NCBI RefSeq assembly: GCF_001982615.1
Contig: NZ_MLCO01000054.1
Span: 1 to 64,000 of the forward strand
DNA: 64,000 nucleotides
Origin: Teichococcus deserti
GTDB taxonomy: Bacteria; Pseudomonadota; Alphaproteobacteria; Acetobacterales; Acetobacteraceae
Direction: 5' to 3'
Part shown: piece after piece, positions 1-64,000 of the stretch
Layout: every line of letters starts with the position of its first letter
How positions within the stretch are numbered: the first letter of the stretch is position 1
Position numbers and translations under genes: made by a program
Notes under the pieces: generated by a model
What the model saw: the letters and a program-made list of their open reading frames with translations, nothing else
Database searches by the model: none
Told to the model about the DNA's origin: nothing

Positions 1-76
1 CAGCACATGCCATTGCGGATCGGTCGAGATCGGCGCCCGGGCGCCGATCTCGACCGATCCGCAATGGCATGTGCTG
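1..76. repeat. Perfect 76-bp terminal palindrome (probable fold-back artefact)
   Basis: Bases 1-38 are the exact reverse complement of bases 39-76, with no loop and no mismatch. The right arm reads as normal coding sequence of the following esterase gene (in-frame residues such as DPQWHVLHDID), so the left arm looks like an inverted copy of real sequence. Perfect loopless inverted repeats at the very end of a sequence are typical of assembly or amplification fold-back. A genuine cruciform or terminator inside a conserved coding region is much less likely. Confidence 0.85.
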
Positions 77-622
77 CACGACATCGACAAGCGCGACGCC
101 TATATCCTCGGCGGCTGCGTCGAGGATCTGTGGCTGGCGGTCTCGGCGCTGGAGGACATCGTCCCCGAGGTGGCGGGGCATGTCGGCTATACCGGGGTCA
201 GCTTCGGCGGCGGCATCGGCGCCCTGGCCATCCCCTGGGACGCGCGCATTCGCCGCGGCCATCTGGAGGTGCCGAGCTTCGGCAACCATCCGCTGCGGCT
301 GACCCTGCCCTCGATCGGCAGCGGCGCCGCGGTGCAGGCCTATTGGCGCCACCATGCCGAGGTGGTGGAGACCCTGGCCTGGTACGACGCCGCCACCGCC
401 GCGCGCTTCATCGCCATCCCGATGCTGGTCGCAGCGGCGCTGTTCGATCCGGTGGTGGCGCCGCCGGGGCAGTTCGCCATCGCCAATGCCCTGCCGGACC
501 GGGGCACGGGCGGCTGTCAGTCACTCTTCACACTGCCGGCCGGGCATTTCGACTATCCCGGGCGCGAGCGGCAGGAAGGCGCGCTGCGCCAGGCCGTGGG
601 AGATTTCTTCGCCGCGCTATGA
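39..622 (+). CDS. Acetylxylan esterase / cephalosporin-C deacetylase family, 5'-truncated
   Basis: This is the C-terminal part of an alpha/beta-hydrolase of the AXE1 carbohydrate esterase family, which removes acetyl groups from acetylated sugars or related esters. The nucleophile elbow GVSFGG carries the catalytic Ser, followed by the conserved GIGALAIPWD stretch. A later FDPVVAP segment would hold the acid and AGHFDYPG the catalytic His. The N-terminal part of the fold is missing. The frame stays open to base 2, but bases 1-38 are the inverted arm of the terminal palindrome, so the true coding sequence probably enters around base 39. Its stop overlaps the start of the next esterase by 4 bp (ATGA), so the two are probably translated together. 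The family call is good; the substrate is unknown. Confidence 0.8.
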
Positions 623-1347
623 ACCGCGAATACCACCGCTGGCACAGCCCGCGCCTCGGCCGCGACATGGAGCTGCTGGTCTTCGGCCATGCCGGCGCCA
701 AGGTCCTGGTCTTCCCGACGCGCGACGGCCGCTTCTGGGAATACGAGACGATCGGCCTGGTCGGTAGCCTGGCGCCGAAGCTGGCCGCGGGGCAGCTGCA
801 GCTGTTCTGCGTCGACGGGCTCTATGCCGAATCCCTGGGCAACCCGCATTGCCCGCCGGCCGCCCGGCTGCGGCGCCAGGCGCAGTTCGAGGACTATCTG
901 CTGCACGAGGTCATGCCGCTGCTGGCGGCGCGCAACCCGCATCCCTGCACCATCGCGCATGGCTGCAGCCTGGGCGCCTGGCAGGCGGTGAACATCGCCT
1001 TCCGCCACCCGCATCTCTTCGCCAAGGTCGCCGCCTTCTCCGGCCGCTACGACCTGACCCTGGCGGTCGAGCATTTCTCCGACCTGTTCGACGGGCATTA
1101 CGACGACGCGGTCTATTTCAACACGCCGTCGCATTTCCTGCCCGGCCTCGGCTGCGCCTGGCGGCTCGGCCATCTGCAGCGGATGGAGGTGGTGCTGGCG
1201 GTGGGCGAGGCCGACCCCTTCCTCGGCAACAACCGGCATCTGGGCCGGCTGCTGGCGGAGAAGGCCATCCCGCATGCCCTGCATGTCTGGTCGGGCCGGG
1301 CGCATCAGGGCCGCGCCTGGCGGCAGATGGCGCCGCTCTACCTCTGA
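619..1347 (+). CDS. Esterase family protein (alpha/beta-hydrolase)
   Basis: A 242-residue alpha/beta-hydrolase resembling the putative esterase family that includes esterase D and S-formylglutathione hydrolase relatives. Visible features are an N-terminal strand with VLVFPTRDGRF, a nucleophile elbow GCSLGAW (Gly-x-Ser-x-Gly) around residue 118, a conserved FSGRYDL segment and a terminal GRAHQGRAW holding the likely catalytic His. No signal peptide is visible, so it is probably cytoplasmic. Its ATG overlaps the stop of the acetylxylan-esterase-like gene by 4 bp, which fixes the start and suggests a two-gene operon of hydrolases. Substrate cannot be read from sequence. Confidence 0.8.
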   Translation: MNREYHRWHSPRLGRDMELLVFGHAGAKVLVFPTRDGRFWEYETIGLVGSLAPKLAAGQLQLFCVDGLYAESLGNPHCPPAARLRRQAQFEDYLLHEVMPLLAARNPHPCTIAHGCSLGAWQAVNIAFRHPHLFAKVAAFSGRYDLTLAVEHFSDLFDGHYDDAVYFNTPSHFLPGLGCAWRLGHLQRMEVVLAVGEADPFLGNNRHLGRLLAEKAIPHALHVWSGRAHQGRAWRQMAPLYL

Positions 1348-1351
1348 ACCG

Positions 1352-1648
1352 TCAAAGGCCCAGGCTGAGCTGCGCCACGCTGGCCGCGGGCGGCGGCGGG
1401 GCATGGCGATCGGCCTCGCAGAGCATCAGGTCGCCGAACATCGGGTCGAGCTCGGCCAGGATGCAATCCACCGCCTCGCTGACCTGCTGCCGCGGCAGCG
1501 ACGGGCAGAGGGCGCGCAGATAGCCGCGCCCCTCGCTGCGGGCGTCGCGGATCGTGGAGCCGGCGCGCAGCGCCTGGTTGATGACAGACCTCACCCGGAC
1601 GGCAGCGACCGGGTCGATCAGCGTGGTGCGAATGAGCGCGTGTTCCAT
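1352..1648 (-). CDS. Small hypothetical protein (98 aa)
   Basis: I do not recognise this 98-residue protein. It is probably real: codon use has strong third-position GC, and it reads as a soluble alpha-helical protein (VRSVINQALRAG, VSEAVDCILAELDP) with a proline-rich tail. It ends 4 bp from the convergent esterase stop. The ATG sits inside an inverted repeat, TGTTCC-N3-GGAACA (1641-1655), and no Shine-Dalgarno is evident, so the message may be leaderless or the start hidden in structure. The upstream stretch is unusually AT-rich for this window, consistent with a promoter. Confidence 0.55.
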   Translation of the reverse strand: MEHALIRTTLIDPVAAVRVRSVINQALRAGSTIRDARSEGRGYLRALCPSLPRQQVSEAVDCILAELDPMFGDLMLCEADRHAPPPPAASVAQLSLGL

Positions 1649-1655
1649 GGGAACA
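1641..1655. promoter_or_regulatory. Inverted repeat over the start codon of the 98-aa gene
   Basis: TGTTCC and GGAACA flank a 3-base centre that contains the start codon of the minus-strand 98-residue gene. It could be an operator of a dimeric repressor or a small RNA hairpin over the start. Only the symmetry is seen; the function is inference. Confidence 0.3.
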
Positions 1656-1716
1656 AATTAAGAACATCTGAACCGCGCCTGTCCAGCACAGAATCGCAGT
1701 CGGCCAAGGCTCCGCG

Positions 1717-2205
1717 TCAGCGCCGCAGATGGCTGGTGGGCAGGGCGGTGGTGTATTTCACCTGGTCGAGGGCGAAGCTGGAGCGGATGTTGGAGACCAC
1801 CGGGATCTGCGTCAGGCAGTCCAGCATCAGCTCCTGGTAGCGCAGCAGGTCCTCGACCACGACGCGCAGCATGAAGTCGGCCTCGCCGGTCATCAGGTAG
1901 CATTCCATGACTTCCGGACGCCGCGCGATGGCATCGGTGAAAACCTTCAGCGAGGCCTTGTCCTGCTGCTTCAGCGTGACATGGACGAAGACATTGACCG
2001 CGAGGCCCAGCGCCAGCGGATCGACCAGGGCGACGGCGCCGCGGAGGACGCCGCGGGCGCGCAGCTCGGCCACCCGCCGCCAGCAGGGCGAGGCCGACAT
2101 GCCGACGCGCTCGGCGAGCTCGGCATTGCTGATCTCGCTGTTGGTCTGCAGCAGGTCGAGGATGCGCAGGCTGGCTTCGTCCAGTACCTGGCGGGGGTCG
2201 GGCAT
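1717..2205 (-). CDS. Lrp/AsnC family transcriptional regulator
   Basis: A 162-residue leucine-responsive-type regulator of the usual family length. The N-terminal winged helix-turn-helix lies at about residues 9-60 (ILDLLQTNSEISNAELAERV, then the recognition helix SPCWRRVAEL). The C-terminal RAM (amino-acid-binding) domain covers about residues 70-150, with the typical VMECYLMTGEADF and ELMLDCLTQIPVV segments. It is transcribed divergently from the DMT transporter at 2341, so an amino acid or similar metabolite exporter is the likely target, as with the LysE/RhtA-type pairs controlled by Lrp relatives. The effector is not predictable. Confidence 0.92.
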   Translation of the reverse strand: MPDPRQVLDEASLRILDLLQTNSEISNAELAERVGMSASPCWRRVAELRARGVLRGAVALVDPLALGLAVNVFVHVTLKQQDKASLKVFTDAIARRPEVMECYLMTGEADFMLRVVVEDLLRYQELMLDCLTQIPVVSNIRSSFALDQVKYTTALPTSHLRR

Positions 2206-2340
2206 GTTTCTCCGGTCCTAATGCCGTTCCCGGTCAATCTAACCTGAATTCGCCGCAAACAAAGCTGAGACAGGTCAGATTTCCCGGCGCGACCAGGGGA
2301 TGATTTCCCCCGAGACCGATGCCCGGGAATGCCGCCGACC

Positions 2341-3279
2341 ATGAGCCATGCGCAGAACACGCCGATCGCCTCCCTGGCGCCGATCCAGCTGCCGGCGGGC
2401 ACCGGCACGCGGCTCTGGCTGCTGGCCATGGTGCTGCTCTGGGGACTGAGCTGGCCGGCGACGGCCCTGGCGCTGCAATCGGTGCCGCCGCTCTGGCTGG
2501 CCGCCATCCGCTTCGGCAGCGCGGCGGTCTGCCTGTTCGTCTTCGTCGGCCTGCGGGGCCAGCTGCGCCTGCCGCCGCGCGCCGACTGGCCGATCGTCGC
2601 CAGCATCGGGCTGCTGCAGATGATGGCTTTCACCGGCATGGGCATGATCGCCATGACCCGCACCGACACCAGCCATGCCGTGCTGCTGGCCTATACCACG
2701 CCGCTGTGGAGCCTGCTGATGGGCTGGGCGATGTTCCGCCAGGCACCGAGCCGCGCCCAGGCGCTGGCACTGGCGGTCGGCCTGTCCGGCGTCGCGCTGA
2801 TCGTCTCGCCGCTGGAGATGGACTGGCAGCGGCCGGGCGTGGTCACCGGCGCCGCGCTGCTGCTGGGCGGCGCGATCTGCTGGTCGGCGGTGATCCTGCA
2901 TATCCGCCGCCACCGCTGGACCACGCCGCCGCTGGCCCTCGCCCCCTGGCAGATGCTGCTGGCCACCATCCCGCTGACGGCGATCGCCTGCGCGGTGGAG
3001 GGCTCGCCGGCCGCGATCCCGATGACGCCGCATCTGCTGCAGCTGCTGGCCTTCATCGGGCCGGTCGCGACCTCGGCCTGCTTCGTCATCTCGGCCGAGC
3101 ATGGCCGCCGCATCAGCGCCTTCGCCATGTCGAACTTCACCCTCGGTGTGCCGCTGATCGGCGTGCTAGCCTCGGTTTTCTTCCTGGGCAACCGGCTGTC
3201 GGCGGTGTTCCTGGCCGGGCTGACCCTGGTCTTCGCCGGCATGGTGCTGGCCGGGATGGCGGCGCGGCGCCGCGCCTAG
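2341..3279 (+). CDS. DMT family transporter (EamA, 10-TM exporter)
   Basis: An inner-membrane drug/metabolite transporter of about 312 residues with ten predicted helices and two EamA repeats. The first repeat starts with WLLAMVLLWGLSW and contains the family-typical SHAVLLAYTTPLW. The second begins about residue 170 after PLEMDWQRPG. Such proteins usually export amino acids or other metabolites. It is divergent from an Lrp/AsnC regulator, which may control it. An in-frame ATG 12 bp upstream (2329) is an alternative start; neither has a strong Shine-Dalgarno. Its stop codon shares the sequence CTAG with the stop of the convergent VWA gene, so the genes overlap tail to tail by 4 bp. Confidence 0.9.
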   Translation: MSHAQNTPIASLAPIQLPAGTGTRLWLLAMVLLWGLSWPATALALQSVPPLWLAAIRFGSAAVCLFVFVGLRGQLRLPPRADWPIVASIGLLQMMAFTGMGMIAMTRTDTSHAVLLAYTTPLWSLLMGWAMFRQAPSRAQALALAVGLSGVALIVSPLEMDWQRPGVVTGAALLLGGAICWSAVILHIRRHRWTTPPLALAPWQMLLATIPLTAIACAVEGSPAAIPMTPHLLQLLAFIGPVATSACFVISAEHGRRISAFAMSNFTLGVPLIGVLASVFFLGNRLSAVFLAGLTLVFAGMVLAGMAARRRA

Positions 3280-4442
3280 CTGTCCGACCGGATCAGCTTG
3301 ATGTCGCGGTCGGCGGCCCAGGCATGGACGTCCTCGCGCCGCAGCGCGGTCGCCATCAGCTCCGGGAACTGGTCCGGGGTGCAGGCGAAGACCGCGATGC
3401 CCAGCGCCGCCACCCGTGCCGACAGCCTCGAGTCATAGGACGGCCGGCCCTGGTCGGACAGCGCCAGCAGCACGACCACGTTCACCCCCGCCAGCACCAG
3501 CCCGGCCAGGCGGTCGACCAGGGCGTCGGCGTCGCCGCCCTCGTAGAGATCGGTGATCAGCACCAGATGCGCCTTGGACGGCCGCTCGATGCGGTCCTCG
3601 CAATAGGCGACGGCGGCGTTGATGTCGGTGCCGCCGCCCAGCTGCACGCCGAACAGCACCTCGACCGGATCGGCCAGCTCCTCGGTCAGGTCGAGGATCG
3701 CCGTGTCGAAGCAGACCAGCTTGGTCGCCACCACCGGCAGCGAGGCCATGACGGCGGCGAAGATCGAGGCATAGACCACCGAGCTCGCCATCGACCCCGA
3801 CTGGTCGACACAGAGAACAACCTCGTCCAGATCGGTGATGCGGCGCTGCTGCCGCATGAAGCCGATCAGCCGCTCGGGGACGATGGTGCGGTGCTCGGGC
3901 TGATAGTGGGAGAGGTTGGCGCGGATGGTGCGCGGCCAGTCGATGTCGGAAAAGCGCGGCCGGTTCGTGCGGCGGGCGCGGTCCAGCGCGCCGCGCACCG
4001 CCTCGGCCGTGCGGCGCTGCAGGCGTTCCATCAGCGCCTCCACCACCTTGCCGATGACCAGCCGCGCGGTCTCCTTGGTCTTCTCCGGCATGACGCCGCG
4101 CAGCGCCACCAGGTCGGCGACCAGGTTCACATCGGCCTCGACGGTGGCCAGGAATTCCGGCTGCAGCAGCATCTGCCGCAGCCCCTTGCGCTCGAAGGCG
4201 TCCTTCTGGATCACCTGCACCACCGGCGTCGGGAAGAAGTCGCGGATGTCGCCCAGCCACTTCGCCACCCGCGGCGCCGAGCCGCCCAGCCCGCCACGGC
4301 CCTTGCGGTCGCTGCCGTCGCCATAGAGCGCCGACAGGGCCAGCGCCATGCGGCGGTCGCTGTCGGAGAGCGGCGCGGCGCCGTCCTCGCTCTCGGTGCC
4401 CAGCGCCAGGGTCCAGCGGCGGTCGCGTTCCTGCTCGCTCAT
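3276..4442 (-). CDS. VWA domain protein, MoxR-associated
   Basis: A 388-residue protein, last gene of a five-gene operon. The C-terminal half is a von Willebrand factor A domain with a complete metal-ion-dependent adhesion site: DQSGS (Asp213, Ser215, Ser217), Thr272 in GGGTDI and Asp298 in ITDLYEGG. The N-terminal half is helical and of unknown fold, like the CoxE-type VWA proteins that work with MoxR ATPases. No signal peptide or membrane helix is seen, so it is cytosolic. The start overlaps the stop of the DUF5682 gene by 4 bp. By analogy with CoxD/CoxE and RavA/ViaA, it should act as the metal-dependent binding partner of the MoxR ATPase encoded two genes upstream. The actual target is unknown. 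Confidence 0.88.
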   Translation of the reverse strand: MSEQERDRRWTLALGTESEDGAAPLSDSDRRMALALSALYGDGSDRKGRGGLGGSAPRVAKWLGDIRDFFPTPVVQVIQKDAFERKGLRQMLLQPEFLATVEADVNLVADLVALRGVMPEKTKETARLVIGKVVEALMERLQRRTAEAVRGALDRARRTNRPRFSDIDWPRTIRANLSHYQPEHRTIVPERLIGFMRQQRRITDLDEVVLCVDQSGSMASSVVYASIFAAVMASLPVVATKLVCFDTAILDLTEELADPVEVLFGVQLGGGTDINAAVAYCEDRIERPSKAHLVLITDLYEGGDADALVDRLAGLVLAGVNVVVLLALSDQGRPSYDSRLSARVAALGIAVFACTPDQFPELMATALRREDVHAWAADRDIKLIRSDS

Positions 4443-6658
4443 CGCGGCGCTCCTGCTTCGATCAGCGCGCGGATCCGCGCCTCATGCGCCGGCCAGAGCG
4501 CCGCCGCCCCCGGCAGCAGCCGGTAGCCGCGCGCGCTGGCCTCGGCCTGGCCGCGCGCCGCATCCATCAGCCGCCGCCGCTCCTGGCGGTCGAGGTCGGA
4601 GAAGACCCGGCGGAACAGCGGCAGGTTGGCGACGAAGCTGTCTTCCTCCAGGCCCAGCATCCAGCCATCGACGGCCTGGCGCAGCGCGGCGTCATGGATC
4701 AGCCGCTGCCCGGCCCCGGCCAGGAAGCCTTCGAAGAAGCCAGCGGCCTGGGCCACGGCGATGCCGGGCGACAGCCTTCTCTGCAGCAGCGCGGCGGCGG
4801 CCTCGGCGCCGATCTGCTCGCCCTCGTAGAGCAGCCGGCCGGCGGCGCCGGCGACCAGCTGCGTCGCCTGCTCGTCCTCCAGCATTGTTGCCAGTGCTCC
4901 ATGCCAGGCGGCGACGGTCTCGGCGTCGAGCTGGGCCAGCTGGATGGCGGCCTCGGCGGCCAGGATGGCGTCGCGCAATGTCGAGGAGGCTTCGGCATCG
5001 AGGTTGCGCGCGGCATAGGGCAGGGCCAGCGCCGCCTGCACGGCGATGCGCGGCATCAGCGCCGCCAGATGCTCGGCGGTGCCGGCGCGCGCCTCGCCAT
5101 AGCGCAGGATCTCGGCCATCGGCGGCAGGGCTGCCAGCAGCGCCAGCGCGTCGCTGGTCAGCGCCGCGCGGGTCTCCAGCAGCGCCGTGCCGATCTCGGC
5201 CGCCTGCGGCAGCACGGCGATCATGGCGCTGCGCAGCAGCCCGGCCAGCGGGCCCAGCGCCGGCTCGCCGCGCATCGCCTCGGCCAGCCGGGCGCCGGCG
5301 GCATCCGCGATGGTCGCGCCGTGGACGAGGTTCTCGACCAAACGCACAGAAAATTCCGGCTGCCAGGCCAGCACCCAGTTCTCGCGGAAGGTGCCGCGGC
5401 TGCGCCCGGCATCGGCCAGCCGCCCCCAGGGCACGTCGAGCGCCGCCAGCCGGTGCAGCAGGGTCGAGCGCGCCAGGCCGCTGTCGCTGCGCAGGTCCAG
5501 CGTCAGCGGCTTCTCCAGCGCCTCGGGCTTCAGCCGCACCGCCTTCTGCTGCCGCTGCAGGTCTTCCAGCAGCGGCGCCAGCGGCGTGCCCTCGGGGATG
5601 GCGCCGACATCGGCGCCGATCAGCAGCTCGGCGGCGATGTCGTGCCAGACGGCAGATTCGCCGTGGCAGAGGCAGGCGATGGCGGCGTCGCGCAGCTCCT
5701 CGAAGCCGGGATGCGGCCGCTCGCGCATGGCGGCCAGCGCCACGCCCAGCCGCTGCGCCTCGATCACCGAGGCGGTGGAGACGAAATGCCCGCGCTCCCG
5801 CATCACCCGGGCGATGCGCGCCAGCCAGGTCGAGGCGCGGTCGGCCGCATCATGGCTGTCCCAGAGATGCGCGCACCAGCCGGGGGCGATGACGCCGGCG
5901 CCATAGCCGCTGCCGCGCGCCAGCCGCGGCGCCGTCCAGGGCGCCCAGGTCAACTTCGCCTTGGCCTTGGGCCGGCCCTTCAGCAGCGCGCGGTCCTCGG
6001 CATGGCTGCGCTTCTCGCGCAGGCCGGGAACGTGCCAGGCGCCGCAGACCACGGCGACGGGGCCGTCGCTTTCCTTGGCGGCGCGGGCGATCTCGAGGCG
6101 CATATGCGCCTCCCGCGCCGCCTCGCGCGGGGAGGGTGGGCCGGCCTCGGCGCGCAGCGCGGCCATGGCCTCGGCGACGGCGGCGAAGACCGGCAGGCCG
6201 GAGGCGCTTTCCTCGATGACGTCGGACCACCAGGATTCGCCATCGGCATAGCCGGCGGCGGCGGCCAGGATGCCGATCGGGTCGCGGCTGACCTCGTCTT
6301 CTTCCAGCGCCTCCTCGGGCGCCCCGGCCAGCCGCTCGCCGAGGCGGTCGGTCGCCGGCAGGTCGATGAAGCGCAGCACAGCATTGTTGGCGACAGCCCA
6401 GCGCGCTGCCTGGAACTCGGGGGAATATTCGGCAAAGGGAAAAAAACTGGCCTGGGCGGGGTCTTCCTCGGCATAGGCCAGCAGCGCCACCGGCGTGCGC
6501 AGCCCGGGATCGGCCAGCATCGGCAGCAGGTCGGAGGCGTCGGCCGGGCCTTCGATCAGCACGGCGGCCGGCCGCGCCGCCGCCAGCGCCTCCACCAGCC
6601 GCCGCGCCGAGCCCGGCCCGTGGTGGCGGATGCCGTAGAACAGAAGATCGGCCGGCAT
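4439..6658 (-). CDS. DUF5682 family protein (TraB/ChaN-like motifs)
   Basis: A 739-residue protein of the DUF5682 family, which is regularly found with MoxR and VWA genes. The N-terminus carries GIRHHGPGS at residues 9-17 followed by IEGPAD (Glu36), and a second GAWHVPGL motif lies at 206-213. The pair of Gly-x-x-His motifs with an intervening acidic residue resembles the TraB/ChaN/EreA superfamily; this relation is my inference. The remaining ~500 residues are alanine- and leucine-rich helices that look like a repeat-type scaffold. It starts 4 bp after the MoxR stop and overlaps the VWA gene start by 4 bp, so it is certainly co-translated with them. Biochemical role unknown. Confidence 0.85.
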   Translation of the reverse strand: MPADLLFYGIRHHGPGSARRLVEALAAARPAAVLIEGPADASDLLPMLADPGLRTPVALLAYAEEDPAQASFFPFAEYSPEFQAARWAVANNAVLRFIDLPATDRLGERLAGAPEEALEEDEVSRDPIGILAAAAGYADGESWWSDVIEESASGLPVFAAVAEAMAALRAEAGPPSPREAAREAHMRLEIARAAKESDGPVAVVCGAWHVPGLREKRSHAEDRALLKGRPKAKAKLTWAPWTAPRLARGSGYGAGVIAPGWCAHLWDSHDAADRASTWLARIARVMRERGHFVSTASVIEAQRLGVALAAMRERPHPGFEELRDAAIACLCHGESAVWHDIAAELLIGADVGAIPEGTPLAPLLEDLQRQQKAVRLKPEALEKPLTLDLRSDSGLARSTLLHRLAALDVPWGRLADAGRSRGTFRENWVLAWQPEFSVRLVENLVHGATIADAAGARLAEAMRGEPALGPLAGLLRSAMIAVLPQAAEIGTALLETRAALTSDALALLAALPPMAEILRYGEARAGTAEHLAALMPRIAVQAALALPYAARNLDAEASSTLRDAILAAEAAIQLAQLDAETVAAWHGALATMLEDEQATQLVAGAAGRLLYEGEQIGAEAAAALLQRRLSPGIAVAQAAGFFEGFLAGAGQRLIHDAALRQAVDGWMLGLEEDSFVANLPLFRRVFSDLDRQERRRLMDAARGQAEASARGYRLLPGAAALWPAHEARIRALIEAGAPR

Positions 6659-6662
6659 GGCG

Positions 6663-7742
6663 TCAGATCTGGTCGGTCAGCGCGGCGTAATAGCCCTCGA
6701 AGCCGCGGCGCTTCTTCAGCACCGTCTCCAGGTATTCGCCGAGCACGGCCTTGTCCTGGACAGGATCCTTGACGACGGCGCCGATCATGTTGCTGGCCAG
6801 CGTCTCCGGCGTCAGGCGGCCGTCGTTGAAGAAGGTCGCCTGGCTGATGCCGCCGACCATGACGCCGATGGCCTCCGCCGTCGACAGCCCGCCGGAGGGC
6901 GACTTCAGCGCCACCTTGCCGTCCTCGGTGGAGCCCGAGCGCAGCTCGCGGAAGATGGCGACGACGCGCGCCACCTCCTCGGCCACGTTCTTCGGCGCCG
7001 GCAGGTCGAGGCTCTGCGCCATCTCGCCCACGCGCTTGACGATGATGGCGACCTCCTCCTCGGCGCTGTCGGGCAGCGGCAGGACGACGACGTTGAAGCG
7101 CCGCTTCAGCGCCGAGGACAGCTCGTTGACGCCCTTGTCGCGGTTGTTGGCGGTCGCGATGATGTTGAAGCCGCGCTGCGCATAGACGGCGCTGTTGAGC
7201 TCCGGGATCGGCATCATCTTCTCGGACAGCACGGTGATCAGCGTGTCCTGCACGTCGCTGCCCATGCGGGTCAGCTCCTCCAGCCGGCAGAGCTTGCCGC
7301 CTTCCATGGCGCGCATGAGCGGGGTGGGCACCAGCGCCTCGCGGCTCGGGCCCCTGGCCAGCAGCTGGGCGTAGTTCCAGCCGTAGCGCACCTGGTTCTC
7401 GTCGGTGCCGGCGGTGCACTGGATCACCAGGGTGGAATCGCCGGTGATGGCGGCGGCCAGGTGCTCCGAGACCCAGGACTTGGCGGTGCCGGGCACGCCC
7501 AGCAGCAGCAGCGCGCGGTCGGTGGCCAGCGTCGCCACCGCGGTCTCGATCAGCCGCCGGTCGCCGACGTATTTCTCCGAGATGGCGGTGCCGTCGGCGG
7601 CGGCGCCGCCCATCAGATAGGTCACCACCGCGCGGGGCGACAGCGCCCAGCCGGGCGGGCGGCGATCGCCGTCGCCCGCGGCCAGGGCGGCGAGCTCGCC
7701 GGCATAGATCGCCTCGGCCGGCCTGCGCAGCGTCTCGCTCAT
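6663..7742 (-). CDS. MoxR-type AAA+ ATPase
   Basis: A 359-residue AAA+ ATPase of the MoxR clade. Walker A is GVPGTAKS at residues 82-89. The Walker B region is LCRLEEL at 151-157, where Glu-Glu stands in place of the usual Asp-Glu. Sensor 1 is ATANN at 196-200 and the arginine finger region LKRRF lies at 212-216. MoxR ATPases act as chaperone-like remodelling motors with VWA partners. The next genes in the operon encode DUF5682 and a VWA protein, and the preceding ones DUF5691-like and SWIM proteins, all within 8 bp of each other or overlapping. No membrane segments. The start ATG overlaps the upstream stop by 4 bp. Confidence 0.92.
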   Translation of the reverse strand: MSETLRRPAEAIYAGELAALAAGDGDRRPPGWALSPRAVVTYLMGGAAADGTAISEKYVGDRRLIETAVATLATDRALLLLGVPGTAKSWVSEHLAAAITGDSTLVIQCTAGTDENQVRYGWNYAQLLARGPSREALVPTPLMRAMEGGKLCRLEELTRMGSDVQDTLITVLSEKMMPIPELNSAVYAQRGFNIIATANNRDKGVNELSSALKRRFNVVVLPLPDSAEEEVAIIVKRVGEMAQSLDLPAPKNVAEEVARVVAIFRELRSGSTEDGKVALKSPSGGLSTAEAIGVMVGGISQATFFNDGRLTPETLASNMIGAVVKDPVQDKAVLGEYLETVLKKRRGFEGYYAALTDQI

Positions 7743-9145
7743 CGGGTGGTTCCTCCATTGTCCAAAGCGGCGTTCAACCGCAGCATGTCCAGGCGCGGGT
7801 CGGCGGCGACCAGGCCGACGGCGGCGATGCGCTCCAGCGCGCGGCGCGCCTCCGCCTGCGTCGTCAGCAGGCCGAGCGCCAGCAGCTCCCCGGCGGGATC
7901 GCCGGTGGTGGCGGCGCTGTCCTGCAGCCGCTGCAGCAGGGCGATGCCGGCGGCGGTGCGCAGCGCATCGTCCAGCGCGCCTTCCGCCCCGGCGATGATC
8001 AGCGCCTGGGCATAGGTGCCGCCCTGCGCGTTCAGCAGCCGCGTCGCCAGGCTGCGGCGCTGCGCCGGCGCCAGCCGCGGCAGCAGCGAGTGCAGGCCAT
8101 AGGGATCGAGGCTGGCGCCGGTCATCAGCGCCTCGGCGACGGCGACGACAGCGGCATCCGGGCTGGAGCGCGCCGCCATGCCGGCCAGCGCCCGGTCCAG
8201 CCCGTGATCAGCGCCCCAAGGCCAGCCGGCAATCAGTTTTTCCGCCGTCAGCTCCAGCGAGGCCGCGAAGACGGGGAAAGGCACCGACTGCATCAGGCTG
8301 AAGCGGCGGTTGCGCTGCGCCGGGGTCTTCGGCGGCTGCGGCACCACGGTGCGCGTCCGCCGCAGGAAGCCTTTCGTCTGCACCTCGAAGAAGGCAGCGA
8401 GCTCGGCCGCGTCGCTCTCGGCCGTGGCGCCATGGCCGAGCCGCCCCAGCAGCGCCGCGGCGGTGGCCTGCACCCGCGGCGCGCGGTCATTGGCGAAGCC
8501 CTCGAGCAGCGGCCGGTCGACCTCGGTCAGGCCCTGGCGGATCATCGACAGCAGCCGCACCCGCTCATCCGCCGTCTCGGCGCCGATCTTCTGGCCGAGC
8601 AGCAGCGCCGCCGCATCCGGGTCCTGCCGGCGCAGGCTGGCGAAGGCGACGCGGCGCGCGGCAGGGGCCATCTCCTCCCAGCTTTCGGCGCTCAGCGCCT
8701 GCGGCGCGCCTTCGGCGCTGTCGGCGGAGGCGGCCCAGTCCTGCCAGGGGGTATAGACATCGGGCACCTCGTCATTCGGCCCCGGCAGCCAGTCGCCGGG
8801 ATGCAAGGTCCAGCCGCGGGCATCGAGGAAATCGAGCAGGTCGCGGCGGCGGCTTGGCTCGCGGACGGCCTGCAGCAGGCGGCGGGCGCGCGGCCGCAGC
8901 GCCTCCGGCACCGGCGGCTTCGCCAGGCGCGGCAGCGGGGCCAGGGCGTGGATCTCGCCCGCCGGCTCGGCCAGGGTCAGGCTGCCCAGGAAATGGCCGG
9001 ACAGCGCCAGCAGCCGCAGCTCGGCCTCCGCCGCCTCCTCGCCCAGGGCGTCGCGCCAGGCAGCGGGGGCGGCAGGGGCCGCGCCGCCGCCCATGGTCCA
9101 GCGCGTCAGCACCGGGCCCAAGGCTTCGAGCAGGCGCTCAGTCAT
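7739..9145 (-). CDS. DUF5691-like protein of the MoxR-VWA operon
   Basis: A 468-residue protein that by position and composition matches the DUF5691 family usually found between SWIM and MoxR genes; the family call is from memory and moderately sure. It is largely alpha-helical, with an N-terminal LALSGHFLGSLTL segment, a central WTLHPGDWLPG and VYTPWQDWA stretch, then HEAT-like helices (VQATAAALLGRLG). A basic block FLRRTRTVVPQPPK lies about residue 255. No catalytic motif is recognisable. It overlaps the SWIM gene by 8 bp upstream and the MoxR gene by 4 bp downstream, so it is a stoichiometric partner candidate of the ATPase. Confidence 0.75.
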   Translation of the reverse strand: MTERLLEALGPVLTRWTMGGGAAPAAPAAWRDALGEEAAEAELRLLALSGHFLGSLTLAEPAGEIHALAPLPRLAKPPVPEALRPRARRLLQAVREPSRRRDLLDFLDARGWTLHPGDWLPGPNDEVPDVYTPWQDWAASADSAEGAPQALSAESWEEMAPAARRVAFASLRRQDPDAAALLLGQKIGAETADERVRLLSMIRQGLTEVDRPLLEGFANDRAPRVQATAAALLGRLGHGATAESDAAELAAFFEVQTKGFLRRTRTVVPQPPKTPAQRNRRFSLMQSVPFPVFAASLELTAEKLIAGWPWGADHGLDRALAGMAARSSPDAAVVAVAEALMTGASLDPYGLHSLLPRLAPAQRRSLATRLLNAQGGTYAQALIIAGAEGALDDALRTAAGIALLQRLQDSAATTGDPAGELLALGLLTTQAEARRALERIAAVGLVAADPRLDMLRLNAALDNGGTTR

Positions 9146-10523
9146 GGGCGATGCGCCCCCAGGGGCTTTGCGCCGCCAGCAGCTGCAGCCGGTTGCCCGA
9201 CCACAGCGCCGCGGCCCGCGTCAGCACGGTGCCGGTCAGCAGCCCGGTGGCCTCGCCGGCCAGCGGCAGCGCGGCGCTGCCGTCATCGGCCTGCCACCAG
9301 GGCGCGCCGGCACGGTCGAAGCCGATGCGCCCCGCCGGCAGCAGCAGCGGATGCGCGGCCGCCCAGGGCTCCTGCAGCAGCGGCGCGGTCAGGGCGTCTT
9401 CCAGCGAGGGCGCGGGCTGGGGCCAGTCTTGATCGGCCGCCTCCCGCGTCGCTCCCCGCCGCAGCAGCACGGCACGGAGCGGCAGCGGCGCCGGATAGAA
9501 CAAAAATTCGGCGTCGAACTGCTCGCCCGGGGTGAAGACGGCGGCGCGCCTGCCGGCGCTGGCAGGGAAGAAATCCAGCAGCATGGCGAAGCGCGGCCCC
9601 GTGGCGCCCAGATTGAGCAGCCAGGTGGTCTGCGACACCAGCCCGTCGCGCCGGGTGCGCACCTGCTCAGCCAGCACCTCCCAGGTGGCAGCGACGCGCG
9701 GCGCGGCAGGGTCGTCCAGCAGCGCCTCCCGCGTCTCGGCCGTGGCGACGGCGCGGCGCAGCGTGGCCTCCTCCGGCGCGGCGCGATAGGCGCGGGCCAG
9801 CAGCACCAGCCGGCCGAGCTCCACCGTCGCGCCGCGCAGCCGGTCGCCGGCGGGCAGGGCCAGCAGCCGTCCCGGCAGCTCGTCGACATGGCCGGCCAGC
9901 GCCGCGGCCTTGCCGTCGACCAGCCGCGCGCCGATGCGGCGGCAGCGCGCCGTGGCATCCTCGACGAAGCCGGCGAGCCCGAGGCGCAGCTGGTCCCCGA
10001 CCCATTGCTCCAGCGCCTCCAGCGCCTCGAGGATGGCGCGCTGGGTGTCCTCGCCGCGTTTCTTCGCGGCAGCCTCGCGGCGGGCGGCGGCCTTGGGGTC
10101 GTCCGCGGCTTCCGGTTCTTCGACGCGGGCGGCGGAAAGATCCTTGCCGGCGGCCGGCGCCGCGGCGGGCTGCGGCGCGCTGCCGGCGGCCGGGCGGCGG
10201 CGGCCGAGCCAGTCGCTGACCCAGTCCGGCGTGTCGCCAGCGGGGAAGGGGGCGATGGCCTCGGCCTTCAGCCAGAGCAGCGCCAGCCCGTGCTTGCAGG
10301 GGAATTTCCGGGATGGGCAGGTGCATTTGCTGCCCAGGTCGCGCAGATCGGCGGCGACGCGATAGGGGTTGGCGCCCGAGCCGGCGCAGTCGCCCCAGAT
10401 CAGCGCCGCGTCATGGCTGGCGCCCAGCCCCGACCATTTGCCCGGCCTGGCGAGCCCGGCGGCGGCCTTGAGCGACGCCTGATCGGTGGCAAGCCGTTCC
10501 ACCGCCTTCACGTCGATCGCCAC
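9138..10523 (-). CDS. SWIM zinc-finger family protein
   Basis: A 461-residue protein, first gene of the five-gene MoxR-VWA operon. A SWIM zinc finger (Cys-x-Cys-x(n)-Cys-x-His) is visible as CTCPSRKFPCKHGLALL at about residues 69-85; these fingers bind nucleic acid or protein. An alanine/proline-rich linker follows, then a helical domain of about 300 residues with no recognised fold. The finger suggests that the operon recognises nucleic acid or a protein partner, but this is inference. The stop overlaps the next start by 8 bp. The 97-bp gap upstream separates it from the DyP-like gene on the same strand. Confidence 0.88.
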   Translation of the reverse strand: MAIDVKAVERLATDQASLKAAAGLARPGKWSGLGASHDAALIWGDCAGSGANPYRVAADLRDLGSKCTCPSRKFPCKHGLALLWLKAEAIAPFPAGDTPDWVSDWLGRRRPAAGSAPQPAAAPAAGKDLSAARVEEPEAADDPKAAARREAAAKKRGEDTQRAILEALEALEQWVGDQLRLGLAGFVEDATARCRRIGARLVDGKAAALAGHVDELPGRLLALPAGDRLRGATVELGRLVLLARAYRAAPEEATLRRAVATAETREALLDDPAAPRVAATWEVLAEQVRTRRDGLVSQTTWLLNLGATGPRFAMLLDFFPASAGRRAAVFTPGEQFDAEFLFYPAPLPLRAVLLRRGATREAADQDWPQPAPSLEDALTAPLLQEPWAAAHPLLLPAGRIGFDRAGAPWWQADDGSAALPLAGEATGLLTGTVLTRAAALWSGNRLQLLAAQSPWGRIAHD

Positions 10524-10620
10524 GCAGCCTCCCCGGGTCTCTGTCCGCGGACTAGGATAGGAAGCGGCGCGCGCGGCTCAACCGGGGCTGCGATAAACTG
10601 TGGATCAGCTCAAGGATCCG

Positions 10621-13524
10621 TCAGGGGTCCTGCGCCAGCCAGCGCAGGCTGCGGCGGCCGGGCATGAAGAAATAGCCGCCGCCGCGGAGGCGGACGAAAT
10701 CGGCGAAGCGGCGGATGGTCAGCGGGCCCTCCGGCGTCGGCACGGTCAGCCGCGCGCTGCGGCCGCCGCGCGACAGCACGGCATCCACCTCGTTCTCCAG
10801 CCCGTGGAACTGCGGCGCCATGGCCCAGCTCTGCTGGATGAACTCGAACTGCCGCTCGATGTCGAGGTTCAGGCACATGAAGTAGAGGCCCGGGTTGCGC
10901 GCCGCCGGATCGCCGCTGCCGGCGGCCTCGAAGCCGCGGCCGCGGCGCAGGATGCGGTGGCGGTTGGTGATCGCCAGCTGCTCGCGCGAGCCGGGGGCGA
11001 AGGAATCGCGCGGGTTGGTGCGGCGGATATGCGCGCCGAAGGGGCAGCGCTGGCCGGTCGGATCCTCGGCGCCGAGCAGGAAGTCGTTGTCCATCGGGAC
11101 CCGTTTCTTCTTGTCCTTCTCGGCCTGCGGCGCGTCCGGCCAGCCCTGGCCCGGCTCGGTGGGGTGGCGGATCAGCGAGGTGCCGTCCTGCCAGCGGCCG
11201 ACCATCTTGGCGCCGATCCAGCAGGCGCGCTGGCCCGGCGTCAGCCCGGGCGGCACGCCGGCGCGGCCGTCCAGCTCCCCGGCGGCGCGGGTCATGAAAT
11301 CCTCGAAGCCGGCGACATCCTGCTCCAGCTGGCGCACCACCAGGAAGCTGCCGTTGCGGCCGAAATCGCGGTCGCCGCCGGCGCCGCCCGGGGCGAAGCT
11401 CGGCAGCAGCAGCCCGTCGGAATGGCGCTGGTCGTGCAGCGCCAGCAGCGCGGCCGGGTCGGCCGCGGCGGGAAGGCGCGGCGACAGGGCGCGGCCGCCG
11501 CGGTTGTCGGGATAGCCGAACAGGAACTCGCCGGGCTCGACGGCATGGATCGCGTCCGCGTCGCGCATCCAGCGGCGGGTGCCGCGCACGACCGGCTGCG
11601 AGACGCCGTCGACGAAGCCGAAGGGCTCGCGCATCGGTCCGCCATCCGGCGCGGTGGGCGGCGCCATGGTCAGGCGGTGCAGCAGCCGGCCGCCCAGCGC
11701 CAGCGCCTCGGCGATGGCGGCCTCGAGCGCCGCCGCATCCTCGGCATAGAGGTTGAGCACGGCATCCGGCCGCGGATCGGCGCCCCAGAGCCAGTCGGCC
11801 GGCCCGTCATCGCCGGTGTCGGACAGGATGCGGGCGCGGGTCGGATGCGCCATGCCCTGGCGGAAGGCCAGCGGGAAATCCTGCAGTGTCGCCGGCGGCA
11901 GGCCGAGCTTCCGCAGGCCCTCATGGGTGAGGCCGAGCTGGTGCACGGTGCCGCGCGGCAGCTCCTCGCCATAGGTGATGCGGGGTTCCAGCGCGCGCAG
12001 CCAGGCGCGGGCGGCGGCGATACCCTCGGGCAGCGACAGCACCAGGCTGGCGCCGGCCGGCTGGCGCTTCAGCCCGCCATAGAAGATCGACTGCACCTCG
12101 CCGGTCTCGATGCTGCCGGCGGCGCGCGCGCTGGAGCCGAGCAGGCTGAACCAGGCGGCGGCCTCGTCCTCGGTGGCGGCGGTCAGCAGCCCGTGGCGGA
12201 TCGCGGCATTGGCGCGGATGCGCGCGGTGGTCAGGCGCGGATAGGCCGAATACCAGAAGCGGGTCGGGCGCTGCTGGCGGCGCGCCCAGCGCTTGAAGCG
12301 GTCGGCATCGGTCGCGCCCTTCTGGAAGAGGTTCTCGGTCGCCGGGAAGCCGGCGGTGTTGCTCCAGACCCCGGTCAGGCCGTTCGAGGCCTTGGTGATG
12401 AAATCCTCCAGGTAGCTTTCCCAGCTGCCGCCGAAATTGGAGAAGAACAGCAGCCGGTCGGTGCCGGGCAGCAGCACCCAGCGGGCGAAATGGATGGTGC
12501 CGATCTCGCCGAGGAAGCCCGGGCGGAAATGCTTTGCCGCCATCAGCCCGATGACGCGGAAGGCCAGCCGCAGGGTCAGCCGGCGGAACCAGCCCGCCTG
12601 CATCACCGAGATGCCGGCCAGGTGGTTCTGCAGCGCGCGGTTCTCATGCGCCGCCACCTGCTCCAGGACGGCGGGGTCGGGCAGGCTGTCATCGGCGGTG
12701 TTGGCGCGCTCCATCCGGCGCAGCAGGGCGTAGAGCCAGGCCAGCAGCCCGCCCAGCGCCAGCAGCGCGACGACCGCCGCGGCGACCAGGGTGGCGAAGC
12801 CGAGCGCCGCGCCGCCGGCGCGCGCCGCCAGCCAGCCGGCCAGCAGCACGAGGGCGCCGAGCGGCAGCAGCACCGGCCAGAGGAAGCTCCAGGCGGCGGC
12901 CAGGATGACGCTGGCCAGCCCGTCCTTCATCCCCGAGGCGGCCGGCAGCGGCGCCACCGGCTCGACCTGGCGCATGGCGTGCAGCCCGGCCGGCAGGTCG
13001 TCGCCGAAGACGCGGTCGCGCAGCGCGCGCAGCCGGGCGAGCGGCGTCGGCCCCGGCATGTCGCCGGCATCCATGATGTCGCGCAGCCTTCGGGTCAGCG
13101 CATGCTCGTCGCGGATGCGGGCGACCGACATGCCGGGCGTGCCGCAGAAATCCAGCCCCGGCACGTCGAACAGTCCGGCGCCGCTGCGGATGCGGTGCCG
13201 GCGCAGCAGGTCGTGCAGCTCCTCCCGCGGCAGCCCGGCGGCGTCGAGGATCAGCGCCATCTCGGCGCCCAGGCGCTCGGTCAGGATCCGGGTCGCCTGC
13301 TGCTCGCTGTCGTCGACCGAGATCTCGACGACCAGATGGGCCGGCCTGCCAGGATCGCCGGGCACGGTGGTGATGCTGAGGAAATGCAGCCCCTGGCGGC
13401 GCAGCACGTCGCGCAGCGGGCCGCGGTCGAGCAGGCGCTGGCCCAGCACCTCCAGCCGGTCGTCGACGGCGGCCAGATGCGCGGCGTCGAAGGGCAGGCC
13501 GTAGGTCAGCATGAACTGCCGCAT
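10621..13524 (-). CDS. Membrane-anchored DyP-type peroxidase-like protein, 967 aa
   Basis: An unusually large protein whose C-terminal ~450 residues carry DyP-type haem peroxidase motifs: GFVDGVSQP (the GxxDG motif with the distal Asp) around residue 634 and CPFGAHIRRTNPRD with the likely proximal haem His around 824. Further family segments are NRHRILRRGR and LDIERQFEFIQQSW. The N-terminal 200 residues are soluble and unrecognised. Two hydrophobic segments at about 205-227 and 238-265 look membrane-spanning. A middle domain holds FLFFSNFGGSWESYLEDF-like sequence. DyP enzymes use peroxide to oxidise bulky substrates and normally have 300-500 residues, so this is a fusion. No TAT signal is visible, so the topology is unclear. 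Confidence 0.8.
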   Translation of the reverse strand: MRQFMLTYGLPFDAAHLAAVDDRLEVLGQRLLDRGPLRDVLRRQGLHFLSITTVPGDPGRPAHLVVEISVDDSEQQATRILTERLGAEMALILDAAGLPREELHDLLRRHRIRSGAGLFDVPGLDFCGTPGMSVARIRDEHALTRRLRDIMDAGDMPGPTPLARLRALRDRVFGDDLPAGLHAMRQVEPVAPLPAASGMKDGLASVILAAAWSFLWPVLLPLGALVLLAGWLAARAGGAALGFATLVAAAVVALLALGGLLAWLYALLRRMERANTADDSLPDPAVLEQVAAHENRALQNHLAGISVMQAGWFRRLTLRLAFRVIGLMAAKHFRPGFLGEIGTIHFARWVLLPGTDRLLFFSNFGGSWESYLEDFITKASNGLTGVWSNTAGFPATENLFQKGATDADRFKRWARRQQRPTRFWYSAYPRLTTARIRANAAIRHGLLTAATEDEAAAWFSLLGSSARAAGSIETGEVQSIFYGGLKRQPAGASLVLSLPEGIAAARAWLRALEPRITYGEELPRGTVHQLGLTHEGLRKLGLPPATLQDFPLAFRQGMAHPTRARILSDTGDDGPADWLWGADPRPDAVLNLYAEDAAALEAAIAEALALGGRLLHRLTMAPPTAPDGGPMREPFGFVDGVSQPVVRGTRRWMRDADAIHAVEPGEFLFGYPDNRGGRALSPRLPAAADPAALLALHDQRHSDGLLLPSFAPGGAGGDRDFGRNGSFLVVRQLEQDVAGFEDFMTRAAGELDGRAGVPPGLTPGQRACWIGAKMVGRWQDGTSLIRHPTEPGQGWPDAPQAEKDKKKRVPMDNDFLLGAEDPTGQRCPFGAHIRRTNPRDSFAPGSREQLAITNRHRILRRGRGFEAAGSGDPAARNPGLYFMCLNLDIERQFEFIQQSWAMAPQFHGLENEVDAVLSRGGRSARLTVPTPEGPLTIRRFADFVRLRGGGYFFMPGRRSLRWLAQDP

Positions 13525-13621
13525 GGGTGGCGCTCCCGTCCCCGAGGGAAGCGCAGGCTAGGGCAGGGTCGGTGGGGCGGCGAAATGAAAAGCCGGTCAT
13601 CGCCCGCCCGGGCCGGCCTGG

Positions 13622-14569
13622 CTAGGGCAGGGCGCCCTGGCGCAGCATCTCGAGGTAGCGGTGCCGCGCCAGCGTCCGGCTGCGCACCAGCCCGACCGCC
13701 TGGGCGGGGCTCACGGCCTGGAAGCGCAGCCGCTGCCGGCTGCGCAGCTGGACGAAGCTGTCCAGGCTGGTCGACAGCACGGTGGCGATCTTCGGATAGC
13801 CGCCGGTGCTCTGGTGGTCGGCCAGCAGCACCGTCGGCACCGCGTCGCCCGAGACCTGCACCGAGCCGCGGGCGATCGGCTCCGACGGCATGTCCAGCGC
13901 GGCATTGGGCGGCAGGGCCGGGCCGGTCAGCCGCACGCCCATGCGGTCATAGGCGTCGCTGAGGGCGTAAGCTGCGCCAAGGAAGGTCGCGATGGTCTCG
14001 GGCGCGAAGAAGCGGTCCTGGGGCCCGAGCACCACCGGCACCTCCGCGGGCGGCCGGGCCCAGACCGGCAGCGGGATGGCGCGCGGCGCCAGCAGCCGGG
14101 TGTCGTCCACCGTGATGACCTGGCCCTCGGCCAGCAGCCCGCCGCCGAGGCCCGTGGGGCCGTGGGTGGAGATGCTGTCCAGCCAGGGCGCCACCCGCAG
14201 CCGGCCGGCGAAGGCCAGATAGGTCCAGCAGCCCCAGAAGCCGGGGCGGATGGTCAGGCGGCTGCCGGCGCGGAGCGTCAGCACGGTCCAGGCGCCGTGA
14301 CGGGCGCCGTCCAGCATCACCTGGAAGCCGCCGCCGGCGACGGCGATGCTGACCGCGCCGGCTTCGCAGGCCAGCGTCAGCCCGCCGGGCGAGACCTCGA
14401 TGGCGCCGGCATCGTCCGGATTGCCGAGGGCGGCCTGCACCGCGGCGTAGCTGGCGCGGTCCATCGGGCCGGAGGTCGGCACGCCGAAGCGCATCTTCCC
14501 GAAGCGGCCGGCATCTTGGAAGGTGACGTGGGGGCCGGCCTGGGTGACGGCGAGGGTGGCGCTGCTCAT
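13622..14569 (-). CDS. pxpC: 5-oxoprolinase subunit C (biotin-dependent carboxyltransferase family)
   Basis: A 315-residue PxpC (KipA/allophanate-hydrolase subunit 2-like) protein. With PxpA and PxpB it forms the ATP-dependent 5-oxoprolinase that opens pyroglutamate to glutamate. Family segments include FQDAGRFGKMRFGVPTSGPMD near residue 16, the substrate-site region SPGGLTL, and DRMGVRLTG about residue 232. The start is the ATG overlapping the pxpB stop by 4 bp; the frame is open further upstream but that part runs inside pxpB. It is the last gene of the pxpA-pxpB-pxpC run behind an ABC permease, so the operon appears devoted to uptake and hydrolysis of 5-oxoproline or a similar lactam. Confidence 0.92.
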   Translation of the reverse strand: MSSATLAVTQAGPHVTFQDAGRFGKMRFGVPTSGPMDRASYAAVQAALGNPDDAGAIEVSPGGLTLACEAGAVSIAVAGGGFQVMLDGARHGAWTVLTLRAGSRLTIRPGFWGCWTYLAFAGRLRVAPWLDSISTHGPTGLGGGLLAEGQVITVDDTRLLAPRAIPLPVWARPPAEVPVVLGPQDRFFAPETIATFLGAAYALSDAYDRMGVRLTGPALPPNAALDMPSEPIARGSVQVSGDAVPTVLLADHQSTGGYPKIATVLSTSLDSFVQLRSRQRLRFQAVSPAQAVGLVRSRTLARHRYLEMLRQGALP

Positions 14570-15255
14570 GCGCGGCTCTCCGCCTCGAACTGGTCGCGGG
14601 TGATGCGGGTGAAGCGGACGCTGTCGCCGACATCGAAGAGGAAGGGCCGCGCGCTGTCGCCGCCATCCAGGATGCGGGTCGGCGAGCGGCCGATGTTCCA
14701 CCAGCCATTCGGCATGATCATGGTGGTGACCAGGCATTGCGGCCCGGCGATGGTGACGCTGCCGGCCGGCGTGCCGCGCACCGGCGAGGTCTTGCGCGGC
14801 TGCCGGATGGCCTCCGGCACCCCGGCCAGATAGGCATAGCCGGGGGCGAAGCCGTACATATAGACGCGGTAGTCGCCGGCCAGATGGGCGGCGATCACCG
14901 CCTCGGTGTCCAGCCCGGTGGCCTCGGCGACGCGCGCCAGGTCGGGGGCGAGCTCGGCCTCGTAGCAGACGCGCACCTCGCGCAGCCGGCCGGGCTTGGG
15001 CACCCTGGCAGGGCCGCCCAGCAGGCGCCGCAGCGCCGCCTCGACGCTGGCGTGGTCGGTCTGCATCGGATCGAAGCGGACCAGGATGTTCACATAGGCC
15101 GGCACCGCCTCGAGGAAGCCGGGGACGCTCTCGGGCGAGAGGCCGGCATCGAGGCGCAGCACCTGGTCATGCACGTCGCGGTCGATGCGGTCGCCGAACT
15201 CGACCAGCAGCGCGTGATCGGCGACCGGCCGGAACACCGGATAGGCAGGGCTCAT
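14566..15255 (-). CDS. pxpB: 5-oxoprolinase subunit B (KipI / allophanate hydrolase subunit 1 family)
   Basis: A 229-residue PxpB protein with the carboxyltransferase C/D fold. Recognisable segments are ALLVEFGDRID near the N-terminus, the EVRVCYEAELAPDLARVA strand-helix, and the family signature GFAPGYAYLAGVP at about residues 135-147, followed by PRKTSPVRGTPAGSV. It pairs with PxpC to phosphorylate and activate the lactam for PxpA. It overlaps pxpA by 4 bp upstream and pxpC by 4 bp downstream, so translational coupling is expected. Cytoplasmic. Confidence 0.92.
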   Translation of the reverse strand: MSPAYPVFRPVADHALLVEFGDRIDRDVHDQVLRLDAGLSPESVPGFLEAVPAYVNILVRFDPMQTDHASVEAALRRLLGGPARVPKPGRLREVRVCYEAELAPDLARVAEATGLDTEAVIAAHLAGDYRVYMYGFAPGYAYLAGVPEAIRQPRKTSPVRGTPAGSVTIAGPQCLVTTMIMPNGWWNIGRSPTRILDGGDSARPFLFDVGDSVRFTRITRDQFEAESRA

Positions 15256-16022
15256 GGTTGGGACAGGAACGGCGCCACGGTGATGCCGGCCTCACCCAGG
15301 CGGCGGCGGATATGCTGGGCCATGGCGACGGCGCCGGGGCTGTCGCCATGGACGCAGACCGAGACGGCGTCCAGCTTGATCGGCGCGCCGTCGACGACGG
15401 GCATCAGCCCGGTCTCGAGGAACTGGATCAGCCGGGTGGCGGCTTCCTCGGGGTCGTGCAGCATGGCGTCGGGGCGGCTGCGCGGCACCAGCTGGCCGTT
15501 CGACAGATAGCCGCGATCCGCAAAAATCTCGCTGAAGGTGGGAAGGCCGGCATCGCGGCCGGCGCGGTCCAGCGCGGTGCCGGAAATCGCCAGCATGGCG
15601 AGGTCGGGGGAGATCGCCTTCACCGCGCGGGCGACGGCGGCGGCGACGTCGGGCTCGGCCGCGGCCCAGTTGCCCAGCGCGCCATGCGTCTTGACGAAGC
15701 GGACCTTGGTGCCGACCAGGGCGGCGGCCCCCATCAGCGCGCCGACCTGGGTCGCCACCAGCCGCTCGACCTCGCCCATCGTGTGGGGAATCAGGCGGCG
15801 GCCGAAGCCCTCGCGGTCGGCGAAGCCCGGATGCGCGCCGGCGACGACGCCCTGGTCGCGCGCCAGGGTCAGCGTCCTGAACATGGTCTCCGGATCGCTG
15901 GCATGGGCGCCGCAGGCGATGTTGGCGCTGGTGACGACCCGCAGCAGCGCGGCGTCGTCGCCCATCTGCCAAGGGCCGTAGCTCTCGCCGAGATCGGAAT
16001 TCAGGTCGATCGTGCGCGCCAT
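15252..16022 (-). CDS. pxpA: 5-oxoprolinase subunit A (LamB/YcsF family)
   Basis: A 256-residue LamB/YcsF protein, the usual length for PxpA, the lactam-opening subunit of 5-oxoprolinase. The N-terminal DLNSDLGESYGPW and SANIACGAHASDP motifs are the family hallmarks of a metal-binding deacetylase-like barrel. Further conserved stretches are VKTHGALGNWA and EIFADRGY. It begins 42 bp after the ABC permease (frameshifted) and overlaps pxpB by 4 bp. The neighbouring transporter suggests import of the enzyme's substrate. Confidence 0.93.
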   Translation of the reverse strand: MARTIDLNSDLGESYGPWQMGDDAALLRVVTSANIACGAHASDPETMFRTLTLARDQGVVAGAHPGFADREGFGRRLIPHTMGEVERLVATQVGALMGAAALVGTKVRFVKTHGALGNWAAAEPDVAAAVARAVKAISPDLAMLAISGTALDRAGRDAGLPTFSEIFADRGYLSNGQLVPRSRPDAMLHDPEEAATRLIQFLETGLMPVVDGAPIKLDAVSVCVHGDSPGAVAMAQHIRRRLGEAGITVAPFLSQP

Positions 16023-16064
16023 GGGGCGGGTCCTCGTCGGTTCGGGGGCAAGTCTATGACGGTG

Positions 16065-17751
16065 TCAGCGGGTCCGCCAGGGGGCCGACCACAGGCGGAG
16101 CCGGGCGATCAGCGCGGCCAGCAGCAGCAGGCCGAGCTGCAGCACGCCGACCACCGCAGTCTTCGGGCTGATCTCCAGGCGGATATCCTCCCACATGCGC
16201 ATGGCGATGGTGGTGCCGTTGGGAGACGACAGGAACAGGCTGATGATCAGGTCGTCGAAGCCGGCGAGGAACGCGAAGAGGAAGGCGCTGGCGAAGGAGG
16301 CGGCGAGCAGCGGCAGGGTCACGTCGCGGAAGCGGCGCAGCGGGGCCGCGCCCAGGCTGGCGGCGGCGCGTTCCAGGTCGGTATCAAACCGGCGGAGCGC
16401 GGCCACCAGGATAATGACGACATAGGGCAGGCCGGTGACAGTATAGGCGATCCAGAAGCTGGCCAGCGTGCCGTTCAGCCCGAGCCGCACCGCGGTGAAG
16501 AACAGGCCCAGGGCGAGCGCGATATGCGGCAGGATCAATCGGCGCCACCGCCAGCAGCCAGAGCAGCCGCCGCCTCTTGAAGCGCCCGCGGGAAAGCGCC
16601 AGCGCGAAGGGCGTGCCAATGGCCAGGGCCGTCGCGGCGCCGGCCAGCGAGACCACCAGGCTGAAGCCGGTCGCCGCCAGCCAGGCTCTGTCCTCGAAGA
16701 AGGAAAAAAACCAGCGCAGCGACCAGCCGGGCGGCGGGAAGCTGAGATAGGGCGCGCTGCTGAAGGCGATCAGCACGACGACGATCATCGGCGCCAGCAG
16801 CAGGGTCAGCAGCAGCAGGCCATAGGCCCAGAGCAGCGGCGTCGCGACCGGGGCCAGGACCGCGGCGACGGTCGCCGCAGCCCGGCGCAGCACGGGCGGC
16901 ATCGGCAGGCGGCGGGCGGGGGCGGCCGAGGTTTCTTCCCCCGCCATGGCGACGATGCGGCGGCGCAGCAGCAGCATCAGCGCGGTGACGAGGGCCAGCA
17001 GCAGGCAGGCCTGGGCGGCGGCGGTGTCGAATTCGGCGAGCGTGCTGACGCGCACCTCGATCGCCTGGGCCACCAGATAGTCGCCCGGCGCGCCGAGCAA
17101 GGCGGGCGTGATGTAGAAGCCCATGGCCGCCAGGAAGACGAGGGCCGCGCCGGCGCTGACCCCCGGCCAGGACAGCGGCAGGAAGATGGTGGCAAAGGCG
17201 CTGCCCGGCGGCGCGCCCAGGCTGGCGCCGGCGCGCATCAGCGCCGGGTCGATGCGCTGCATGGCGGCGAAGATCGGGAAGACCGCCATCGGCAGCAGGA
17301 TATGCACCATGCCGACATAGCTGCCGAAGCGGTTGAAGACGAGCGGCAGCGGCTCGTCGATCAGCCCCGCTGCCTCCAGCGCGCGGTTGACCAGCCCGTT
17401 GCCGCCAAGGATGGCGACCCAGGCATAGGAGCGGATCAGGATGCTGGTCAGATACGGCACCGCGACCAGCGCCATGATCTGGCCCGACCAGCGCCGCGCG
17501 GCCGTCGCCGCCCAATAGGCCAGCGGATAGGCGACCGACAAGGTCAGCAGCGTCACCACCGCGGCCATGGTGAAGGTTCGGCTGAGGATGCCGAGGAAGG
17601 TGCGCGACGACAGCACCTCCGCCCAGGCGCCCGTCGAAAAAAGCCCGCCCTGGTGCAGGCTGGTCCAGACCACGCTGCCCATCGGCAGGATGAAGCCGAT
17701 GGCCAGCGCAAGCAGCGCCGGCAGCATCAGCAGGAAGGTTCGGTTCGTCAT
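16065..17751 (-). pseudogene. Fused two-domain ABC transporter permease, frameshifted
   Basis: Two PotB/PotC-like permease domains are fused in one reading frame. The first starts MTNRTFLLMLPALL and carries the EAA-loop sequence RAGASLGAPPGSA. The second begins about residue 300 and carries ERAAASLGAAPLRRF. About 404 codons in, near 16539, the frame breaks. Upstream the protein reads LLWLLAVAP; homologous sequence resumes one frame over as LILPHIALALG. Removing the single T at 16539 (A in the sense strand) restores a continuous protein of roughly 560 residues. It is either a recent pseudogene or a one-base sequencing error. Binding-protein remains lie just upstream and pxpABC downstream; no ATPase gene is adjacent, so as sequenced the transporter cannot work. 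Confidence 0.82.
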
Positions 17752-17782
17752 CGGCCCGGGCGGCGCGGTGGTTGGATCGGGT

Positions 17783-17887
17783 TCAGCCGGCCGAGACCCA
17801 CTTCTCCCATTCGGTGATGGCGCGGCGCAGCCCGGTCTGGCCGGTGCTGTCGGTCGCGTTCCAGAAGCCGTAATCCTGCACGATCTG
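17783..17887 (-). pseudogene. C-terminal fragment of an ABC solute-binding protein
   Basis: The last ~34 codons of a PotD-like extracellular binding protein survive (…DYGFWNATDSTGQTGLRR…ITEWEKWVSAG), ending 31 bp before the permease start. Upstream of about 17887 the frame no longer resembles a binding protein and instead runs antisense through the C-terminal part of a LysR regulator. The signal peptide and over 300 residues expected for the family are missing. It sits where the binding-protein gene of this ABC operon should be. Confidence 0.65.
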
Positions 17888-18181
17888 CTGACCGGCATGA
17901 TCTGCGAGGACGGCATGCTGACCCGCTCGGCGATGCTGGCGGGGCTGGGCGTCGCGCTCAGCCGGCCGATGCTGCTGCAGCAGGAGCTGCGCGATGGCTC
18001 GCTCGTCCAGCTGTCGGAGCGCGGCATCGGCAATGGCGAGGATTACTACCTGTGCCTGCGCCAGGACGGCGAGACCGGCGCGCCGGTGCGCCATCTCGCC
18101 GCCTGGCTGCGGGCCGCCGCTCAGGAGCGCGGCGCGGCGGGCAGCGGCAGCCGGAAGGCGGATAGCGGCTCCTCGGCATAG
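17888..18181 (+). pseudogene. C-terminal fragment of a LysR-type regulator
   Basis: Reads as the end of a LysR substrate-binding domain of the GcvA-like kind: MICEDGMLTRSAMLAG followed by LGVALSRPMLL, GSLVQLSE, DYYLCLRQDG and HLAAWLRAA. No helix-turn-helix or first half of the ligand domain precedes it; left of ~17888 the DNA is the antisense of a binding-protein fragment. The normal stop also appears lost, since the frame runs on to 18181 into the end of the convergent 62-residue gene. LysR genes are usually divergent from the operon they control, so the two fragments look like remains of one regulator/transporter pair. Confidence 0.65.
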
Positions 18182-18309
18182 GGGCGCGGGCCGCGCATCA
18201 TCGCCGCGGCCTTTTCCATGTCGCCTGCCAGGCGCAGCAGCTTCGGCAACTCGGTCTCCGGGACGCGCAGGCCGAGGGCGGCCAGCTTCTGCTCGGTGGT
18301 CTCGGTCAT
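18121..18309 (-). CDS. Small GatC/AtzG-like protein (62 aa)
   Basis: A 62-residue protein encoded 10 bp downstream of the amidase on the same strand. It has an N-terminal helix (EQKLAALGLRVPETELPKLL), a second helix and a short tail, YAEEPLSAFRLP. That layout (two helices, then acidic-Pro-x-x-Phe-x-x-Pro) resembles GatC and AtzG, small partners that wrap around amidases such as GatA and AtzE. The resemblance is by eye and moderate. If right, it stabilises the amidase encoded next to it. The alternative is an unrelated small helical protein. Confidence 0.6.
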   Translation of the reverse strand: MTETTEQKLAALGLRVPETELPKLLRLAGDMEKAAAMMRGPRPYAEEPLSAFRLPLPAAPRS

Positions 18310-18319
18310 CGCGCCTCTC

Positions 18320-19762
18320 CTATTCCGCCGCCGCGGCGTCGCGCGCTATGGCCAGGGCCGGCCGCCGGCCGCGCGTCGCCATGATGCGCTCCACCGCATC
18401 GCCGACGCGCAGCACCAGCGCATCCTCGAAGGGGCGGCCGCCGATATGCAGCGAGATCGGCAGGCCAGCGCCGGAGAATCCGTTGCAGACCGCCAGCGCC
18501 GGGCCGCCCAGCACGTTGAAGGGGCGGTTGAAGAACAGCTGCGGGCCGCTGATCATCGCATCCTCGCCGAGCGGCGCCGCGGTCTGGCGCGAGGTCGGAA
18601 AGACCAGCACGTCGACTTCGCGCATCGCCGCCGCCGCCTCGGCCACCAGCCGGGCGCGCTGGCGCTGCGCGTTGATATAGTCGGCCGCCCGCACCAGCGC
18701 CCCGCCCATCAGCCGCACCCGGCCGAAGGCGCCGTAGAGCTCCGGCGAGCGGAGCAGGAAATCCTCGTGGATCGCATAGGATTCCGAGCGCGAGATCAGG
18801 CTGCCCACCGCGTTGTAGTCGCCGAAAGGCGAGAGGGCGACGTCGCGCAGCACGGCGCCCTCGGCCTGCAGCGCCTGCAGCGTCGCCTCGGTGGCGGCCA
18901 GCACCTCGGGCTCGCAGGCGACGTCGGATTCGAAGAAATGCCGCACCACGCCGATGCGCAACCCCCGCACGCCGCCGCCGATGCCGGCGGAGAAATCGAT
19001 CGGCCCGGGATCGGCGCTGCCGGGATCGAGCGGGTCATGCGCCGCCAGCACCTGCATCATCAGCGCGCAGTCTTCCGCCGTCCAGCACATCGGCCCGGCA
19101 TGGTCGAGCGAGAAGGACAGCGGCAGGATGCCGCGCCGGCTGACCAGGCCGTAGCTGGGCTTCAGCCCGGCAATGCCGCACCAGGCCGCCGGGCCGCGGA
19201 TTGAGCCGCCGGTGTCCGAGCCCATCGCCCCCGGCATCAGCCCCGCCGCCACCGCCGCCGCCGAGCCGGAGGAAGAGCCGGAAGGATCCAGTGCCGGGTC
19301 CCAAGGGTTGCGCGCCGGCGGCCAGGGCAGATCGAAAGAAGAACCGCCGATGGCGAATTCCCAGGTGGAGAGCTTGCCCGGGATCACCGCCCCGGCCTGG
19401 CGCAGCAGGCGGACGGTGGTGGCGTCCTCGCCAGGGACATGGTCGCGGAACAGCGCGGAATGGCCGGTCGTGGCGATGCCGGCGGTGTTGTAGATGTCCT
19501 TCAGCCCGATCGGGATGCCATGCAGCGGGCCGCGCCAGTGTCCGGCGGCGATCTCCGCCTCGGCCTGGCGCGCCTCGGCCAGGGCAGCCTCTTCCAGCAG
19601 CAGGAGGACGCTGTTGAGCTGGCCGTCCAGCGCCTTGACGCGGGCGAGGCAGGCCCGGGTCAACTCGACCGGCGACAGCCGCCGCGTCCGGATCAGCTGC
19701 GACAGGGTGGCGATGCTGCTGACATGCAGGTCGGTCTCCAAGGCAGGGCTCCAGGCTGGCAT
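18320..19762 (-). CDS. Amidase signature family enzyme (AtzE/GatA-like)
   Basis: A 480-residue amidase with a complete Ser-cisSer-Lys triad: Lys88 in GLKDIYNTAG, the GSSSGS loop at about 162-167, and nucleophile Ser187 in GSDTGGSIRGP. It hydrolyses an amide, releasing ammonia and a carboxylate; the substrate is not readable. Length is normal for the family. The start ATG (MPAWSPALE) fits the family N-terminus, with helices beginning about residue 13; the frame is open further upstream but that sequence is not protein-like. A 62-residue GatC/AtzG-like gene follows after 10 bp. The DMT transporter on the other strand starts about 120 bp away, so the two could share a control region. Confidence 0.92.
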   Translation of the reverse strand: MPAWSPALETDLHVSSIATLSQLIRTRRLSPVELTRACLARVKALDGQLNSVLLLLEEAALAEARQAEAEIAAGHWRGPLHGIPIGLKDIYNTAGIATTGHSALFRDHVPGEDATTVRLLRQAGAVIPGKLSTWEFAIGGSSFDLPWPPARNPWDPALDPSGSSSGSAAAVAAGLMPGAMGSDTGGSIRGPAAWCGIAGLKPSYGLVSRRGILPLSFSLDHAGPMCWTAEDCALMMQVLAAHDPLDPGSADPGPIDFSAGIGGGVRGLRIGVVRHFFESDVACEPEVLAATEATLQALQAEGAVLRDVALSPFGDYNAVGSLISRSESYAIHEDFLLRSPELYGAFGRVRLMGGALVRAADYINAQRQRARLVAEAAAAMREVDVLVFPTSRQTAAPLGEDAMISGPQLFFNRPFNVLGGPALAVCNGFSGAGLPISLHIGGRPFEDALVLRVGDAVERIMATRGRRPALAIARDAAAAE

Positions 19763-19882
19763 CGTCCGGCAGGCGTCGCTGCGGCGACCTGTGGTTTGCT
19801 GCCGGATATTACAGCAGAAATCATGACAGGCGCCAAACGATCGCCTAGCATGGCCCGCGCAACGGCGAAGGACAAGAGCCCG

Positions 19883-20815
19883 ATGGAGACGCCGGAAGGC
19901 CTGCGCCGCGGCCTGGCCTGGCTGCGCGCGATGCCCGGCAGCGCCGCCCCCCTCGTCGAGCCACATCCGCAGCCCGACCTGAAGCGCGCGGTGCTGATCA
20001 TGCTGGCGGGCATCGCGCTGTTCTCGGTGTTGAACGGCGTGGTGAAAGACCAGGCGCAGCGCTTCCCGGTCAACCAGATCACCTTCTTCCGCAACGCCTT
20101 CGCGCTGCCGCCGCTGCTGCTGATCCTGCTGGCCGGCGGCAAGATCCATCGCCTGCGCATGCGTCAGCCGATGCGCCACCTGACCCATGCGGCGACCATG
20201 ACGCTGTCGCTGATGCTGGCCTATCTCGGCTTCCGCCTGCTGCCGCTGGCCGAGACCACCGCCATCTCCTTCATCCGCCCGCTGATCGTCACCGCGCTGG
20301 CCGCCCCCCTGCTGGGCGAGCGCGTCACCTGGATCTCCTGGCTGGCGGTGCTGCTCGGCTTCGCCGGCGTGATCATCGTCGTGCAGCCCGGGGCCGGGGA
20401 GATCATCGCCATCGGCGCGCTGTGCTCACTGGCCGGCGCCTTCATCGGCGCGCTGAACACGCTGCAGCAGCGCGCCCTGTCGCTGACCGACCACACCATC
20501 GGCATCGCCGTCTGGTACATGGCGATCTCCTCGGCCATGCTGCTGCCGACGCTTTTCCATTCGTGGGTGACGCCAGGCCTGTTCGATCTGCTCGGGCTGA
20601 TCGGCATGGGCGTGGCCTCGGGCCTCTGCACCTACCTCGTCATGCGGCCGCTGGCCTATGCCGGCGCCGCCGCCCTGGCGCCGGTGCAATATACCGGGCT
20701 GCTCTGGTCGATCGTCATCGGCTATCTCTGGTTCGGCGACGTGCCGGGCACCGCCGTGCTGCTGGGATCGGCGGTGGTGATCGCGGCGACGCTGCTGGTG
20801 CTGCGCCGCCGCTGA
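19883..20815 (+). CDS. DMT family transporter (EamA)
   Basis: A 310-residue inner-membrane protein with about ten helices in two EamA repeats. The first repeat starts AVLIMLAGIALFSVLNGVVK and contains the typical TTAISFIRPL; the second starts near residue 170 (ALCSLAGAFIGALNTLQQR). Likely exports a small metabolite. ATG 19883 is chosen because GAAGGA lies 10 bp upstream; in-frame ATGs at 19850 and 19823 would add 11 or 20 residues. It is divergent from the amidase. Substrate unknown. Confidence 0.88.
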   Translation: METPEGLRRGLAWLRAMPGSAAPLVEPHPQPDLKRAVLIMLAGIALFSVLNGVVKDQAQRFPVNQITFFRNAFALPPLLLILLAGGKIHRLRMRQPMRHLTHAATMTLSLMLAYLGFRLLPLAETTAISFIRPLIVTALAAPLLGERVTWISWLAVLLGFAGVIIVVQPGAGEIIAIGALCSLAGAFIGALNTLQQRALSLTDHTIGIAVWYMAISSAMLLPTLFHSWVTPGLFDLLGLIGMGVASGLCTYLVMRPLAYAGAAALAPVQYTGLLWSIVIGYLWFGDVPGTAVLLGSAVVIAATLLVLRRR

Positions 20816-20843
20816 TGCTCCCGCGCTGCCGGCGCCGCGCGCC

Positions 20844-21902
20844 TCAGCCCACGGGTTCGGCGACCCGCGCCGGCGCCAGCTGCCGCAGCACCGGCAGCAC
20901 CTCGCGGCCGAAGCGCTCCAGCGAGGCCAGCACGCGCGGCGCCGGCAGGCCGGAGAAGCCCATGTAGAGGCTCCAATGGCTGGGGGCGAGCAGCTCGAAA
21001 TCCTCGACCAGCCGGGCTGTGACCTGCTCGACCGAGCCGATCGGCGCATGCTCCAGCAGCCAGTCGATGCCGGGCTCGCCCTCGAAGGGAACCTCGCGCA
21101 TGAAGGCGCCGTCGCGCGGCGGCACGGCGTCGCGCAGCGAGAGGGTGGTGCGCATGAAGCGCAGCATGCCCTCGGCGGCGCGGCGCTTCTCGGCCGGGTC
21201 GTCGGTGACGAAGACATAGCGCTGGATGGCGAGCTTCAGCGCCGTCTCCGGCAGGCCGTGCTGGCGCAGCGCCGCCAGCAGCTTCTCCCGCATGCCCAGC
21301 GCGGCGGCGGCGCGGCGGTGCCCCTGGCTGATGAACAGCGACGCGCCGGCCCGCGCCGCGCGCGCCAGCAGCCGCGGCTCGCCACCGGCCAGGAACAGCG
21401 GCGGCATTGTTCCGGGGAAAGCGGCGATCGGGGCGTCCGGCACCTGGTAGTGCTGGCCGTCGAGCTGCACGCGGCCGGTGGTCAGCCCCCGCTCGATCAG
21501 CGCCCAGCCTTCCTCGAGGATGGCGGTGCGCTCCGCCATCGGGATGGAATATGTGGAAAACTCATGCGGCTGGTGGCCGGTGCCGAGGCCCAGATTGACC
21601 CGCCCGCCGGTCAGCGCCTGCAGCATGCCGACCTCCTGCACCACGCGCAGCGGGTGGTGCAGCGGCAGCACCACCACGGCCGGGCCCAGCCGCATGGTCT
21701 TCGTCACCGCGGCGCAATGGGCGACCATCATCAGCGGCGACGGGCAGACCGAGTGGCTGGTGAAGTGGTGCTCGGCGAACCAGGCGGCATCGAAGCCCAG
21801 GCGCTCGGCCAGCCGCACCTTCTCGACCGTCATGCCGAGGATCTCGGCCGGCATCTCGTCGGCGCGGTTCTGCGACATCAGGTTGAACAGGGCGATGTCC
21901 AT
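20844..21902 (-). CDS. LLM class flavin-dependent oxidoreductase
   Basis: A 352-residue luciferase-like monooxygenase family protein with a TIM-barrel layout. Visible family segments are AERLGFDAAWFAEHH, the strand-loop RLGPAVVVLPLHHPLRVVQE, GGRVNLGLGTGHQP and ATGRVQLDG-like sequence. Such enzymes use reduced FMN or F420; the organism type suggests FMN. It stands alone between a convergent DMT transporter and a divergent signalling gene. The partner flavin reductase is not nearby. Substrate unknown. Confidence 0.88.
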   Translation of the reverse strand: MDIALFNLMSQNRADEMPAEILGMTVEKVRLAERLGFDAAWFAEHHFTSHSVCPSPLMMVAHCAAVTKTMRLGPAVVVLPLHHPLRVVQEVGMLQALTGGRVNLGLGTGHQPHEFSTYSIPMAERTAILEEGWALIERGLTTGRVQLDGQHYQVPDAPIAAFPGTMPPLFLAGGEPRLLARAARAGASLFISQGHRRAAAALGMREKLLAALRQHGLPETALKLAIQRYVFVTDDPAEKRRAAEGMLRFMRTTLSLRDAVPPRDGAFMREVPFEGEPGIDWLLEHAPIGSVEQVTARLVEDFELLAPSHWSLYMGFSGLPAPRVLASLERFGREVLPVLRQLAPARVAEPVG

Positions 21903-22014
21903 GGCGAGCGGGCTCCGGCAGCGGCGTCAGAAGGTGGAATGTTGCAGTGCGGAAACGCGCGGCCGCCGTCAAGGGGGAAGCGCGGCCGAAGCCGCTTCGT
22001 GCTAGGACCGGGCG

Positions 22015-25000
22015 ATGCCTCTGCCCCCCGACCGGCTCGCCCTCCTGGCCAGCGATGGCGTGACCCGGCTCTGCCGCGCCGCCGCGCCGCCGATGCTGCT
22101 GCTGGCCGCCGAGGCGGCATCCGACCTCGGCGCCGCGCTGCTGGACCGGGCCTGGGCGCTGGCGCCGCGGCTGGACCCGGGCTGGGCGGCGGTGCCCGGC
22201 GCGCGGCTGACGCTGGCCGATGGCAGCCCGGCGCTGCGCCTGTCGGATGCCGGCGGCACGCCGCTGCGCCCCGGACAGGCGCTGCCGCCGCCGGTGGTGG
22301 CGCGCATCGCCTGCGGGGCGGCGGCCGCGCTGCGCGGCGTGCATGCCGCCGGGCTGGTGCATCGCGACCTGCGCCCGGCGCATCTGCTGGCCGATGCGGC
22401 GGGCGGGGTGCGGCTGACCGGCTTCGGCCGCGCCCGCGCGCCCGAGGCCGCGCCGCCGCCGCTGCCCGGGGAGATGCTGCCCTATGCCGCGCCGGAGCAG
22501 ACCGGGCGGGTCGGCCGGCCGGTCGATGCGCGCAGCGACCTCTATGCGCTGGGCGTCATCCTGTATGAGCAGCTGGCCGGCCGGCCGCCTTTCGCCGCGC
22601 GCGACGCGGCCGAGCTGATCCATGCCCATCTGGCCCGCCCGCCGGCGCCCTTCGCCCCGGCGCTGCAGGCCGCCGCCCCGGCGCTGACGGCCATCGTCCT
22701 GCGGCTGCTGCAGAAGCCGGCGGAGGACCGCTACCAGAGCGCCGCCGGGCTGGAGGCCGATCTGCGCCGCTGCCTGGACGGCGCCGTCTTCGCGCCCGGC
22801 TTCGTCCCCGGCTCCGGCGACATCCCCGACCGGCTGCGCATCCCCGACCGCCTGCAGGGCCGCGCCGCCGAGCTCGCCCGGCTGACCGCGGAATTCGAGG
22901 CGGTGGCGGCGGAGGGATCGGCGCGGCTGGCGCTGGTGGCGGGGCCCGCCGGGGTCGGCAAGTCGGCGCTGGTGCAGGCGCTGCGGGCCGGGCTGGTGCC
23001 GGACCGTGCCCTGCTCGCCGGCGGCAAATGCGAGCAGTTCCGCCGCGACGACCCCTATGCCGCCCTGGCCCAGGCGATGCAGGGGCTGCTGCGCCGGCTG
23101 CTGGCGCTCTCAGGCGCGGCCCAGGCGGAATGGCGCGAGCGGCTGCAGGCGGCGCTGGGCCGCAACGCGGCGGTGCTGCGCGGCCTGCTGCCGGAGCTGG
23201 AGCGGCTGCTCGGCCGGCTCGCCCCGGTCGAGCCGCTGGCGCCGCCCGAGGAGGCCCTGCGCTTCCGCCGTGTCCTGGCCGCCTTCCTGGCCGCCTTCGC
23301 CCGCGCCGAGCGGCCTCTGCTGCTGTTCCTGGACGACATCCAGTGGCTGGACGCCGCCAGCCTGGCGCTGCTCGAGGGGCTGGCCGCCGCGCTGCCGCGC
23401 CATCTGCTGCTGGTCATGGCCTATCGCGACGAGGCGCTGCCGCAGGGCCATCCGCTGGGCCATCCGCTGGCCGCCGCCTTCGCCGCGGCCGGCGTGCCGG
23501 TGGCGAGGCTGACCCTGGCGCCGCTGCCGCCCGCCGCCCTGCAGGCGCTGCTGGCCGAGGCGCTGCACGCGACCCCCGGTGAGCTCGCCCCGCTGTCCGC
23601 GCTGCTGGCGGAGAAGACCGGCGGCAATCCCTTCTTCGCCGGCCATTTCCTGTCCGACCTCGCCGAGGAAGGTTCCCTGTCGTTCGACCCGGCCGCGCGG
23701 CGCTGGCGCTGGGACCTGGCGGGGATCGCGGCGCGGCCGGCCACCACCAATGTCGTCGCGCTGATGGCCGGGCGGCTGGTCCGGCTGGCCGCGGCGCCGC
23801 GCGACCTGCTGGCGACGCTGGCCTGCCTGGGCGGCACCGCCAGCGCCGCGCGCCTGGCCGCCGCCGCCGGCGATACCCCGGCCGCGGTGGAGGACGCGCT
23901 GCGGCCGGCCCTCGACGCCGGCCTCGCCGTGCTGGCCGGCGGGGGCTACGGCTTTCCGCATGACCGCATCCAGGAGGCGGCCTATGCGCTGCTGCCGGAG
24001 GCGGACCGCCCCGCCCGCCACCTGGCCATCGCCCGCCGCCTGGCACCGCATCTGGCCGGCGACGAGGCCGCCCTGCCGGAACTGGTCGGCCAGTACAATC
24101 GCGGCCTGGCGCTCGTCGACGACCCGGCCGAGCGCGACCGCCTGGCCGGGCTGAACCTGGCGGCCGGCCGGCTGGCGCGGCGCGGCACCGCCTTCGCCGC
24201 GGCGCTCGGCCATTTCGAGGCGGCCGCCGCGCTGCTGCCGCCCGGGGCCGCGCCCGACCGCCGCTTCGCCTGCGCCTTCGGCCGGGCGGAAAGCCTCTTT
24301 CTGACCGGCGCGCCGGAGGCGGCCGAGGCGGCGCTGCGCCGGCTGATGGCGACGCCGCTGGCCGCCGCCGACCGCGCGGCGGCGGCGGCGCTGCTGGTCA
24401 CGCTGCTGACGGCACAGGACCGCATCGAGCACGCCGTCGAGGCCTGCCTGGCCTTCCTGGCCGAGAGCGGCACCGCCTGGTCGCCGCATCCCGGCCCCGA
24501 GGCGCCGTGGCACGAATACCGCCTGCTGCGGCAGGAGATGGCCGGCCGCCCGATCGCTGGCCTGGCCGGGCTGCCGCCGGCCGGCGACGCCGCCACCGCC
24601 GCCTTCATGGACGTGCTGGCCGCGGTGCTGCCGCCGGCCTTCTTCAGCGACCAGAACCTGGTCTGCCTGGTGCTCTGCCGCATGGCGCGGATCAGCCTGG
24701 CCGAGGGGCGCTGCGACGCCTCGGCGCTGGGCTTCGCCTATCTCGGCATGGTGCTCGGCCCGTTCTTCGGCGAGTTCCGCGACGGCTTCGCCTTCGGCGC
24801 GCTCGGCCAGGCCCTGGTCGAGCAGGCCCAGGCGCCGCGCTACGAGGCAAGGGTGCGGATGTGCTTCGCCTATCACGTGGCGCCCTGGACCTGGCCGGTG
24901 GCGCGCTCGCTGCCCCTGCTGCGCCGCGCCTTCGCCACCGCCGTCGAGGTCGGCGACGTCACCTATTGCGGCTTCTGCGCCTGCACCCTGGTGACCAGCC

Positions 25001-26997
25001 TGATCGCCGCCGGCGCCTCGCTGGCCGAGCTGCAGGCCGAGGCCGAGGCCAAGCTGTCCTATATCCGCGGCATCCGCTTCGGGCTGATCGCCGACATCAT
25101 CACCAGCCAGATCGGCCTGCTGCGCAGCCTGCGCGGCCTGCCGCCGGAGCCCGGGCGCGACGCCTTCGAGGCGCGGCTGGCCGGCGAGCCGGGCCTGGCC
25201 ATCGCCGCCTGCTGGCACTGGATCCGCCGGCTGCAGGCGGCGGTGCATGACGGCGCGCCGGCCGCCGCGCTGGACTTCGCCGCCCGCGCCGAGCCGCTGC
25301 TCTGGACCACCGCCGGCCATCTGGAGATGGCCGAGTTCCATTTCTATGCCGGGCTGGCGCACGGCCAGCTGGAGGCCGCGGCGGCCCCGGCGGCGCCGGG
25401 CGCCGCGCTGCTGGCGCATCAGGCGCAGCTGCGCCTCTGGGCCGCCGAGGCGCCCGACAACTTCCTGGCCCGGGCCGCGCTGCTGGATGCCGTCGTCGCG
25501 GCGGTGGCCGGCGACACGGTCGCGGCGCTGCGCCAGGCCGAGGCCGCCATCGCCGCCGCCCGCGCGCATGGCCTGCCGCAGGTCGAGGCGCTGGCGCAGG
25601 AATGCGCCGCCGGGCTCTATCGCGGGCTCGGCCTGCCGACGCCGGCGCTGGCGCATCTGCAGGCGGCGCGCGAGGCCTGCCTGCGCTGGGGCGCCACCGG
25701 CCCGCTGCAGCGCCTGGCGCCGCTGCACCGCGCGCTGGCGCCGGCGGGCGCGGTGCCGCCGCTGCTGCCGTCCCCCGCCGCTGCTCCTGCTGGCTCCCCT
25801 GCCGGCTCCGATGCCGACCCGGCCGGCTTCGACCTGGCCAGCCTGGTGCGCGGCTCCCAGGCGGTGGCCGGCGAGGCCGGGCTCGAGGCCACGCTGCAGG
25901 CGCTGATGACCACGGTGCTGGAACATGCCGGGGCCGGGCGCGGGCTGCTGATCCTGCCGCGCAGCGGCGAGCTGCGCGTCGCCGCCGAGGCCGAGCTCAG
26001 CGCGGAGGGCATCGCCGTCACCATCCACGAGGCGCGGGCGGGCGATGCGGCGCTGACCGAGGACGCCGTGCCGCTGGCCGTCATCGGCCAGGCGCTGGAG
26101 ACCCAGGCCGCCGTGCTGATCGGCGATGCGGGCCAGCCGCATGGCTTCCTGGACGATCCCTGGTTCGCCGCGCGGCCGACGCGCTCGGTGCTGTGCCTGC
26201 CGCTGCTGCGCCAGGCCAGGCTGGCCGGGCTGCTGTTCCTGGAGAACCGGCTGGCGCCGCATGTCTTCACCGAGGCGCGCCTGACCGTGCTGCGGCTGCT
26301 GGCGGCACAGGCGGCGATCGCGCTGGAGAACGCGCTGCTCGGCGAGAAGGAGGCGCTGCTCAAGGAGATGCACCACCGGGTCAAGAACAACCTGCAGCTG
26401 ATCAGCAGCCTGCTGAACCTGCAGGCCTCGCGCATCGCCGACCCGCAGACGGCGGCGCTGTTCGCCGACAGCCGCGACCGGGTGCGCTCGATGGCGCTGG
26501 TGCACGAGAACCTCTACCGCGCCGGCGACTATGCGCGGGTGGCCATGCGGCGGCATCTGGGCGCGCTGTGCAGCCAGCTGCTGCGCGCGCATCGCCCGCC
26601 GGGACAGGAGATCCGGCTGGTGGCGGAGATCGCCGAGCTGCATCTCGACCTGGACAAGGCGGTGGCCTGCGGGCTGATCGTCAACGAGCTGGTCTCCAAC
26701 GCCTTCAAGCACGCCTTCGCCGGCCGCGCCGGGGGCCGCATCCTGGTGCGGCTGACCCAGACCGGGCCGGGCGAGGCGCGGCTGCTGGTCGCCGATGACG
26801 GCGCCGGCTTCGCGCAGGGCGCGCCCGAGCTGGAGGCGGCGGAGACGCTCGGGCTGCAGCTGGTCGGCGACCTGGCGGCGCAGCTGCGCGGCCGGGTCAC
26901 GGCGGAGAGCGCCGCGGAAGGCGCCCCGGAAGGCGCTGGCGAAGGCGGCGGCGGCGCCCGCTTCGCCATCGATTTCCCGCTGGCGGCGGCGGGCTAG
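22015..26997 (+). CDS. Kinase-like / AAA-ATPase / GAF / histidine kinase, 1660 aa
   Basis: A multidomain signalling protein. Residues 1-260 form a eukaryote-like Ser/Thr kinase domain with HRDLRP at 116-121, GFG in place of DFG at 136-138, APE at 159-161 and DLYALG at 175-180. A P-loop ATPase follows, with Walker A GPAGVGKS about 310 and Walker B LLLFLDDIQWLD about 436, and then a long helical, TPR-like region. A GAF domain lies at about 1285-1425. The C-terminus is an HWE/HisKA_2-type histidine kinase (EMHHRVKNNLQ about 1452) and an HATPase domain (ADDGAGF about 1592). No membrane helices, so it is cytosolic. The kinase lobe lacks a clear ATP-anchoring Lys and the metal-binding Asn and Asp. 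Its stop shares CTAG with the convergent FixJ-like gene. Confidence 0.9.
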   Translation: MPLPPDRLALLASDGVTRLCRAAAPPMLLLAAEAASDLGAALLDRAWALAPRLDPGWAAVPGARLTLADGSPALRLSDAGGTPLRPGQALPPPVVARIACGAAAALRGVHAAGLVHRDLRPAHLLADAAGGVRLTGFGRARAPEAAPPPLPGEMLPYAAPEQTGRVGRPVDARSDLYALGVILYEQLAGRPPFAARDAAELIHAHLARPPAPFAPALQAAAPALTAIVLRLLQKPAEDRYQSAAGLEADLRRCLDGAVFAPGFVPGSGDIPDRLRIPDRLQGRAAELARLTAEFEAVAAEGSARLALVAGPAGVGKSALVQALRAGLVPDRALLAGGKCEQFRRDDPYAALAQAMQGLLRRLLALSGAAQAEWRERLQAALGRNAAVLRGLLPELERLLGRLAPVEPLAPPEEALRFRRVLAAFLAAFARAERPLLLFLDDIQWLDAASLALLEGLAAALPRHLLLVMAYRDEALPQGHPLGHPLAAAFAAAGVPVARLTLAPLPPAALQALLAEALHATPGELAPLSALLAEKTGGNPFFAGHFLSDLAEEGSLSFDPAARRWRWDLAGIAARPATTNVVALMAGRLVRLAAAPRDLLATLACLGGTASAARLAAAAGDTPAAVEDALRPALDAGLAVLAGGGYGFPHDRIQEAAYALLPEADRPARHLAIARRLAPHLAGDEAALPELVGQYNRGLALVDDPAERDRLAGLNLAAGRLARRGTAFAAALGHFEAAAALLPPGAAPDRRFACAFGRAESLFLTGAPEAAEAALRRLMATPLAAADRAAAAALLVTLLTAQDRIEHAVEACLAFLAESGTAWSPHPGPEAPWHEYRLLRQEMAGRPIAGLAGLPPAGDAATAAFMDVLAAVLPPAFFSDQNLVCLVLCRMARISLAEGRCDASALGFAYLGMVLGPFFGEFRDGFAFGALGQALVEQAQAPRYEARVRMCFAYHVAPWTWPVARSLPLLRRAFATAVEVGDVTYCGFCACTLVTSLIAAGASLAELQAEAEAKLSYIRGIRFGLIADIITSQIGLLRSLRGLPPEPGRDAFEARLAGEPGLAIAACWHWIRRLQAAVHDGAPAAALDFAARAEPLLWTTAGHLEMAEFHFYAGLAHGQLEAAAAPAAPGAALLAHQAQLRLWAAEAPDNFLARAALLDAVVAAVAGDTVAALRQAEAAIAAARAHGLPQVEALAQECAAGLYRGLGLPTPALAHLQAAREACLRWGATGPLQRLAPLHRALAPAGAVPPLLPSPAAAPAGSPAGSDADPAGFDLASLVRGSQAVAGEAGLEATLQALMTTVLEHAGAGRGLLILPRSGELRVAAEAELSAEGIAVTIHEARAGDAALTEDAVPLAVIGQALETQAAVLIGDAGQPHGFLDDPWFAARPTRSVLCLPLLRQARLAGLLFLENRLAPHVFTEARLTVLRLLAAQAAIALENALLGEKEALLKEMHHRVKNNLQLISSLLNLQASRIADPQTAALFADSRDRVRSMALVHENLYRAGDYARVAMRRHLGALCSQLLRAHRPPGQEIRLVAEIAELHLDLDKAVACGLIVNELVSNAFKHAFAGRAGGRILVRLTQTGPGEARLLVADDGAGFAQGAPELEAAETLGLQLVGDLAAQLRGRVTAESAAEGAPEGAGEGGGGARFAIDFPLAAAG

Positions 26998-27617
26998 TCT
27001 CCCGTCGCCAGCCGGTCGGCGGCGCGCACCAGGTCGGCCAGGCTGCGCAGCCCCATCTTGCGCATCAGCTGCATGCGGTGGCCCTTCACCGTCGCCTCGC
27101 TGATGCCGATATGGCCCGCGATCTGCTTGTTCATCTGGCCCGCGGCGACCAGCGCCATCACCTCGCGCTCGCGCGGCGACAGCCCGTCATGCGCGGCGCG
27201 CAGCGCGGCCTGGGCCTGGCGCCGGCCGCGGCGCGCGGCATCCTCGGCCAGGGCGGCATGGATGGTGTCCAGCAGGTCCTGGTTGCGCACCGGCTTGGTG
27301 AAGAAGTCGAAGGCGCCCGCCTTCATCGCCTTGACCGCCATCGGCACGTCGGCATGGCCGCTGATGAAGATCACCGGCAGGTCGAGGCCGTCGCGCCGCA
27401 GCCCGGCGAAGACCGCCAGCCCGCTCTGCCCCGGCAGGCGGACGTCGAGCACCAGGCAGCCGCCGCCGCGGCGCCGCGGCGAGGCCAGGAAGTCGCCCGG
27501 CGCGGCGAACAGCGCCGGGCGCAGCCCGACCGAGAGCAGCAGCTCGCCGATCGCCTCCAGCACGTCCGGATCGTCGTCCACCACATGGACGAAGCCCTGC
27601 TCAGCGGGGGGCGGCAT
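26994..27617 (-). CDS. FixJ-like response regulator (receiver + LuxR HTH)
   Basis: A 207-residue regulator. The receiver domain has acidic residues VVDDDPD near the N-terminus, phosphoacceptor Asp58 in VLDVRLPG and the conserved Lys in FFTKPV. The C-terminal LuxR-type helix-turn-helix covers about residues 140-200 (LSPREREVMALVAAGQMNKQIA, then ISEATVKGHR). This is the FixJ/TtrR architecture. The gene overlaps the end of the upstream FixL-like histidine kinase by 17 bp, which marks it as the kinase's cognate output. Target genes unknown. Confidence 0.93.
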   Translation of the reverse strand: MPPPAEQGFVHVVDDDPDVLEAIGELLLSVGLRPALFAAPGDFLASPRRRGGGCLVLDVRLPGQSGLAVFAGLRRDGLDLPVIFISGHADVPMAVKAMKAGAFDFFTKPVRNQDLLDTIHAALAEDAARRGRRQAQAALRAAHDGLSPREREVMALVAAGQMNKQIAGHIGISEATVKGHRMQLMRKMGLRSLADLVRAADRLATGD

Positions 27618-29100
27618 GCTGCGCGCCGGCCGCGGGCAGGTCTATCTCGAAGCGGCTGCCGGCCTCGCCGGCCGCCAGCCGGATGCTGCCGCCATGCGCC
27701 TCGAGGATCGAGCGGCAGATCGACAGGCCGAGCCCCATGCCGCCCGGCTTGGTGGTGAAGAGCGGGTCGAAGATGCGGTCGGCGACCGCCGGCGCGACCC
27801 CCGGCCCGTCATCGGCGATGCTGAGCAGCAGACGCCCCTCCGCCGCGCGCGCCGCCAGGGTGATGGTGCCGCCGCCATCCTCCAGCGCCTCGCGCGCGTT
27901 CAGCACCAGGTTCATCACCACCTGCTGCAGCTGCACCCGCACGCCCTCCACCGCCAGGTCGGCGGGCAGGGCGCTGCGCAGCGCGATGCCGGCGCGCTTC
28001 AGCTCGGCGCGCATCAGCAGCAGCACGTCCTCGACCAGCGGGGCAAGGGCCAGCCGCTCCCGCTCCGGCGCGGCGTTGCGGGCCATCGCGCGGATGCTGT
28101 CGATCACCTCGGCCGCGCGGTGGCCGTTGCGCACCACGCGGCGCGCCGCCTCCTCGGCGCGGGCGACGTTGCGCTCGGGCGCCGCCAGCCAGCGCAGGCA
28201 GGCCTCGGCATTGGTGATCGCCGCCATCAGCGGCTGGTTCACCTCATGCGCGATCGAGACGGCGAGCTCGCCCAGCACCGCCAGGCGCGAGGCATGGGCG
28301 AGCTCGGCCTGGGCGCGGCGCAGCGCCTCCTCGGCGGCGCGGCGCCGGGTCATGTCGGTGAAGACGACGACGGCGCCGGCCAGGCTGCCGGCCTCGCCGG
28401 GCACCGGGGCGCTGCTGTCGTCGATCGGCACCTCGCGGCCGTCGCGGGCGCGCAGCACGGTATGCGCCGGCAGCCCCTCGGTCACGCCGCTGCGCAGGGC
28501 GGCGGCGGCCGGATCGGCCACCGGCTCCCCGGTCAGCTGGTTCTCCAGCCGGAACACCTCGGCGATCGGGCGGCCCAGCGCCTCGGCCTGGCTCCAGCCG
28601 GTCAGCGCCTCGGCCACCGGGTTCATGAAGCTGACGGCGGCGCCGGCATCGGTGGCGATGACGCCGTCGCCGATGCTGGACAGGGTGGTGGCGTAGCGCC
28701 GCTCGCTGGCGCGCAGCTTGCGCTCGGCGGCGTGCTTGTGCAGCGCCATCTCGATGGCGGTGGCCAGCTGCAGCTCCTCGAAGGGCTTCAGCAGATAGCC
28801 GAAGGGCTCGGTGTCGGTGGCGCGGCGGACGGTGGGCGCATCGGCATAGGCGGTCAGGAAGACCACCGGGATCTGGCAGCGGTCGCGCAGCGCCTGGGCG
28901 GCGGCGATGCCATCCATGCTGCCCTCCAGGCGGATGTCCATCAGCACCAGCTCGGCCCGGCTGGCGATGGCCCGGGCCACCGCCTCCTCGCCGCGGGCGA
29001 TGCTGCCGGCGACGCTGTGGCCGAGGGCCGCCAGCTGCTGCGCCAGGTCGCGGGCGACCACCCGGTCATCCTCGACGATCAAGATCCGAGCCGGTGTCAT
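27601..29100 (-). CDS. Hybrid histidine kinase: receiver-PAS-HisKA-HATPase
   Basis: A 499-residue cytosolic sensor. An N-terminal receiver domain has phosphoacceptor Asp55 (VLMDIRLEG) and a Lys in LLKPFEE. A PAS domain follows at about 140-260 (SIGDGVIATDAGAAVSFMNP), then HisKA with SIAHEVNQPL near residue 283 and an HATPase domain from about 380 (SIADDGPGV, MGLGLSICRSI). The His box is typical of FixL-type kinases. The start ATG at 29100 directly precedes the receiver domain; the frame is open 13 codons further. The 17-bp overlap with the FixJ-like gene makes them a kinase/regulator pair. The N-terminal receiver means it can itself take phosphate from another kinase. Confidence 0.92.
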   Translation of the reverse strand: MTPARILIVEDDRVVARDLAQQLAALGHSVAGSIARGEEAVARAIASRAELVLMDIRLEGSMDGIAAAQALRDRCQIPVVFLTAYADAPTVRRATDTEPFGYLLKPFEELQLATAIEMALHKHAAERKLRASERRYATTLSSIGDGVIATDAGAAVSFMNPVAEALTGWSQAEALGRPIAEVFRLENQLTGEPVADPAAAALRSGVTEGLPAHTVLRARDGREVPIDDSSAPVPGEAGSLAGAVVVFTDMTRRRAAEEALRRAQAELAHASRLAVLGELAVSIAHEVNQPLMAAITNAEACLRWLAAPERNVARAEEAARRVVRNGHRAAEVIDSIRAMARNAAPERERLALAPLVEDVLLLMRAELKRAGIALRSALPADLAVEGVRVQLQQVVMNLVLNAREALEDGGGTITLAARAAEGRLLLSIADDGPGVAPAVADRIFDPLFTTKPGGMGLGLSICRSILEAHGGSIRLAAGEAGSRFEIDLPAAGAQHAAPR

Positions 29101-29205
29101 CCTGTCCCCGATGCCGCGCCATGGCCGCCGCATACCCAACGCATGCCCCTGGCGCCGGGATTACGCCCCCCGGCAGGGCAGGGCAATGGCGAGGGGGCGC
29201 CCTGG

Positions 29206-30849
29206 TCAGTCCCCCAGCAGCGCCGCGGCCACCGCCTCGGAGAAGCGCAGCGCCCGCCCGTCCAGCAGCAGGCGCTCCGGATCGGCCGGGTCGGGCGCCA
29301 TCGGCGGCAGCCCGGCCGCGGCCAGCGCCCGGGCGCAGCCCGGCCAGTCGGGCGCGGCCGCGTCGTCCGGCTCGTTCAGCGAGGCCCAGGACAGCGTGCC
29401 CAGCACGTCGCTGCCGAAGCCATGCGCCTCGTCCCAGCGGGCGCCGTGGTCCAGCAGGATGCCGGCCAGCGCCGCGTCGCCGCGGAACACGGCGAGGTTC
29501 AGCGCCGAGGCCTGCCAGTCGCCGCCCGGCGTCGCCACCGGCCAGCCCAGCGCCACCATCAGCCGCGCGGCCCCGGTCGCGCCGGCCGCGACGCTGTCGG
29601 GCAGCAGGCGCAGCAGTGTCGCGGGCAGGCCGCCCGGCAGGTCGGGCCGCGCGGCCTGCAGGCGGCGCGCCGTGGCGGCATCGCCGCGGGCGCAGGCGGC
29701 GCCGAATTCCTCCTCGGTGGACAGCTCCTCGGCGGCGCCGGCGGCCTGCAGCAGGGCGGCCACCTCGACCAGGCCGCGCCGGGCGGCCAGGCGCCAGGCG
29801 CTGGCCCCCTCCGCGTCGCGCGCCGCCGGATCGGCGCCGGCGGCCAGCAGGGCGGCGACATGGCGCGGCGAGCGGCCAAGCGCGATGGCGCGCAGCAGCG
29901 GCGGGCCCAGCCGGCTGCCGGGCAGCACCTCCTCAGGGTCGCCGCCATGGGCCAGCAGCAGTTCCAGCGCCCCGGCCCCCGGCAGGTCGAGCGCCCGGTG
30001 GACCGCGTTGGTGCCGCGGACGCGGGCGCCGTGCCGCAGCAGCAGCCGGGCGCAGTCCGGGCTTTCCAGCGAATGGTAGAGGGATTCGTTGTCGTTCGGA
30101 TCGGCGCCCGCCTGCAGCAGCAGCGCGGTCAGCGCCGGGTCGCGGTTCACCCCGGCCGCGCCATAGAGCGCCGAGAGCGGCATGGCGTCATCCGGCGCGG
30201 CCAGCGAGGCCGGGGGGTAGCGGTTGCCGATGCGCTGGTTCGGATCGGCGCCGGCCTGCAGCAGCCAGCCGGCGCAGCGCTGCAGCGGCGCGCGGAAGTC
30301 TTCCAGCTGCAGCAGGCCGGAATGGGTCACCGCCACCAGCGGCGGCAGGGCGAGCGGGCCGGCAGGGCGGTGCAGCCAGCCCGGATCGGCGGCCAGGGCG
30401 GCGGCCAGCCGCGCGGCATCGCCGGTGGCGCAGGCGACCGCCAGGTCATCGGCCAGTGCCGGATGGGCACGCAGAAGCCGCAGGGCCAGGGCCGGCCGCG
30501 CCCGCCCCGCGCCACCCGCGACGTCGCCGCCATAGGCCAGCGTCAGCCAGCGGTCGCGCCGGGCCAACGGGGCCTCGCGGGCGAAGGCCTCGGCCTCGAC
30601 CCGCAGCGCGAGCGCGGCCCAGGAGACGAAGCCGAGCCCGCGCGCCAGGCAGGACTGCGCGTCATGCAGCCGCAGATCCATGGCGGCGATCGTGGTGGAC
30701 GAGCGGCCGGCGGCGGCGGGCAGGAAGCGGGCGAAGCGGTCCAGCGCTTCGGGTGCGCCGGCGCGATACTGGCGCAGCAGCTGCTTCGCCTGCTTCTTCA
30801 GATGCTCGAGGCTGGCCCGCGGGGGCAGGCTTGGCGGCGGGGTGACCAT
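29206..30849 (-). CDS. Ankyrin-repeat protein
   Basis: A 547-residue soluble protein. The first ~110 residues are a helical domain (LEHLKKQAKQLLRQYRAG, AQSCLARGLGFVSWAAL) seen at the head of many bacterial ankyrin proteins. The rest is a set of ankyrin-type repeats, for example LLLQAGADPND, LLLRHGARVRG, LLLAHGGDPEE, LLAAGADPAARDAEGASAW and LLDHGARWDEAHG. The start ATG is preceded by GGAGG at good distance; an upstream in-frame start would add 22 non-family residues. Ankyrin repeats bind proteins; the partner is unknown. It follows the sensor kinase on the same strand after 105 bp. Confidence 0.88.
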   Translation of the reverse strand: MVTPPPSLPPRASLEHLKKQAKQLLRQYRAGAPEALDRFARFLPAAAGRSSTTIAAMDLRLHDAQSCLARGLGFVSWAALALRVEAEAFAREAPLARRDRWLTLAYGGDVAGGAGRARPALALRLLRAHPALADDLAVACATGDAARLAAALAADPGWLHRPAGPLALPPLVAVTHSGLLQLEDFRAPLQRCAGWLLQAGADPNQRIGNRYPPASLAAPDDAMPLSALYGAAGVNRDPALTALLLQAGADPNDNESLYHSLESPDCARLLLRHGARVRGTNAVHRALDLPGAGALELLLAHGGDPEEVLPGSRLGPPLLRAIALGRSPRHVAALLAAGADPAARDAEGASAWRLAARRGLVEVAALLQAAGAAEELSTEEEFGAACARGDAATARRLQAARPDLPGGLPATLLRLLPDSVAAGATGAARLMVALGWPVATPGGDWQASALNLAVFRGDAALAGILLDHGARWDEAHGFGSDVLGTLSWASLNEPDDAAAPDWPGCARALAAAGLPPMAPDPADPERLLLDGRALRFSEAVAAALLGD

Positions 30850-31203
30850 GGCAGGACCTCCGTGCGTCGATGGCCGAAGGTCCGCAACGCCGGCAGCACG
30901 AGGGCTGGAAATCACCGTCTGGGCGGCTCAGGCGGGTTGAACCCTTTCCGCGGACCCGGAGGCGGCCTGCACCGCGCGCAGGACGCTTAGCCGGCAGCGG
31001 CCCGCAGGGTCAACCGGCGGCACGGCCAGGACCGGTCCCGGCCCAGGGGTCGCGCCCCTGGGTCCGCACGCCTGCGGCCGCCCGCAATGCTGCCACAGCG
31101 AAGTATGCGTCGACGCGGCGGCGCATCGGGCGTAAGTCTGCCCCCGCCCCGGGGTCGTTCCGACTCACGGGGTGAGGATGCCACCATCCATGGGGACGTG
31201 TTC
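30850..31203. other. Intergenic region with a hairpin, no gene seen
   Basis: 354 bp between the divergent ankyrin and DUF6481 genes. No open frame looks like protein. A perfect 8-bp stem with a 5-base loop (CCCAGGGG-TCGCG-CCCCTGGG) lies at 31042-31062. It has no T-run, so it is more likely a repeat-type hairpin than a terminator. Promoters for both flanking genes must lie here but I cannot place them. Confidence 0.5.
31042..31062. repeat. Hairpin, 8-bp stem with TCGCG loop
   Basis: CCCAGGGG and CCCCTGGG pair perfectly around a 5-base loop. It is isolated in the intergenic region upstream of the DUF6481 gene. It could be a dispersed intergenic repeat or an mRNA 5' structure. Confidence 0.4.
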
Positions 31204-31566
31204 TTGCGTAAGACGAACTACGGCAATGTGAATCAGCGGCTGGACGATGCCGCCAAGGCCAAGCGAGCGCTGCTGGAGGCCTTCAAGGCCCGCCCGGGGC
31301 TGGATGATGCGGAGGTCGCCGCCCGGCGCGCCGAGCGCATCGCCATCGCCGAGGCCCGCGACGCCCGCCAGGCCGCCAAGCGCGCCGAGCGCGAGGCCGA
31401 GCTGGAGCGTGCCCGGCAGGCCCGCGAGGCCGAGGCCGCCGCCAAGGCGGCCGAGCAGCAGGCCGCCGCCGCCGCCCGCGTCGCCAATGCCCGCAAGCGC
31501 CCGAGCCTGACCGCGATCCTGGCCAGCCACGAGGCCGCCAAGGCCGCGCGCAAGGTCGGCCGCTGA
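31204..31566 (+). CDS. DUF6481 family protein (Ala/Arg-rich coiled coil)
   Basis: A 120-residue protein of the DUF6481 type common in alphaproteobacteria. It opens RKTNYGNVNQRLDDAAKAK, followed by a long charged, alanine-rich helix (EARDARQAAKRAEREAELERA) that should form a coiled coil, and a short tail LTAILASHEAAKAA. The TTG at 31204 is preferred as start because GGGGA lies 7 bp upstream and the family N-terminus begins here; GTG at 31198 is possible. A strong intrinsic terminator follows 10 bp after the stop, so it is monocistronic. Function unknown. Confidence 0.78.
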   Translation: MRKTNYGNVNQRLDDAAKAKRALLEAFKARPGLDDAEVAARRAERIAIAEARDARQAAKRAEREAELERARQAREAEAAAKAAEQQAAAAARVANARKRPSLTAILASHEAAKAARKVGR

Positions 31567-31575
31567 AGCTCTGAA

Positions 31576-31610
31576 GGCCCGGCGGGTCGCCCCGCCGGGC
31601 CTGTCTTCTT
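31576..31610 (+). terminator. Rho-independent terminator of the DUF6481 gene
   Basis: A perfect 11-bp GC stem (GGCCCGGCGGG and CCCGCCGGGCC) with a 4-base loop, followed by TGTCTTCTT, starts 9 bp after the DUF6481 stop codon. It is the clearest intrinsic terminator in the window. Confidence 0.85.
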
Positions 31611-31613
31611 GCG

Positions 31614-31727
31614 TCACTCGGCGACCAGGCGGCTCGCCCGGGCGGCCTTGCTGGAGAGCTGCTGCCCGGCCTCCAGGAGGGCGGCGAACTGCTGCGGCGT
31701 GCCGGCGTGGGACTGGCTTGCCCAGCT
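31614..31727 (-). pseudogene. C-terminal gene fragment, unknown (phasin-like helix?)
   Basis: About 36 codons with normal third-position GC read WASQSHAGTPQQF, then ALLEAGQQLSSKAARASRLVAE and a stop. The sequence looks like the helical end of a protein, faintly phasin-like. Upstream of ~31727 the frame loses protein character and no start is found, so it is a remnant. It abuts another gene end on the opposite strand. Confidence 0.3.
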
Positions 31728-31734
31728 CGCGCGC

Positions 31735-31849
31735 GCTCGACCGTGGCGGGGTCCCGCACCGCCTGCCGGATGGCGCCCCGGCGCGGATGCCGGAGCAGCT
31801 GGAGCGCTCGAAGCAGCCGGTGCCGGAGGCGCTGACCGGCCCGGACTGA
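31735..31849 (+). pseudogene. C-terminal gene fragment, unknown
   Basis: In-frame codons with strong third-position GC give LDRGGVPHRLPDGAPARM, then PEQLERSKQPVPEALTGPD and a stop. No start or plausible N-terminal part precedes it. Together with the minus-strand fragment ending at 31614 it looks like the two ends of a deletion. An alternative is a tiny real ORF from the internal ATG at 31787. Confidence 0.28.
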
Positions 31850-31965
31850 CGCGCCGAGCGGGGCCGGCGCCAGTTGTCCCCGCCTTTCACCGCTATCCAC
31901 GTTATCCCCATCTCCCGGGCGCCCCGGTTCCGGTTCATGCAGGTCCCAGGACAGAGGAGCTTGCG

Positions 31966-32229
31966 ATGGATTGGGAGCGTCAGACCGGCGTCCGCATCAC
32001 CCTGAACGGGGCCGACGACGTCGCCGTGGAAGCCGCGGCCGGGGAGCTCCGCGCGCGCTTCGGCAACCGTTTCGCGGTGGTGGGGCGGCGCCGGCAGCGG
32101 TCGCGCGGCGCCATCGAGGTCGAGGGCATGCTGCTGGTCAGCGTCACCGCCAGCGAGGATGCCGGGGCCGCCGACCTGCTCGACCTGCTCTATGCCGGCC
32201 GGGCCCAGGCTGCCGCCGCCGCGGCCTAG
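31966..32229 (+). CDS. Small hypothetical protein (87 aa)
   Basis: An 87-residue protein I cannot assign. It has an alternating strand/helix pattern (VRITLNGADDVAVEAAAGELRA, FAVVGRRR, IEVEGMLLVSVT, DLLDLLYAG), suggesting a small alpha/beta domain. A strong ribosome site (GAGGAG) stands 5-10 bp before the ATG, which supports this start over longer versions of the frame. It is followed by the convergent DMT transporter. Probably cytoplasmic. Confidence 0.65.
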   Translation: MDWERQTGVRITLNGADDVAVEAAAGELRARFGNRFAVVGRRRQRSRGAIEVEGMLLVSVTASEDAGAADLLDLLYAGRAQAAAAAA

Positions 32230-32321
32230 GTCGGGTGGCCTGCGGAAGGCTGCAGGCCCGCCGAACGCGCGGCTTGTTGGATCGCGCGATCCAGCCTTTT
32301 CGGTGATCCCACCGCGCGCCA

Positions 32322-33206
32322 TCACGCTCCAGCTTCGGCTGGGCGGCGCCAGAAGATCACCAGATTGCCGAGCAGCGTCAGCGCCAGCCCGGCGAGCCCC
32401 GCCGCGTCCCAGCGATAGCCCTCGAACAGGGTGGAGAGCGACAGCGCCACCACCGGGAAGAGCACGGTGGTATAGGCCGCGCGCGACGAGCCGATCCGCG
32501 CCACCAGCATCAGATAGGTGGTGAAGCCGACCACCGAGCCGATCACCGCCAGATAGAGCAGGGCGGCCAGGTAGCGCCCGTCCGGCGGCGCCACGACCGG
32601 CGTGGCGGTGACGGCGATCAGCCCCAGCAGCACCGCGGCGCCGTAGGCCATGCCCCAGGCATTGGCCGTGAGGGGAGCGATGCCGGCGGCGCTGTTGCGG
32701 CGCGACGCCATGTTGCCCAGCGAGAAGAACAGCGTGCCCAGCGCGGCGAGGCCGACCCCCTTCAGCGTGGCGCCGTCGAGATGGACGAAGATCTCCTGGC
32801 CGAACAGCAGCAGCAGCCCGGCGACGCCCAGCAGCGCCGCCAGCAGGGTGCGCGCGGTGACGCGGTCGCCGAAGAAGATCCGCGCATTGACCGCGTTGTA
32901 CAGCGTCGCCAGCGAGAAGATCACCGAGAGCAGCCCCGAGGGCAGATGGCCCGCCGCGCTGTAGAAACAGAGAAAGTTCAGGCTGAACAGGCACAGCGCC
33001 TGGGCCAGGATGAAGGGCTGGTCGCGCCAGCCCGGCACCGGCAGCCGCCGCAGCGCCGCCAGCGCCAGCAGCAGGATCAGCGCCGCGGCGCCGAAGCGGT
33101 AGAAGACCGAGACCAGCACCGGCACCGGCCCGACCTGCCAGGCGATGGCGATCCAGGTGCTGCCCCAGATCAGCACGGTGGCGAGGAAGAGAAGCAGGTT
33201 CTGCAT
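32322..33206 (-). CDS. DMT family transporter (EamA)
   Basis: A 294-residue inner-membrane exporter with two EamA repeats and about ten helices. It starts MQNLLLFLATVLIWGSTWIAI, has the ILLLALAALRRLP segment, and the second repeat begins about residue 150 with GVGLAALGTLFFSLGN. It is divergent from an AraC regulator at 33325 with 118 bp between starts, so that regulator is a likely controller. It is the third DMT transporter in the window and is not obviously a duplicate of the others. Substrate unknown. Confidence 0.9.
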   Translation of the reverse strand: MQNLLLFLATVLIWGSTWIAIAWQVGPVPVLVSVFYRFGAAALILLLALAALRRLPVPGWRDQPFILAQALCLFSLNFLCFYSAAGHLPSGLLSVIFSLATLYNAVNARIFFGDRVTARTLLAALLGVAGLLLLFGQEIFVHLDGATLKGVGLAALGTLFFSLGNMASRRNSAAGIAPLTANAWGMAYGAAVLLGLIAVTATPVVAPPDGRYLAALLYLAVIGSVVGFTTYLMLVARIGSSRAAYTTVLFPVVALSLSTLFEGYRWDAAGLAGLALTLLGNLVIFWRRPAEAGA

Positions 33207-33324
33207 GGCCGGGCCCTAGCACCGCGGCGCAGCCCAGGTTTGCAGGATCTTGCGGCGGATGCGCCTTGCCCGCGCCCGGGCCGGGCCGCATCCTGGCGGC
33301 CTTCCAAGCCTTGCGGCGCCGCCG

Positions 33325-34203
33325 ATGCAGACCACGACCTTCACTGTCCAGGCGGCGCTCGCCGCCTCCAACGCACGCCTGCTGCACGGCATGGCGCTGG
33401 GCTTCGCGCGGGCCGGCGCGGTCTGGAGCAACAGCCATGACCGCGTCGCCTATCGCCGGCCGCAGGGCCACACGCTGAGCCTCTACCTGCAGGGCGGCGA
33501 GGGCACGCGGCGGCTGGGGCGGCAGGGCGGGCACGGCCATCCCGGCGCGGTCTGCATCATGCCGCAGGCGCAGTCCTCGGACTGGGAGATCACCGAGCGC
33601 TTCGCCTTCGTGCATCTCTACCTGCCCGATGCCGAGCTTCGCCGCGCCTTCGCCGAAAGCTTCGACCGCGACGCCCGGCTGATGACGCTGCCCGATCTCG
33701 CTTTCTGTGACGCCCCCGTCCTGGCCGGCGCGCTGCGCCGGCTGGCGGCGGCGCTGGCGGCGCAGGATATCCTGGCGGCGGATGTCGCGGTGACCGAGGC
33801 GGTGGTCGCGGCGCTGGCGCCGGGGCTGCCGCCGGGATTGCCGCGGGGCGCGCGGCCGCCGGCGCTGAAGGGCGGGCTGGCGCCGCATCTGCGGCGGCGG
33901 ATCGGCGAGCATGTCGAGGCGCATCTCGACACCCCGCTGCGGCTGGAGGCGCTGGCGGCGCTGGCCGGCCTCAGCCCCTTCCATTTCCAGCGCATGTTCC
34001 GCGCCAGCCACGGCGTCTCGCCGCAGGCCTGGGTGCTGCGCCGGCGGCTGGAGCGCGCCCGCACCCTGCTGCGCGGCGACACCGCGGTGGCCCGCATCGC
34101 CGCCGCCTGCGGCTTCTCCAGCCAGAGCCACCTGACCCGCGCCTTCAAGGCGGCGCTGGGGACGACGCCCGCCGCCTGGCGCGCCGGGCTCGGGGCAGGG
34201 TAG
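33325..34203 (+). CDS. AraC family transcriptional regulator
   Basis: A 292-residue AraC/XylS regulator. The N-terminal ~170 residues form a cupin-like effector domain (LSLYLQGGEGTRRL, GAVCIMPQAQSSDWEI). The C-terminal ~100 residues contain two helix-turn-helix units: LRLEALAALAGLSPFHFQRMFR and VARIAAACGFSSQSHLTRAFK, ending GTTPAAWR. ATG 33325 is the best start; an upstream in-frame start would add a basic stretch not typical of the family. It is divergent from a DMT transporter. Confidence 0.92.
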   Translation: MQTTTFTVQAALAASNARLLHGMALGFARAGAVWSNSHDRVAYRRPQGHTLSLYLQGGEGTRRLGRQGGHGHPGAVCIMPQAQSSDWEITERFAFVHLYLPDAELRRAFAESFDRDARLMTLPDLAFCDAPVLAGALRRLAAALAAQDILAADVAVTEAVVAALAPGLPPGLPRGARPPALKGGLAPHLRRRIGEHVEAHLDTPLRLEALAALAGLSPFHFQRMFRASHGVSPQAWVLRRRLERARTLLRGDTAVARIAAACGFSSQSHLTRAFKAALGTTPAAWRAGLGAG

Positions 34204-34248
34204 TTCAGGTCGGGCGGCGGACCCGGCCTCGCGATCCGCCGCTCCTGC

Positions 34249-35580
34249 TCAGCCGCCGCCGGTCCACAGGTCGCTCTCCAGCCGGGCGACCTCGAAGATG
34301 GCATCGCCGGTCCAGTGCTGCACGCCCTCGACCCGCTCCAGCCCGCCTTCCCAGAAATTGACCCGCCAGACGGCTTCCGAATTGCCGTCGCCGGTGGCGG
34401 CGGCGAAGAGCACGCTGCCGTCGTCCAGCAGCGTCGCGGTGGCGGGCAGGGCCTGCGGCGTCCAGCGGGCATAGGGCGCGATCTGGAAGGTGCCGGCGGC
34501 GCTGCCGTCGGTGACCCAGAGGTCGGCGCCCTCGAAGTCGGTGACCGAGAACAGCACCTTGCCGTTGCCGAGCGACAGGAAGTCCAGCTGCCATTCGCTC
34601 TTCAGGATGTCCTCGGCGATGGCGTAGGTGCCCTCCAGGGTGCCGTCGCTGACCCAGAGGTCGTTGCCGTACATCGGCATGACCACCCGCTCGTCATCCA
34701 GCTGCGCCATCCTGTGCGAGCTGCCGCTGCCGCCGATGGCCTCCGGCAGCAGCAGCGTGGAGCCGGTCTCGCCGGTGACGCCGATATACTGGGTGGGCGC
34801 GCCGCGCGGCCCGTCCTCATAGAGGAAGTACTTGGAGATCCACTGGTCGCCGACGCGGTAGAAGGAGGAGGACGGCGCCTCGGGCGCATCCACCCGGTAG
34901 GTGCCCTCGAGGGTGCCGTCGGTGGTCCAGCTCAGATGCGCCACCTCCACCGTGTTCTCGAAGATCCGCTGGCCCGGGAACCAGGCGCGGCCCTCGCCGT
35001 CGTAGCGGACGGAGAGGTTCATGATGCCGTCCTCGGGCGGATAGCTCATCAGGCTGCCAAGCTCGACCGTGCCCTCCGGCGTGCCGTCGGTCGCCCATTG
35101 CGACGCGCCGTAATAGGCGTCGCTGAACAGGATCCGGCCGTTGCCGAGGTCGTGGAAGCCGCGGAAGTCGGTGCCGTCCTCGCCCGCGGTGACATCGGCC
35201 AGCAGCACCGTGCCCCCGGCCGTGCCGTCGGTCACCCAGAGCTCGCGCCCATGCACGCCGTCATCGGCGGTGAAGACCACGCGGCCATCGGGCAGGGCGG
35301 TCAGGTTCTCCGGCCCTTCGGTGCCGTCGCCGGTGCCGATGTCGCGCAGCATGCGGGTGCCGGCCCCGGTGCCGTCGGTGATCCACAGCTCGCGGCCATG
35401 GATCTGGTCGGTGGCGACGAACAGGACCCGCCCGTCGGGCAGCGCCGTCAGGTTGGTGGGATCGCTGCTGGCGAAGCCGGCGCTGATGTCCTTCAGCAGC
35501 CGGCAGTTGGAGAAGTCGCCATCCGCGACCCAGAGCTCGTTGCCGCGCTCGTCATCGGCGGCGACATAGACGATGGCCAT
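34249..35580 (-). CDS. ELWxxDGT-repeat protein (beta-propeller-like)
   Basis: A 443-residue protein with about seven copies of a repeat whose core reads (E/D)LW-x-x-DGT-x-x-GT, for example RELWITDGTGAGT, RELWVTDGTAGGT, LSWTTDGTLEGT and DLWVSDGTLEGT. Each is followed by a strand such as VLFVATD or VVFTADD. Such repeats are found in secreted or surface proteins and suggest a beta-propeller. No N-terminal signal peptide is visible (MAIVYVAADDERGNELW), so if exported it must use a C-terminal-signal route. No secretion genes are adjacent. It stands alone. Confidence 0.82.
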   Translation of the reverse strand: MAIVYVAADDERGNELWVADGDFSNCRLLKDISAGFASSDPTNLTALPDGRVLFVATDQIHGRELWITDGTGAGTRMLRDIGTGDGTEGPENLTALPDGRVVFTADDGVHGRELWVTDGTAGGTVLLADVTAGEDGTDFRGFHDLGNGRILFSDAYYGASQWATDGTPEGTVELGSLMSYPPEDGIMNLSVRYDGEGRAWFPGQRIFENTVEVAHLSWTTDGTLEGTYRVDAPEAPSSSFYRVGDQWISKYFLYEDGPRGAPTQYIGVTGETGSTLLLPEAIGGSGSSHRMAQLDDERVVMPMYGNDLWVSDGTLEGTYAIAEDILKSEWQLDFLSLGNGKVLFSVTDFEGADLWVTDGSAAGTFQIAPYARWTPQALPATATLLDDGSVLFAAATGDGNSEAVWRVNFWEGGLERVEGVQHWTGDAIFEVARLESDLWTGGG

Positions 35581-35755
35581 CAGGGTTCTTCCCAGGGTGG
35601 AACGATCCCTTAGGGGAGACGCCGCGCCGGGCTCCAGCGGTTGCCGGCACTTCTCGCATCACCTCCGCGTGTGTTTTCGCGCGTTACTGTCCTGGCGAAA
35701 ATCCTGCAGCGTTTTTTCTTGACGATGACTTGCGGAGGGAGGAACCGGTGCCGGA

Positions 35756-36643
35756 TCAGCCGCGCATCACCGCCAGGAAGGCGCGGAAGGCGGCGCTGGG
35801 CTGGCGGCGGCTCGGATAGTAGAGGTGGTTGGGCGCCAGCACCGGCGCCCGGCCCGGCAGCAGCGCGACCAGGCTGCCATCCGCCAGATGCGGCGCCGCC
35901 TGCGCCTCGAGCAGGCAGACGATGCCGAGGCCGGCCAGCGCCGCATCGCGCATCACGTCGACATCGTTGGTAACGAAGCTGGTCGGCACCGCCTGCTGCA
36001 CCAGCGCGCCGTCGCGCAGGAAGTCCCAGCGGTGCAGCGCGCCGGAGGAGGTGTGGCGATAGCTGATGCAGCGATGCGCGCCGAGCTCCTCCGGCGCGCG
36101 CGGCACGCCATGCGCTGCCAGATAGCCGGGCGAGGCGGCATAGACCAGCGGCATGGCGTCGCTGATGCGCAGCGAGACCATGTCGCCCTGCAGCCCGCCC
36201 TCGTGCCGAACGCCGCAGTCGAAGCGCTCGGCGACGATGTCGACCAGCCCGTCATTGACCACCAGCTCGACCGCGACCTCGGGGCAGCGCTGCGCCAGGG
36301 TGGCGAGGCGCGGCAGCACCACATGCACCGCGCCCGGGCGATGCGCGTTGATCCGCACCCGCCCGGCCGGCCGGTCGCGCGCCAGGCCGAGCTCGGCGAC
36401 ACCCTCGGCGACGCTGGCCAGGGCCGGGCGCAGCTTCAGCAGCAGCTGCTCGCCGGCCTCCGTCGGCGCCAGCGAGCGGGTGGTGCGGTCGAGCAGCCGG
36501 ATGCCCAGCCGCGCCTCCAGGCTGCGCATCGCATGGCTCAGCGCCGAGGCCGAGAGGCCCAGCCTCGTGGCGGCGGCGGCGAAGCTGCCGGCCTCGATGA
36601 TCTCGGCGAAGACGGCCAGGCCCGACCAGAGCTCGCGGTCCAT
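35756..36643 (-). CDS. LysR family transcriptional regulator
   Basis: A 295-residue LysR regulator. The helix-turn-helix covers residues 15-60 (GSFAAAATRLGLSASALSHAM, LEARLGIRLLDRTTRSLA). The periplasmic-binding-like effector domain follows from about 90, with GRVRINA, FDCGVRHEGG and ALAGLGIVCL. It is divergent from the aldo/keto reductase at 36742. A 15-bp palindrome fitting the LysR-box T-N11-A lies 3 bp upstream of the start, as expected for self-control and control of the neighbour. Confidence 0.94.
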   Translation of the reverse strand: MDRELWSGLAVFAEIIEAGSFAAAATRLGLSASALSHAMRSLEARLGIRLLDRTTRSLAPTEAGEQLLLKLRPALASVAEGVAELGLARDRPAGRVRINAHRPGAVHVVLPRLATLAQRCPEVAVELVVNDGLVDIVAERFDCGVRHEGGLQGDMVSLRISDAMPLVYAASPGYLAAHGVPRAPEELGAHRCISYRHTSSGALHRWDFLRDGALVQQAVPTSFVTNDVDVMRDAALAGLGIVCLLEAQAAPHLADGSLVALLPGRAPVLAPNHLYYPSRRQPSAAFRAFLAVMRG

Positions 36644-36645
36644 TC

Positions 36646-36660
36646 CTGAAGATCCTTCAG
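36646..36660. promoter_or_regulatory. LysR-box-like palindrome
   Basis: CTGAAG-ATC-CTTCAG is a perfect inverted repeat that contains T-N11-A, the LysR-box form. It lies between the divergent LysR and aldo/keto reductase genes, immediately before the regulator's start codon and over its ribosome-binding region. Binding there would repress the regulator; the function is inferred from position and symmetry. Confidence 0.55.
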
Positions 36661-36741
36661 CAACCCATGCAGGGCAGAGGCCCTAATCGGCGCGCGGAAA
36701 GCAATGCATATCGGCCGGGTGCCCTTGGAGGAGCCCCCCGC

Positions 36742-37833
36742 ATGCCGCTCGACACCTATCGCCCGCTCGGCCGCTCGGGCCTGCTGGTCAGCCCGCTGGC
36801 GCTCGGCACCATGACCTTCGGCACCGCGCGCTGGGGCGCGGCCGAGGCCGAGAGCCGCGCCATCTTCGACCGCTATGTCGGGCTCGGCGGCAATTTCGTC
36901 GACACCGCCGATGTCTATGCCGGCGGCCGCTCGGAGGAGATGCTGGGCCAGTTCGTCGCCGAGGCCGGCTTGCGCGACCGGCTGGTCATCGCCACCAAGT
37001 CGGGCTTCGCCACCGGGCAGGGGCCGCTGCAGGGCGGCAACGGCGCGCGGCATCTGCGCGCGGCGGTGGAGCGCTCGCTGAAGCGGCTGCGCACCGACTT
37101 CATCGACCTCTACTGGGTGCATGTCTGGGACGGCGTCACCCCGGCGGCCGAGCTGCTGCAGGGCATGGCGGCGCTGATCGGGGCGGGGAAGATCCGCTAC
37201 TGGGGCCTGTCCAACGTGCCGGCCTGGTACGCGGCGCAGCTGGCGACCCTGGCGCAGGCGCATGGCCTGCCGGCGCCGATCGGCCTGCAGTATTTCTATT
37301 CCCTGGTCGAGCGCGGGGTGGAGAGCGAGCATGTCCCCCTGGCGCGCGAATTCGGCCTGGGGCTGGTGCCCTGGAGCCCGCTGGCCTATGGGCTGCTGAC
37401 CGGGAAATACGACCGCGCCGCCGTCGAGGCCGCGGCGCCCCGGCAGGGCGGCGTGCCCAACAAGGCCGGCTCCGGCGAGGCGCGCGGCCACCGGCTGGAC
37501 GGCGACAATCCCTTCGGCGACACGCTGTTCACCGAGCGCAACTGGGCGATCGTCGCGGCGCTGAAGCAGCTGGCCGCCGAGGCGGGCGAGACGCCGGCGC
37601 GCATCGCGCTGGCCTGGGTCGCCGGGCGGCCAGGCGTCGCCGCCACCCTGATGGGCGTCAGCCGGGCCGCCCAGGTGACCGAGAACGTGGCCGCCCTCGA
37701 GCTGGCGCTGACGCCGGCGCAGCTGAACCTGCTGGAGGCCGCCAGCGGGGGCGCCGAAAAATTCCTCTACGGGCTGTTCCGGCCGGAGCTCCGCAACCAG
37801 GTGGTGTTCGGCGGCGCCGCGGTGCAGGCATGA
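36742..37833 (+). CDS. Aldo/keto reductase
   Basis: A 363-residue NADPH-dependent aldo/keto reductase with the full catalytic tetrad: Asp54 and Tyr59 in FVDTADVYAGG, Lys86 in IATKSGF and His127 in YWVHVWD. The cofactor region near the C-terminus has PGVAATLMGVSRAAQVTEN. It reduces aldehydes or ketones; substrate unknown. GGAGGAG 8 bp upstream supports the ATG at 36742. It is divergent from a LysR regulator with a LysR-box palindrome between them, so it is probably that regulator's target. Confidence 0.93.
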   Translation: MPLDTYRPLGRSGLLVSPLALGTMTFGTARWGAAEAESRAIFDRYVGLGGNFVDTADVYAGGRSEEMLGQFVAEAGLRDRLVIATKSGFATGQGPLQGGNGARHLRAAVERSLKRLRTDFIDLYWVHVWDGVTPAAELLQGMAALIGAGKIRYWGLSNVPAWYAAQLATLAQAHGLPAPIGLQYFYSLVERGVESEHVPLAREFGLGLVPWSPLAYGLLTGKYDRAAVEAAAPRQGGVPNKAGSGEARGHRLDGDNPFGDTLFTERNWAIVAALKQLAAEAGETPARIALAWVAGRPGVAATLMGVSRAAQVTENVAALELALTPAQLNLLEAASGGAEKFLYGLFRPELRNQVVFGGAAVQA

Positions 37834-37843
37834 CCCGGCTGAA

Positions 37844-37870
37844 GGCCGCGCTCAGCGCTCGGGCGCGGCC
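37844..37870. terminator. Possible bidirectional terminator hairpin
   Basis: GGCCGCGC and GCGCGGCC form an 8-bp stem over an 11-base loop, between the aldo/keto reductase stop and the end of the convergent hydrolase gene, whose last codons it overlaps. No T-run on either side. Confidence 0.35.
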
Positions 37871-38715
37871 TCCAGCGGCAGCAGCGCGGCCAGCGTCGCG
37901 TTGAAGGCCTCGGCCGCCTCGAAGGCGACCCAGTGGCCGGCGCCCGGGATGATGCGCAGCCGCGCCGCCGGGCGGAGCTCGGCGAAGAGGCGGATGCGGT
38001 CTTCCATATGGGGATAGGCGATGGCGTCGCGCTCGCCATAGATGACGTTCAGCGGCCGGTCGATGCGCGGCAGCACGTCGCGCACCGCGGTGTCGCTGAC
38101 GACGCCGCGGCTGCGCAGCCGGGCATGGTCGCTGTTCCAGGCCTGGATGGCCAGCGCCAGGTCATCGATCGAGGCCGGATCGGCCAGCATCAGGCTGGCC
38201 AGGTTGGCGCGATGCGCCGCCACCCGCTCGGCGCCCTGGCGGTCGCGCACCGGCACCAGCGGCGTGGGCTCGCGCTTCAGCCCGAGCGCGCCGCAGCCGA
38301 CCAGCGTCACGCTGTCCAGCAGCCCGCCACGGCCGGCGGGGACATCGCCGGTGGCGACATGGGCGGCGACATGGGCGGAGATGACCGCGCCGAAGGAGAA
38401 GCCGACCAGGTCGGCGGGGACGCCGCCGGCCTGGAGGCGGATGCCCTCCGCCAGGGCGTCGGCGATGTCCCAGAGGCTGGCGCCGGCCGGCGGCGGGCCA
38501 GAGTCGCCGAGCCCCGGCGTGTCCGCCGCCAGCACCCGCCGCCCGCGGGCCAGGAAAGGGATGTTGCGCGCCCAGTGCCGCCAGGAGCCGGCGCCGCCAT
38601 GCAGCAGCACCAGCGGCGGCCCCGCGCCCCATTCATGCCAGACGATGCGGCCGGCGCCGAACGGCGTCTCGCTGCGGCGGGCGGAGGCTTCCAGGGCGTC
38701 GAGGGTCGGGTGCAT
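37852..38715 (-). CDS. Alpha/beta-hydrolase
   Basis: A 287-residue alpha/beta-hydrolase. The oxyanion motif LVLLHGGAGSWRHW is near residue 35, the nucleophile elbow GFSFGA near 122, an acid in IYGERDAIAYP and the catalytic His in GAGHWVAFE. The core resembles meta-cleavage product hydrolases and haloperoxidase-like esterases. No signal peptide. ATG 38715 begins just before the first strand; a start 22 codons upstream is possible but not protein-like. It lies 66 bp downstream of another hydrolase in the same direction. Confidence 0.88.
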   Translation of the reverse strand: MHPTLDALEASARRSETPFGAGRIVWHEWGAGPPLVLLHGGAGSWRHWARNIPFLARGRRVLAADTPGLGDSGPPPAGASLWDIADALAEGIRLQAGGVPADLVGFSFGAVISAHVAAHVATGDVPAGRGGLLDSVTLVGCGALGLKREPTPLVPVRDRQGAERVAAHRANLASLMLADPASIDDLALAIQAWNSDHARLRSRGVVSDTAVRDVLPRIDRPLNVIYGERDAIAYPHMEDRIRLFAELRPAARLRIIPGAGHWVAFEAAEAFNATLAALLPLEAAPER

Positions 38716-38781
38716 CGGCCGATGATCGCGCTGCGCCGCGGCGATGGCAAATCGCCCGGCCGGGCCCGTGGTCCGCGGCAT

Positions 38782-39582
38782 TCAGCCCTGCGGCAACCAG
38801 CCCTCCAGCGCCCGGGCGGCGTCTGCGCCAGGGGCGCCGAACATCAGGCAGTGCGGCGCCTCCGGCAGCAGGCGATGGGTGCCGCCGAAGAAGGCCGCGA
38901 TCGCCGCATCCTGCCCGGCCGGGTGGCGTGCCGCGTCGTCGCGCCCGGCCTCCAGCACCAGCACGGGATGCGGGCGGATCGCCGCCGGATCGACGCGGAT
39001 GCGCAGCGCATAGCGGTCGTTCAGCGCCCGCGGGCTTTCGGCGCAGAGCCCCGCCAGCCACTCCTCCTTCAGCGGCGAGGGCGGCGCCCGCCCGCCCATC
39101 CAGCGCGCCACCGCGACATCCTCCGGCGGCGGCGGCTGCAGGGACCCTTCGGGCAGCTCCGGCACGGATCTGACGCCTGGCAGGTTGCCGGGCGGCGAGG
39201 GCGCCAGCAGCGCCAGCCCGGCGCAGGGCGCGCCCGCCGCGGCGGCGGCCAGCACCACCAGCGCGCCCAGGCTGTGCCCGACCAGCAGCGGCGGCTGCCC
39301 GGCCAGGGCCTGGACCGCCCCGGCGGCCTCCGCGACATCGGCGGCATAGTCGGCGACGCCGGTGGTGGGTGGAAGAGGCGCGCCGGCCAGGGCGCCATGG
39401 CCGCGCAGGTCCAGCGCGGCGCTGGCCAGGCCGAGCCCTGCCAGCACCCCCCGCCATTCCGCCCAGCAGGCGGCGGCGTGGTAGCCGCCATGCACCAGCA
39501 GCAGCGGCGCGCGCCCGCCCCAGCCGGCGGCGGGCAGGTGCAGCAGCGCCTGCGACAGCGGTTTCCGCAGGACGGCGTTCAC
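38782..39582 (-). CDS. Alpha/beta-hydrolase
   Basis: A 266-residue alpha/beta-hydrolase with LLLVHGGYHAAACW (oxyanion loop), nucleophile elbow GHSLGAL about residue 103, and a C-terminal acid and His in VLVLEAGRD and EAPHCLMFG. The GTG at 39582 overlaps the stop of the upstream Bug-family gene (GTGA), so translational coupling is likely and sets the start. Together with the binding protein this suggests import of an ester or carboxylate followed by hydrolysis; the substrate is not readable. Confidence 0.85.
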   Translation of the reverse strand: MNAVLRKPLSQALLHLPAAGWGGRAPLLLVHGGYHAAACWAEWRGVLAGLGLASAALDLRGHGALAGAPLPPTTGVADYAADVAEAAGAVQALAGQPPLLVGHSLGALVVLAAAAAGAPCAGLALLAPSPPGNLPGVRSVPELPEGSLQPPPPEDVAVARWMGGRAPPSPLKEEWLAGLCAESPRALNDRYALRIRVDPAAIRPHPVLVLEAGRDDAARHPAGQDAAIAAFFGGTHRLLPEAPHCLMFGAPGADAARALEGWLPQG

Positions 39583-40553
39583 TCCGGCTCGATCCCGGCG
39601 ATGCGCACCCATTCGCGCCAGCGCGCGGTGTCGGCGGCCAGGAAGTCGCGCGCCGCCTCCAGCCCCAGGCTGCGCGGGGCCAGCCCCTGTTCCTCGAAGG
39701 CCTTCCGCACCTCGGGTGCCGCGATCGCTTCGGCCATGGCGGCATTGGCGCGGGCCAGCAGGGCGGGCGGCGTGGCGGCCGGGGCGGCCAGGCCCATCCA
39801 GCCTTCCATGGCGAAGCCGGGCAGGGTCTCGGCGACGGCGGCGATCTCCGGCCGGCGCGGGTCGCGGGCCGGGGCGCTGCTGCCGATGGCGCGCAGCCCG
39901 CTGCCCTCCTGCAGGGCGGGGGCGGCGGAGAGCGCGTCGAGGAAGGCGAAGGCCACCTCGCCGCCGCGCAGGTCGGTCAGGATCTGGGTGACGTTGCGGT
40001 AGGAGACGCCGGCCATCTCGGCCCCGGTCGCCGCGCGCAGCAGCTCCGCCGGCACCCGGGAGGAGGAGGAGTAGTAGCCGAAGAACAGCCCGCCCGGCCT
40101 GGCCCGCGCCGCCGCCACCAGGCCCGCGACGTCGCGATAGGGCGCCCGGGCATCGACCACCAGGATCGAGGGATAGCTGCCGAACAGCCCGACCATGGCG
40201 AAGTCGCGCAGCGGGTCATAGGGCAGCTTCCGGAACAGGAAGGGATTGGCCGCATGGGTCGAGTTGGTGGCCAGGACGAAGCCGTGCCCGTCCGGCGGCA
40301 TCGACTTGGCGGCGTCGGTGCCGATGACCGCGCCGGCGCCGGGGCGGTTCTCCACCACCACCGGCTGGCCGCGCCGCTCCAGGAAGCGGCCGAAGACCCG
40401 GGCGGTGAAGTCGGCGCCGCCGCCGGGGGCGGAGGGGACGATGATGCGGACTGGGCGGGCGGGCCAGGGCTCCTGCGCGGCCTGGGCGCGGGCCCGGCCG
40501 GCGATGGCGGCCAGGGCCAGCCCGGCCGCGGCGCGGCGGCGGATCGGCGACAT
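39579..40553 (-). CDS. Tripartite tricarboxylate transporter (Bug family) binding protein
   Basis: A 324-residue periplasmic binding protein of the TctC/Bug family. The N-terminal signal peptide is RRRAAAGLALAAIAGRARAQA. Family segments are WPARPVRIIVPSAPGGGADFTARV, VVENRPGAGAVIGTD and GHGFVLATNSTHAANP. These proteins bind carboxylates; the matching TctA/TctB membrane genes are not nearby, which is common for the expanded Bug family. It is coupled to a downstream hydrolase by a 4-bp overlap. Confidence 0.93.
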   Translation of the reverse strand: MSPIRRRAAAGLALAAIAGRARAQAAQEPWPARPVRIIVPSAPGGGADFTARVFGRFLERRGQPVVVENRPGAGAVIGTDAAKSMPPDGHGFVLATNSTHAANPFLFRKLPYDPLRDFAMVGLFGSYPSILVVDARAPYRDVAGLVAAARARPGGLFFGYYSSSSRVPAELLRAATGAEMAGVSYRNVTQILTDLRGGEVAFAFLDALSAAPALQEGSGLRAIGSSAPARDPRRPEIAAVAETLPGFAMEGWMGLAAPAATPPALLARANAAMAEAIAAPEVRKAFEEQGLAPRSLGLEAARDFLAADTARWREWVRIAGIEPE

Positions 40554-40625
40554 TCTCTTCTCCCCAAGCGTCTTGCTGAGCAGAGAACAATACCGCTGGG
40601 CCGAAGCCGCAAGCGAAATGCGCGG

Positions 40626-41996
40626 CTATTGCCCCGGCGCCGCCAGGCTGCGCTGCAGCCGGGCGATGGCGCCGGGCAGGCCGCGCACCTGCAGCACGCG
40701 GCCGCGCTCGTCGTAATCCTCGGCCAGCACGCGGACGCTGTCATAGATCTCGCCGATCAGCCCCTGCCGCGCATAGGGCAGCGACAGGGTGGCCTCCTGC
40801 ATCTCCGCCTCGAAGAAGCCGATGATGCGGTCATGCAGCGCGCGGACATCCTCCGGCGCATGGGCCGAGAGCATGATGGCCTCGGGGTGCTTCTCCGCCA
40901 GCATGGCGCGCCGCCCGGCATCGACCCGGTCCATCTTGTTCAGCACCAGCCGCGCGGGCACGGCATCGGCGCCGATCTCGCGCAGCACGCTGCGGCTGAC
41001 CTCGAGCTGCGCCTCGTAGGTCGGGTCGGAGGCATCGACGACGAAGAGCAGCAGGGAGGCCTCCAGCGCCTCGGTCAGGGTCGAGCGGAAGGAGGCGACC
41101 AGGTCATGCGGCAGCTGCTTGATGAAGCCCACCGTGTCGGAGACCAGCACGCGCGGCCGCGTCTCCGGCTGCAGGATGCGCACCGTGGTGTCGAGGGTGG
41201 CGAAGAGCTTGTCCTCGACCAGCACCTCGCTGCCGGTCAGCGCCCGCATCAGCGAGGACTTGCCGGCATTGGTATAGCCGACGAGGGCCACGCGCAGCTG
41301 GTCGCGCCGCGCCGAGCGGCGGTTGTCGCTGTCGCGCTGCACCGCCTCGAGCTGGCCGCGCAGCTCGGCCAGGCGGTCGCGGATCTTGCGGCGGTCGAGG
41401 TCGAGGGTGGTCTCGCCGGCGCCGGGCCCCTGCTGGCGGCCGCCGCCGGTCGAGGATTCGCGCATCCGCGGCGCGACGTATTTCAGCCGCGCCATCTCCA
41501 CCTGCAGCTTCGCCTCGCGGGTCTTGGCGTGGCGGTGGAAGATCTCGACGATGACGCCGGTGCGGTCCAGCACCTCGGCCCGCGTCGCGCGCTCCAGGTT
41601 GCGGATCTGGCTGGGCGACAGCTCGTGGTCGACGATCACCACCTCGGCGCGCGGCGCCCCGGCGGCCCCGTCCTCGGCCGCGTCCTCCGCCGCCTCCTTC
41701 GGCCCGGCCGCCTCCTCGAAGCGGGCGCGCGCCTTGGAGCGGCTGGCCGGCGCCATCGAGGTGACCACGCCGCTGCCGCCGGTGAAGCCCGCCAGCTCGG
41801 CCAGCTTGCCGCTGCCCAGCACGGCGCCGGCGCCGGTGCCCTCGCGCCGCTGCGACACCTGGCCGACCACCTCGTAGCCCAGCGTCTTCACCAGCCGGCC
41901 GAGCTCCTCGAGGCTGGCGGCATGCGCGACATCGTCGACCTCGGGCAGCTGGATGCCGACGAGGACGGCGCGGGGGGTGGGGGGCTTGGTTTCCAT
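40626..41996 (-). CDS. hflX: GTPase HflX
   Basis: A 456-residue HflX GTPase that binds the ribosome and helps rescue or split stalled 70S particles. The N-terminal HflX domain includes SGKLAELAGF and VIVDHELSPSQIRNLE. The glycine-rich GGGRQQGPGAGE and helical linker are typical. The GTPase domain carries G1 GYTNAGKSS, G3 DTVGFI and G4 NKMD. ATG 41996 is preferred; the ATG at 42008 is an alternative. An acidic insert (EEAAGPKEAAEDAAEDG) follows the N-terminal domain. The Hfq gene normally next to hflX is not seen here. Confidence 0.94.
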   Translation of the reverse strand: METKPPTPRAVLVGIQLPEVDDVAHAASLEELGRLVKTLGYEVVGQVSQRREGTGAGAVLGSGKLAELAGFTGGSGVVTSMAPASRSKARARFEEAAGPKEAAEDAAEDGAAGAPRAEVVIVDHELSPSQIRNLERATRAEVLDRTGVIVEIFHRHAKTREAKLQVEMARLKYVAPRMRESSTGGGRQQGPGAGETTLDLDRRKIRDRLAELRGQLEAVQRDSDNRRSARRDQLRVALVGYTNAGKSSLMRALTGSEVLVEDKLFATLDTTVRILQPETRPRVLVSDTVGFIKQLPHDLVASFRSTLTEALEASLLLFVVDASDPTYEAQLEVSRSVLREIGADAVPARLVLNKMDRVDAGRRAMLAEKHPEAIMLSAHAPEDVRALHDRIIGFFEAEMQEATLSLPYARQGLIGEIYDSVRVLAEDYDERGRVLQVRGLPGAIARLQRSLAAPGQ

Positions 41997-42060
41997 CTTT
42001 CTGTCCATAGCACGAAGCGGCGGCGTTCCTGGCATCCGCCGGCCGCGCTACAGAGCCCGC

Positions 42061-42969
42061 ATGCCCCTGAACCGCGCCGACCTGGCCGACTTCACCTGCT
42101 TCCTGGCGATCGCGCGGCACCGCAGCTTCCGCCTGGCCGCGCTGGAGCTGGGGGTCAGCCCCTCGGCGCTCAGCCATGCGCTGAAGGGGCTGGAGGCGCG
42201 GCTGGGCGTCCGCCTGGTCAACCGCACCAACCGCAGCGTCATGCTGACCGCGGCGGGGCAGGAGCTGGAGCAGGCGATCAGCCAGCCTTTCGACGCCATC
42301 GGCCAGGCGGTCGAGGCGCTGAACCGCCACCGCGACGCCCCGGCCGGGCGGGTGCGGCTGAACGCGGTGGTGGATGCGGTGTCGCTGGTGCTGGCGCCGG
42401 TGCTGCCGGAATTCGCCCGGCGCTATCCCAATATCGAGCTGGAGATCTCGGCCAGCAACCGCATGGTCGATGTCATCGGCAGCGGCTTCGACGCCGGCCT
42501 CCGGCATGGCGGCACGGTGCCGGAGGACATGGTGGCGCAGCGCGTCTCGGCCGATCTGCGCTGGGTGGTCGCGGCCTCGCCCGACTACCTGGCGCGGCAT
42601 GGCCGGCCGGCGACGCCGCGGGATCTGCAGGCGCATCGCTGCATCGGCGTGCGGCTGGGCGACGACCGGCTGTACCGCTGGGAATTCATGGGGCCGGAGG
42701 GCGAGTTCGCCGTCGCCGTGCCCAGCCAGTTCATCCTGGATGACGGCCGGGCGATGGTGGCGCTGGCCCTGGCCGGGGCGGGGCTGGCCTATGCGGCCGA
42801 GCCGGTCTTCGCGCCGCACCTGGCCAGCGGCGCGCTGGAGCTGGTGCTGCAGGACTGGGCGACCAGCGGCCCGGGCTACCAGATCTACTACTCCAGCCGG
42901 CGCCAGGTGCCGGCCGGGCTGCGGCTGCTGGTCGAGCTGATCCGCGAGATGCGGCCGCTCGGCCTGTAG
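42061..42969 (+). CDS. LysR family transcriptional regulator
   Basis: A 302-residue LysR regulator. The helix-turn-helix covers residues 10-60 (RHRSFRLAALELGVSPSALSHAL, LGVRLVNRTNRSVMLT). The effector-binding domain starts about residue 90 (GRVRLNAVVDAVSLVLAPVL), with FDAGLRHGG in the first lobe. It starts 64 bp from the divergent hflX gene and ends 24 bp before the convergent cytochrome c gene. No symmetric operator is evident in the short upstream gap, so the target is not predicted. Confidence 0.94.
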   Translation: MPLNRADLADFTCFLAIARHRSFRLAALELGVSPSALSHALKGLEARLGVRLVNRTNRSVMLTAAGQELEQAISQPFDAIGQAVEALNRHRDAPAGRVRLNAVVDAVSLVLAPVLPEFARRYPNIELEISASNRMVDVIGSGFDAGLRHGGTVPEDMVAQRVSADLRWVVAASPDYLARHGRPATPRDLQAHRCIGVRLGDDRLYRWEFMGPEGEFAVAVPSQFILDDGRAMVALALAGAGLAYAAEPVFAPHLASGALELVLQDWATSGPGYQIYYSSRRQVPAGLRLLVELIREMRPLGL

Positions 42970-42993
42970 CGCGCGCCCGGCCGCGGCGCGGCC

Positions 42994-44334
42994 TCAGCGC
43001 ATCTGCAGCACGATGACGTCGCTGCTGGCCGGGTTGGTCTGGCTGCGCAGCTTCGCCACCTGCTCCTCGGTCACTGCGCCGCCGCGGTTGCCCCAGGCGG
43101 TGCGGATGAAGGACAGGATTTCCGCCACCTCGCGGTCGTTGATCTGGTTGCGCAGCGAGGGCATGCGATAGGCATCCGCGACGCCGCCCGCCACCACCCG
43201 TCCTGCGCCGTTCAGCGTGATGTTGATCGCCGAGGCCGCATCGGGCGCCAGCAGCGAGCTGGCGCCGGCCAGCGGCGGGATCCATTCGCCGCGCCCCTGG
43301 CCGTCGGCGCCGTGGCAGGTGCCGCAGCGCGCCATGTAGCCGCGGGCACCGGGGCTCGCGGCCAGCGTCGCCGGGCTGGCCAGCGCCGTGCGCGTCGCCG
43401 GGTCGTATTGCCAGGGCGCGCCGTCGCGCGCCGGGTCGCCGGGCAGCGACTTCAAATAGCGGGCGATGCCGCGCAGGTCGTCATCGGTCATGAACTGGGT
43501 GGAGTTGTTGAAGGCCTCCATCATCGAGCCGAAGACCACGCTGTGCCGGTTCCGGCCGCGCTTCAGATAGGCGAAGATCTCCTCCTCGCTCCAGCGGCCC
43601 AGGCCGCTGTTCGGGTCGCCGCGCAGGCTGGGCGCGTACCAGCCGTCCAGCAGCGCGCCGGAGAGGTAGCGGGGATCGCTGGAATCGAGCGCCACCTCCT
43701 GCATGGCGAGGCCGCGCGGCGTGTGGCAGCTGCCGCAATGGCCGGCGCCCTCGACCAGATAGGCGCCGCGGTTCCAGGCCGCGTCGCGCTGCGGCGCTGC
43801 CTGGTAGGGCCGGGTCGGCGCGAAGACCAGGTTCCAGAAGGCCAGCGGCCAGCGCATGTTCAGCGGCCAGGGGATGTGGCTCGCCTGGTTGGCCTGCCGC
43901 ACCGGCTGCACGTGCCGCTGGAAATAGTCGTAGAGCGCGCGGACATCCTCGTCGCTCATCCTGGCGTAGGAGGGATAGGGCATGGCGGGATAGAGCCGCC
44001 GCCCGTCGGCGCCGATGCCGCGCCGCACCGCGTTGTCGAACTGCGACAGCGTGTAGCCGCCGATGCCGGTCTCCCGGTCCGGGGTGATGTTGGTGGCGAA
44101 GATGGTGCCGAGCGGCGTGCCCATCGGCAGGCCGCCGGCGAAGGGCGCGCCATGCTCGGTGCTGTGGCAGGCGACGCAGTCGCCGAGGCGGGCGACATAT
44201 TCGCCGCGCTCCAGGGGCGTCGCCGCCGCGGGCGCCGCGCCGTCGAAGGGGGAGGCAGGGATCCGGGTGGCGAACCACCACGCGCCGGATCCGGCGACCA
44301 CGAGGATCGCCAGCAATGCGGTAAGCCGTTTCAA
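42994..44334 (-). CDS. Triheme cytochrome c, dehydrogenase electron-acceptor subunit
   Basis: A 446-residue periplasmic cytochrome with three CxxCH haem sites: CVACH at 53-57, CGSCH near residue 198 and CGTCH near residue 337. An N-terminal hydrophobic segment (LTALLAILVVAGSGAWWF) is a signal or anchor. The layout (three c-type domains, about 440 residues) matches the cytochrome subunit of Acetobacteraceae-type membrane dehydrogenases such as alcohol or aldehyde dehydrogenase and nicotinate dehydrogenase. It follows the molybdopterin subunit after 85 bp, and should pass electrons from it to the quinone pool. Confidence 0.93.
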   Translation of the reverse strand: MKRLTALLAILVVAGSGAWWFATRIPASPFDGAAPAAATPLERGEYVARLGDCVACHSTEHGAPFAGGLPMGTPLGTIFATNITPDRETGIGGYTLSQFDNAVRRGIGADGRRLYPAMPYPSYARMSDEDVRALYDYFQRHVQPVRQANQASHIPWPLNMRWPLAFWNLVFAPTRPYQAAPQRDAAWNRGAYLVEGAGHCGSCHTPRGLAMQEVALDSSDPRYLSGALLDGWYAPSLRGDPNSGLGRWSEEEIFAYLKRGRNRHSVVFGSMMEAFNNSTQFMTDDDLRGIARYLKSLPGDPARDGAPWQYDPATRTALASPATLAASPGARGYMARCGTCHGADGQGRGEWIPPLAGASSLLAPDAASAINITLNGAGRVVAGGVADAYRMPSLRNQINDREVAEILSFIRTAWGNRGGAVTEEQVAKLRSQTNPASSDVIVLQMR

Positions 44335-44364
44335 TGTCCGTCCAGCCCGGTTTGCAGGTGGCTG

Positions 44365-44393
44365 GCCCGCCGCCCGGAGGCCGGGCGGCGGGC
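44365..44393. terminator. Strong hairpin between the molybdenum and cytochrome genes
   Basis: A perfect 13-bp GC stem with a 3-base loop sits between the molybdopterin-subunit stop and the cytochrome c start, both on the minus strand. There is no T-run. It may be a terminator, an attenuator or an RNA-stability element that lowers cytochrome expression relative to the upstream genes. Confidence 0.45.
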
Positions 44394-44419
44394 GGGAGGT
44401 CAGGGGGTGCCGCGGCGCC

Positions 44420-46636
44420 TCAGGAGACGCGGCCGAAGCGCGCGCGCGACAGCGGCAGGCTGCGGATCCGCTGCCCGGTCAAGGCGAAGACCGCATTGAC
44501 CACCGCCGGCGGCACGCCGGGCACGCCGGGCTCGCCGACGCCGCCCATCGGCGCGCCGCTCTCGATGATGCGGACATGCACCCGCGGCATCTGGTCGGGC
44601 GGCAGGATCGGATAGCCGTCGTAGTTGCGGGCGCGCGGCGTGCCGTGCTCGTAGACCACCTCCTCCAGCAGGGCGGAGGACAGGCCGATGGCCACGGCGG
44701 ATTGCACCTGCTCGACCACGGTCGACGGGTTGACGATGCTGCCCGGGTCGATGGCGACCCAGACGTCATGCGCCCGCGCCCGGCCGTCCTGGATCGACAC
44801 CTCGGCAATGGTCGCGACCTCGGTGCCGAAGGGCGAGGACAGCGCGATGCCGCGCGCCCGGCGGCTGCCATCGGGTGCAGTGAAGGGGCCGCGCTTCCAG
44901 CCGCCGGAGAGCTCGGCGACGGCGGCGAGCAGCGCCTGGTGCCGCGGGCTCTTCTCGACCAGCCGCTGGCGCAGCGCGAAGGGGTCGGTCTGTCCCGCCT
45001 CGGCCAGCTCGTCGAGGAAGCACTCCATGAAGAAGTCGTTGTAGGAATGCCCGACCGAGCGCCAGAAGCCGACCATGGCGGGGCTGCGCTGCACCACATG
45101 GGCGACGCGGCGGTTGGGGAAGGCATAGACCTTGTTGGCGATGCCCTCGACCACGGTGCGGTCATGGCGGTCGGCGGGCGCGCCGAAGGTGCGGTTCAGC
45201 AGGTGGTCGCAGACGATCTCCGCCTCCAGCGCCACCGGCAGGCCGCTGGCATCGATGCCGCCGCGGAAGCGCACCAGGGCCGCCGGGCGGAAGGCATCGC
45301 GCAGGAACTCGGCCTCGCGGCTCCAGATCACCTTGACCGGGCGGCCGGTCGCCTTGGTCAGGGCGATGGCCTGGGGGAAGGGGCTGGCCGCCTCGTACAA
45401 GAAGTGCCGGCCGAAGAAGCCGCCCAGCGGCGGTGAATGCAGCGTCACCTTCTCCGGCGCGATGCCGGCGGCGCGCGCCACCACGGGCAGGTACATGTCC
45501 GGCGCCTGGTTCGGCACCCAGAGCTCCAGCGTGCCGGCCTCCGCGTTCCAGGAGGCCAGCGCCGAGGGCGGCTCGAGCTGGCCATGCGCCAGCAGCGGCG
45601 CATCGTAGCTGGCTTCAACCACCCGCGCCGCGCCCTTCAGCGCGCCAGAGGCGTCGCCAGCCGTCTCCGCGGTGATTCCAGGGCCCGGGGCGGCCTGCTG
45701 CCGGTCGCGCAGCGCCCGGGTCGAGAAATCGGCCGGCATGGCATTGGCGGCGCCGGGCGCGGCCTCGCGCCAGGCGACCTGCAGCGTCTCCGCCGCGCGA
45801 TGCGCCCGCCACCAGCGGTCGGCGACCACGGCGACGGCGCCGGGCAGGCGGTGCAGCGAATGCACGCCGGGCAGCGCCAGCACCGCCGCCTCGTTGCGGA
45901 TCTCCGCCGGCTCCATGCCGTAGCGCGGGGCGTGCTGGACGGCGGCCTGCAGCATGCCCTCCACCGCCAGGTCGATGCCGTAGACCATCTTCCCCGTCGA
46001 CTTGGCGCGGACATCGAGCCGGGCGACGGGCTTGCCGATCCAGCGGAATTTGTCCCGATCGCGCAGCGTCACCCCGGCCGGGACCGGCTGGGCGGATGCG
46101 GCCTCGGCCAATTCGCCATAGCCGATGCGGCGGCCGGAAGCGGCATGGACGACGAAGCCCGGCTCGGTCGTCAGGCTGCCGGCCGGGACCTCCAGCCGGA
46201 TGGCCGCGGCCTCGACCAGCATGGCGCGCGCCGTCGCGCCCAGCCGGCGCAGCGGCGCGATGCTGGTGCGGACCGAGCTGCTGCCGCCGGTCACCCGCGG
46301 CGCCCCCGGCAGCTTGTACCGCGCCCCCGGCGGCGCGCATTCCAGCAGCAGGCGGGCGGGCTCCAGGTCCAGCTCCTCGCCCAGGATCTGCGCCAGCGCG
46401 GTGGAGACGCCCTGGCCGCCCTCGACGAAGGGCATCTGCAGCCGCGCCGTGCCGTCGGCGCGCAGCTCGAGCAGGGCGGCGAAGGGGTTGGGCATGGCCT
46501 CCGCGGCCGGCGTTGCCTGGGATGCGGCCGGGCGGGCGCCCAGGCCCAGCACCAGCGCGCCGGCGGCAGCCCCCAGCAGCCCGCGCCGCGAGAGGTTCAG
46601 CGGCGCCGCCGCCTCGGGGGTGGCAAGGAAGGTCAT
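44420..46636 (-). CDS. Xanthine dehydrogenase family molybdopterin-binding subunit (IorB-like)
   Basis: A 738-residue large subunit of a periplasmic molybdenum hydroxylase, of the isoquinoline/aldehyde/nicotinate oxidoreductase type. The N-terminus has a TAT signal, LSRRGLLGAAAGALVLGLG. Family regions include VEGGQGVSTALAQILGEEL for molybdopterin contact, IDLAVEGMLQAAVQHAP, GGFFGRHFLYEA and GEPGVPGVPPAVVNAVFALTG at the C-terminus, where a Glu in this region is the usual catalytic base. The preceding gene is the [2Fe-2S] subunit and the following one the triheme cytochrome, giving a full three-subunit enzyme without FAD. Substrate (an aldehyde or N-heterocycle) is not determined. Confidence 0.92.
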   Translation of the reverse strand: MTFLATPEAAAPLNLSRRGLLGAAAGALVLGLGARPAASQATPAAEAMPNPFAALLELRADGTARLQMPFVEGGQGVSTALAQILGEELDLEPARLLLECAPPGARYKLPGAPRVTGGSSSVRTSIAPLRRLGATARAMLVEAAAIRLEVPAGSLTTEPGFVVHAASGRRIGYGELAEAASAQPVPAGVTLRDRDKFRWIGKPVARLDVRAKSTGKMVYGIDLAVEGMLQAAVQHAPRYGMEPAEIRNEAAVLALPGVHSLHRLPGAVAVVADRWWRAHRAAETLQVAWREAAPGAANAMPADFSTRALRDRQQAAPGPGITAETAGDASGALKGAARVVEASYDAPLLAHGQLEPPSALASWNAEAGTLELWVPNQAPDMYLPVVARAAGIAPEKVTLHSPPLGGFFGRHFLYEAASPFPQAIALTKATGRPVKVIWSREAEFLRDAFRPAALVRFRGGIDASGLPVALEAEIVCDHLLNRTFGAPADRHDRTVVEGIANKVYAFPNRRVAHVVQRSPAMVGFWRSVGHSYNDFFMECFLDELAEAGQTDPFALRQRLVEKSPRHQALLAAVAELSGGWKRGPFTAPDGSRRARGIALSSPFGTEVATIAEVSIQDGRARAHDVWVAIDPGSIVNPSTVVEQVQSAVAIGLSSALLEEVVYEHGTPRARNYDGYPILPPDQMPRVHVRIIESGAPMGGVGEPGVPGVPPAVVNAVFALTGQRIRSLPLSRARFGRVS

Positions 46637-46649
46637 GGCGCGGCTTCCC

Positions 46650-47096
46650 TCAGCCCTGGGCGGCCTGCCGCATGGCGGCGGCGATGGCGTTGTAGGTGCC
46701 GCAGCGGCAGAGATTGGTCATGGCGGCGGCGACCTCCGCCTCGCTCGGCTGCGCGATCTGCTTCAGCAGCGAGGTCGCCGCCATCACCTGGCCGGACTGG
46801 CAATAGCCGCATTGCGGCACCTGGTGGGCCACCCAGGCCTCGACCACGCGGCGGCCGACGGCATCCTCGCCGATCGCCTCGATGGTGGTGATCTGCTGGC
46901 CCGCGACGCTCTCCACCGGCGTGATGCAGGAGCGCACGGCGATGCCGTCGACCAGCACGGTGCAGGCGCCGCATTGCGCCAGGCCGCAGCCGTACTTGGT
47001 GCCGGTCAGGCCAAGCTCGTCGCGGATCGCCCAGAGCAGCGGCATCTCGGCCTCGAGCGCGACCGTGTGGCGCACGCCGTTGACGATGAGGTCCAT
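46650..47096 (-). CDS. (2Fe-2S)-binding subunit of molybdenum hydroxylase (IorA-like)
   Basis: A 148-residue small subunit with two [2Fe-2S] clusters. The plant-type cluster is bound by CGLAQCGAC with a downstream Cys in AVRSC; the second, alpha-helical cluster by QCGYCQSGQ and NLCRCGTY. It carries electrons from the molybdenum site towards the cytochrome c. It has no export signal and presumably leaves with the TAT-signal-bearing large subunit. It is the first gene of the set, 13 bp before the large subunit. The ATG at 47096 begins exactly at the ferredoxin fold (DLIVNGV); the open frame upstream is not protein-like. Confidence 0.94.
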   Translation of the reverse strand: MDLIVNGVRHTVALEAEMPLLWAIRDELGLTGTKYGCGLAQCGACTVLVDGIAVRSCITPVESVAGQQITTIEAIGEDAVGRRVVEAWVAHQVPQCGYCQSGQVMAATSLLKQIAQPSEAEVAAAMTNLCRCGTYNAIAAAMRQAAQG

Positions 47097-47520
47097 CTCG
47101 TCCTCCAACTGCAGGAACAGGGGTGCAGTGACGCGGGTGCAGGCGCCCCCGGAGGGCCAGGACCGGGGGCTGCCCTGCCATGAAAGGGCGGAACGCGGCC
47201 TGGCCGCTAAGCCATTCGCCGGCGGCCAGGTCAATCTTCGGCGATGGCGGCCAGTGGGGGCGGGCCCAGGTGTCCTTCTGTAGCGCCCGTCCGCCGGCCG
47301 CGGCACTGGCCGGAACCGGCATGCCGTGATGAGGGGAATTCATCATTCCACCGCCGCCCGGGCGGCCCGGCACCCCGTGCCTCACGCGTTCCTGAGGTTG
47401 CGCCGGGACGGCGGGGCTGCGACGCTTGGCCGGCAAGCCTGTTCACCGGCGCGCCCCGGGCATCATCCCTTTGGCCTATCCCTTGTTGACCTCGCGGCGC
47501 GCGAACCAGCGGAGTGCGAC
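47097..47520. other. Intergenic control region, divergent Mo-hydroxylase and ohr
   Basis: 424 bp with no convincing gene. It holds the 5' ends of two divergent transcripts. A 10-bp palindrome CGGCATGCCG lies at 47317-47326 and an AT-richer stretch with a GAATTC core follows. I cannot place promoters with confidence. Confidence 0.4.
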
Positions 47521-47952
47521 ATGCCGGTTGAAGCGAAGTACAAGACGACGGCCACCGCGACGGGCGGCGGCCGGGATGGCCGGACCGCCCTGGCCGATGG
47601 CAGCATGGACCTGCAGCTGACCGTGCCGAAGGAGCTCGGCGGCCCGGGCGGCGACGGCGCCAATCCGGAGAAGCTCTTCGCCCTCGGCTATTCGGCCTGC
47701 TTCCTCGGCGCCCTGCGCGTCGCCGCCGGCCAGACCAAGACCAAGCTGCCCGAGGGCACCACGGTGACCGCCACCATCGGCATCGGCCCGCGCTCGGAGG
47801 GTGGCTTCGGCATCACCGCGGCGCTCGACGTGCTGCTGCCCGGCCTGGCCGAGGCCGAGGCGAAGCAGCTGGTCGAGACCACCCACGGCATCTGCCCCTA
47901 TTCCAATGCCATCAAGGCCAGCGTGGACGTGGTCACCACCACCCGCGGCTGA
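47521..47952 (+). CDS. ohr: Organic hydroperoxide resistance protein, Ohr family
   Basis: A 143-residue Ohr peroxidase that reduces organic hydroperoxides with a reactive cysteine pair. Cys60 in GYSACF is the peroxidatic residue and Cys125 in GICPYSNA the resolving one; Arg21 and Glu50, which activate the cysteine in this family, are also present. Ohr is usually controlled by the MarR regulator OhrR, but no such gene is adjacent. Start ATG 47521 matches the family N-terminus. Confidence 0.95.
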   Translation: MPVEAKYKTTATATGGGRDGRTALADGSMDLQLTVPKELGGPGGDGANPEKLFALGYSACFLGALRVAAGQTKTKLPEGTTVTATIGIGPRSEGGFGITAALDVLLPGLAEAEAKQLVETTHGICPYSNAIKASVDVVTTTRG

Positions 47953-48118
47953 TCCCGGGGAGGGTCCGGGGGGCGCCGCAGCGCGCTCCCCGGCGCCGCC
48001 ATTCAGCGCGCCGCGCCGCACCGCCCGCCAATTCCACCGCGATCCCTGGCGGATTGCGCCGCTTGACCGCCCCCCCGCCGGTGACATCCTTCCCGCAAGA
48101 AATTCTGGGGAGGACTGC

Positions 48119-49357
48119 ATGTTCACGCTCACCGCCGCGCAGCTGCGGCTGCAGGGCCTGGCCCGCGAGGTCGCCGAAAGCGTCCGCGGCCGCGCCGCCG
48201 AGACCGACCGCAGCGAGGCCTACCCTTGGGACACGGTGCGCGACATGACCGCCGCCGGCCTGATCGGCTACACCATTCCCAGGGCGCATGGCGGCCAGGG
48301 TGGCAGCTTCCTCGACGCCGTCATCATCGTCGAGGAGATGGCGCGCGTCTGCGGCGTCACCGGCCGCATCGCGGTCGAGGCGAATATGGGCGCGATCTCC
48401 GCCATCATGCGCTACGGCACGCCGCAGCAGCAGACGCTGGCGGCCGAGACCGTGCTGGCCGGCGACAAGCCGGCGATCTGCATCACCGAGCCCGAGGCCG
48501 GCTCGGCCGCGACCGAGATGACCACCACGGCGGTGCGGCGCGGCGACGTCTATGTGCTGAACGGCAGGAAGCACTGGATCACCGGCGCCGGCGTGTCGAA
48601 GCTGCACCTGGTCTTCGCCCGCGTCGTCGACGAACAGGGCCGGCCCCAGGGCATCGGCGGCTTCATCGTCCTGCGCGACGACGCGGCGGCGCTGGCGGCG
48701 CGCGGCTTCCGCATCGGCGCGCGCGAGCCGACGATGGGGCTGCGCGGCATCCCCGAGGCCGAGGTCATCCTGGAAGACCACGAGGTTCCCGCCGCCATGG
48801 CGCTGCAGCCGCCCGGCGGCTGGGGCCGCGGCTTCGCCGAGCTGATGAACGCCTACAACAGCCAGCGCGTGGGCGCCGGCACCGTGGCGCTGGGCATCGC
48901 CCAGGGCGCCTTCGAGGCGGCGCTGGATTATGCCAGGACGCGCCACCAGTTCGGCCGGCCGATCGGCGAGTTCCAGGGCCTGCAATGGATGCTGGCCGAC
49001 ATGTCGATCCAGATCGGCGCGGCGCGGCTGGCGCTGTACAACGCCGCCGCCAGCGCCGATCCCTTCCCCGACCCGCTGCTGGCGGCCCAGGCCAAGGTGC
49101 TGGCCTCGGAGATGGCGATCAAGGTCACCAACGACGCGTTGCAGGTTTTTGGCGCCCGCGGGTATTCGCGCAACCAGGCGCTGGAGCGGATGTGCCGCGA
49201 CGCGCGCATGTTCACCATCGGCGGCGGCACCGCCCAGGTGCTGCGCACCCAGATCGCCAGCCGCCTGCTGGGCTGGAAGCTGCCGCAGACCCGCGACGGC
49301 TATGCGCCGGCGGCCGACCGGGTTGCCCCCACGGCCGCCCCCAGGGCCGCCGAGTGA
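48119..49357 (+). CDS. Acyl-CoA dehydrogenase
   Basis: A 412-residue FAD-dependent acyl-CoA dehydrogenase of normal length. Visible family segments are ICITEPEAGSAATEM (FAD/substrate loop), GRKHWITGAG, the dimer helix VGAGTVALGIAQGAFEAALDYARTRHQFG and the C-terminal DALQVFGARGYSRNQALERMCRDAR and IGGGTAQVLRTQIASRLLG. GGGGAGGA just upstream supports ATG 48119. The acyl substrate is unknown. The stop overlaps the GTG of the next gene by 4 bp. Confidence 0.93.
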   Translation: MFTLTAAQLRLQGLAREVAESVRGRAAETDRSEAYPWDTVRDMTAAGLIGYTIPRAHGGQGGSFLDAVIIVEEMARVCGVTGRIAVEANMGAISAIMRYGTPQQQTLAAETVLAGDKPAICITEPEAGSAATEMTTTAVRRGDVYVLNGRKHWITGAGVSKLHLVFARVVDEQGRPQGIGGFIVLRDDAAALAARGFRIGAREPTMGLRGIPEAEVILEDHEVPAAMALQPPGGWGRGFAELMNAYNSQRVGAGTVALGIAQGAFEAALDYARTRHQFGRPIGEFQGLQWMLADMSIQIGAARLALYNAAASADPFPDPLLAAQAKVLASEMAIKVTNDALQVFGARGYSRNQALERMCRDARMFTIGGGTAQVLRTQIASRLLGWKLPQTRDGYAPAADRVAPTAAPRAAE

Positions 49358-50715
49358 CGCCGGCGGCCCGCCCGATGCAGGACCCCCAGGGCTACGCCCT
49401 CACCACCGCCAGCGCGGCGGCGGCCGGGCTCTACGGCCAGGCGCAGCGCGCGCTGCTGGAATACCGGCTGAGCACCATGGCGACGATCAAGGAGACGATC
49501 GCCGCCGATCCCGGCTTCGCGCTGGCGCATTGCCTGCGCGGCTATCAGTTCATGATGTACGGCTCCTTCGCGGTGCTGCCGCAGGCGCGCGCCGCGCTGG
49601 CGACGGCCGAGGCGCTGGCGGCGCAGGCGACGCGGCGCGAGCAGCAGCATGTCGCGGCGCTGCGCCACTGGAGCGACGGCCGCATCGGCGCCGCCGTCTC
49701 CACCTGGGAGGCGCTGCTGGCCGAGCATCCGCGCGACATCGTCGCGCTGCGGCTGCACCACTTCAACTGCTTCTGGTCGGGCCGCGCGCATTCGCTGCGC
49801 GGCGGGCCGGCCGCCCTGCTGGAGGCCTGGTCCGAGGATCTGCCGGGCTATGGCAATGTCCTCGGCATGCTGGCCTTCGGCTACGAGGAATGCGGCCAGT
49901 ACCGCGAGGCCGAGCGCTTCGGCCGCATGGCGGTGGAGCGCAACCCGGACGACCTCTGGGCGATCCATGCGGTCGCCCATGTGCTGGAGATGGAGGACCG
50001 CCAGCAGGAGGGCATCGCCTGGCTGTCGCGCCCGGTCGAGGCCTGGTCCGACCGCAACCCCTTCAAGGGCCATCTCTGGTGGCACCTGGCGCTGTTCCAG
50101 CTGGAGGAGGGCCGCTACGACGAGGTGCTCGCCCTCTACGACCGCTCGGTGCAGAATGACGGCTCGACCTTCTATCTCGACATCCAGAACGCCGCATCGC
50201 TGCTGGCGCGGCTGGCGCTGCGCGGCGTCGATGTCGGCGCGCGCTGGGACTCGCTCGCCGATTTCGCCGAGAAGAGCATCGGCGACCACGCGCTGATCTT
50301 CACCGACCTGCACTACATGATGGCGCTGGCCCGCAAGCAGCGCTTCGGCGCGGCCGAGCGGCTGCTGCGCTCGATGGAGGAGTATGCCGAGGGCGGCGCC
50401 GCCGATGCCGCATCGGTGGTGCGCCAGCTCGGCCTGCCGCTGTGCCGCGGCATCCTGGCCTATGAGCAGGGCGACTACCCGGGGGCGATCGGCCACCTCG
50501 CGCCGCTGCACAACAACGACGCGCCGATCGGCGCCAGCCATGCGCAGCGCGACATCCTGGACCAGTATCTGATCGAGGCGACCATCCGCGCCCGCCGCCT
50601 CGGCCAGGCGCGGATGCTGCTGGCCGAGCGCGTCCGGCTGCGCCCGGGCAACCGCGACGCCGCCGCGCGGCACCGCGCCGTGGTCGCGCAGCTCGCGCAG
50701 GAGGCGCGCGCCTAG
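49354..50715 (+). CDS. TPR protein (TTC38-like)
   Basis: A 453-residue soluble protein of helical hairpins. It resembles the tetratricopeptide repeat 38 family found beside catabolic genes: ATIKETIAADPGFALAHCLRG, EQQHVAALRHWSDGRIGAAVSTWEALL, VLGMLAFGYEECGQY and WLSRPVEAW are typical segments. GTG 49354 overlaps the acyl-CoA dehydrogenase stop (GTGA), which suggests translational coupling; ATG 49375 is the alternative. Function unknown, but coupling points to a role with the dehydrogenase. A strong hairpin follows the stop. Confidence 0.85.
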   Translation: MTPAARPMQDPQGYALTTASAAAAGLYGQAQRALLEYRLSTMATIKETIAADPGFALAHCLRGYQFMMYGSFAVLPQARAALATAEALAAQATRREQQHVAALRHWSDGRIGAAVSTWEALLAEHPRDIVALRLHHFNCFWSGRAHSLRGGPAALLEAWSEDLPGYGNVLGMLAFGYEECGQYREAERFGRMAVERNPDDLWAIHAVAHVLEMEDRQQEGIAWLSRPVEAWSDRNPFKGHLWWHLALFQLEEGRYDEVLALYDRSVQNDGSTFYLDIQNAASLLARLALRGVDVGARWDSLADFAEKSIGDHALIFTDLHYMMALARKQRFGAAERLLRSMEEYAEGGAADAASVVRQLGLPLCRGILAYEQGDYPGAIGHLAPLHNNDAPIGASHAQRDILDQYLIEATIRARRLGQARMLLAERVRLRPGNRDAAARHRAVVAQLAQEARA

Positions 50716-50726
50716 ACTGAGGCGAA

Positions 50727-50759
50727 GGCGGCGCCGCCCGGGGCCGGGGCGGCGCCGCC
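50727..50759. terminator. Bidirectional terminator hairpin between convergent genes
   Basis: GGCGGCGCCGCCC and GGGCGGCGCCGCC form a perfect 13-bp stem with a 7-base loop, 11 bp after the TPR gene stop and 8 bp before the end of the convergent binding-protein gene. No T-run, but position and strength fit a shared terminator. Confidence 0.6.
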
Positions 50760-50767
50760 GCCGCACG

Positions 50768-52369
50768 TCAGGCGCGCTGGACGCCCCAGGGATAGGGCGC
50801 ATTGCCCGGGCGGATCCCGGTGATGTCGGCGCGGAAGGCCGTCTTGCTCATCACCTGGCCGAGCGGGATGGTCGCCGCCCCCTGCATCGCCGCGCGGTTC
50901 ATGCCGAAGGCGATGTCGCGGCGCTGCTCGGGGGTGGGCGCGTAGAGCCAGCTCTGCAGCGCGTCCTCGACCTCCTGTTTCTGCCACCAGCCGAACCAGC
51001 CCTGGGCGCCGTTGCCGCGCAGCAGCGGCGACAGCGCCGGCGTGCCGTAGACGGTCGCCGTGCCATAGGTGTGGAAGATGCTCCAGCCGCCGCGATCGAC
51101 CGGCTCGCGATTGCCGCGGCGGCTGGCGATGGTGCCCCAGTCGGCCGCCTGCAGCTCGACATTCAGCCCGGCGCGGCGCAGCAGGTCATAGGTGACCTGG
51201 CCGAGCGGCTCGATGGTGCGGTGGTCGGCGGCATGCAGCACGACGATCTTCTGGCCCGCATAGCCGGCCTCGGCGAAGGCCTTGCGCACCGCCTCGGCGG
51301 AGGAATTCCCCGGCATCAGCGCGGCCGCGTTCTCGGTGTAGTATTGCGTGCCGCGCGGGAACAGGCCGGGGCAGGTGGTCCAGCCGCTGCGGTCCTCGCC
51401 GGCGACGGCCAGCATGTAGTCTTCCTGGTTGATCGCCTGCATCAGCGCGCGGCGGATCTTCTCGTTGTCGAAGGGCGGCTGCAGGCAGTTCAGCCGCATC
51501 AGCCCGAGCTGGCCGGAGGGATGGATCTGGCCCAGGCGGATCTGCCGGTTGCGCGCCAGGCTCGGCAGCAGGTCGGCGATCGGCGCCTCCAGCCAGTCGA
51601 CCTCGCCGGTCAGCAGCGCCGACTGCGCGGTCGCCGCATCGCCGACGATATGCCATTCGACGCGGTCGAAATGCGCGACCTTGCCGCCGCTGGCCCAATC
51701 GGGCGCCTCGGCGCGCGGCTGGTAGCCGGCGAATTTGCGATAGACCACGCGGCTGCCGGAGACCAGCTCGCCGGGCACGAATTCATAAGGGCCGGAGCCC
51801 ACCATCTCGGTCAGCGGCCGGCGCGGGTTGGAGCGCGCCAGGCGCTCGGGCATGATGAAGGGCACGCAGGCATCGGCCTTGGCCAGCGCGTCGATCAGCA
51901 GCGGGAAGGGGCGCGTCAGATGGATGCGCAGCGTGCGCTCGTCGGGGGTCTCGTAGCGCTCGACCAGCGGCGCCAGGATCTGGCCGAAGGTGTCGATGCT
52001 CTTGGTCCAGCGCTCGATGGAGGCGGCGCAGTCGATCGCGCGCACCGGCGCCCCGTCATGGAAGCGCAGTCCCTCCCGCAGGCGGATGGTCCAGGCGCGG
52101 CCGTCGTCGGAAACCGTGTGGCCCTCGGCCATCTGCGGCTGCGGCTCCATCCTGCCGTTCACCGCATAGAGCGTGTCGAAGACGTTGTAGCCATGGTTGG
52201 TGCTGATCACCGCCGTGGTGGTGATCGGGTCCAGCACCGCGAGATCGGCATGCGGCACGATGCGCAGCGTCTTGCGGCGCAGATCCTGGCCGAGGGCGGG
52301 GGAGGCCAGGGGACTTGCCAGCGAGGCGCCGAGCGCGAGCGGCAGGCTGAGCAGGGAACGGCGGTGCAT
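50768..52369 (-). CDS. ABC transporter substrate-binding protein (peptide/nickel, family 5)
   Basis: A 533-residue periplasmic binding protein of the DppA/OppA family. The signal peptide is LLSLPLALGASLASPLASPALG, followed by TLRIVPHADLAVLDPI, RAWTIRLREGLRFHDGAPV and MVGSGPYEFVPGE, all family hallmarks. It should bind peptides or similar amides. It starts 47 bp after the M81 peptidase gene on the same strand, so the two probably form an operon. The membrane and ATPase components are not in the window. Confidence 0.93.
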   Translation of the reverse strand: MHRRSLLSLPLALGASLASPLASPALGQDLRRKTLRIVPHADLAVLDPITTTAVISTNHGYNVFDTLYAVNGRMEPQPQMAEGHTVSDDGRAWTIRLREGLRFHDGAPVRAIDCAASIERWTKSIDTFGQILAPLVERYETPDERTLRIHLTRPFPLLIDALAKADACVPFIMPERLARSNPRRPLTEMVGSGPYEFVPGELVSGSRVVYRKFAGYQPRAEAPDWASGGKVAHFDRVEWHIVGDAATAQSALLTGEVDWLEAPIADLLPSLARNRQIRLGQIHPSGQLGLMRLNCLQPPFDNEKIRRALMQAINQEDYMLAVAGEDRSGWTTCPGLFPRGTQYYTENAAALMPGNSSAEAVRKAFAEAGYAGQKIVVLHAADHRTIEPLGQVTYDLLRRAGLNVELQAADWGTIASRRGNREPVDRGGWSIFHTYGTATVYGTPALSPLLRGNGAQGWFGWWQKQEVEDALQSWLYAPTPEQRRDIAFGMNRAAMQGAATIPLGQVMSKTAFRADITGIRPGNAPYPWGVQRA

Positions 52370-52416
52370 CGGACGTGGTCTTTCCTGATTCTTGGACGGC
52401 AGCGGCGGCGGCGATC

Positions 52417-53952
52417 TCAGAGGATCAGCCGCGGCGCGGCGACGTCATCGAGCGGCCAGAGCGGGCGCTGGATCTTCGTGTAGGGCAGCAGGCGGTAGTC
52501 GCGCGGGATCGGCCCGTCGGCATCGACATAGAGGACGCGGGCCGCGATCGGTCCGAAGGCGCCGCGGAAATGGTTGGTCGACTTGACCAGGATCGCCTGG
52601 CGCTCGGCCGGCTCTATCCCGAGGTTGCGGAACAGCTCCAGCCCCATGGCCTGGGACCGCTCGGTGATCAGCACGATGTCGATGCCGCCCAGCCGCACCG
52701 CGGCGCAGTCGCCCAGATTGACCCGCGTCTCGCCGAACATCTGCCAGGCGTCCCGGGCGAGCGCCGTGACCTCGACCATCGCATCGATCGGCTGGCCGGA
52801 GGTGGGGGCGATCTTGCCGCCGATGCGCAGGGGCAGCCGCGCGCCGAGGCCGGCATCGAAGCAGAGCCGCGCCGCGATCGGATCCCAGATCGGCCCGACA
52901 GCGACGTTCTGCGCATCGGCCTCGATCAGCCGGCGCAGGATGGTGGTGTTGTCGCCGGCAGCACCCCCGCCCGGATTGTCGGCCGGATCGGCCATGACGA
53001 CGGGGCCGCGCTCGGCGGTCAGCGCGGCCTGCACGGCGTCCTCGACGCTCAGATAGGGCGGCGCGGTCTGGCCGCGCATGGCGACCAGCTCCTGGCCAAG
53101 GGCGGTGGCCACCGCCTCGGCCTTCGCCTTGTCGCCATCGGCGACGACGAGGACGCGCACGCCGATCTCGGGCACGTCAGCATAAGGAAAACTGTGGCAG
53201 ATGGAGATCGACAGAAGCCCGTCCTGGCCTTCCATCGCCTTGATGCGGTCGATGAAGCCGCGCATCCAGGGCTCGGTGGTCGGATAGGCGCCGAGCTGGC
53301 GGCAGTCATACAGCGCCGAAACCGGCTGCACCTCGCGGCGGATGGCGCGCAGCAGCAGGGTCAGCAGCTCCTCGGCGCGCTCGACGATGTCGGTATGCGG
53401 GAATTCCTTGAACAGCACGATGATGTCGGCGGCCTGCACCCGCCTGACCGTCAGGTGGCAATGCGGATCGAGCTCGACGCCGATGACGCAACCGGCGCCG
53501 ACGATCGCGCGGGCGCGGGCGATCAGGTCGCCTTCGACGTCGTCATAGCCATAGGCCACCATGGCGCCATGCAGCCCGAGCAGCAGCCCGTCCAGCGGCA
53601 GCGCGGCGCGGATCTGCTCCAGCACCTCGTCGCGCATCGTCTCATAGGCGTCGCGGCTGGTGGTGCCGGAAGGATGGGTGGCGAAGCAGCTGCCCTCGAC
53701 CAGGGTGAAGCCGTCGCGCGCGGCCCGGCGGCGGGCGACGAAAAGCGGCGCGCTGAAGCTGCGCGGCACGTCGTCGGGCAGCTCGCCGGGGCGGAACCAG
53801 CCCTCGTCCTGGTAGGAGCGCAGGCTGGTCGGCAGCGGCGAGAAGGTGTTGGTCTCGGTCGCGATGGTCGCCGAGAAGATGCGCGGGCGCGATGACGCCC
53901 TGGCCGGGTCCTGGCTTCGGCCCCGGCTTCGCTCCTGACTTTCTGGGGCCAA
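52417..53952 (-). CDS. M81 family metallopeptidase (MlrC-like)
   Basis: A 511-residue MlrC/M81 family protein; the founder degrades linearised microcystin. The N-terminal RIFSATIATETNTFSPL is diagnostic; LLLGLHGAMVAYGYDDVEGDL, GVELDPHCHLT (metal-binding His) and VVMADPADNPGGGAAGDNT follow. The TTG at 53952 has GAGGAG 9 bp upstream; a GTG 9 codons earlier (53979) is an alternative without a ribosome site. It is divergent from an IclR regulator, with an 18-bp palindrome in the gap, and is followed by a peptide-type binding protein. The set looks like uptake and cleavage of a peptide or amide compound. Confidence 0.9.
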   Translation of the reverse strand: MAPESQERSRGRSQDPARASSRPRIFSATIATETNTFSPLPTSLRSYQDEGWFRPGELPDDVPRSFSAPLFVARRRAARDGFTLVEGSCFATHPSGTTSRDAYETMRDEVLEQIRAALPLDGLLLGLHGAMVAYGYDDVEGDLIARARAIVGAGCVIGVELDPHCHLTVRRVQAADIIVLFKEFPHTDIVERAEELLTLLLRAIRREVQPVSALYDCRQLGAYPTTEPWMRGFIDRIKAMEGQDGLLSISICHSFPYADVPEIGVRVLVVADGDKAKAEAVATALGQELVAMRGQTAPPYLSVEDAVQAALTAERGPVVMADPADNPGGGAAGDNTTILRRLIEADAQNVAVGPIWDPIAARLCFDAGLGARLPLRIGGKIAPTSGQPIDAMVEVTALARDAWQMFGETRVNLGDCAAVRLGGIDIVLITERSQAMGLELFRNLGIEPAERQAILVKSTNHFRGAFGPIAARVLYVDADGPIPRDYRLLPYTKIQRPLWPLDDVAAPRLIL

Positions 53953-54016
53953 GGGGCCGATCTCCTCGTTTTGCGGCACACTAGGCGCAGGTCATTCGTC
54001 TTGCCAACAGGAATGA

Positions 54017-54034
54017 TGTCCCGTATACGGGACA
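54017..54034. promoter_or_regulatory. Perfect 18-bp palindrome, candidate IclR operator
   Basis: TGTCCCGTATACGGGACA is exactly symmetric. It lies between the divergent M81 peptidase and IclR regulator genes, 20 bp upstream of the preferred TTG start of the regulator. IclR-type regulators bind palindromes of this size and usually repress themselves and the divergent operon. Symmetry and position are seen; the binding is inferred. Confidence 0.65.
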
Positions 54035-54054
54035 GATTGACCAGGGAGGGCGGC

Positions 54055-54822
54055 TTGGCCCCGGAAGCGGCGGAGGGCGCCCAGCGCCAGCGCGGCGTCG
54101 ACCGCGTCATCGACCTGCTCGAGGCGCTGCTGCGCGCCCGGGCACCGCTGCGCATCGGCGAGCTGGCGCGGCGCATCGACGCCCCGCGCTCGACCACCTA
54201 CAGCCTGGTGAAGCTGCTGCTCGCCGCCGATGTGCTGGAGGCGTCGGAGGATGGCAACGCGGTCTATTTCGGCCGCGCCATCGGCCTCTATGGCCATGCC
54301 TATACGGAGCGAAACCCGATCCATCGCCTGGCCAGGCCGGTGCTGGAGCGGCTGGCGCGGGAGGATGGCTGCACGGCGCAGCTCTGCGCGCTGCATGGCG
54401 ACAAGTATGTCGTGCTGGACAGCGTCAGCGCCGGCGGCATCTTCCGCATCACCGCCGAGATCGGCGTGCCGGTGCCGATCCCCTGGACCGCCTCCGGCCG
54501 GCTGCTGCTGGCGGGCCGCAGCGATGCCGAGATCCGCGCGCTGATCCCGGCCGCCGACTACGATCTTCCCGACGGGCGGCGGATCGACCCGGCTGGTTTC
54601 CTGGAGAATATCCGCCAGGCGCGGCGCGACGGCTTCTGCGTCACCACCAGCCTGTCCGACCGCTTCACCAGCTGCCTGGCGGCACCCCTGCAGGATGCGC
54701 AAGGAAGGGTGGTGGCGACGCTCTGCTTCGTCACCGCCGCCGACCAGCCGGCGGCGCTCAAGGCCGGGCTGGTGGCGGCGCTGGTCGCCGCGGCGGCGAC
54801 GCTCTCGGCCTCGCTGCCTTAG
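54055..54822 (+). CDS. IclR family transcriptional regulator
   Basis: A 255-residue IclR regulator, normal length. The N-terminal winged helix covers about residues 15-70 (RGVDRVIDLLEALLRA, LRIGELARRIDAPRSTTYSLVKLL). The C-terminal effector domain contains LCALHGDKYVVLDSVSAGG, VPIPWTASGRLLLAG and GFCVTTSLSD. The TTG at 54055 has AGGGAGG 5 bp upstream and leaves the 18-bp palindrome in the leader; ATGs at 54013 and 54016 would put the palindrome inside the gene and lack good ribosome sites. It is divergent from the M81/binding-protein operon, its likely target. Confidence 0.92.
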   Translation: MAPEAAEGAQRQRGVDRVIDLLEALLRARAPLRIGELARRIDAPRSTTYSLVKLLLAADVLEASEDGNAVYFGRAIGLYGHAYTERNPIHRLARPVLERLAREDGCTAQLCALHGDKYVVLDSVSAGGIFRITAEIGVPVPIPWTASGRLLLAGRSDAEIRALIPAADYDLPDGRRIDPAGFLENIRQARRDGFCVTTSLSDRFTSCLAAPLQDAQGRVVATLCFVTAADQPAALKAGLVAALVAAAATLSASLP

Positions 54823-54828
54823 CCGGGG

Positions 54829-55044
54829 CTAGCGCTTCGCCGCCTTGTGGGTGCCGACATTCTCGTGCCAGACCACCGGCACGCCGTCCCATTCGGCGAT
54901 CTGCTTGCCGGCGAACTTGCGCCGGACATAGACATGGTAGGCATCCGCCTCGGCCTCGACATAGCCCGACTTGCCATCGTTCAGCCGCAGCTGGCTGGCC
55001 AGCTGCTCGGCCTGGTCGATCATGTAGGCGTCCGGCTGGCTCAT
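54829..55044 (-). CDS. Small hypothetical protein (71 aa)
   Basis: A 71-residue protein I cannot assign. An N-terminal helix (MIDQAEQLASQLRLNDG) is followed by short strands (YVEAEADAYHVYVRRKFAGKQIAEW, VPVVWHEN), suggesting a small alpha/beta fold. It ends 6 bp from the convergent IclR gene and starts 109 bp from the divergent DUF2252 gene. Codon use is like its neighbours, so it is probably real. Confidence 0.6.
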   Translation of the reverse strand: MSQPDAYMIDQAEQLASQLRLNDGKSGYVEAEADAYHVYVRRKFAGKQIAEWDGVPVVWHENVGTHKAAKR

Positions 55045-55153
55045 GCCGCCTCCTTCGCTGCTGTCGCCGCCGCCGCGTTACATCTCGGACAGAAAGCCGC
55101 GCTCACGGCCACGTCGGGTGAACGGCCGCGGCGGACGGGCGTTCAATCCCGCC

Positions 55154-56386
55154 ATGAAGACAGCCTCCCGCCCCCTCATCAAGCCCGATCAGCGCGGCCC
55201 GGCCCTTGCGGCGCGGCGCGCGACGAAGATGGCGGCCTCGGCGCATGCCTATGTGCGCGGCAGCACGGTGCGCTTCTACGAATGGCTGGAGGAGGGCGGC
55301 GGCGCCACCCTGCCGGAAGGCCCCGCCGTTTGGATCTGCGGCGACTGCCATGTCGGCAATCTGGGACCGGTCGGCGGCCGCGACGGCGATCTCGAGGTGC
55401 AGATCCGCGACCTCGACCAGACGGTGATCGGCAATCCGGCGCATGACCTGGTGCGGCTCGGCCTGTCGCTGGCGACCGCGGCGCGCGGCTCCGACCTGCC
55501 GGGCGTGATGACGGCGCGCATGCTGGAAGGCATGGTCGCCGGCTACGAGGCGAGTTTCGAGGCGGATCCCGGGGAGGAGCCGGCGCCGCGCCGCCGCGGC
55601 CGGCATGCCCGGCTGCCGCCGCTGATGCGCAAGCTGCTGCATAGCGCCGCGCGCCGCTCCTGGAAGCACCTGGCCGACGAGCGGATCGAGGGGGTGGCGC
55701 CGGTGATCCCGCTCGGCGCCCGCTTCTGGCCGCTGCAGCCGGCCGAGCGGCGCGCGCTGCGCGAGCTGATCGCGACCGAGGAGCTGCGCAGCCTGGTCGC
55801 CGGGCTGCGCGGCCGCAACGGCGGCGCGCGGGTCACGGTCGCCGACAGCGCCTATTGGCGCAAGGGCTGCAGCTCGCTCGGCAATCTGCGCTTCGCCGTG
55901 CTGGCGGCGGTGCAGGCCGAGGAGGATGCACGCCCGCGCTACTGCCTGCTCGACGTCAAGGAGGCGGTCTCCGCCGCCGCCCCGCGCTACCCGGACGCCG
56001 CCATGCCGCGCGACAATGCGGGCCGGGTGGTCGAGGGCGCGCGCCACCTGTCGCCGCATCTCGGCCAGCGCATGCTGGCGACGCGGCTGCTCGGGCGCAG
56101 CGTCTTCCTGCGGGAGCTGCTGCCGCAGGACCTGAAGTTCGAGATCGAGCGGCTGGACAGGGACGAGGGCATCGCGCTGGCGACGTCGCTCGCCGGCGTC
56201 GTCGGCCGCGCCCATGCGCGGCAGCTGGACGCCGCCGCCCGCCAGGCCTGGCTCGCCGAGCTGCGCCGCCGGCGGTCGAAGACGCTGGACGCGCCCTCCT
56301 GGCTGTGGAGGGCGGTGGTCGAGCTCGTCGCCAATCACGAGGCCGCCTATCTCGAGCACTGCCGGCGCCACGCGCTGCAGGGCTGA
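55154..56386 (+). CDS. DUF2252 family protein
   Basis: A 410-residue DUF2252 protein. Members have a kinase-like fold. Visible features are MAASAHAYVRGSTVRFYEWL, the conserved WICGDCHVGNLGPV (a HxxN kinase-like catalytic segment), IRDLDQTVIGNPAHDLVRLGLSLA and near the end FLRELLPQDLKFE and VGRAHARQLD. Biochemical role unproven. ATG 55154 begins just before the family N-terminus. It is followed by a ParA-type gene after a 62-bp gap; the relation is unclear. Confidence 0.9.
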   Translation: MKTASRPLIKPDQRGPALAARRATKMAASAHAYVRGSTVRFYEWLEEGGGATLPEGPAVWICGDCHVGNLGPVGGRDGDLEVQIRDLDQTVIGNPAHDLVRLGLSLATAARGSDLPGVMTARMLEGMVAGYEASFEADPGEEPAPRRRGRHARLPPLMRKLLHSAARRSWKHLADERIEGVAPVIPLGARFWPLQPAERRALRELIATEELRSLVAGLRGRNGGARVTVADSAYWRKGCSSLGNLRFAVLAAVQAEEDARPRYCLLDVKEAVSAAAPRYPDAAMPRDNAGRVVEGARHLSPHLGQRMLATRLLGRSVFLRELLPQDLKFEIERLDRDEGIALATSLAGVVGRAHARQLDAAARQAWLAELRRRRSKTLDAPSWLWRAVVELVANHEAAYLEHCRRHALQG

Positions 56387-56448
56387 TCGCACGAAAGCAC
56401 GCTTGCACGCTTTTTGCCGCGCCGGCTATGCTGCGGCGTCAGGACAGG

Positions 56449-57138
56449 ATGGGAGGCGGGCCGGTGCTCGTGGTGGGCTGCGCGTCGCAGAAGGGCGGGG
56501 TGGCGAAATCGTCGCTGGCGCGGCTGCTGGCGCGGGAGATGGCGGCGCAGGGGCAGCGCGTGCTGCTGGCCGATCTCGACGTGCGGCAGGCGACCTCGCT
56601 GGAATGGGCGCGGCGCCGCGCCGAGGCCGGGCTGCGGCCGGAACTCCAGGTCGCCCGCTGCGAGACGGTCAAGAACGCGCTGAAGCAGGCGCGCCAGGCC
56701 GAGGTGGATTGCCTGATCCTCGATGCCCGCGGCTTCGCCGATGCGCAGACGCTGGAGGTGGCCGGGGCCGCCGACGCACTGCTGATCCCTTCGGGCCTGG
56801 CGGTCGACGACCTGCTGCCCTCGGTGCGGCTGGCGCATGAGCTGACGCGGGCCGGCATCGCCCCGGCGCGGATCGGAGTCGCGCTGTGCCGCGCCGGCGA
56901 CACCGCCGGCGAGATCGCCGAGGCCGCGCGCTATGTCGCCGAGGCCGGCTACCACTGCCTGCCGGTCGCCTGGCCGGAACGCGCCGGCTATCGCCGCGCG
57001 CATGACGAGGGCCGGGTCGCGACCGAGGCGCGCCACCCCTCGCTGCGCGGCAGGGCCGAGGCCTTCGCCGCCGGCATCCTCGACTTCATCGCCCGCCAGC
57101 CCCGCCTGAAGAAGGACGACAAGCATGGACGCTCCTAA
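56449..57138 (+). CDS. ParA/MinD family ATPase
   Basis: A 229-residue P-loop ATPase with the deviant Walker A KGGVAKSS, Walker A' and B segments VLLADLDVRQATSLEWARRR and CLILDARGFA, and a DDLLPSVRLAHEL helix. It is a short ParA without the N-terminal helix-turn-helix of plasmid type Ia. ATG 56449 is used; GTG 56464, with GGGAGG 7 bp upstream, is a strong alternative. It overlaps the next gene by 14 bp; that gene encodes a basic protein ending in an RHH-like domain, so the two look like a partition pair of plasmid type. Confidence 0.88.
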   Translation: MGGGPVLVVGCASQKGGVAKSSLARLLAREMAAQGQRVLLADLDVRQATSLEWARRRAEAGLRPELQVARCETVKNALKQARQAEVDCLILDARGFADAQTLEVAGAADALLIPSGLAVDDLLPSVRLAHELTRAGIAPARIGVALCRAGDTAGEIAEAARYVAEAGYHCLPVAWPERAGYRRAHDEGRVATEARHPSLRGRAEAFAAGILDFIARQPRLKKDDKHGRS

Positions 57139-57538
57139 GCCGGCCGCCGTGAAGCGCGCCCCGCGCAAGGGCGCGCCGCCGCCGCAGGACGACACGCTGG
57201 GCGCGCTGCCCGGGGCCTTGGCCGAGAAGGCGCCCGGCAAGCCCACCGCCAAGGCGGAGGGGAAGAAGCGCAAGAAGGCCGCCAGGGAGGCGCCGAAGGC
57301 AGTGTCCAGACCCGAGCCGAAGCCTGCTCCGGAATCGGCGCCCGAAACCGCGAAAGCGGGGGCCGCGAAGGCCGAGCCCGCCAGGCCCGTGCGCAAGGAC
57401 CGCACCGAGCCGCTGAACTTCCGCGTCAGCGCCGAGTTCCGCCGCGCCTTCAAGCGCGCTGCCGCGGCGCAGGACTGCAAGAAGGTCGACCTGCTGGAGC
57501 GCATCTTTGCCGAGTGGAGCGCGCGCAACCCGGGCTGA
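57125..57538 (+). CDS. RHH-like partner of ParA (137 aa)
   Basis: A 137-residue protein with a basic, alanine/proline/lysine-rich N-terminal 95 residues (many AK and AP steps) and a C-terminal module LNFRVSAEFRRAFKRAAAAQD, then KKVDLLERIFAEW. The strand LNFRVS followed by two helices is the ribbon-helix-helix layout of small DNA-binding proteins that work with ParA. The start overlaps parA by 14 bp. It is likely the centromere-binding or adaptor protein of the pair; this is inference. Confidence 0.72.
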   Translation: MDAPKPAAVKRAPRKGAPPPQDDTLGALPGALAEKAPGKPTAKAEGKKRKKAAREAPKAVSRPEPKPAPESAPETAKAGAAKAEPARPVRKDRTEPLNFRVSAEFRRAFKRAAAAQDCKKVDLLERIFAEWSARNPG

Positions 57539-57545
57539 GCCCTGC

Positions 57546-57572
57546 CGCGGGCGCGCCGCTCAGCCGCCCGCG
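57546..57572. terminator. Possible terminator hairpin between convergent genes
   Basis: CGCGGGCG and CGCCCGCG form an 8-bp stem over an 11-base loop between the RHH-like gene and the end of the convergent GntR gene, overlapping the latter's last codons. No T-run. Confidence 0.35.
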
Positions 57573-58480
57573 AAATGCTGCGCCTGGGCGTCGCGCAGCA
57601 GCTTCGCCTTGGACGGACGCCCGGCTTCCAGATGGGCGGCCATCAGCGCCGCGGCGCCCGGCATGTCGCCCGCCTCGATGCGGTCGAGGATCTGCAGGTG
57701 CTCGGCCGATTGCTGCCGCAGCCGGTCCTGGTCGGCGGCGATGACATAGCCCACCAGCCGCCGCAGCCGCGTCACCCGCAGCGCCGCATCGGCGAAGAAG
57801 CGGTTGCCCGAGGCCTGCATCAGCGCCAGGTGGAAGCCGGAATTGGCCTCGAAGACCTGGCGCGCCGTCATGCCGGCGGCGCCGCCCGCGGCCAGCGCTT
57901 GCTGCTCCCGCCGCAGGCGTGCGGCGATCGGCCCGGCCAGGGCGAAGCCCGGCTCGAGCAGCGCCGCCGGCTCGGTCGCGCGGCGGAAGCGATAGGCCTC
58001 CTCCTGCCCCTCTGCCCCGTCGATCAGCGGCAGGAAGCGCCAGGCGCCGGCCGGGGCCTGCTCGGCCCAGCCCTCGGCCAGCACCTGGCGCAGCACCCGG
58101 GTCACCAGCACCCGGCCGGCGGCATAGCGCCGCATCAGCTCGGCCGCGCCGACCACCTCCGGCAGCGCGCGGCGCAGCCGGTCGCGCACCAGCGCGGCGT
58201 AGAGCGCCTCGGCCTCCTGGCCCTGCGCCTCCAGCGGCACGGCGGCGTCGATGTCGTCCGGCAGGCGGCGCAGCGCCAGGCGGCGGCCGTCGCGCCCGGC
58301 CAGACCCGCCTCGGCCAGGATGGCCAGCGCCCCGCGCACCGGCGCGCGCGATGTGCCCAGCGCCGCGGCCAGGCTCTCCTCGGTCAGCCGTGCGCCGGGG
58401 GCGGCGCCGCTGGCGCGCAGATGCGCCAGGATCAGGCGCGCCGTGGCGCGGTGCAGCAGGGCGGCGGGCATGCGCGGCAT
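57560..58480 (-). CDS. GntR family regulator (FCD), apparent tandem winged helices
   Basis: A 306-residue regulator. The N-terminal GntR winged helix covers residues 8-70 (GARLTEESLAAALGTSRAPVRGAL). A second stretch at about 95-150 (LPEVVGAAELMRRYAAGRVLV, TRVLRQVLAEGW) reads like another winged helix. The C-terminal FCD effector domain has metal-type histidines in NSGFHLALMQASGN, EHLQILDRIEAGD and MAAHLEAG. FCD regulators respond to organic acids. It is divergent from the aconitase/amidohydrolase operon with symmetric sites in the gap. FCD proteins usually have about 220-250 residues, so the extra length is the inserted domain. Confidence 0.9.
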   Translation of the reverse strand: MPRMPAALLHRATARLILAHLRASGAAPGARLTEESLAAALGTSRAPVRGALAILAEAGLAGRDGRRLALRRLPDDIDAAVPLEAQGQEAEALYAALVRDRLRRALPEVVGAAELMRRYAAGRVLVTRVLRQVLAEGWAEQAPAGAWRFLPLIDGAEGQEEAYRFRRATEPAALLEPGFALAGPIAARLRREQQALAAGGAAGMTARQVFEANSGFHLALMQASGNRFFADAALRVTRLRRLVGYVIAADQDRLRQQSAEHLQILDRIEAGDMPGAAALMAAHLEAGRPSKAKLLRDAQAQHFAGG

Positions 58481-58488
58481 GGCGCCTC

Positions 58489-58543
58489 ATATCGCGGCGA
58501 TCGCCCACAGGCAAAAGGGGTCTTTTGTCTTCTATCGCGATAT
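58489..58543. promoter_or_regulatory. Candidate GntR operator pair
   Basis: ATATCGCG at 58489-58496 and its inverse CGCGATAT at 58536-58543 lie in the gap between the divergent GntR and aconitase genes. The second is part of a perfect palindrome TATCGCGATA (58533-58542). A possible promoter for aconitase has -35-like TTGTCT at 58525-58530 and TATAGC at 58550-58555, with the palindrome in the spacer. A repressor bound there would block the promoter. Confidence 0.45.
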
Positions 58544-58576
58544 GCGACGTATAGCCCCGGCGACGGAGGCGGCACG

Positions 58577-61245
58577 ATGCAGGACTGGCAGGAGACACCC
58601 GTCTCCACCCTCGAGGGCGTCTTCGGCCGCCGCCGCATCGTCGACCTTCCCGCCGCGGCCGGGCCGGCGCTGGCGCGGATGCCCTGGGTGCACCGCGTGC
58701 TGCTGGAGAACCTGCTGCGCCAGCCGGAGGCAGAGGTGCGCGCCGCCGGCCGCCAGGCGCTGCTCGACTGGCTGCAGACCGGCCGGTCGGAGGCGGAGAT
58801 CCCCTTCGCGCCGCTGCGCATCCTGATGCACGACACCACCTGCGGCCCGGCGCTGACCGACATCGCCGCGATGCGCGACGCCCTGGCCGAGGCCGGGGGC
58901 GATCCGGCGCTGCTCAACCCCTCGGTGCCGGTCGCGACCTCGACCGACCATTCGCTGGCGGTGGATGTCGCGGGCGTCCCCGGCGCGCTGGCCGCCAACA
59001 TGGCGCGCGAGATGGACCGCAACGCCGAGCGCTACCGCTTCATGAAATGGGCGGCCCAGGCGGTGGAGGGCTTCCGCGTCTTCCCGCCCGGCACCGGCAT
59101 CATGCACACCATCAACCTGGAGCGGCTGGCGACGGTGGTGGCCAGCGAGACCCGCGACGGCGAGGCCTGGGCGGTGCCCGACACGCTGGTCGGCACCGAC
59201 AGCCACACGCCGATGGTCAACGGCATCGGCGTGCTCGGCTGGGGCGTCGGCGGCATCGAGGCGGAGGGGGTGATGTTCGGCGTCCCCGTCTCGCTGCGGG
59301 TGCCGGAGGTGATCGGCGTCCGGCTGGACGGCGCCCTGGCGGAGGGGACCTTCGCCACCGACCTGGCGCTGGCGGTGACGCAGCTGCTGCGCCAGGCCGG
59401 CGTCGCCGGGGAATTCGTCGAGTTCTTCGGCCCCGGCGTCGGGGGCCTGACGGCGGGGCAGCGCGCCGTGGTCGCCAACATGGCGCCCGAATACGGCGCC
59501 ACCACGGGGATGTTCCCGATCGACGGCCAGACCCTGGCCTATCTGCGCGAGACCGGCCGGCCGGCGGAGCAGGTGGCGCTGGTCGAGGCCTATGCCCGCG
59601 CGCAGGGCCTGTGGCACGACCCGGCAGCCACGCCGCGCTACACCACGGTGCTGACGCTGGACCTCGCCGCGCTGCGCCCCTCGGTCGCCGGGCCGCGCCG
59701 GCCGCAGGACCGGCTGGACCCGGCCGAGGTCGCCGGCGCCCTGGCCCGGGCGGGCACGCAGCCGGGCGCCGCGCCGGTCGGCGGCATCCCGGCCGATGCG
59801 GTGGCCATCGCCGCCATCACCTCCTGCACCAACACCTCGGACTTCTCCCTGCTGGTGGCGGCGGGGCTGGTGGCGCGGCAGGCGCGGGCGCTGGGGCTCG
59901 CCGTGCCCCCTTGGGTCAAGACCTCGCTGACCCCGGGCTCGCCCTCGGCCGAGCGGCGGCTGCGGCGCGCCGGGCTGCTGGACGACCTCGAGGCCTTGGG
60001 CTTCGGCGTCGCCGGCTATGGCTGCGCCACCTGCATCGGCAATTCCGGCCCGCTGCTGCCCGCCGTCGCCGCGGCGGTGGAGCAGGGCGGGCTGAAGCCG
60101 GTCGCCGTGCTCTCCGGCAACCGCAACTTCCCCGGCCGGGTGCATGCGCAGCTGGAGGCCGGCCTGCTGGCCTCGCCGCCGCTGGTGGTCGCCTATGCGC
60201 TGGCGGGACGCGCCGGGCTCGACATCACCCGCGACCCGCTCGGCCAGGATGCCGATGGCCGCCCGGTCGCCCTGGCGCAGCTCTGGCCGCGGCGGCAGGA
60301 GATCGAGGCGGCGGTCGCGGCCGGGCTGGACCCGGCCGATATCGCCGCGGCCGGCGCGGCGGCCGATGCCTCGCCGGGCTGGGCGGCGCTCGCGGCGCCG
60401 GCCACGCCGCGCTTCCCCTGGGACCCGGCCTCGACCTATCTGCGCCGGCCGCCCTTCGTGACGTTCGGCCCCGGGCGCGCGCCGGCCGGGCTGCTGCGCG
60501 CGCATCCGCTGCTGGTGCTGGGCGACGACATCACCACCGACCACATCTCCCCGGCCGGGGCGATCGGCGGCCGCAGCGACGCGGCATCCTGGCTGGTGGC
60601 ACGCGGCGAGGATCCGCGCGACCTCAACGTCTATGCCGCCCGCCGCGGCAACTGGGAGGTCATGCTGCGCGGCCTGTTCACCAACCGCGCGGTGACCAGC
60701 TTCCTGGGCGCGCCGCTGACCGCCGGGCGCACCGTCTTCGCCCCCGATGGCGCCGTGCTGCCGGTCTGGCAGGCCGCCGCCCGCTATGCCGGGCTCGGCC
60801 TGCCGGTGGTGATCCTGGCCGGCGAGCGCTACGGCACCGGCTCCTCCCGCGACTGGGCGGCGAAGGGGGCGCAGCTGCTCGGCGCCCGCGCCGTGCTGGC
60901 CTGCAGCTTCGAGCGCATCCACCGCGCCAACCTGGTCGGCATGGGCGTCCTGCCGCTGAAGCTGCCCGCCGGCTGGCGGCCGGAGGCGATGCGGCTGCAG
61001 CCCGGCGACACGCTGGAGATCGGCTGGGACCTGGAGGGGCTGGCGCCGCGCGCCGCCCTGCCGGTGACGCTGCGCCGCGGCGATGGCCGGGTCGAGCAGG
61101 CCACCGCCACCGCGCTGCTGGAGACCACGCGGGAGGTGCGGCTGGTCCAGGCCGGCGGCATGATCCCGCTGATCCTGCGCCAAGCCCTGGCCCGCAGCGC
61201 CGCCGCCGCCGAACCCGCATCCCAGCCACGAGCCGAGCCCACCGC

Positions 61246-61249
<4 letters not shown>
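58577..61249 (+). CDS. acnA: Aconitate hydratase, AcnA type
   Basis: An 890-residue aconitase/IRP-type hydro-lyase. The [4Fe-4S] ligands are Cys in AITSCTNTSD and the pair in GCATCIGNSG. Other signatures are VGTDSHTPMVNG, MFPIDGQTLAYL, GDDITTDHISPAGAI and GERYGTGSSRDWAAKG. It interconverts citrate and isocitrate or acts on a related tricarboxylate. GGAGG lies just upstream of ATG 58577. It is coupled to an M20 amidohydrolase by a 4-bp overlap and divergent from a GntR regulator, which suggests a catabolic rather than housekeeping copy; AcnD-like methylcitrate dehydratase is an alternative. Confidence 0.9.
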
Positions 61250-62442
<1,193 letters not shown>

Positions 62443-62452
62443 GAACAGCGCC

Positions 62453-63526
62453 TCAGCCGCGGCCGGACAGCGCCAGCGTCTCCTCGGCCAGCAGCCGGGT
62501 CAGCGCGCCGGCCGGCATCTCCCGCCCCAGCGCCGCCGCCTGGCCGGCCCAGAGGCTCATGAAGTCGCCGGAGCCCGCCGGCTCGGTCGCGGCGCGCAGC
62601 GGCGCCAGCGAACCGCCGGCGGTGGGGAAAGCGGGGGCCAAGGCCGAGACCGGCCCGAGCTCGCGCATCACCCGGTTGACGAAGCCGCGCGCCGGGCGGC
62701 CGGTGAAGAGGTTGGTCAGCGCCGTCTCGCGCCCGGCCGCCTGCCGCAGCGCGGCGCGATGCGGCGCCGGGATCCTCGCCTCGGGCGTGAAGAGATAGAG
62801 GGTGCCGAGCTGCACCGCCGAGGCGCCCAGCGCCAGGGCGGCGCGGATGCCGCGCGCGTCGCCGATGCCGCCCGCTGCGATCACCGGGACCGACACCGCA
62901 TCCACCACCTGCGGCAGCAGCGCGAAGGTGCCGATCTGCGTCGCCATGTCATCCGAAAGAAAGTTGCCGCGATGGCCGCCGGCTTCCAGGCCCATGGCGA
63001 TGATGGCGTCGCAGCCCTGCGCTTCCAGCCAGCGCGCCTCGGCCACCGTGGTGGCGGAGGAGAGGATGCGCGCGCCGGTTCTCTTCACCCGCTGCAGCAG
63101 CGCCGGTCCGGGCAGGCCGAAATGGAAGCTGCAGACGGCGGGCCGGGCTTCCTCGACCAGGGCGCAGAAGGCCTCGTCGAAGGGCGCGCGGGCGCCGGGT
63201 GGCGGCAGCACCGCCGGATCCAGGCCGAGCTCGCGGTAATAGGGCGCCAGCGCCGCCTGCCAGGCCGCCGCCCGCGCCGGGTCGGGCGACGGCGGCTCAT
63301 GGCAGAAGAAGTTCATGCCGAAGGGGCGGCCGGTCGCGGCCCTGATCGCCACGACCGCGTCGCGCGCCTGGGCGACGGTCAGGGCGGCGCAGGGCAGCGA
63401 GCCCAGGCCGCCCGCCTGGCTGACGGCCACCACCATCTCTGGCGTGGTGCTGCCGGCCATGGGCGCCTGGATGATCGGCAGCTCGATGCCGAGCAGGTCG
63501 AGGAGGCGGCGGTCGGTCCAGGGCAT
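62453..63526 (-). CDS. Nitronate monooxygenase family protein
   Basis: A 357-residue FMN-dependent TIM-barrel protein. Family segments are LPIIQAPMAGSTTPEMVVAVSQAGGLGSL at the N-terminus, GRPFGMNFFCHE, VCSFHFGLP, ILSSATTVAEARWLE, MGLEAGGHRGNF (FMN phosphate and catalytic His region) and VPVIAAGGIGDARGI. These enzymes oxidise nitronates; some relatives are enoyl reductases. A good ribosome site (GGGAGG) precedes ATG 63526. It lies 14 bp after the flavohaemoprotein-like gene on the same strand, suggesting shared nitrogen-oxide stress function. Confidence 0.92.
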   Translation of the reverse strand: MPWTDRRLLDLLGIELPIIQAPMAGSTTPEMVVAVSQAGGLGSLPCAALTVAQARDAVVAIRAATGRPFGMNFFCHEPPSPDPARAAAWQAALAPYYRELGLDPAVLPPPGARAPFDEAFCALVEEARPAVCSFHFGLPGPALLQRVKRTGARILSSATTVAEARWLEAQGCDAIIAMGLEAGGHRGNFLSDDMATQIGTFALLPQVVDAVSVPVIAAGGIGDARGIRAALALGASAVQLGTLYLFTPEARIPAPHRAALRQAAGRETALTNLFTGRPARGFVNRVMRELGPVSALAPAFPTAGGSLAPLRAATEPAGSGDFMSLWAGQAAALGREMPAGALTRLLAEETLALSGRG

Positions 63527-63540
63527 CGCGGCGCCTCCCG

Positions 63541-64000
63541 TCACGCGACCAGCAGCTCGTCGGCCGGGCCGAAGAACTCGTGGTGGATCTGCGCCGCCGG
63601 CACGCCGAGGCGCCGCAGCGCCGCGACGAAGCCGCGCAGGAAGTCGCGCGGGCCGCAGAGGTAGTAGTCGGCGCCGGCCAGCGGCGTGTTGGCCGCCAGC
63701 CACTCCGGCGTGATGCGGCCCTCCAGGTCATGGCCGCGGTCCTGCGGCCGCGGGCCTTCGTAGAAGGTGGTCACCTGGATGCGGCCGCCCGACGCCGTGG
63801 CCAGTGCCCGCGCCTCGGCGCCCAGCGCATGGGTGGCGCCGGACTGGGTGCCATGGACGAACTGGACCGCCGGGCCCGCGGGCTGCGCGGCAGCGGCCTG
63901 CAGCATCGACAGGAAGGGGGTCTGGCCGACCCCGCCGCTCAGCAGCACGACGGGTCGCGGCGGCGCGTCGGGGAGGAAGAAATCGCCGGCCGGGGCGGCC
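63541..64000 (-). CDS. hmp: Flavohaemoprotein (NO dioxygenase) C-terminal part, cut by window end
   Basis: The last ~153 residues of a ferredoxin-NADP-reductase-like module, with its start beyond base 64000. The segments GDFFLPDAP, VVLLSGGVGQTPFLSML (NAD-binding), DYYLCGPRDFLRG and AAQIHHEFFGP closely follow the C-terminal reductase of flavohaemoglobin, which detoxifies nitric oxide with NADPH and O2. The globin domain is outside the window, so a simple oxidoreductase cannot be excluded. The frame is open at the edge. Confidence 0.8.
   Translation of the reverse strand, partial: AAPAGDFFLPDAPPRPVVLLSGGVGQTPFLSMLQAAAAQPAGPAVQFVHGTQSGATHALGAEARALATASGGRIQVTTFYEGPRPQDRGHDLEGRITPEWLAANTPLAGADYYLCGPRDFLRGFVAALRRLGVPAAQIHHEFFGPADELLVA

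Follow-up and report, generated by a model that had tools for sequence, protein, structure and literature searches.

A conserved five-gene MoxR/VWA operon of Teichococcus deserti and the predicted TIKI-type fold of its DUF5682 protein

The operon and its Escherichia coli counterpart

E. coli K-12 has two MoxR ATPases, one of which, YehL, stands for a named subfamily of MoxR ATPases (PMC3893208). The yehL-yehM-yehP-yehQ genes of this strain encode MoxR, DUF5682, VWA and SWIM proteins in a tight cluster. The DUF4132 gene yehI is located upstream of it, on the far side of yehK; no DUF5691 gene was found in the cluster. Matches to yehLMPQ are present in 5301 of 5426 genomes, with at least 80% covered in 5162, which makes this version near-core in E. 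coli. In the open-licence literature searched, no function was found for the yehLMPQ operon, and no paper found names DUF5682.

A related locus lies in the window, that is, the whole 64,000-nucleotide stretch of T. deserti DNA that was analysed. It consists of five ORFs arranged head-to-tail on the minus strand from 10523 to 3276, as follows.

10528..10534, minus strand: Shine-Dalgarno-like GGGGAGG 5' of the GTG start of the SWIM gene, read from the upstream sequence
9138..10523, minus strand: SWIM zinc-finger protein, first gene, 461 aa, GTG start; Pfam SWIM, 27.9 bits (cut-off 19.6)
7739..9145, minus strand: DUF5691 protein, 468 aa; PF18944, 71 bits (cut-off 27)
6663..7742, minus strand: MoxR AAA+ ATPase of the YehL type, 359 aa; AAA_5, 130 bits (cut-off 22)
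4439..6658, minus strand: DUF5682/YehM-like protein, 739 aa; DUF5682, 688 bits (cut-off 26)
3276..4442, minus strand: VWA (CoxE-like) protein, 388 aa; VWA_CoxE, 181 bits (cut-off 26.4)

The ORFs and Pfam matches confirm the five tightly packed genes described in the first-pass annotation, with junctions of at most 8 bp: SWIM/DUF5691 overlap by 8 bp, DUF5691/MoxR and DUF5682/VWA by 4 bp each, and a gap of 4 bp separates MoxR from DUF5682. The same annotation regarded the gene set as a candidate novel system. However, the set is not new, because its MoxR-DUF5682-VWA core matches yehL-yehM-yehP, and the YehL subfamily had already been named (PMC3893208). The identities to the E. coli proteins are 43% for MoxR (356 columns, E 3e-82), 29% for DUF5682 (E 2e-36) and 35% for VWA (E 3e-76).

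RavA, the other E. coli MoxR protein, matches the window MoxR at E 0.006 over 101 columns; judged by sequence against these two E. coli proteins, the window MoxR is nearer YehL than RavA. The nearest sequences of solved structure are midasin (E 2e-14) and then, among others, NorQ (E 9e-6), while the bpMoxR profile scored 26.6 on the five-protein set, slightly below its cut-off of 27. The Walker A motif is GVPGTAKS (residues 82-89, window 7476-7499). In the Walker B segment, KLCRLEEL, Glu-Glu replaces Asp-Glu, and the YehL counterpart reads RFEE; the EE instead of DE was counted against a machine reading of the protein. By its sequence, the VWA protein carries a full MIDAS motif made up of DQSGS (residues 213-217, window 3792-3806), T272 and D298, and DxSxS is kept in 84 of 84 VWA rows.

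The order of the E. coli cluster differs in that the SWIM gene is last there and first in the window. The SWIM motif CxC-x6-CxH occupies residues 67-78 (window 10290-10325); KCxCPSRKFPCKH occurs in all six aligned SWIM sequences, the window's included, and the pattern is kept in 70 of 73 SWIM rows. Both the window protein and YehQ have a SWIM finger, and pairwise BLASTP between them gave no similarity (E 5.8). Instead of SWIM/DUF5691, E. coli-type operons have a dissimilar SWIM protein and DUF4132, in some cases accompanied by a WGR domain, as in the WGR-DUF4132 fusion of Sinorhizobium. We propose that the recognition arm may be exchangeable, as the core resembles that of E. coli whereas the SWIM protein does not.

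Conservation and spread of the cassette

The best 80 of 587 DUF5682 loci by score, from species-level genomes including many MAGs, were compared; since they are the best-scoring, they resemble the window's type. All five genes occur in 67 of the 80, in many phyla, and the set is complete in 56 of the 59 loci with enough flanking DNA. MoxR adjoins DUF5682 in 76 of the 80, as well as in the window and all 13 loci taken from the sampled genomes. Three of the four genomes lacking an adjoining MoxR have one at another place; the VWA gene is absent next to DUF5682 in three of these four loci and is located elsewhere in 3/3. MoxR, DUF5682 and VWA are thus a nearly constant core, and a DUF5682-VWA fusion is found in Streptomyces atratus. 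SWIM and DUF5691 act as a second pair: they are fused in three loci, and in two Streptomycetaceae loci (L074 and L084) they are divergent from MoxR-DUF5682-VWA.

Among 299 Pseudomonadota genomes, the Pfam profile detects DUF5682 in 13 and DUF5691 above cut-off in six, including the window's own genome; a seventh match to DUF5691 scored below cut-off. All six DUF5691 genomes fall within the 13, with both genes in the same operon (hypergeometric P 1.8e-9). Rather than co-occurring rarely, the genes therefore show strong co-occurrence (67/80 loci, 6/6 DUF5691 genomes), which sustains the earlier view of a conserved five-part MoxR-VWA unit, and a function was found nowhere reported. The same five-gene order, SWIM-DUF5691-AAA-DUF5682-VWA, is present on a plasmid of Rhizobium sp. 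K102, where the cluster is annotated only, with no assigned function, on a Methylosinus plasmid, with the VWA match split over three frames, and on a Deinococcus plasmid, with a small additional gene between AAA and DUF5682.

The extent of the block was delimited by blastn of window positions 1-20000:

3276..10525, minus strand: five-gene cassette, apparently transferable

Of the 20,000 positions compared, Sphingomonas sanguinis matches only 3282-10525 (77.3% over 7299 columns), and the DNA similarity stops at most 6 bp from either operon end. A Bradyrhizobium match covers 3288-10525 in two pieces. In addition, the cassette is present in none of 16 other genomes of the same genus. Phyla are partly intermixed on the tree, which is no proof of transfer on its own. 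It seems from these data that the five genes are mobile as a unit.

Predicted fold and candidate active site of DUF5682

DUF5682 was modelled at full length with AlphaFold2 (pLDDT 89.4, pTM 0.82). The following parts of the protein are distinguished.

5891..6658, minus strand: predicted TIKI-superfamily-fold domain, residues 1-256 (match to about the first 220); model pLDDT 90.2, pTM 0.89
6623-6625, 6551-6553, 6113-6115 and 6032-6034, minus strand: codons of the candidate active-site residues H12, E36, R182 and H209
4553..5359, minus strand: helical solenoid-like C-terminal region, residues ~434-702, from model secondary structure and helical-repeat matches of an unspecific kind

The predicted domain has a parallel beta-sheet core with flanking helices, as in TIKI structures. 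PMT, HopBA1, Bcr135 and ChaN are named as TIKI proteins (PMC6254334), and a Tetrahymena complex IV chain was taken, from a figure legend, as that complex's putative TraB-family protein (PMC10060162). When the domain alone was re-aligned by VIA-align with Foldseek's own top 1000, ranks 1-14 were TIKI-type (Z 5.5-10.4, aligned from residue 1 to ~216-256), followed by RosC at Z 5.1; the majority of the TIKI-type Z-scores are below 8, a range that VIA-align flags for common arrangements. The Tetrahymena chain was the top row (Z 10.4, 177 aligned, rmsd 4.6), and the others include ChaN 2g5g (Z 8.4, 166 aligned, rmsd 5.8), HopBA1 5t09 (Z 7.9, 141 aligned, rmsd 3.7), BcR135 entries and EreC (6.4-6.7), PMT (6.1) and RRSP (5.5-6.0). 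We take structure 2qgm to be an Ere-type protein, and 6a7h and 6a8j were assigned to RRSP by residue numbers. With the whole DUF5682, the same TIKI-type families appeared at 9.9, 8.0 and 6.6. Foldseek gave no match to the domain at E 0.001; its best was 0.010, and its top three rows (E 0.010-0.041) are the Tetrahymena chain.

The model suggests that the N-terminal domain has the TIKI (TraB/ChaN/erythromycin-esterase) hydrolase fold, with weak support at the sequence level. In hhalign, ChaN (29.0), TraB (23.9) and EreA (20.6) scored above six unrelated families (11.7-18.8), with a best probability of 8%; the ChaN alignment spans residues 85-210 and that of TraB only 2-36. Pairs expected to be noise scored alike (TraB against DUF5682 residues 240-440, 21.9; DUF5691 against 430-739, 24.0), and the EreA score was not above those of column shuffles, 15 of 200 being equally high.

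TIKI proteins are described as having catalytic His and Glu residues and a conserved basic residue, and two catalytic His and two catalytic Glu are said to be common to TIKI enzymes (PMC6254334). Local hhalign alignments place GIRH12 on GTIH of TraB, E36 on a TraB Glu and GAWH209 on GSGH of ChaN; for R182, which is unaligned, we infer the equivalence. H12, E36, E81, D99, R182, E183 and H209 are invariant in 69 of 69 rows and in all 13 Pfam-profile DUF5682s; the first glycine of the His motif is Pro in five of these 13. H12, E36, R182 and H209 lie near predicted strand ends, and over 82 sequences and two operon types they may be the active-site residues of a putative hydrolase. Position 10, where GE-x-H would place a further catalytic Glu two residues ahead of the first His, is Ile in the window. 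Because of this Ile, and because the aligned TraB member also has no Glu there (GTIH), an RRSP/ChaN-like TIKI branch was rejected for DUF5682. TIKI-fold proteins are not necessarily enzymes, which was counted against a hydrolase reading: PMT is described as having no TIKI catalytic set (PMC6254334), and ChaN binds heme according to the title of its structure entry. The predicted TIKI-fold match and the candidate active site of DUF5682 are what is new here, and the earlier suggestion that DUF5682 is the effector now appears likely, given the hydrolase-type N-terminal fold in the model and the invariant candidate residues.

A possible machine, its alternatives and known systems

In our judgement, the chances are evenly balanced that the five genes specify a MoxR/VWA remodelling machine with a putative TIKI-fold hydrolase at its centre. 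By analogy with NorQ/NorD (PMC9976466, PMC13036017), MoxR would form a hexamer whose pore is plugged by the VWA protein, and the metal face of the MIDAS would grip a partner. This partner would be DUF5682, a contact suggested by one fusion and by synteny; if so, ATP turnover would therefore turn the hydrolase from off to on, through opening, metal loading or substrate feeding. The SWIM/DUF5691 arm would select the time and target of action, and the substrate, at a guess, might be a protein, cleaved by peptide-bond or ester hydrolysis. More tentatively, the operon might represent a new class of ATP-gated hydrolase, with a MoxR/VWA ring, a TIKI-fold protease/esterase output and swappable arms (SWIM plus DUF5691, or SWIM plus DUF4132/WGR), which we regard as possible rather than probable.

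It is rather unlikely that the MoxR/VWA pair instead acts as a chelatase or chaperone, inserting metal into DUF5682 or remodelling it a single time, in the manner of NorQ/NorD with nitric oxide reductase. DUF5682 would then be a constitutive hydrolase or a metal carrier alone, and SWIM and DUF5691 would be assembly factors. MoxR/VWA pairs of other subfamilies are linked to metalloenzymes (PMC3893208, PMC13036017), DUF5682 is the pair's steady partner and the VWA protein belongs to the CoxE family. Tiki is described as metal-dependent, but the TIKI protease RRSP as metal-independent (PMC6254334), and the big SWIM/DUF5691 or SWIM/DUF4132 arm found in nearly all roomy loci would be unneeded for simple metal insertion.

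The first-pass annotation also raised a conflict or defence role. In an anti-phage or other conflict system, SWIM/DUF5691 (or WGR/DUF4132) would detect nucleic acid or protein of an invader, with MoxR/VWA as the threshold and the DUF5682 hydrolase as the agent that harms cell or invader. Because the cassette is patchy and apparently transferred (0/16 congeners, DNA matches in other orders that coincide with the operon, and a tree on which phyla are partly intermingled), this reading keeps some probability; the copies L005 and L004 lie on plasmids beside genes for restriction or toxin-antitoxin functions, DUF5682 and VWA have matches among the PHROG families, and the design logic is akin to that of the MoxR-vWA ternary systems (PMC7159879). 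However, the role is unlikely. PADLOC models (2023 library) gave no convincing match to the five proteins (best 12.5-13.6 bits, MoxR only), and the 2020 eLife paper on ternary systems (PMC7159879) mentions neither YehL nor SWIM in its main text. The neighbourhood, which had been proposed as a check, differs little from controls, with seven PADLOC family hits per 96 flank genes against four per 96 control genes in a small sample where one protein may have several hits. Response_reg, the most frequent of the 102 Pfam families in the flanks (25 of them listed), occurs in 3 of 96 genes. Moreover, the near-core E. coli relative is unlike a typical accessory defence locus, and the candidate active site is invariant.

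Doubtful, too, is that DUF5682 is a dead TIKI fold for binding and that MoxR/VWA remodels an unlinked housekeeping complex. RavA/ViaA interact with such a complex and are proposed to act on it, namely Nuo (PMC3893208); non-catalytic TIKI-fold proteins such as PMT exist (PMC6254334), and the annotated neighbours of the near-core E. coli operon point to no obvious client. Nevertheless, the invariant His, Glu and Arg at strand ends have the look of an active site. A DNA-damage module, in which WGR/SWIM would bind repair complexes or DNA that is damaged, and motor and hydrolase would clear proteins off, is very improbable: the E. coli-type SWIM and the Sinorhizobium WGR-DUF4132 fusion, the rise of Deinococcus WGR/DUF4132 genes on DdrO depletion and the description of MolR as LexA-regulated (PMC8533742) favour it, but the window version has neither WGR nor DUF4132, and alpha-/gamma-proteobacterial or Gram-positive LexA boxes occur in 0 of 74 upstream regions (the window's left out), with 0.3-0.7 expected by chance per box type and boxes varying among phyla.

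The TIKI reading offers a reason why two DUF proteins and a SWIM finger accompany a MoxR/VWA pair across phyla, and the candidate catalytic partner (YehM/DUF5682) with its residues makes the orphan E. coli operon testable in a laboratory strain. If the motor gates the hydrolase, it would be a new kind of AAA+-controlled enzyme, a bacterial ATP-driven hydrolase of an architecture unrelated to ClpP, Lon and FtsH in many phyla and nearly every E. coli. We know of no DUF5682, SWIM or DUF5691 gene in the nor operon norCBQDEF. NorQ/NorD, of the CGN subfamily of MoxR, likewise combine MoxR with a MIDAS-containing VWA partner, but serve nitric oxide reductase (PMC9976466, PMC13036017). The MoxR-vWA ternary conflict systems (VMAP, iSTAND and FtsH types) join further effector and sensor proteins to MoxR and VWA, as here; no VMAP, STAND or FtsH component is among the Pfam matches of the five proteins, although Pfam may miss some of the domains described (PMC7159879). 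With the TIKI superfamily (Tiki/TraB, ChaN, erythromycin esterases, HopBA1), DUF5682 shares the predicted fold and H-E-R-H near strand ends, and unlike its members it has a mostly helical extension of ~480 residues and a tie to a MoxR/VWA pair.

Operon organization and its two types

Read along the minus strand, the five genes are SWIM, DUF5691, MoxR, DUF5682 and VWA, as described in the first-pass annotation. Three of their junctions are overlaps (8, 4 and 4 bp), and the fourth is a gap of 4 bp. All five proteins gave above-cut-off matches to their families in a Pfam scan. The operon has a GC content of 0.739, against 0.737 for the window, and its base composition is unremarkable. Going by its best plasmid matches alone, to Pseudoroseomonas and Roseomonas, the genome may resemble Roseomonas.

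The operon and its neighbours in the window
2329-3279, convergent to the operon: EamA gene, sharing 4 bp with the end of the VWA gene
3276-10523, minus strand: the five-gene operon
10621-13524, minus strand: gene for a Dyp-type-peroxidase-like protein (967 aa), the C-terminal part of which scores 73 bits against TIGR01413, under the cut-off of 100.5

The end of the Dyp-like gene lies 97 bp from the first operon gene, on the upstream side. Its homologues show 86% identity in the congener G011 and weaker similarity in three further congeners; none was found in the other 12.

Operons of this kind fall into two types with one common core (MoxR, DUF5682 and VWA). Type A, that of the window, is SWIM-DUF5691-MoxR-DUF5682-VWA, while type B (E. 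coli, Iodobacter and Sinorhizobium) comprises DUF4132, MoxR, DUF5682 and VWA plus SWIM, and here DUF4132 either precedes MoxR or separates DUF5682 from VWA. In a profile search of 299 Pseudomonadota genomes, DUF5682 was above the cut-off in 13, of which six carry a type A locus and eight a type B locus, one genome having both. MoxR adjoins DUF5682 in all 14 loci of this sample, the window counted. DUF4132 was found in seven of the eight type B loci, and the eighth runs off its contig end. DUF5691 was above the cut-off in 6/299 genomes, which are the type A ones (P 1.8e-9, own genome counted). In addition, one genome (G259) has a second DUF5682 match of 19 bits, under the cut-off.

Related loci were sought with the peptide pattern [GP][IV]RHH[GS]P[GA][SC]A, and the best-scoring 80 of 587 species-level loci were retained. 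The proposal that the five genes form one system was upheld, as they occur together in 67 of the 80 loci; among the 59 loci with enough flanking sequence (at least 5.5 kb upstream and at least 1.5 kb downstream of DUF5682), the number is 56. MoxR is not beside DUF5682 in four of the 80 (L039, L066, L087 and L092), and three of these four genomes encode it elsewhere; VWA is not beside DUF5682 in L039, L087 and L092, and is found elsewhere in all three genomes. Three loci (L007, L053 and L058) encode SWIM and DUF5691 as a fusion. On a Streptomyces atratus plasmid (L008, 7941-11708), DUF5682, in two segments, and VWA are fused in a single long ORF, which adjoins DUF4132 and AAA ATPase genes. In two Streptomycetaceae loci (L074 and L084), SWIM and DUF5691 are transcribed divergently from the core. 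The fusions, the divergent arrangement and the co-occurrence pattern together suggest a machine made of a core (motor, VWA and DUF5682) and a recognition arm. DUF4132, seen in operons of the E. coli type and at three loci from Bacteroidota, is the sole recurrent sixth component found. Among the flank families listed (25 of the 102 Pfam families in 96 flank genes) there was no further common partner, and the commonest of the 102 is present in 3/96 flank genes. In Variovorax sp. OK212 (L048, 1518-13608), MoxR and DUF5682 are about 4.3 kb apart, and the search picked up no DUF5691 at this locus.

Apparent mobility and the question of defence

DUF5682 was not found in the 16 other genomes of the genus (one of them only 71% complete) nor in 57 other relatives searched, not all of which are complete. 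In G011, the Dyp-like gene lies near the counterpart of a small window ORF (1352-1648), with no operon between them. At 9802-10568 of this locus (L017), ORFs resembling IS transposase by eye occupy the place taken in the window by AsnC, EamA and the five genes. Because the missing block also covers the AsnC and EamA genes, loss in G011 is indistinguishable from gain in the window. A quick tree places the DUF5682 of the window first with that of Sphingomonas sanguinis (SH-aLRT 96), next with that of Bradyrhizobium (100), and puts that of Asaia, another member of the Acetobacteraceae, apart from it. The DUF5682 tree implies 15 phylum changes (minimum 9; shuffled mean 31.3), which alone are no proof of transfer. 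Within window positions 1-20000, DNA similarity to the Sphingomonas locus is confined to 3282-10525, that is, to just the five genes. From these sequence comparisons, the five-gene unit seems to move as a cassette.

Two further loci touch on mobile elements. On the Methylosinus trichosporium plasmid pOB3b3 (L004, 10172-11397), an unannotated VWA match extends over three overlapping frames, which suggests a disrupted gene. Upstream of it are genes for a recombinase and a VapC toxin-antitoxin system, and downstream are IS66 genes. A human-faecal scaffold labelled Bacteriophage sp. (MT835988; L010, 166-4876) has MoxR-DUF5682-VWA, and DUF5682 and VWA both have matches among the PHROG families. The explanation is either bacterial DNA under a wrong label or copies carried by mobile elements.

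The suggestion that the operon is a conflict system was not supported, as the PADLOC models gave no convincing match to the five proteins. Location in defence islands received no clear support either: PADLOC family hits numbered 7 per 96 flank genes versus 4 per 96 control genes, the latter drawn at random from 187 genes of 8 of the 12 flank-yielding genomes. Flank genes were called with a home-made gene caller, trained for one locus (L123) jointly with another genome of the same genus. With patterns that we take to represent the LexA (SOS), CIRCE (heat-shock) and sigma-54 boxes, none was found in 74 upstream regions (window excluded), a weak test with less than one chance match expected for each. 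The E. coli operon has a match in 5301 of 5426 E. coli genomes and is at least 80% covered in 5162. Type A is spread patchily and in cassette-like fashion, which is compatible with a conflict role and equally with a niche stress function. On an Iodobacter fluviatilis plasmid (L005, 14071-17467), an E. coli-type operon has a type I restriction-modification system close by at one end and IS elements at the other.

Predicted fold and candidate active site of DUF5682

The AlphaFold2 model of the whole DUF5682 protein (pLDDT 89.4) shows an alpha/beta domain followed by a mostly helical region. Since Foldseek matches to the whole model were weak and chiefly helical-repeat, residues 1-256 were modelled separately (pLDDT 90.2, pTM 0.89). 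Foldseek gave no match to this domain at E 0.001; the three best entries, at E 0.010-0.041, all belong to a single chain of the Tetrahymena complex IV. When Foldseek's 1000 best chains were re-aligned by VIA-align, ranks 1-14 were all of the TIKI type, a hydrolase-type fold superfamily, and the first different fold had Z 5.1. The Z scores were 10.4 for the Tetrahymena chain, 8.4 for ChaN, 7.9 for HopBA1, 6.4-6.7 for the BcR135 group and EreC, 6.1 for PMT and 5.5-6.0 for RRSP, among which 6a7h and 6a8j were counted on the basis of residue numbers. Structure 2qgm is presumably an Ere-type protein. The Tetrahymena complex IV includes a TraB-family protein, according to a legend of PMC10060162, and the matched chain is putatively that protein. 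Sequence searches for solved relatives of DUF5682, VWA, SWIM and DUF5691 gave nothing with an E value of 0.001 or below.

Among nine families compared with the N-terminal domain by hhalign, ChaN came first (29.0) and TraB next (23.9), with motifs in register. The absolute scores are weak, and because off-target comparisons reach 21.9 (TraB against residues 240-440) and 24.0 (DUF5691 against residues 430-739), ChaN alone stands clear. In a column-shuffle control on residues 1-225 of the 69-row DUF5682 alignment, the observed scores for ChaN, TraB and EreA (28.1, 22.5 and 19.8) were beaten by 1, 1 and 15 of 200 shuffles, respectively; the single shuffle above ChaN and TraB is degenerate, scoring 135-138 against all three families.

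The signature of the Tiki superfamily is reportedly two GX2H motifs (2013). In the model, H12 lies behind strand 5-10, E36 within strand 32-38 and H209 behind strand 201-206, so that these candidate catalytic residues are placed, as modelled, as in TIKI enzymes, for which a common core and a catalytic His/Glu set are described in PMC6254334. The second Glu of TIKI enzymes (GE-x-H) is missing from DUF5682, and TraB (GTIH) likewise lacks it. The candidate residues (H12, E36, R182 and H209) are invariant in 69 + 13 sequences, which represent both operon types and include some near-copies (L124 and L003, for example, are identical at the N terminus). The 69 comprise the window, 61 of the 80 loci and seven annotated loci; the 19 loci omitted from alignments A2 (this one) and A3 were in some cases partial or frame-shifted and in others left out for size. 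Because the search pattern contains RHH, the invariance of R11-H12-H13 among pattern-found loci is partly selected; the 13 sequences were drawn by Pfam profile, without the pattern. The TIKI-type fold and the invariant residues at TIKI sites suggest that DUF5682 is a hydrolase, a peptidase, esterase or other, as predicted from the model.

Relation to the yeh operon and to NorQ/NorD

The five genes had been regarded as the best candidate for a novel system, and this novelty of the neighbourhood was not borne out, since E. coli K-12 carries yehL (MoxR), yehM (labelled DUF5682), yehP (VWA) and yehQ (SWIM) consecutively. The window proteins share 43% (MoxR/YehL), 35% (VWA/YehP) and 29% (DUF5682/YehM) identity with them, whereas RavA, the other E. 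coli MoxR, is a barely detectable relative of the window MoxR. Seven MoxR subfamilies, YehL among them, are named in PMC3893208. An annotated copy on a Rhizobium plasmid has a gene order identical to that of the window, and Deinococcus has this order plus one small additional gene. The window operon is a real and widely conserved unit, a variant of the YehL-type MoxR/VWA operon that carries DUF5691. The window SWIM protein has no BLASTP similarity to YehQ (E 5.8), suggesting that the recognition arm is exchangeable. Homology of DUF5691 to DUF4132 or YehQ, or of SWIM to YehQ, was sought by hhalign with nothing convincing.

In the open-licence papers searched, we found none naming DUF5682 or DUF5691, no functional study of yehL/M/P/Q among the matches listed, and no paper linking MoxR with SWIM or TIKI. 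What the present analysis adds is a specific proposal, with named residues, for DUF5682/YehM as an enzyme.

The window VWA protein has a full MIDAS set, and the window MoxR has Walker A and a Walker B with Glu-Glu, as in YehL. Its nearest solved sequences are midasin and NorQ, both of which work with VWA domains, according to PMC9976466. In NorQ/NorD, as described in PMC9976466 and PMC13036017, the pore of the MoxR hexamer takes a VWA finger, the MIDAS face is offered to a partner, and a linker is twisted by ATP hydrolysis. By analogy, the VWA protein, which is fused to DUF5682 in one species, would hold DUF5682, ATP turnover would activate, load or feed the hydrolase, and SWIM and DUF5691 would provide recognition. 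We infer from this comparison with NorQ/NorD that the partner of MoxR/VWA may be DUF5682 itself and not an external protein.
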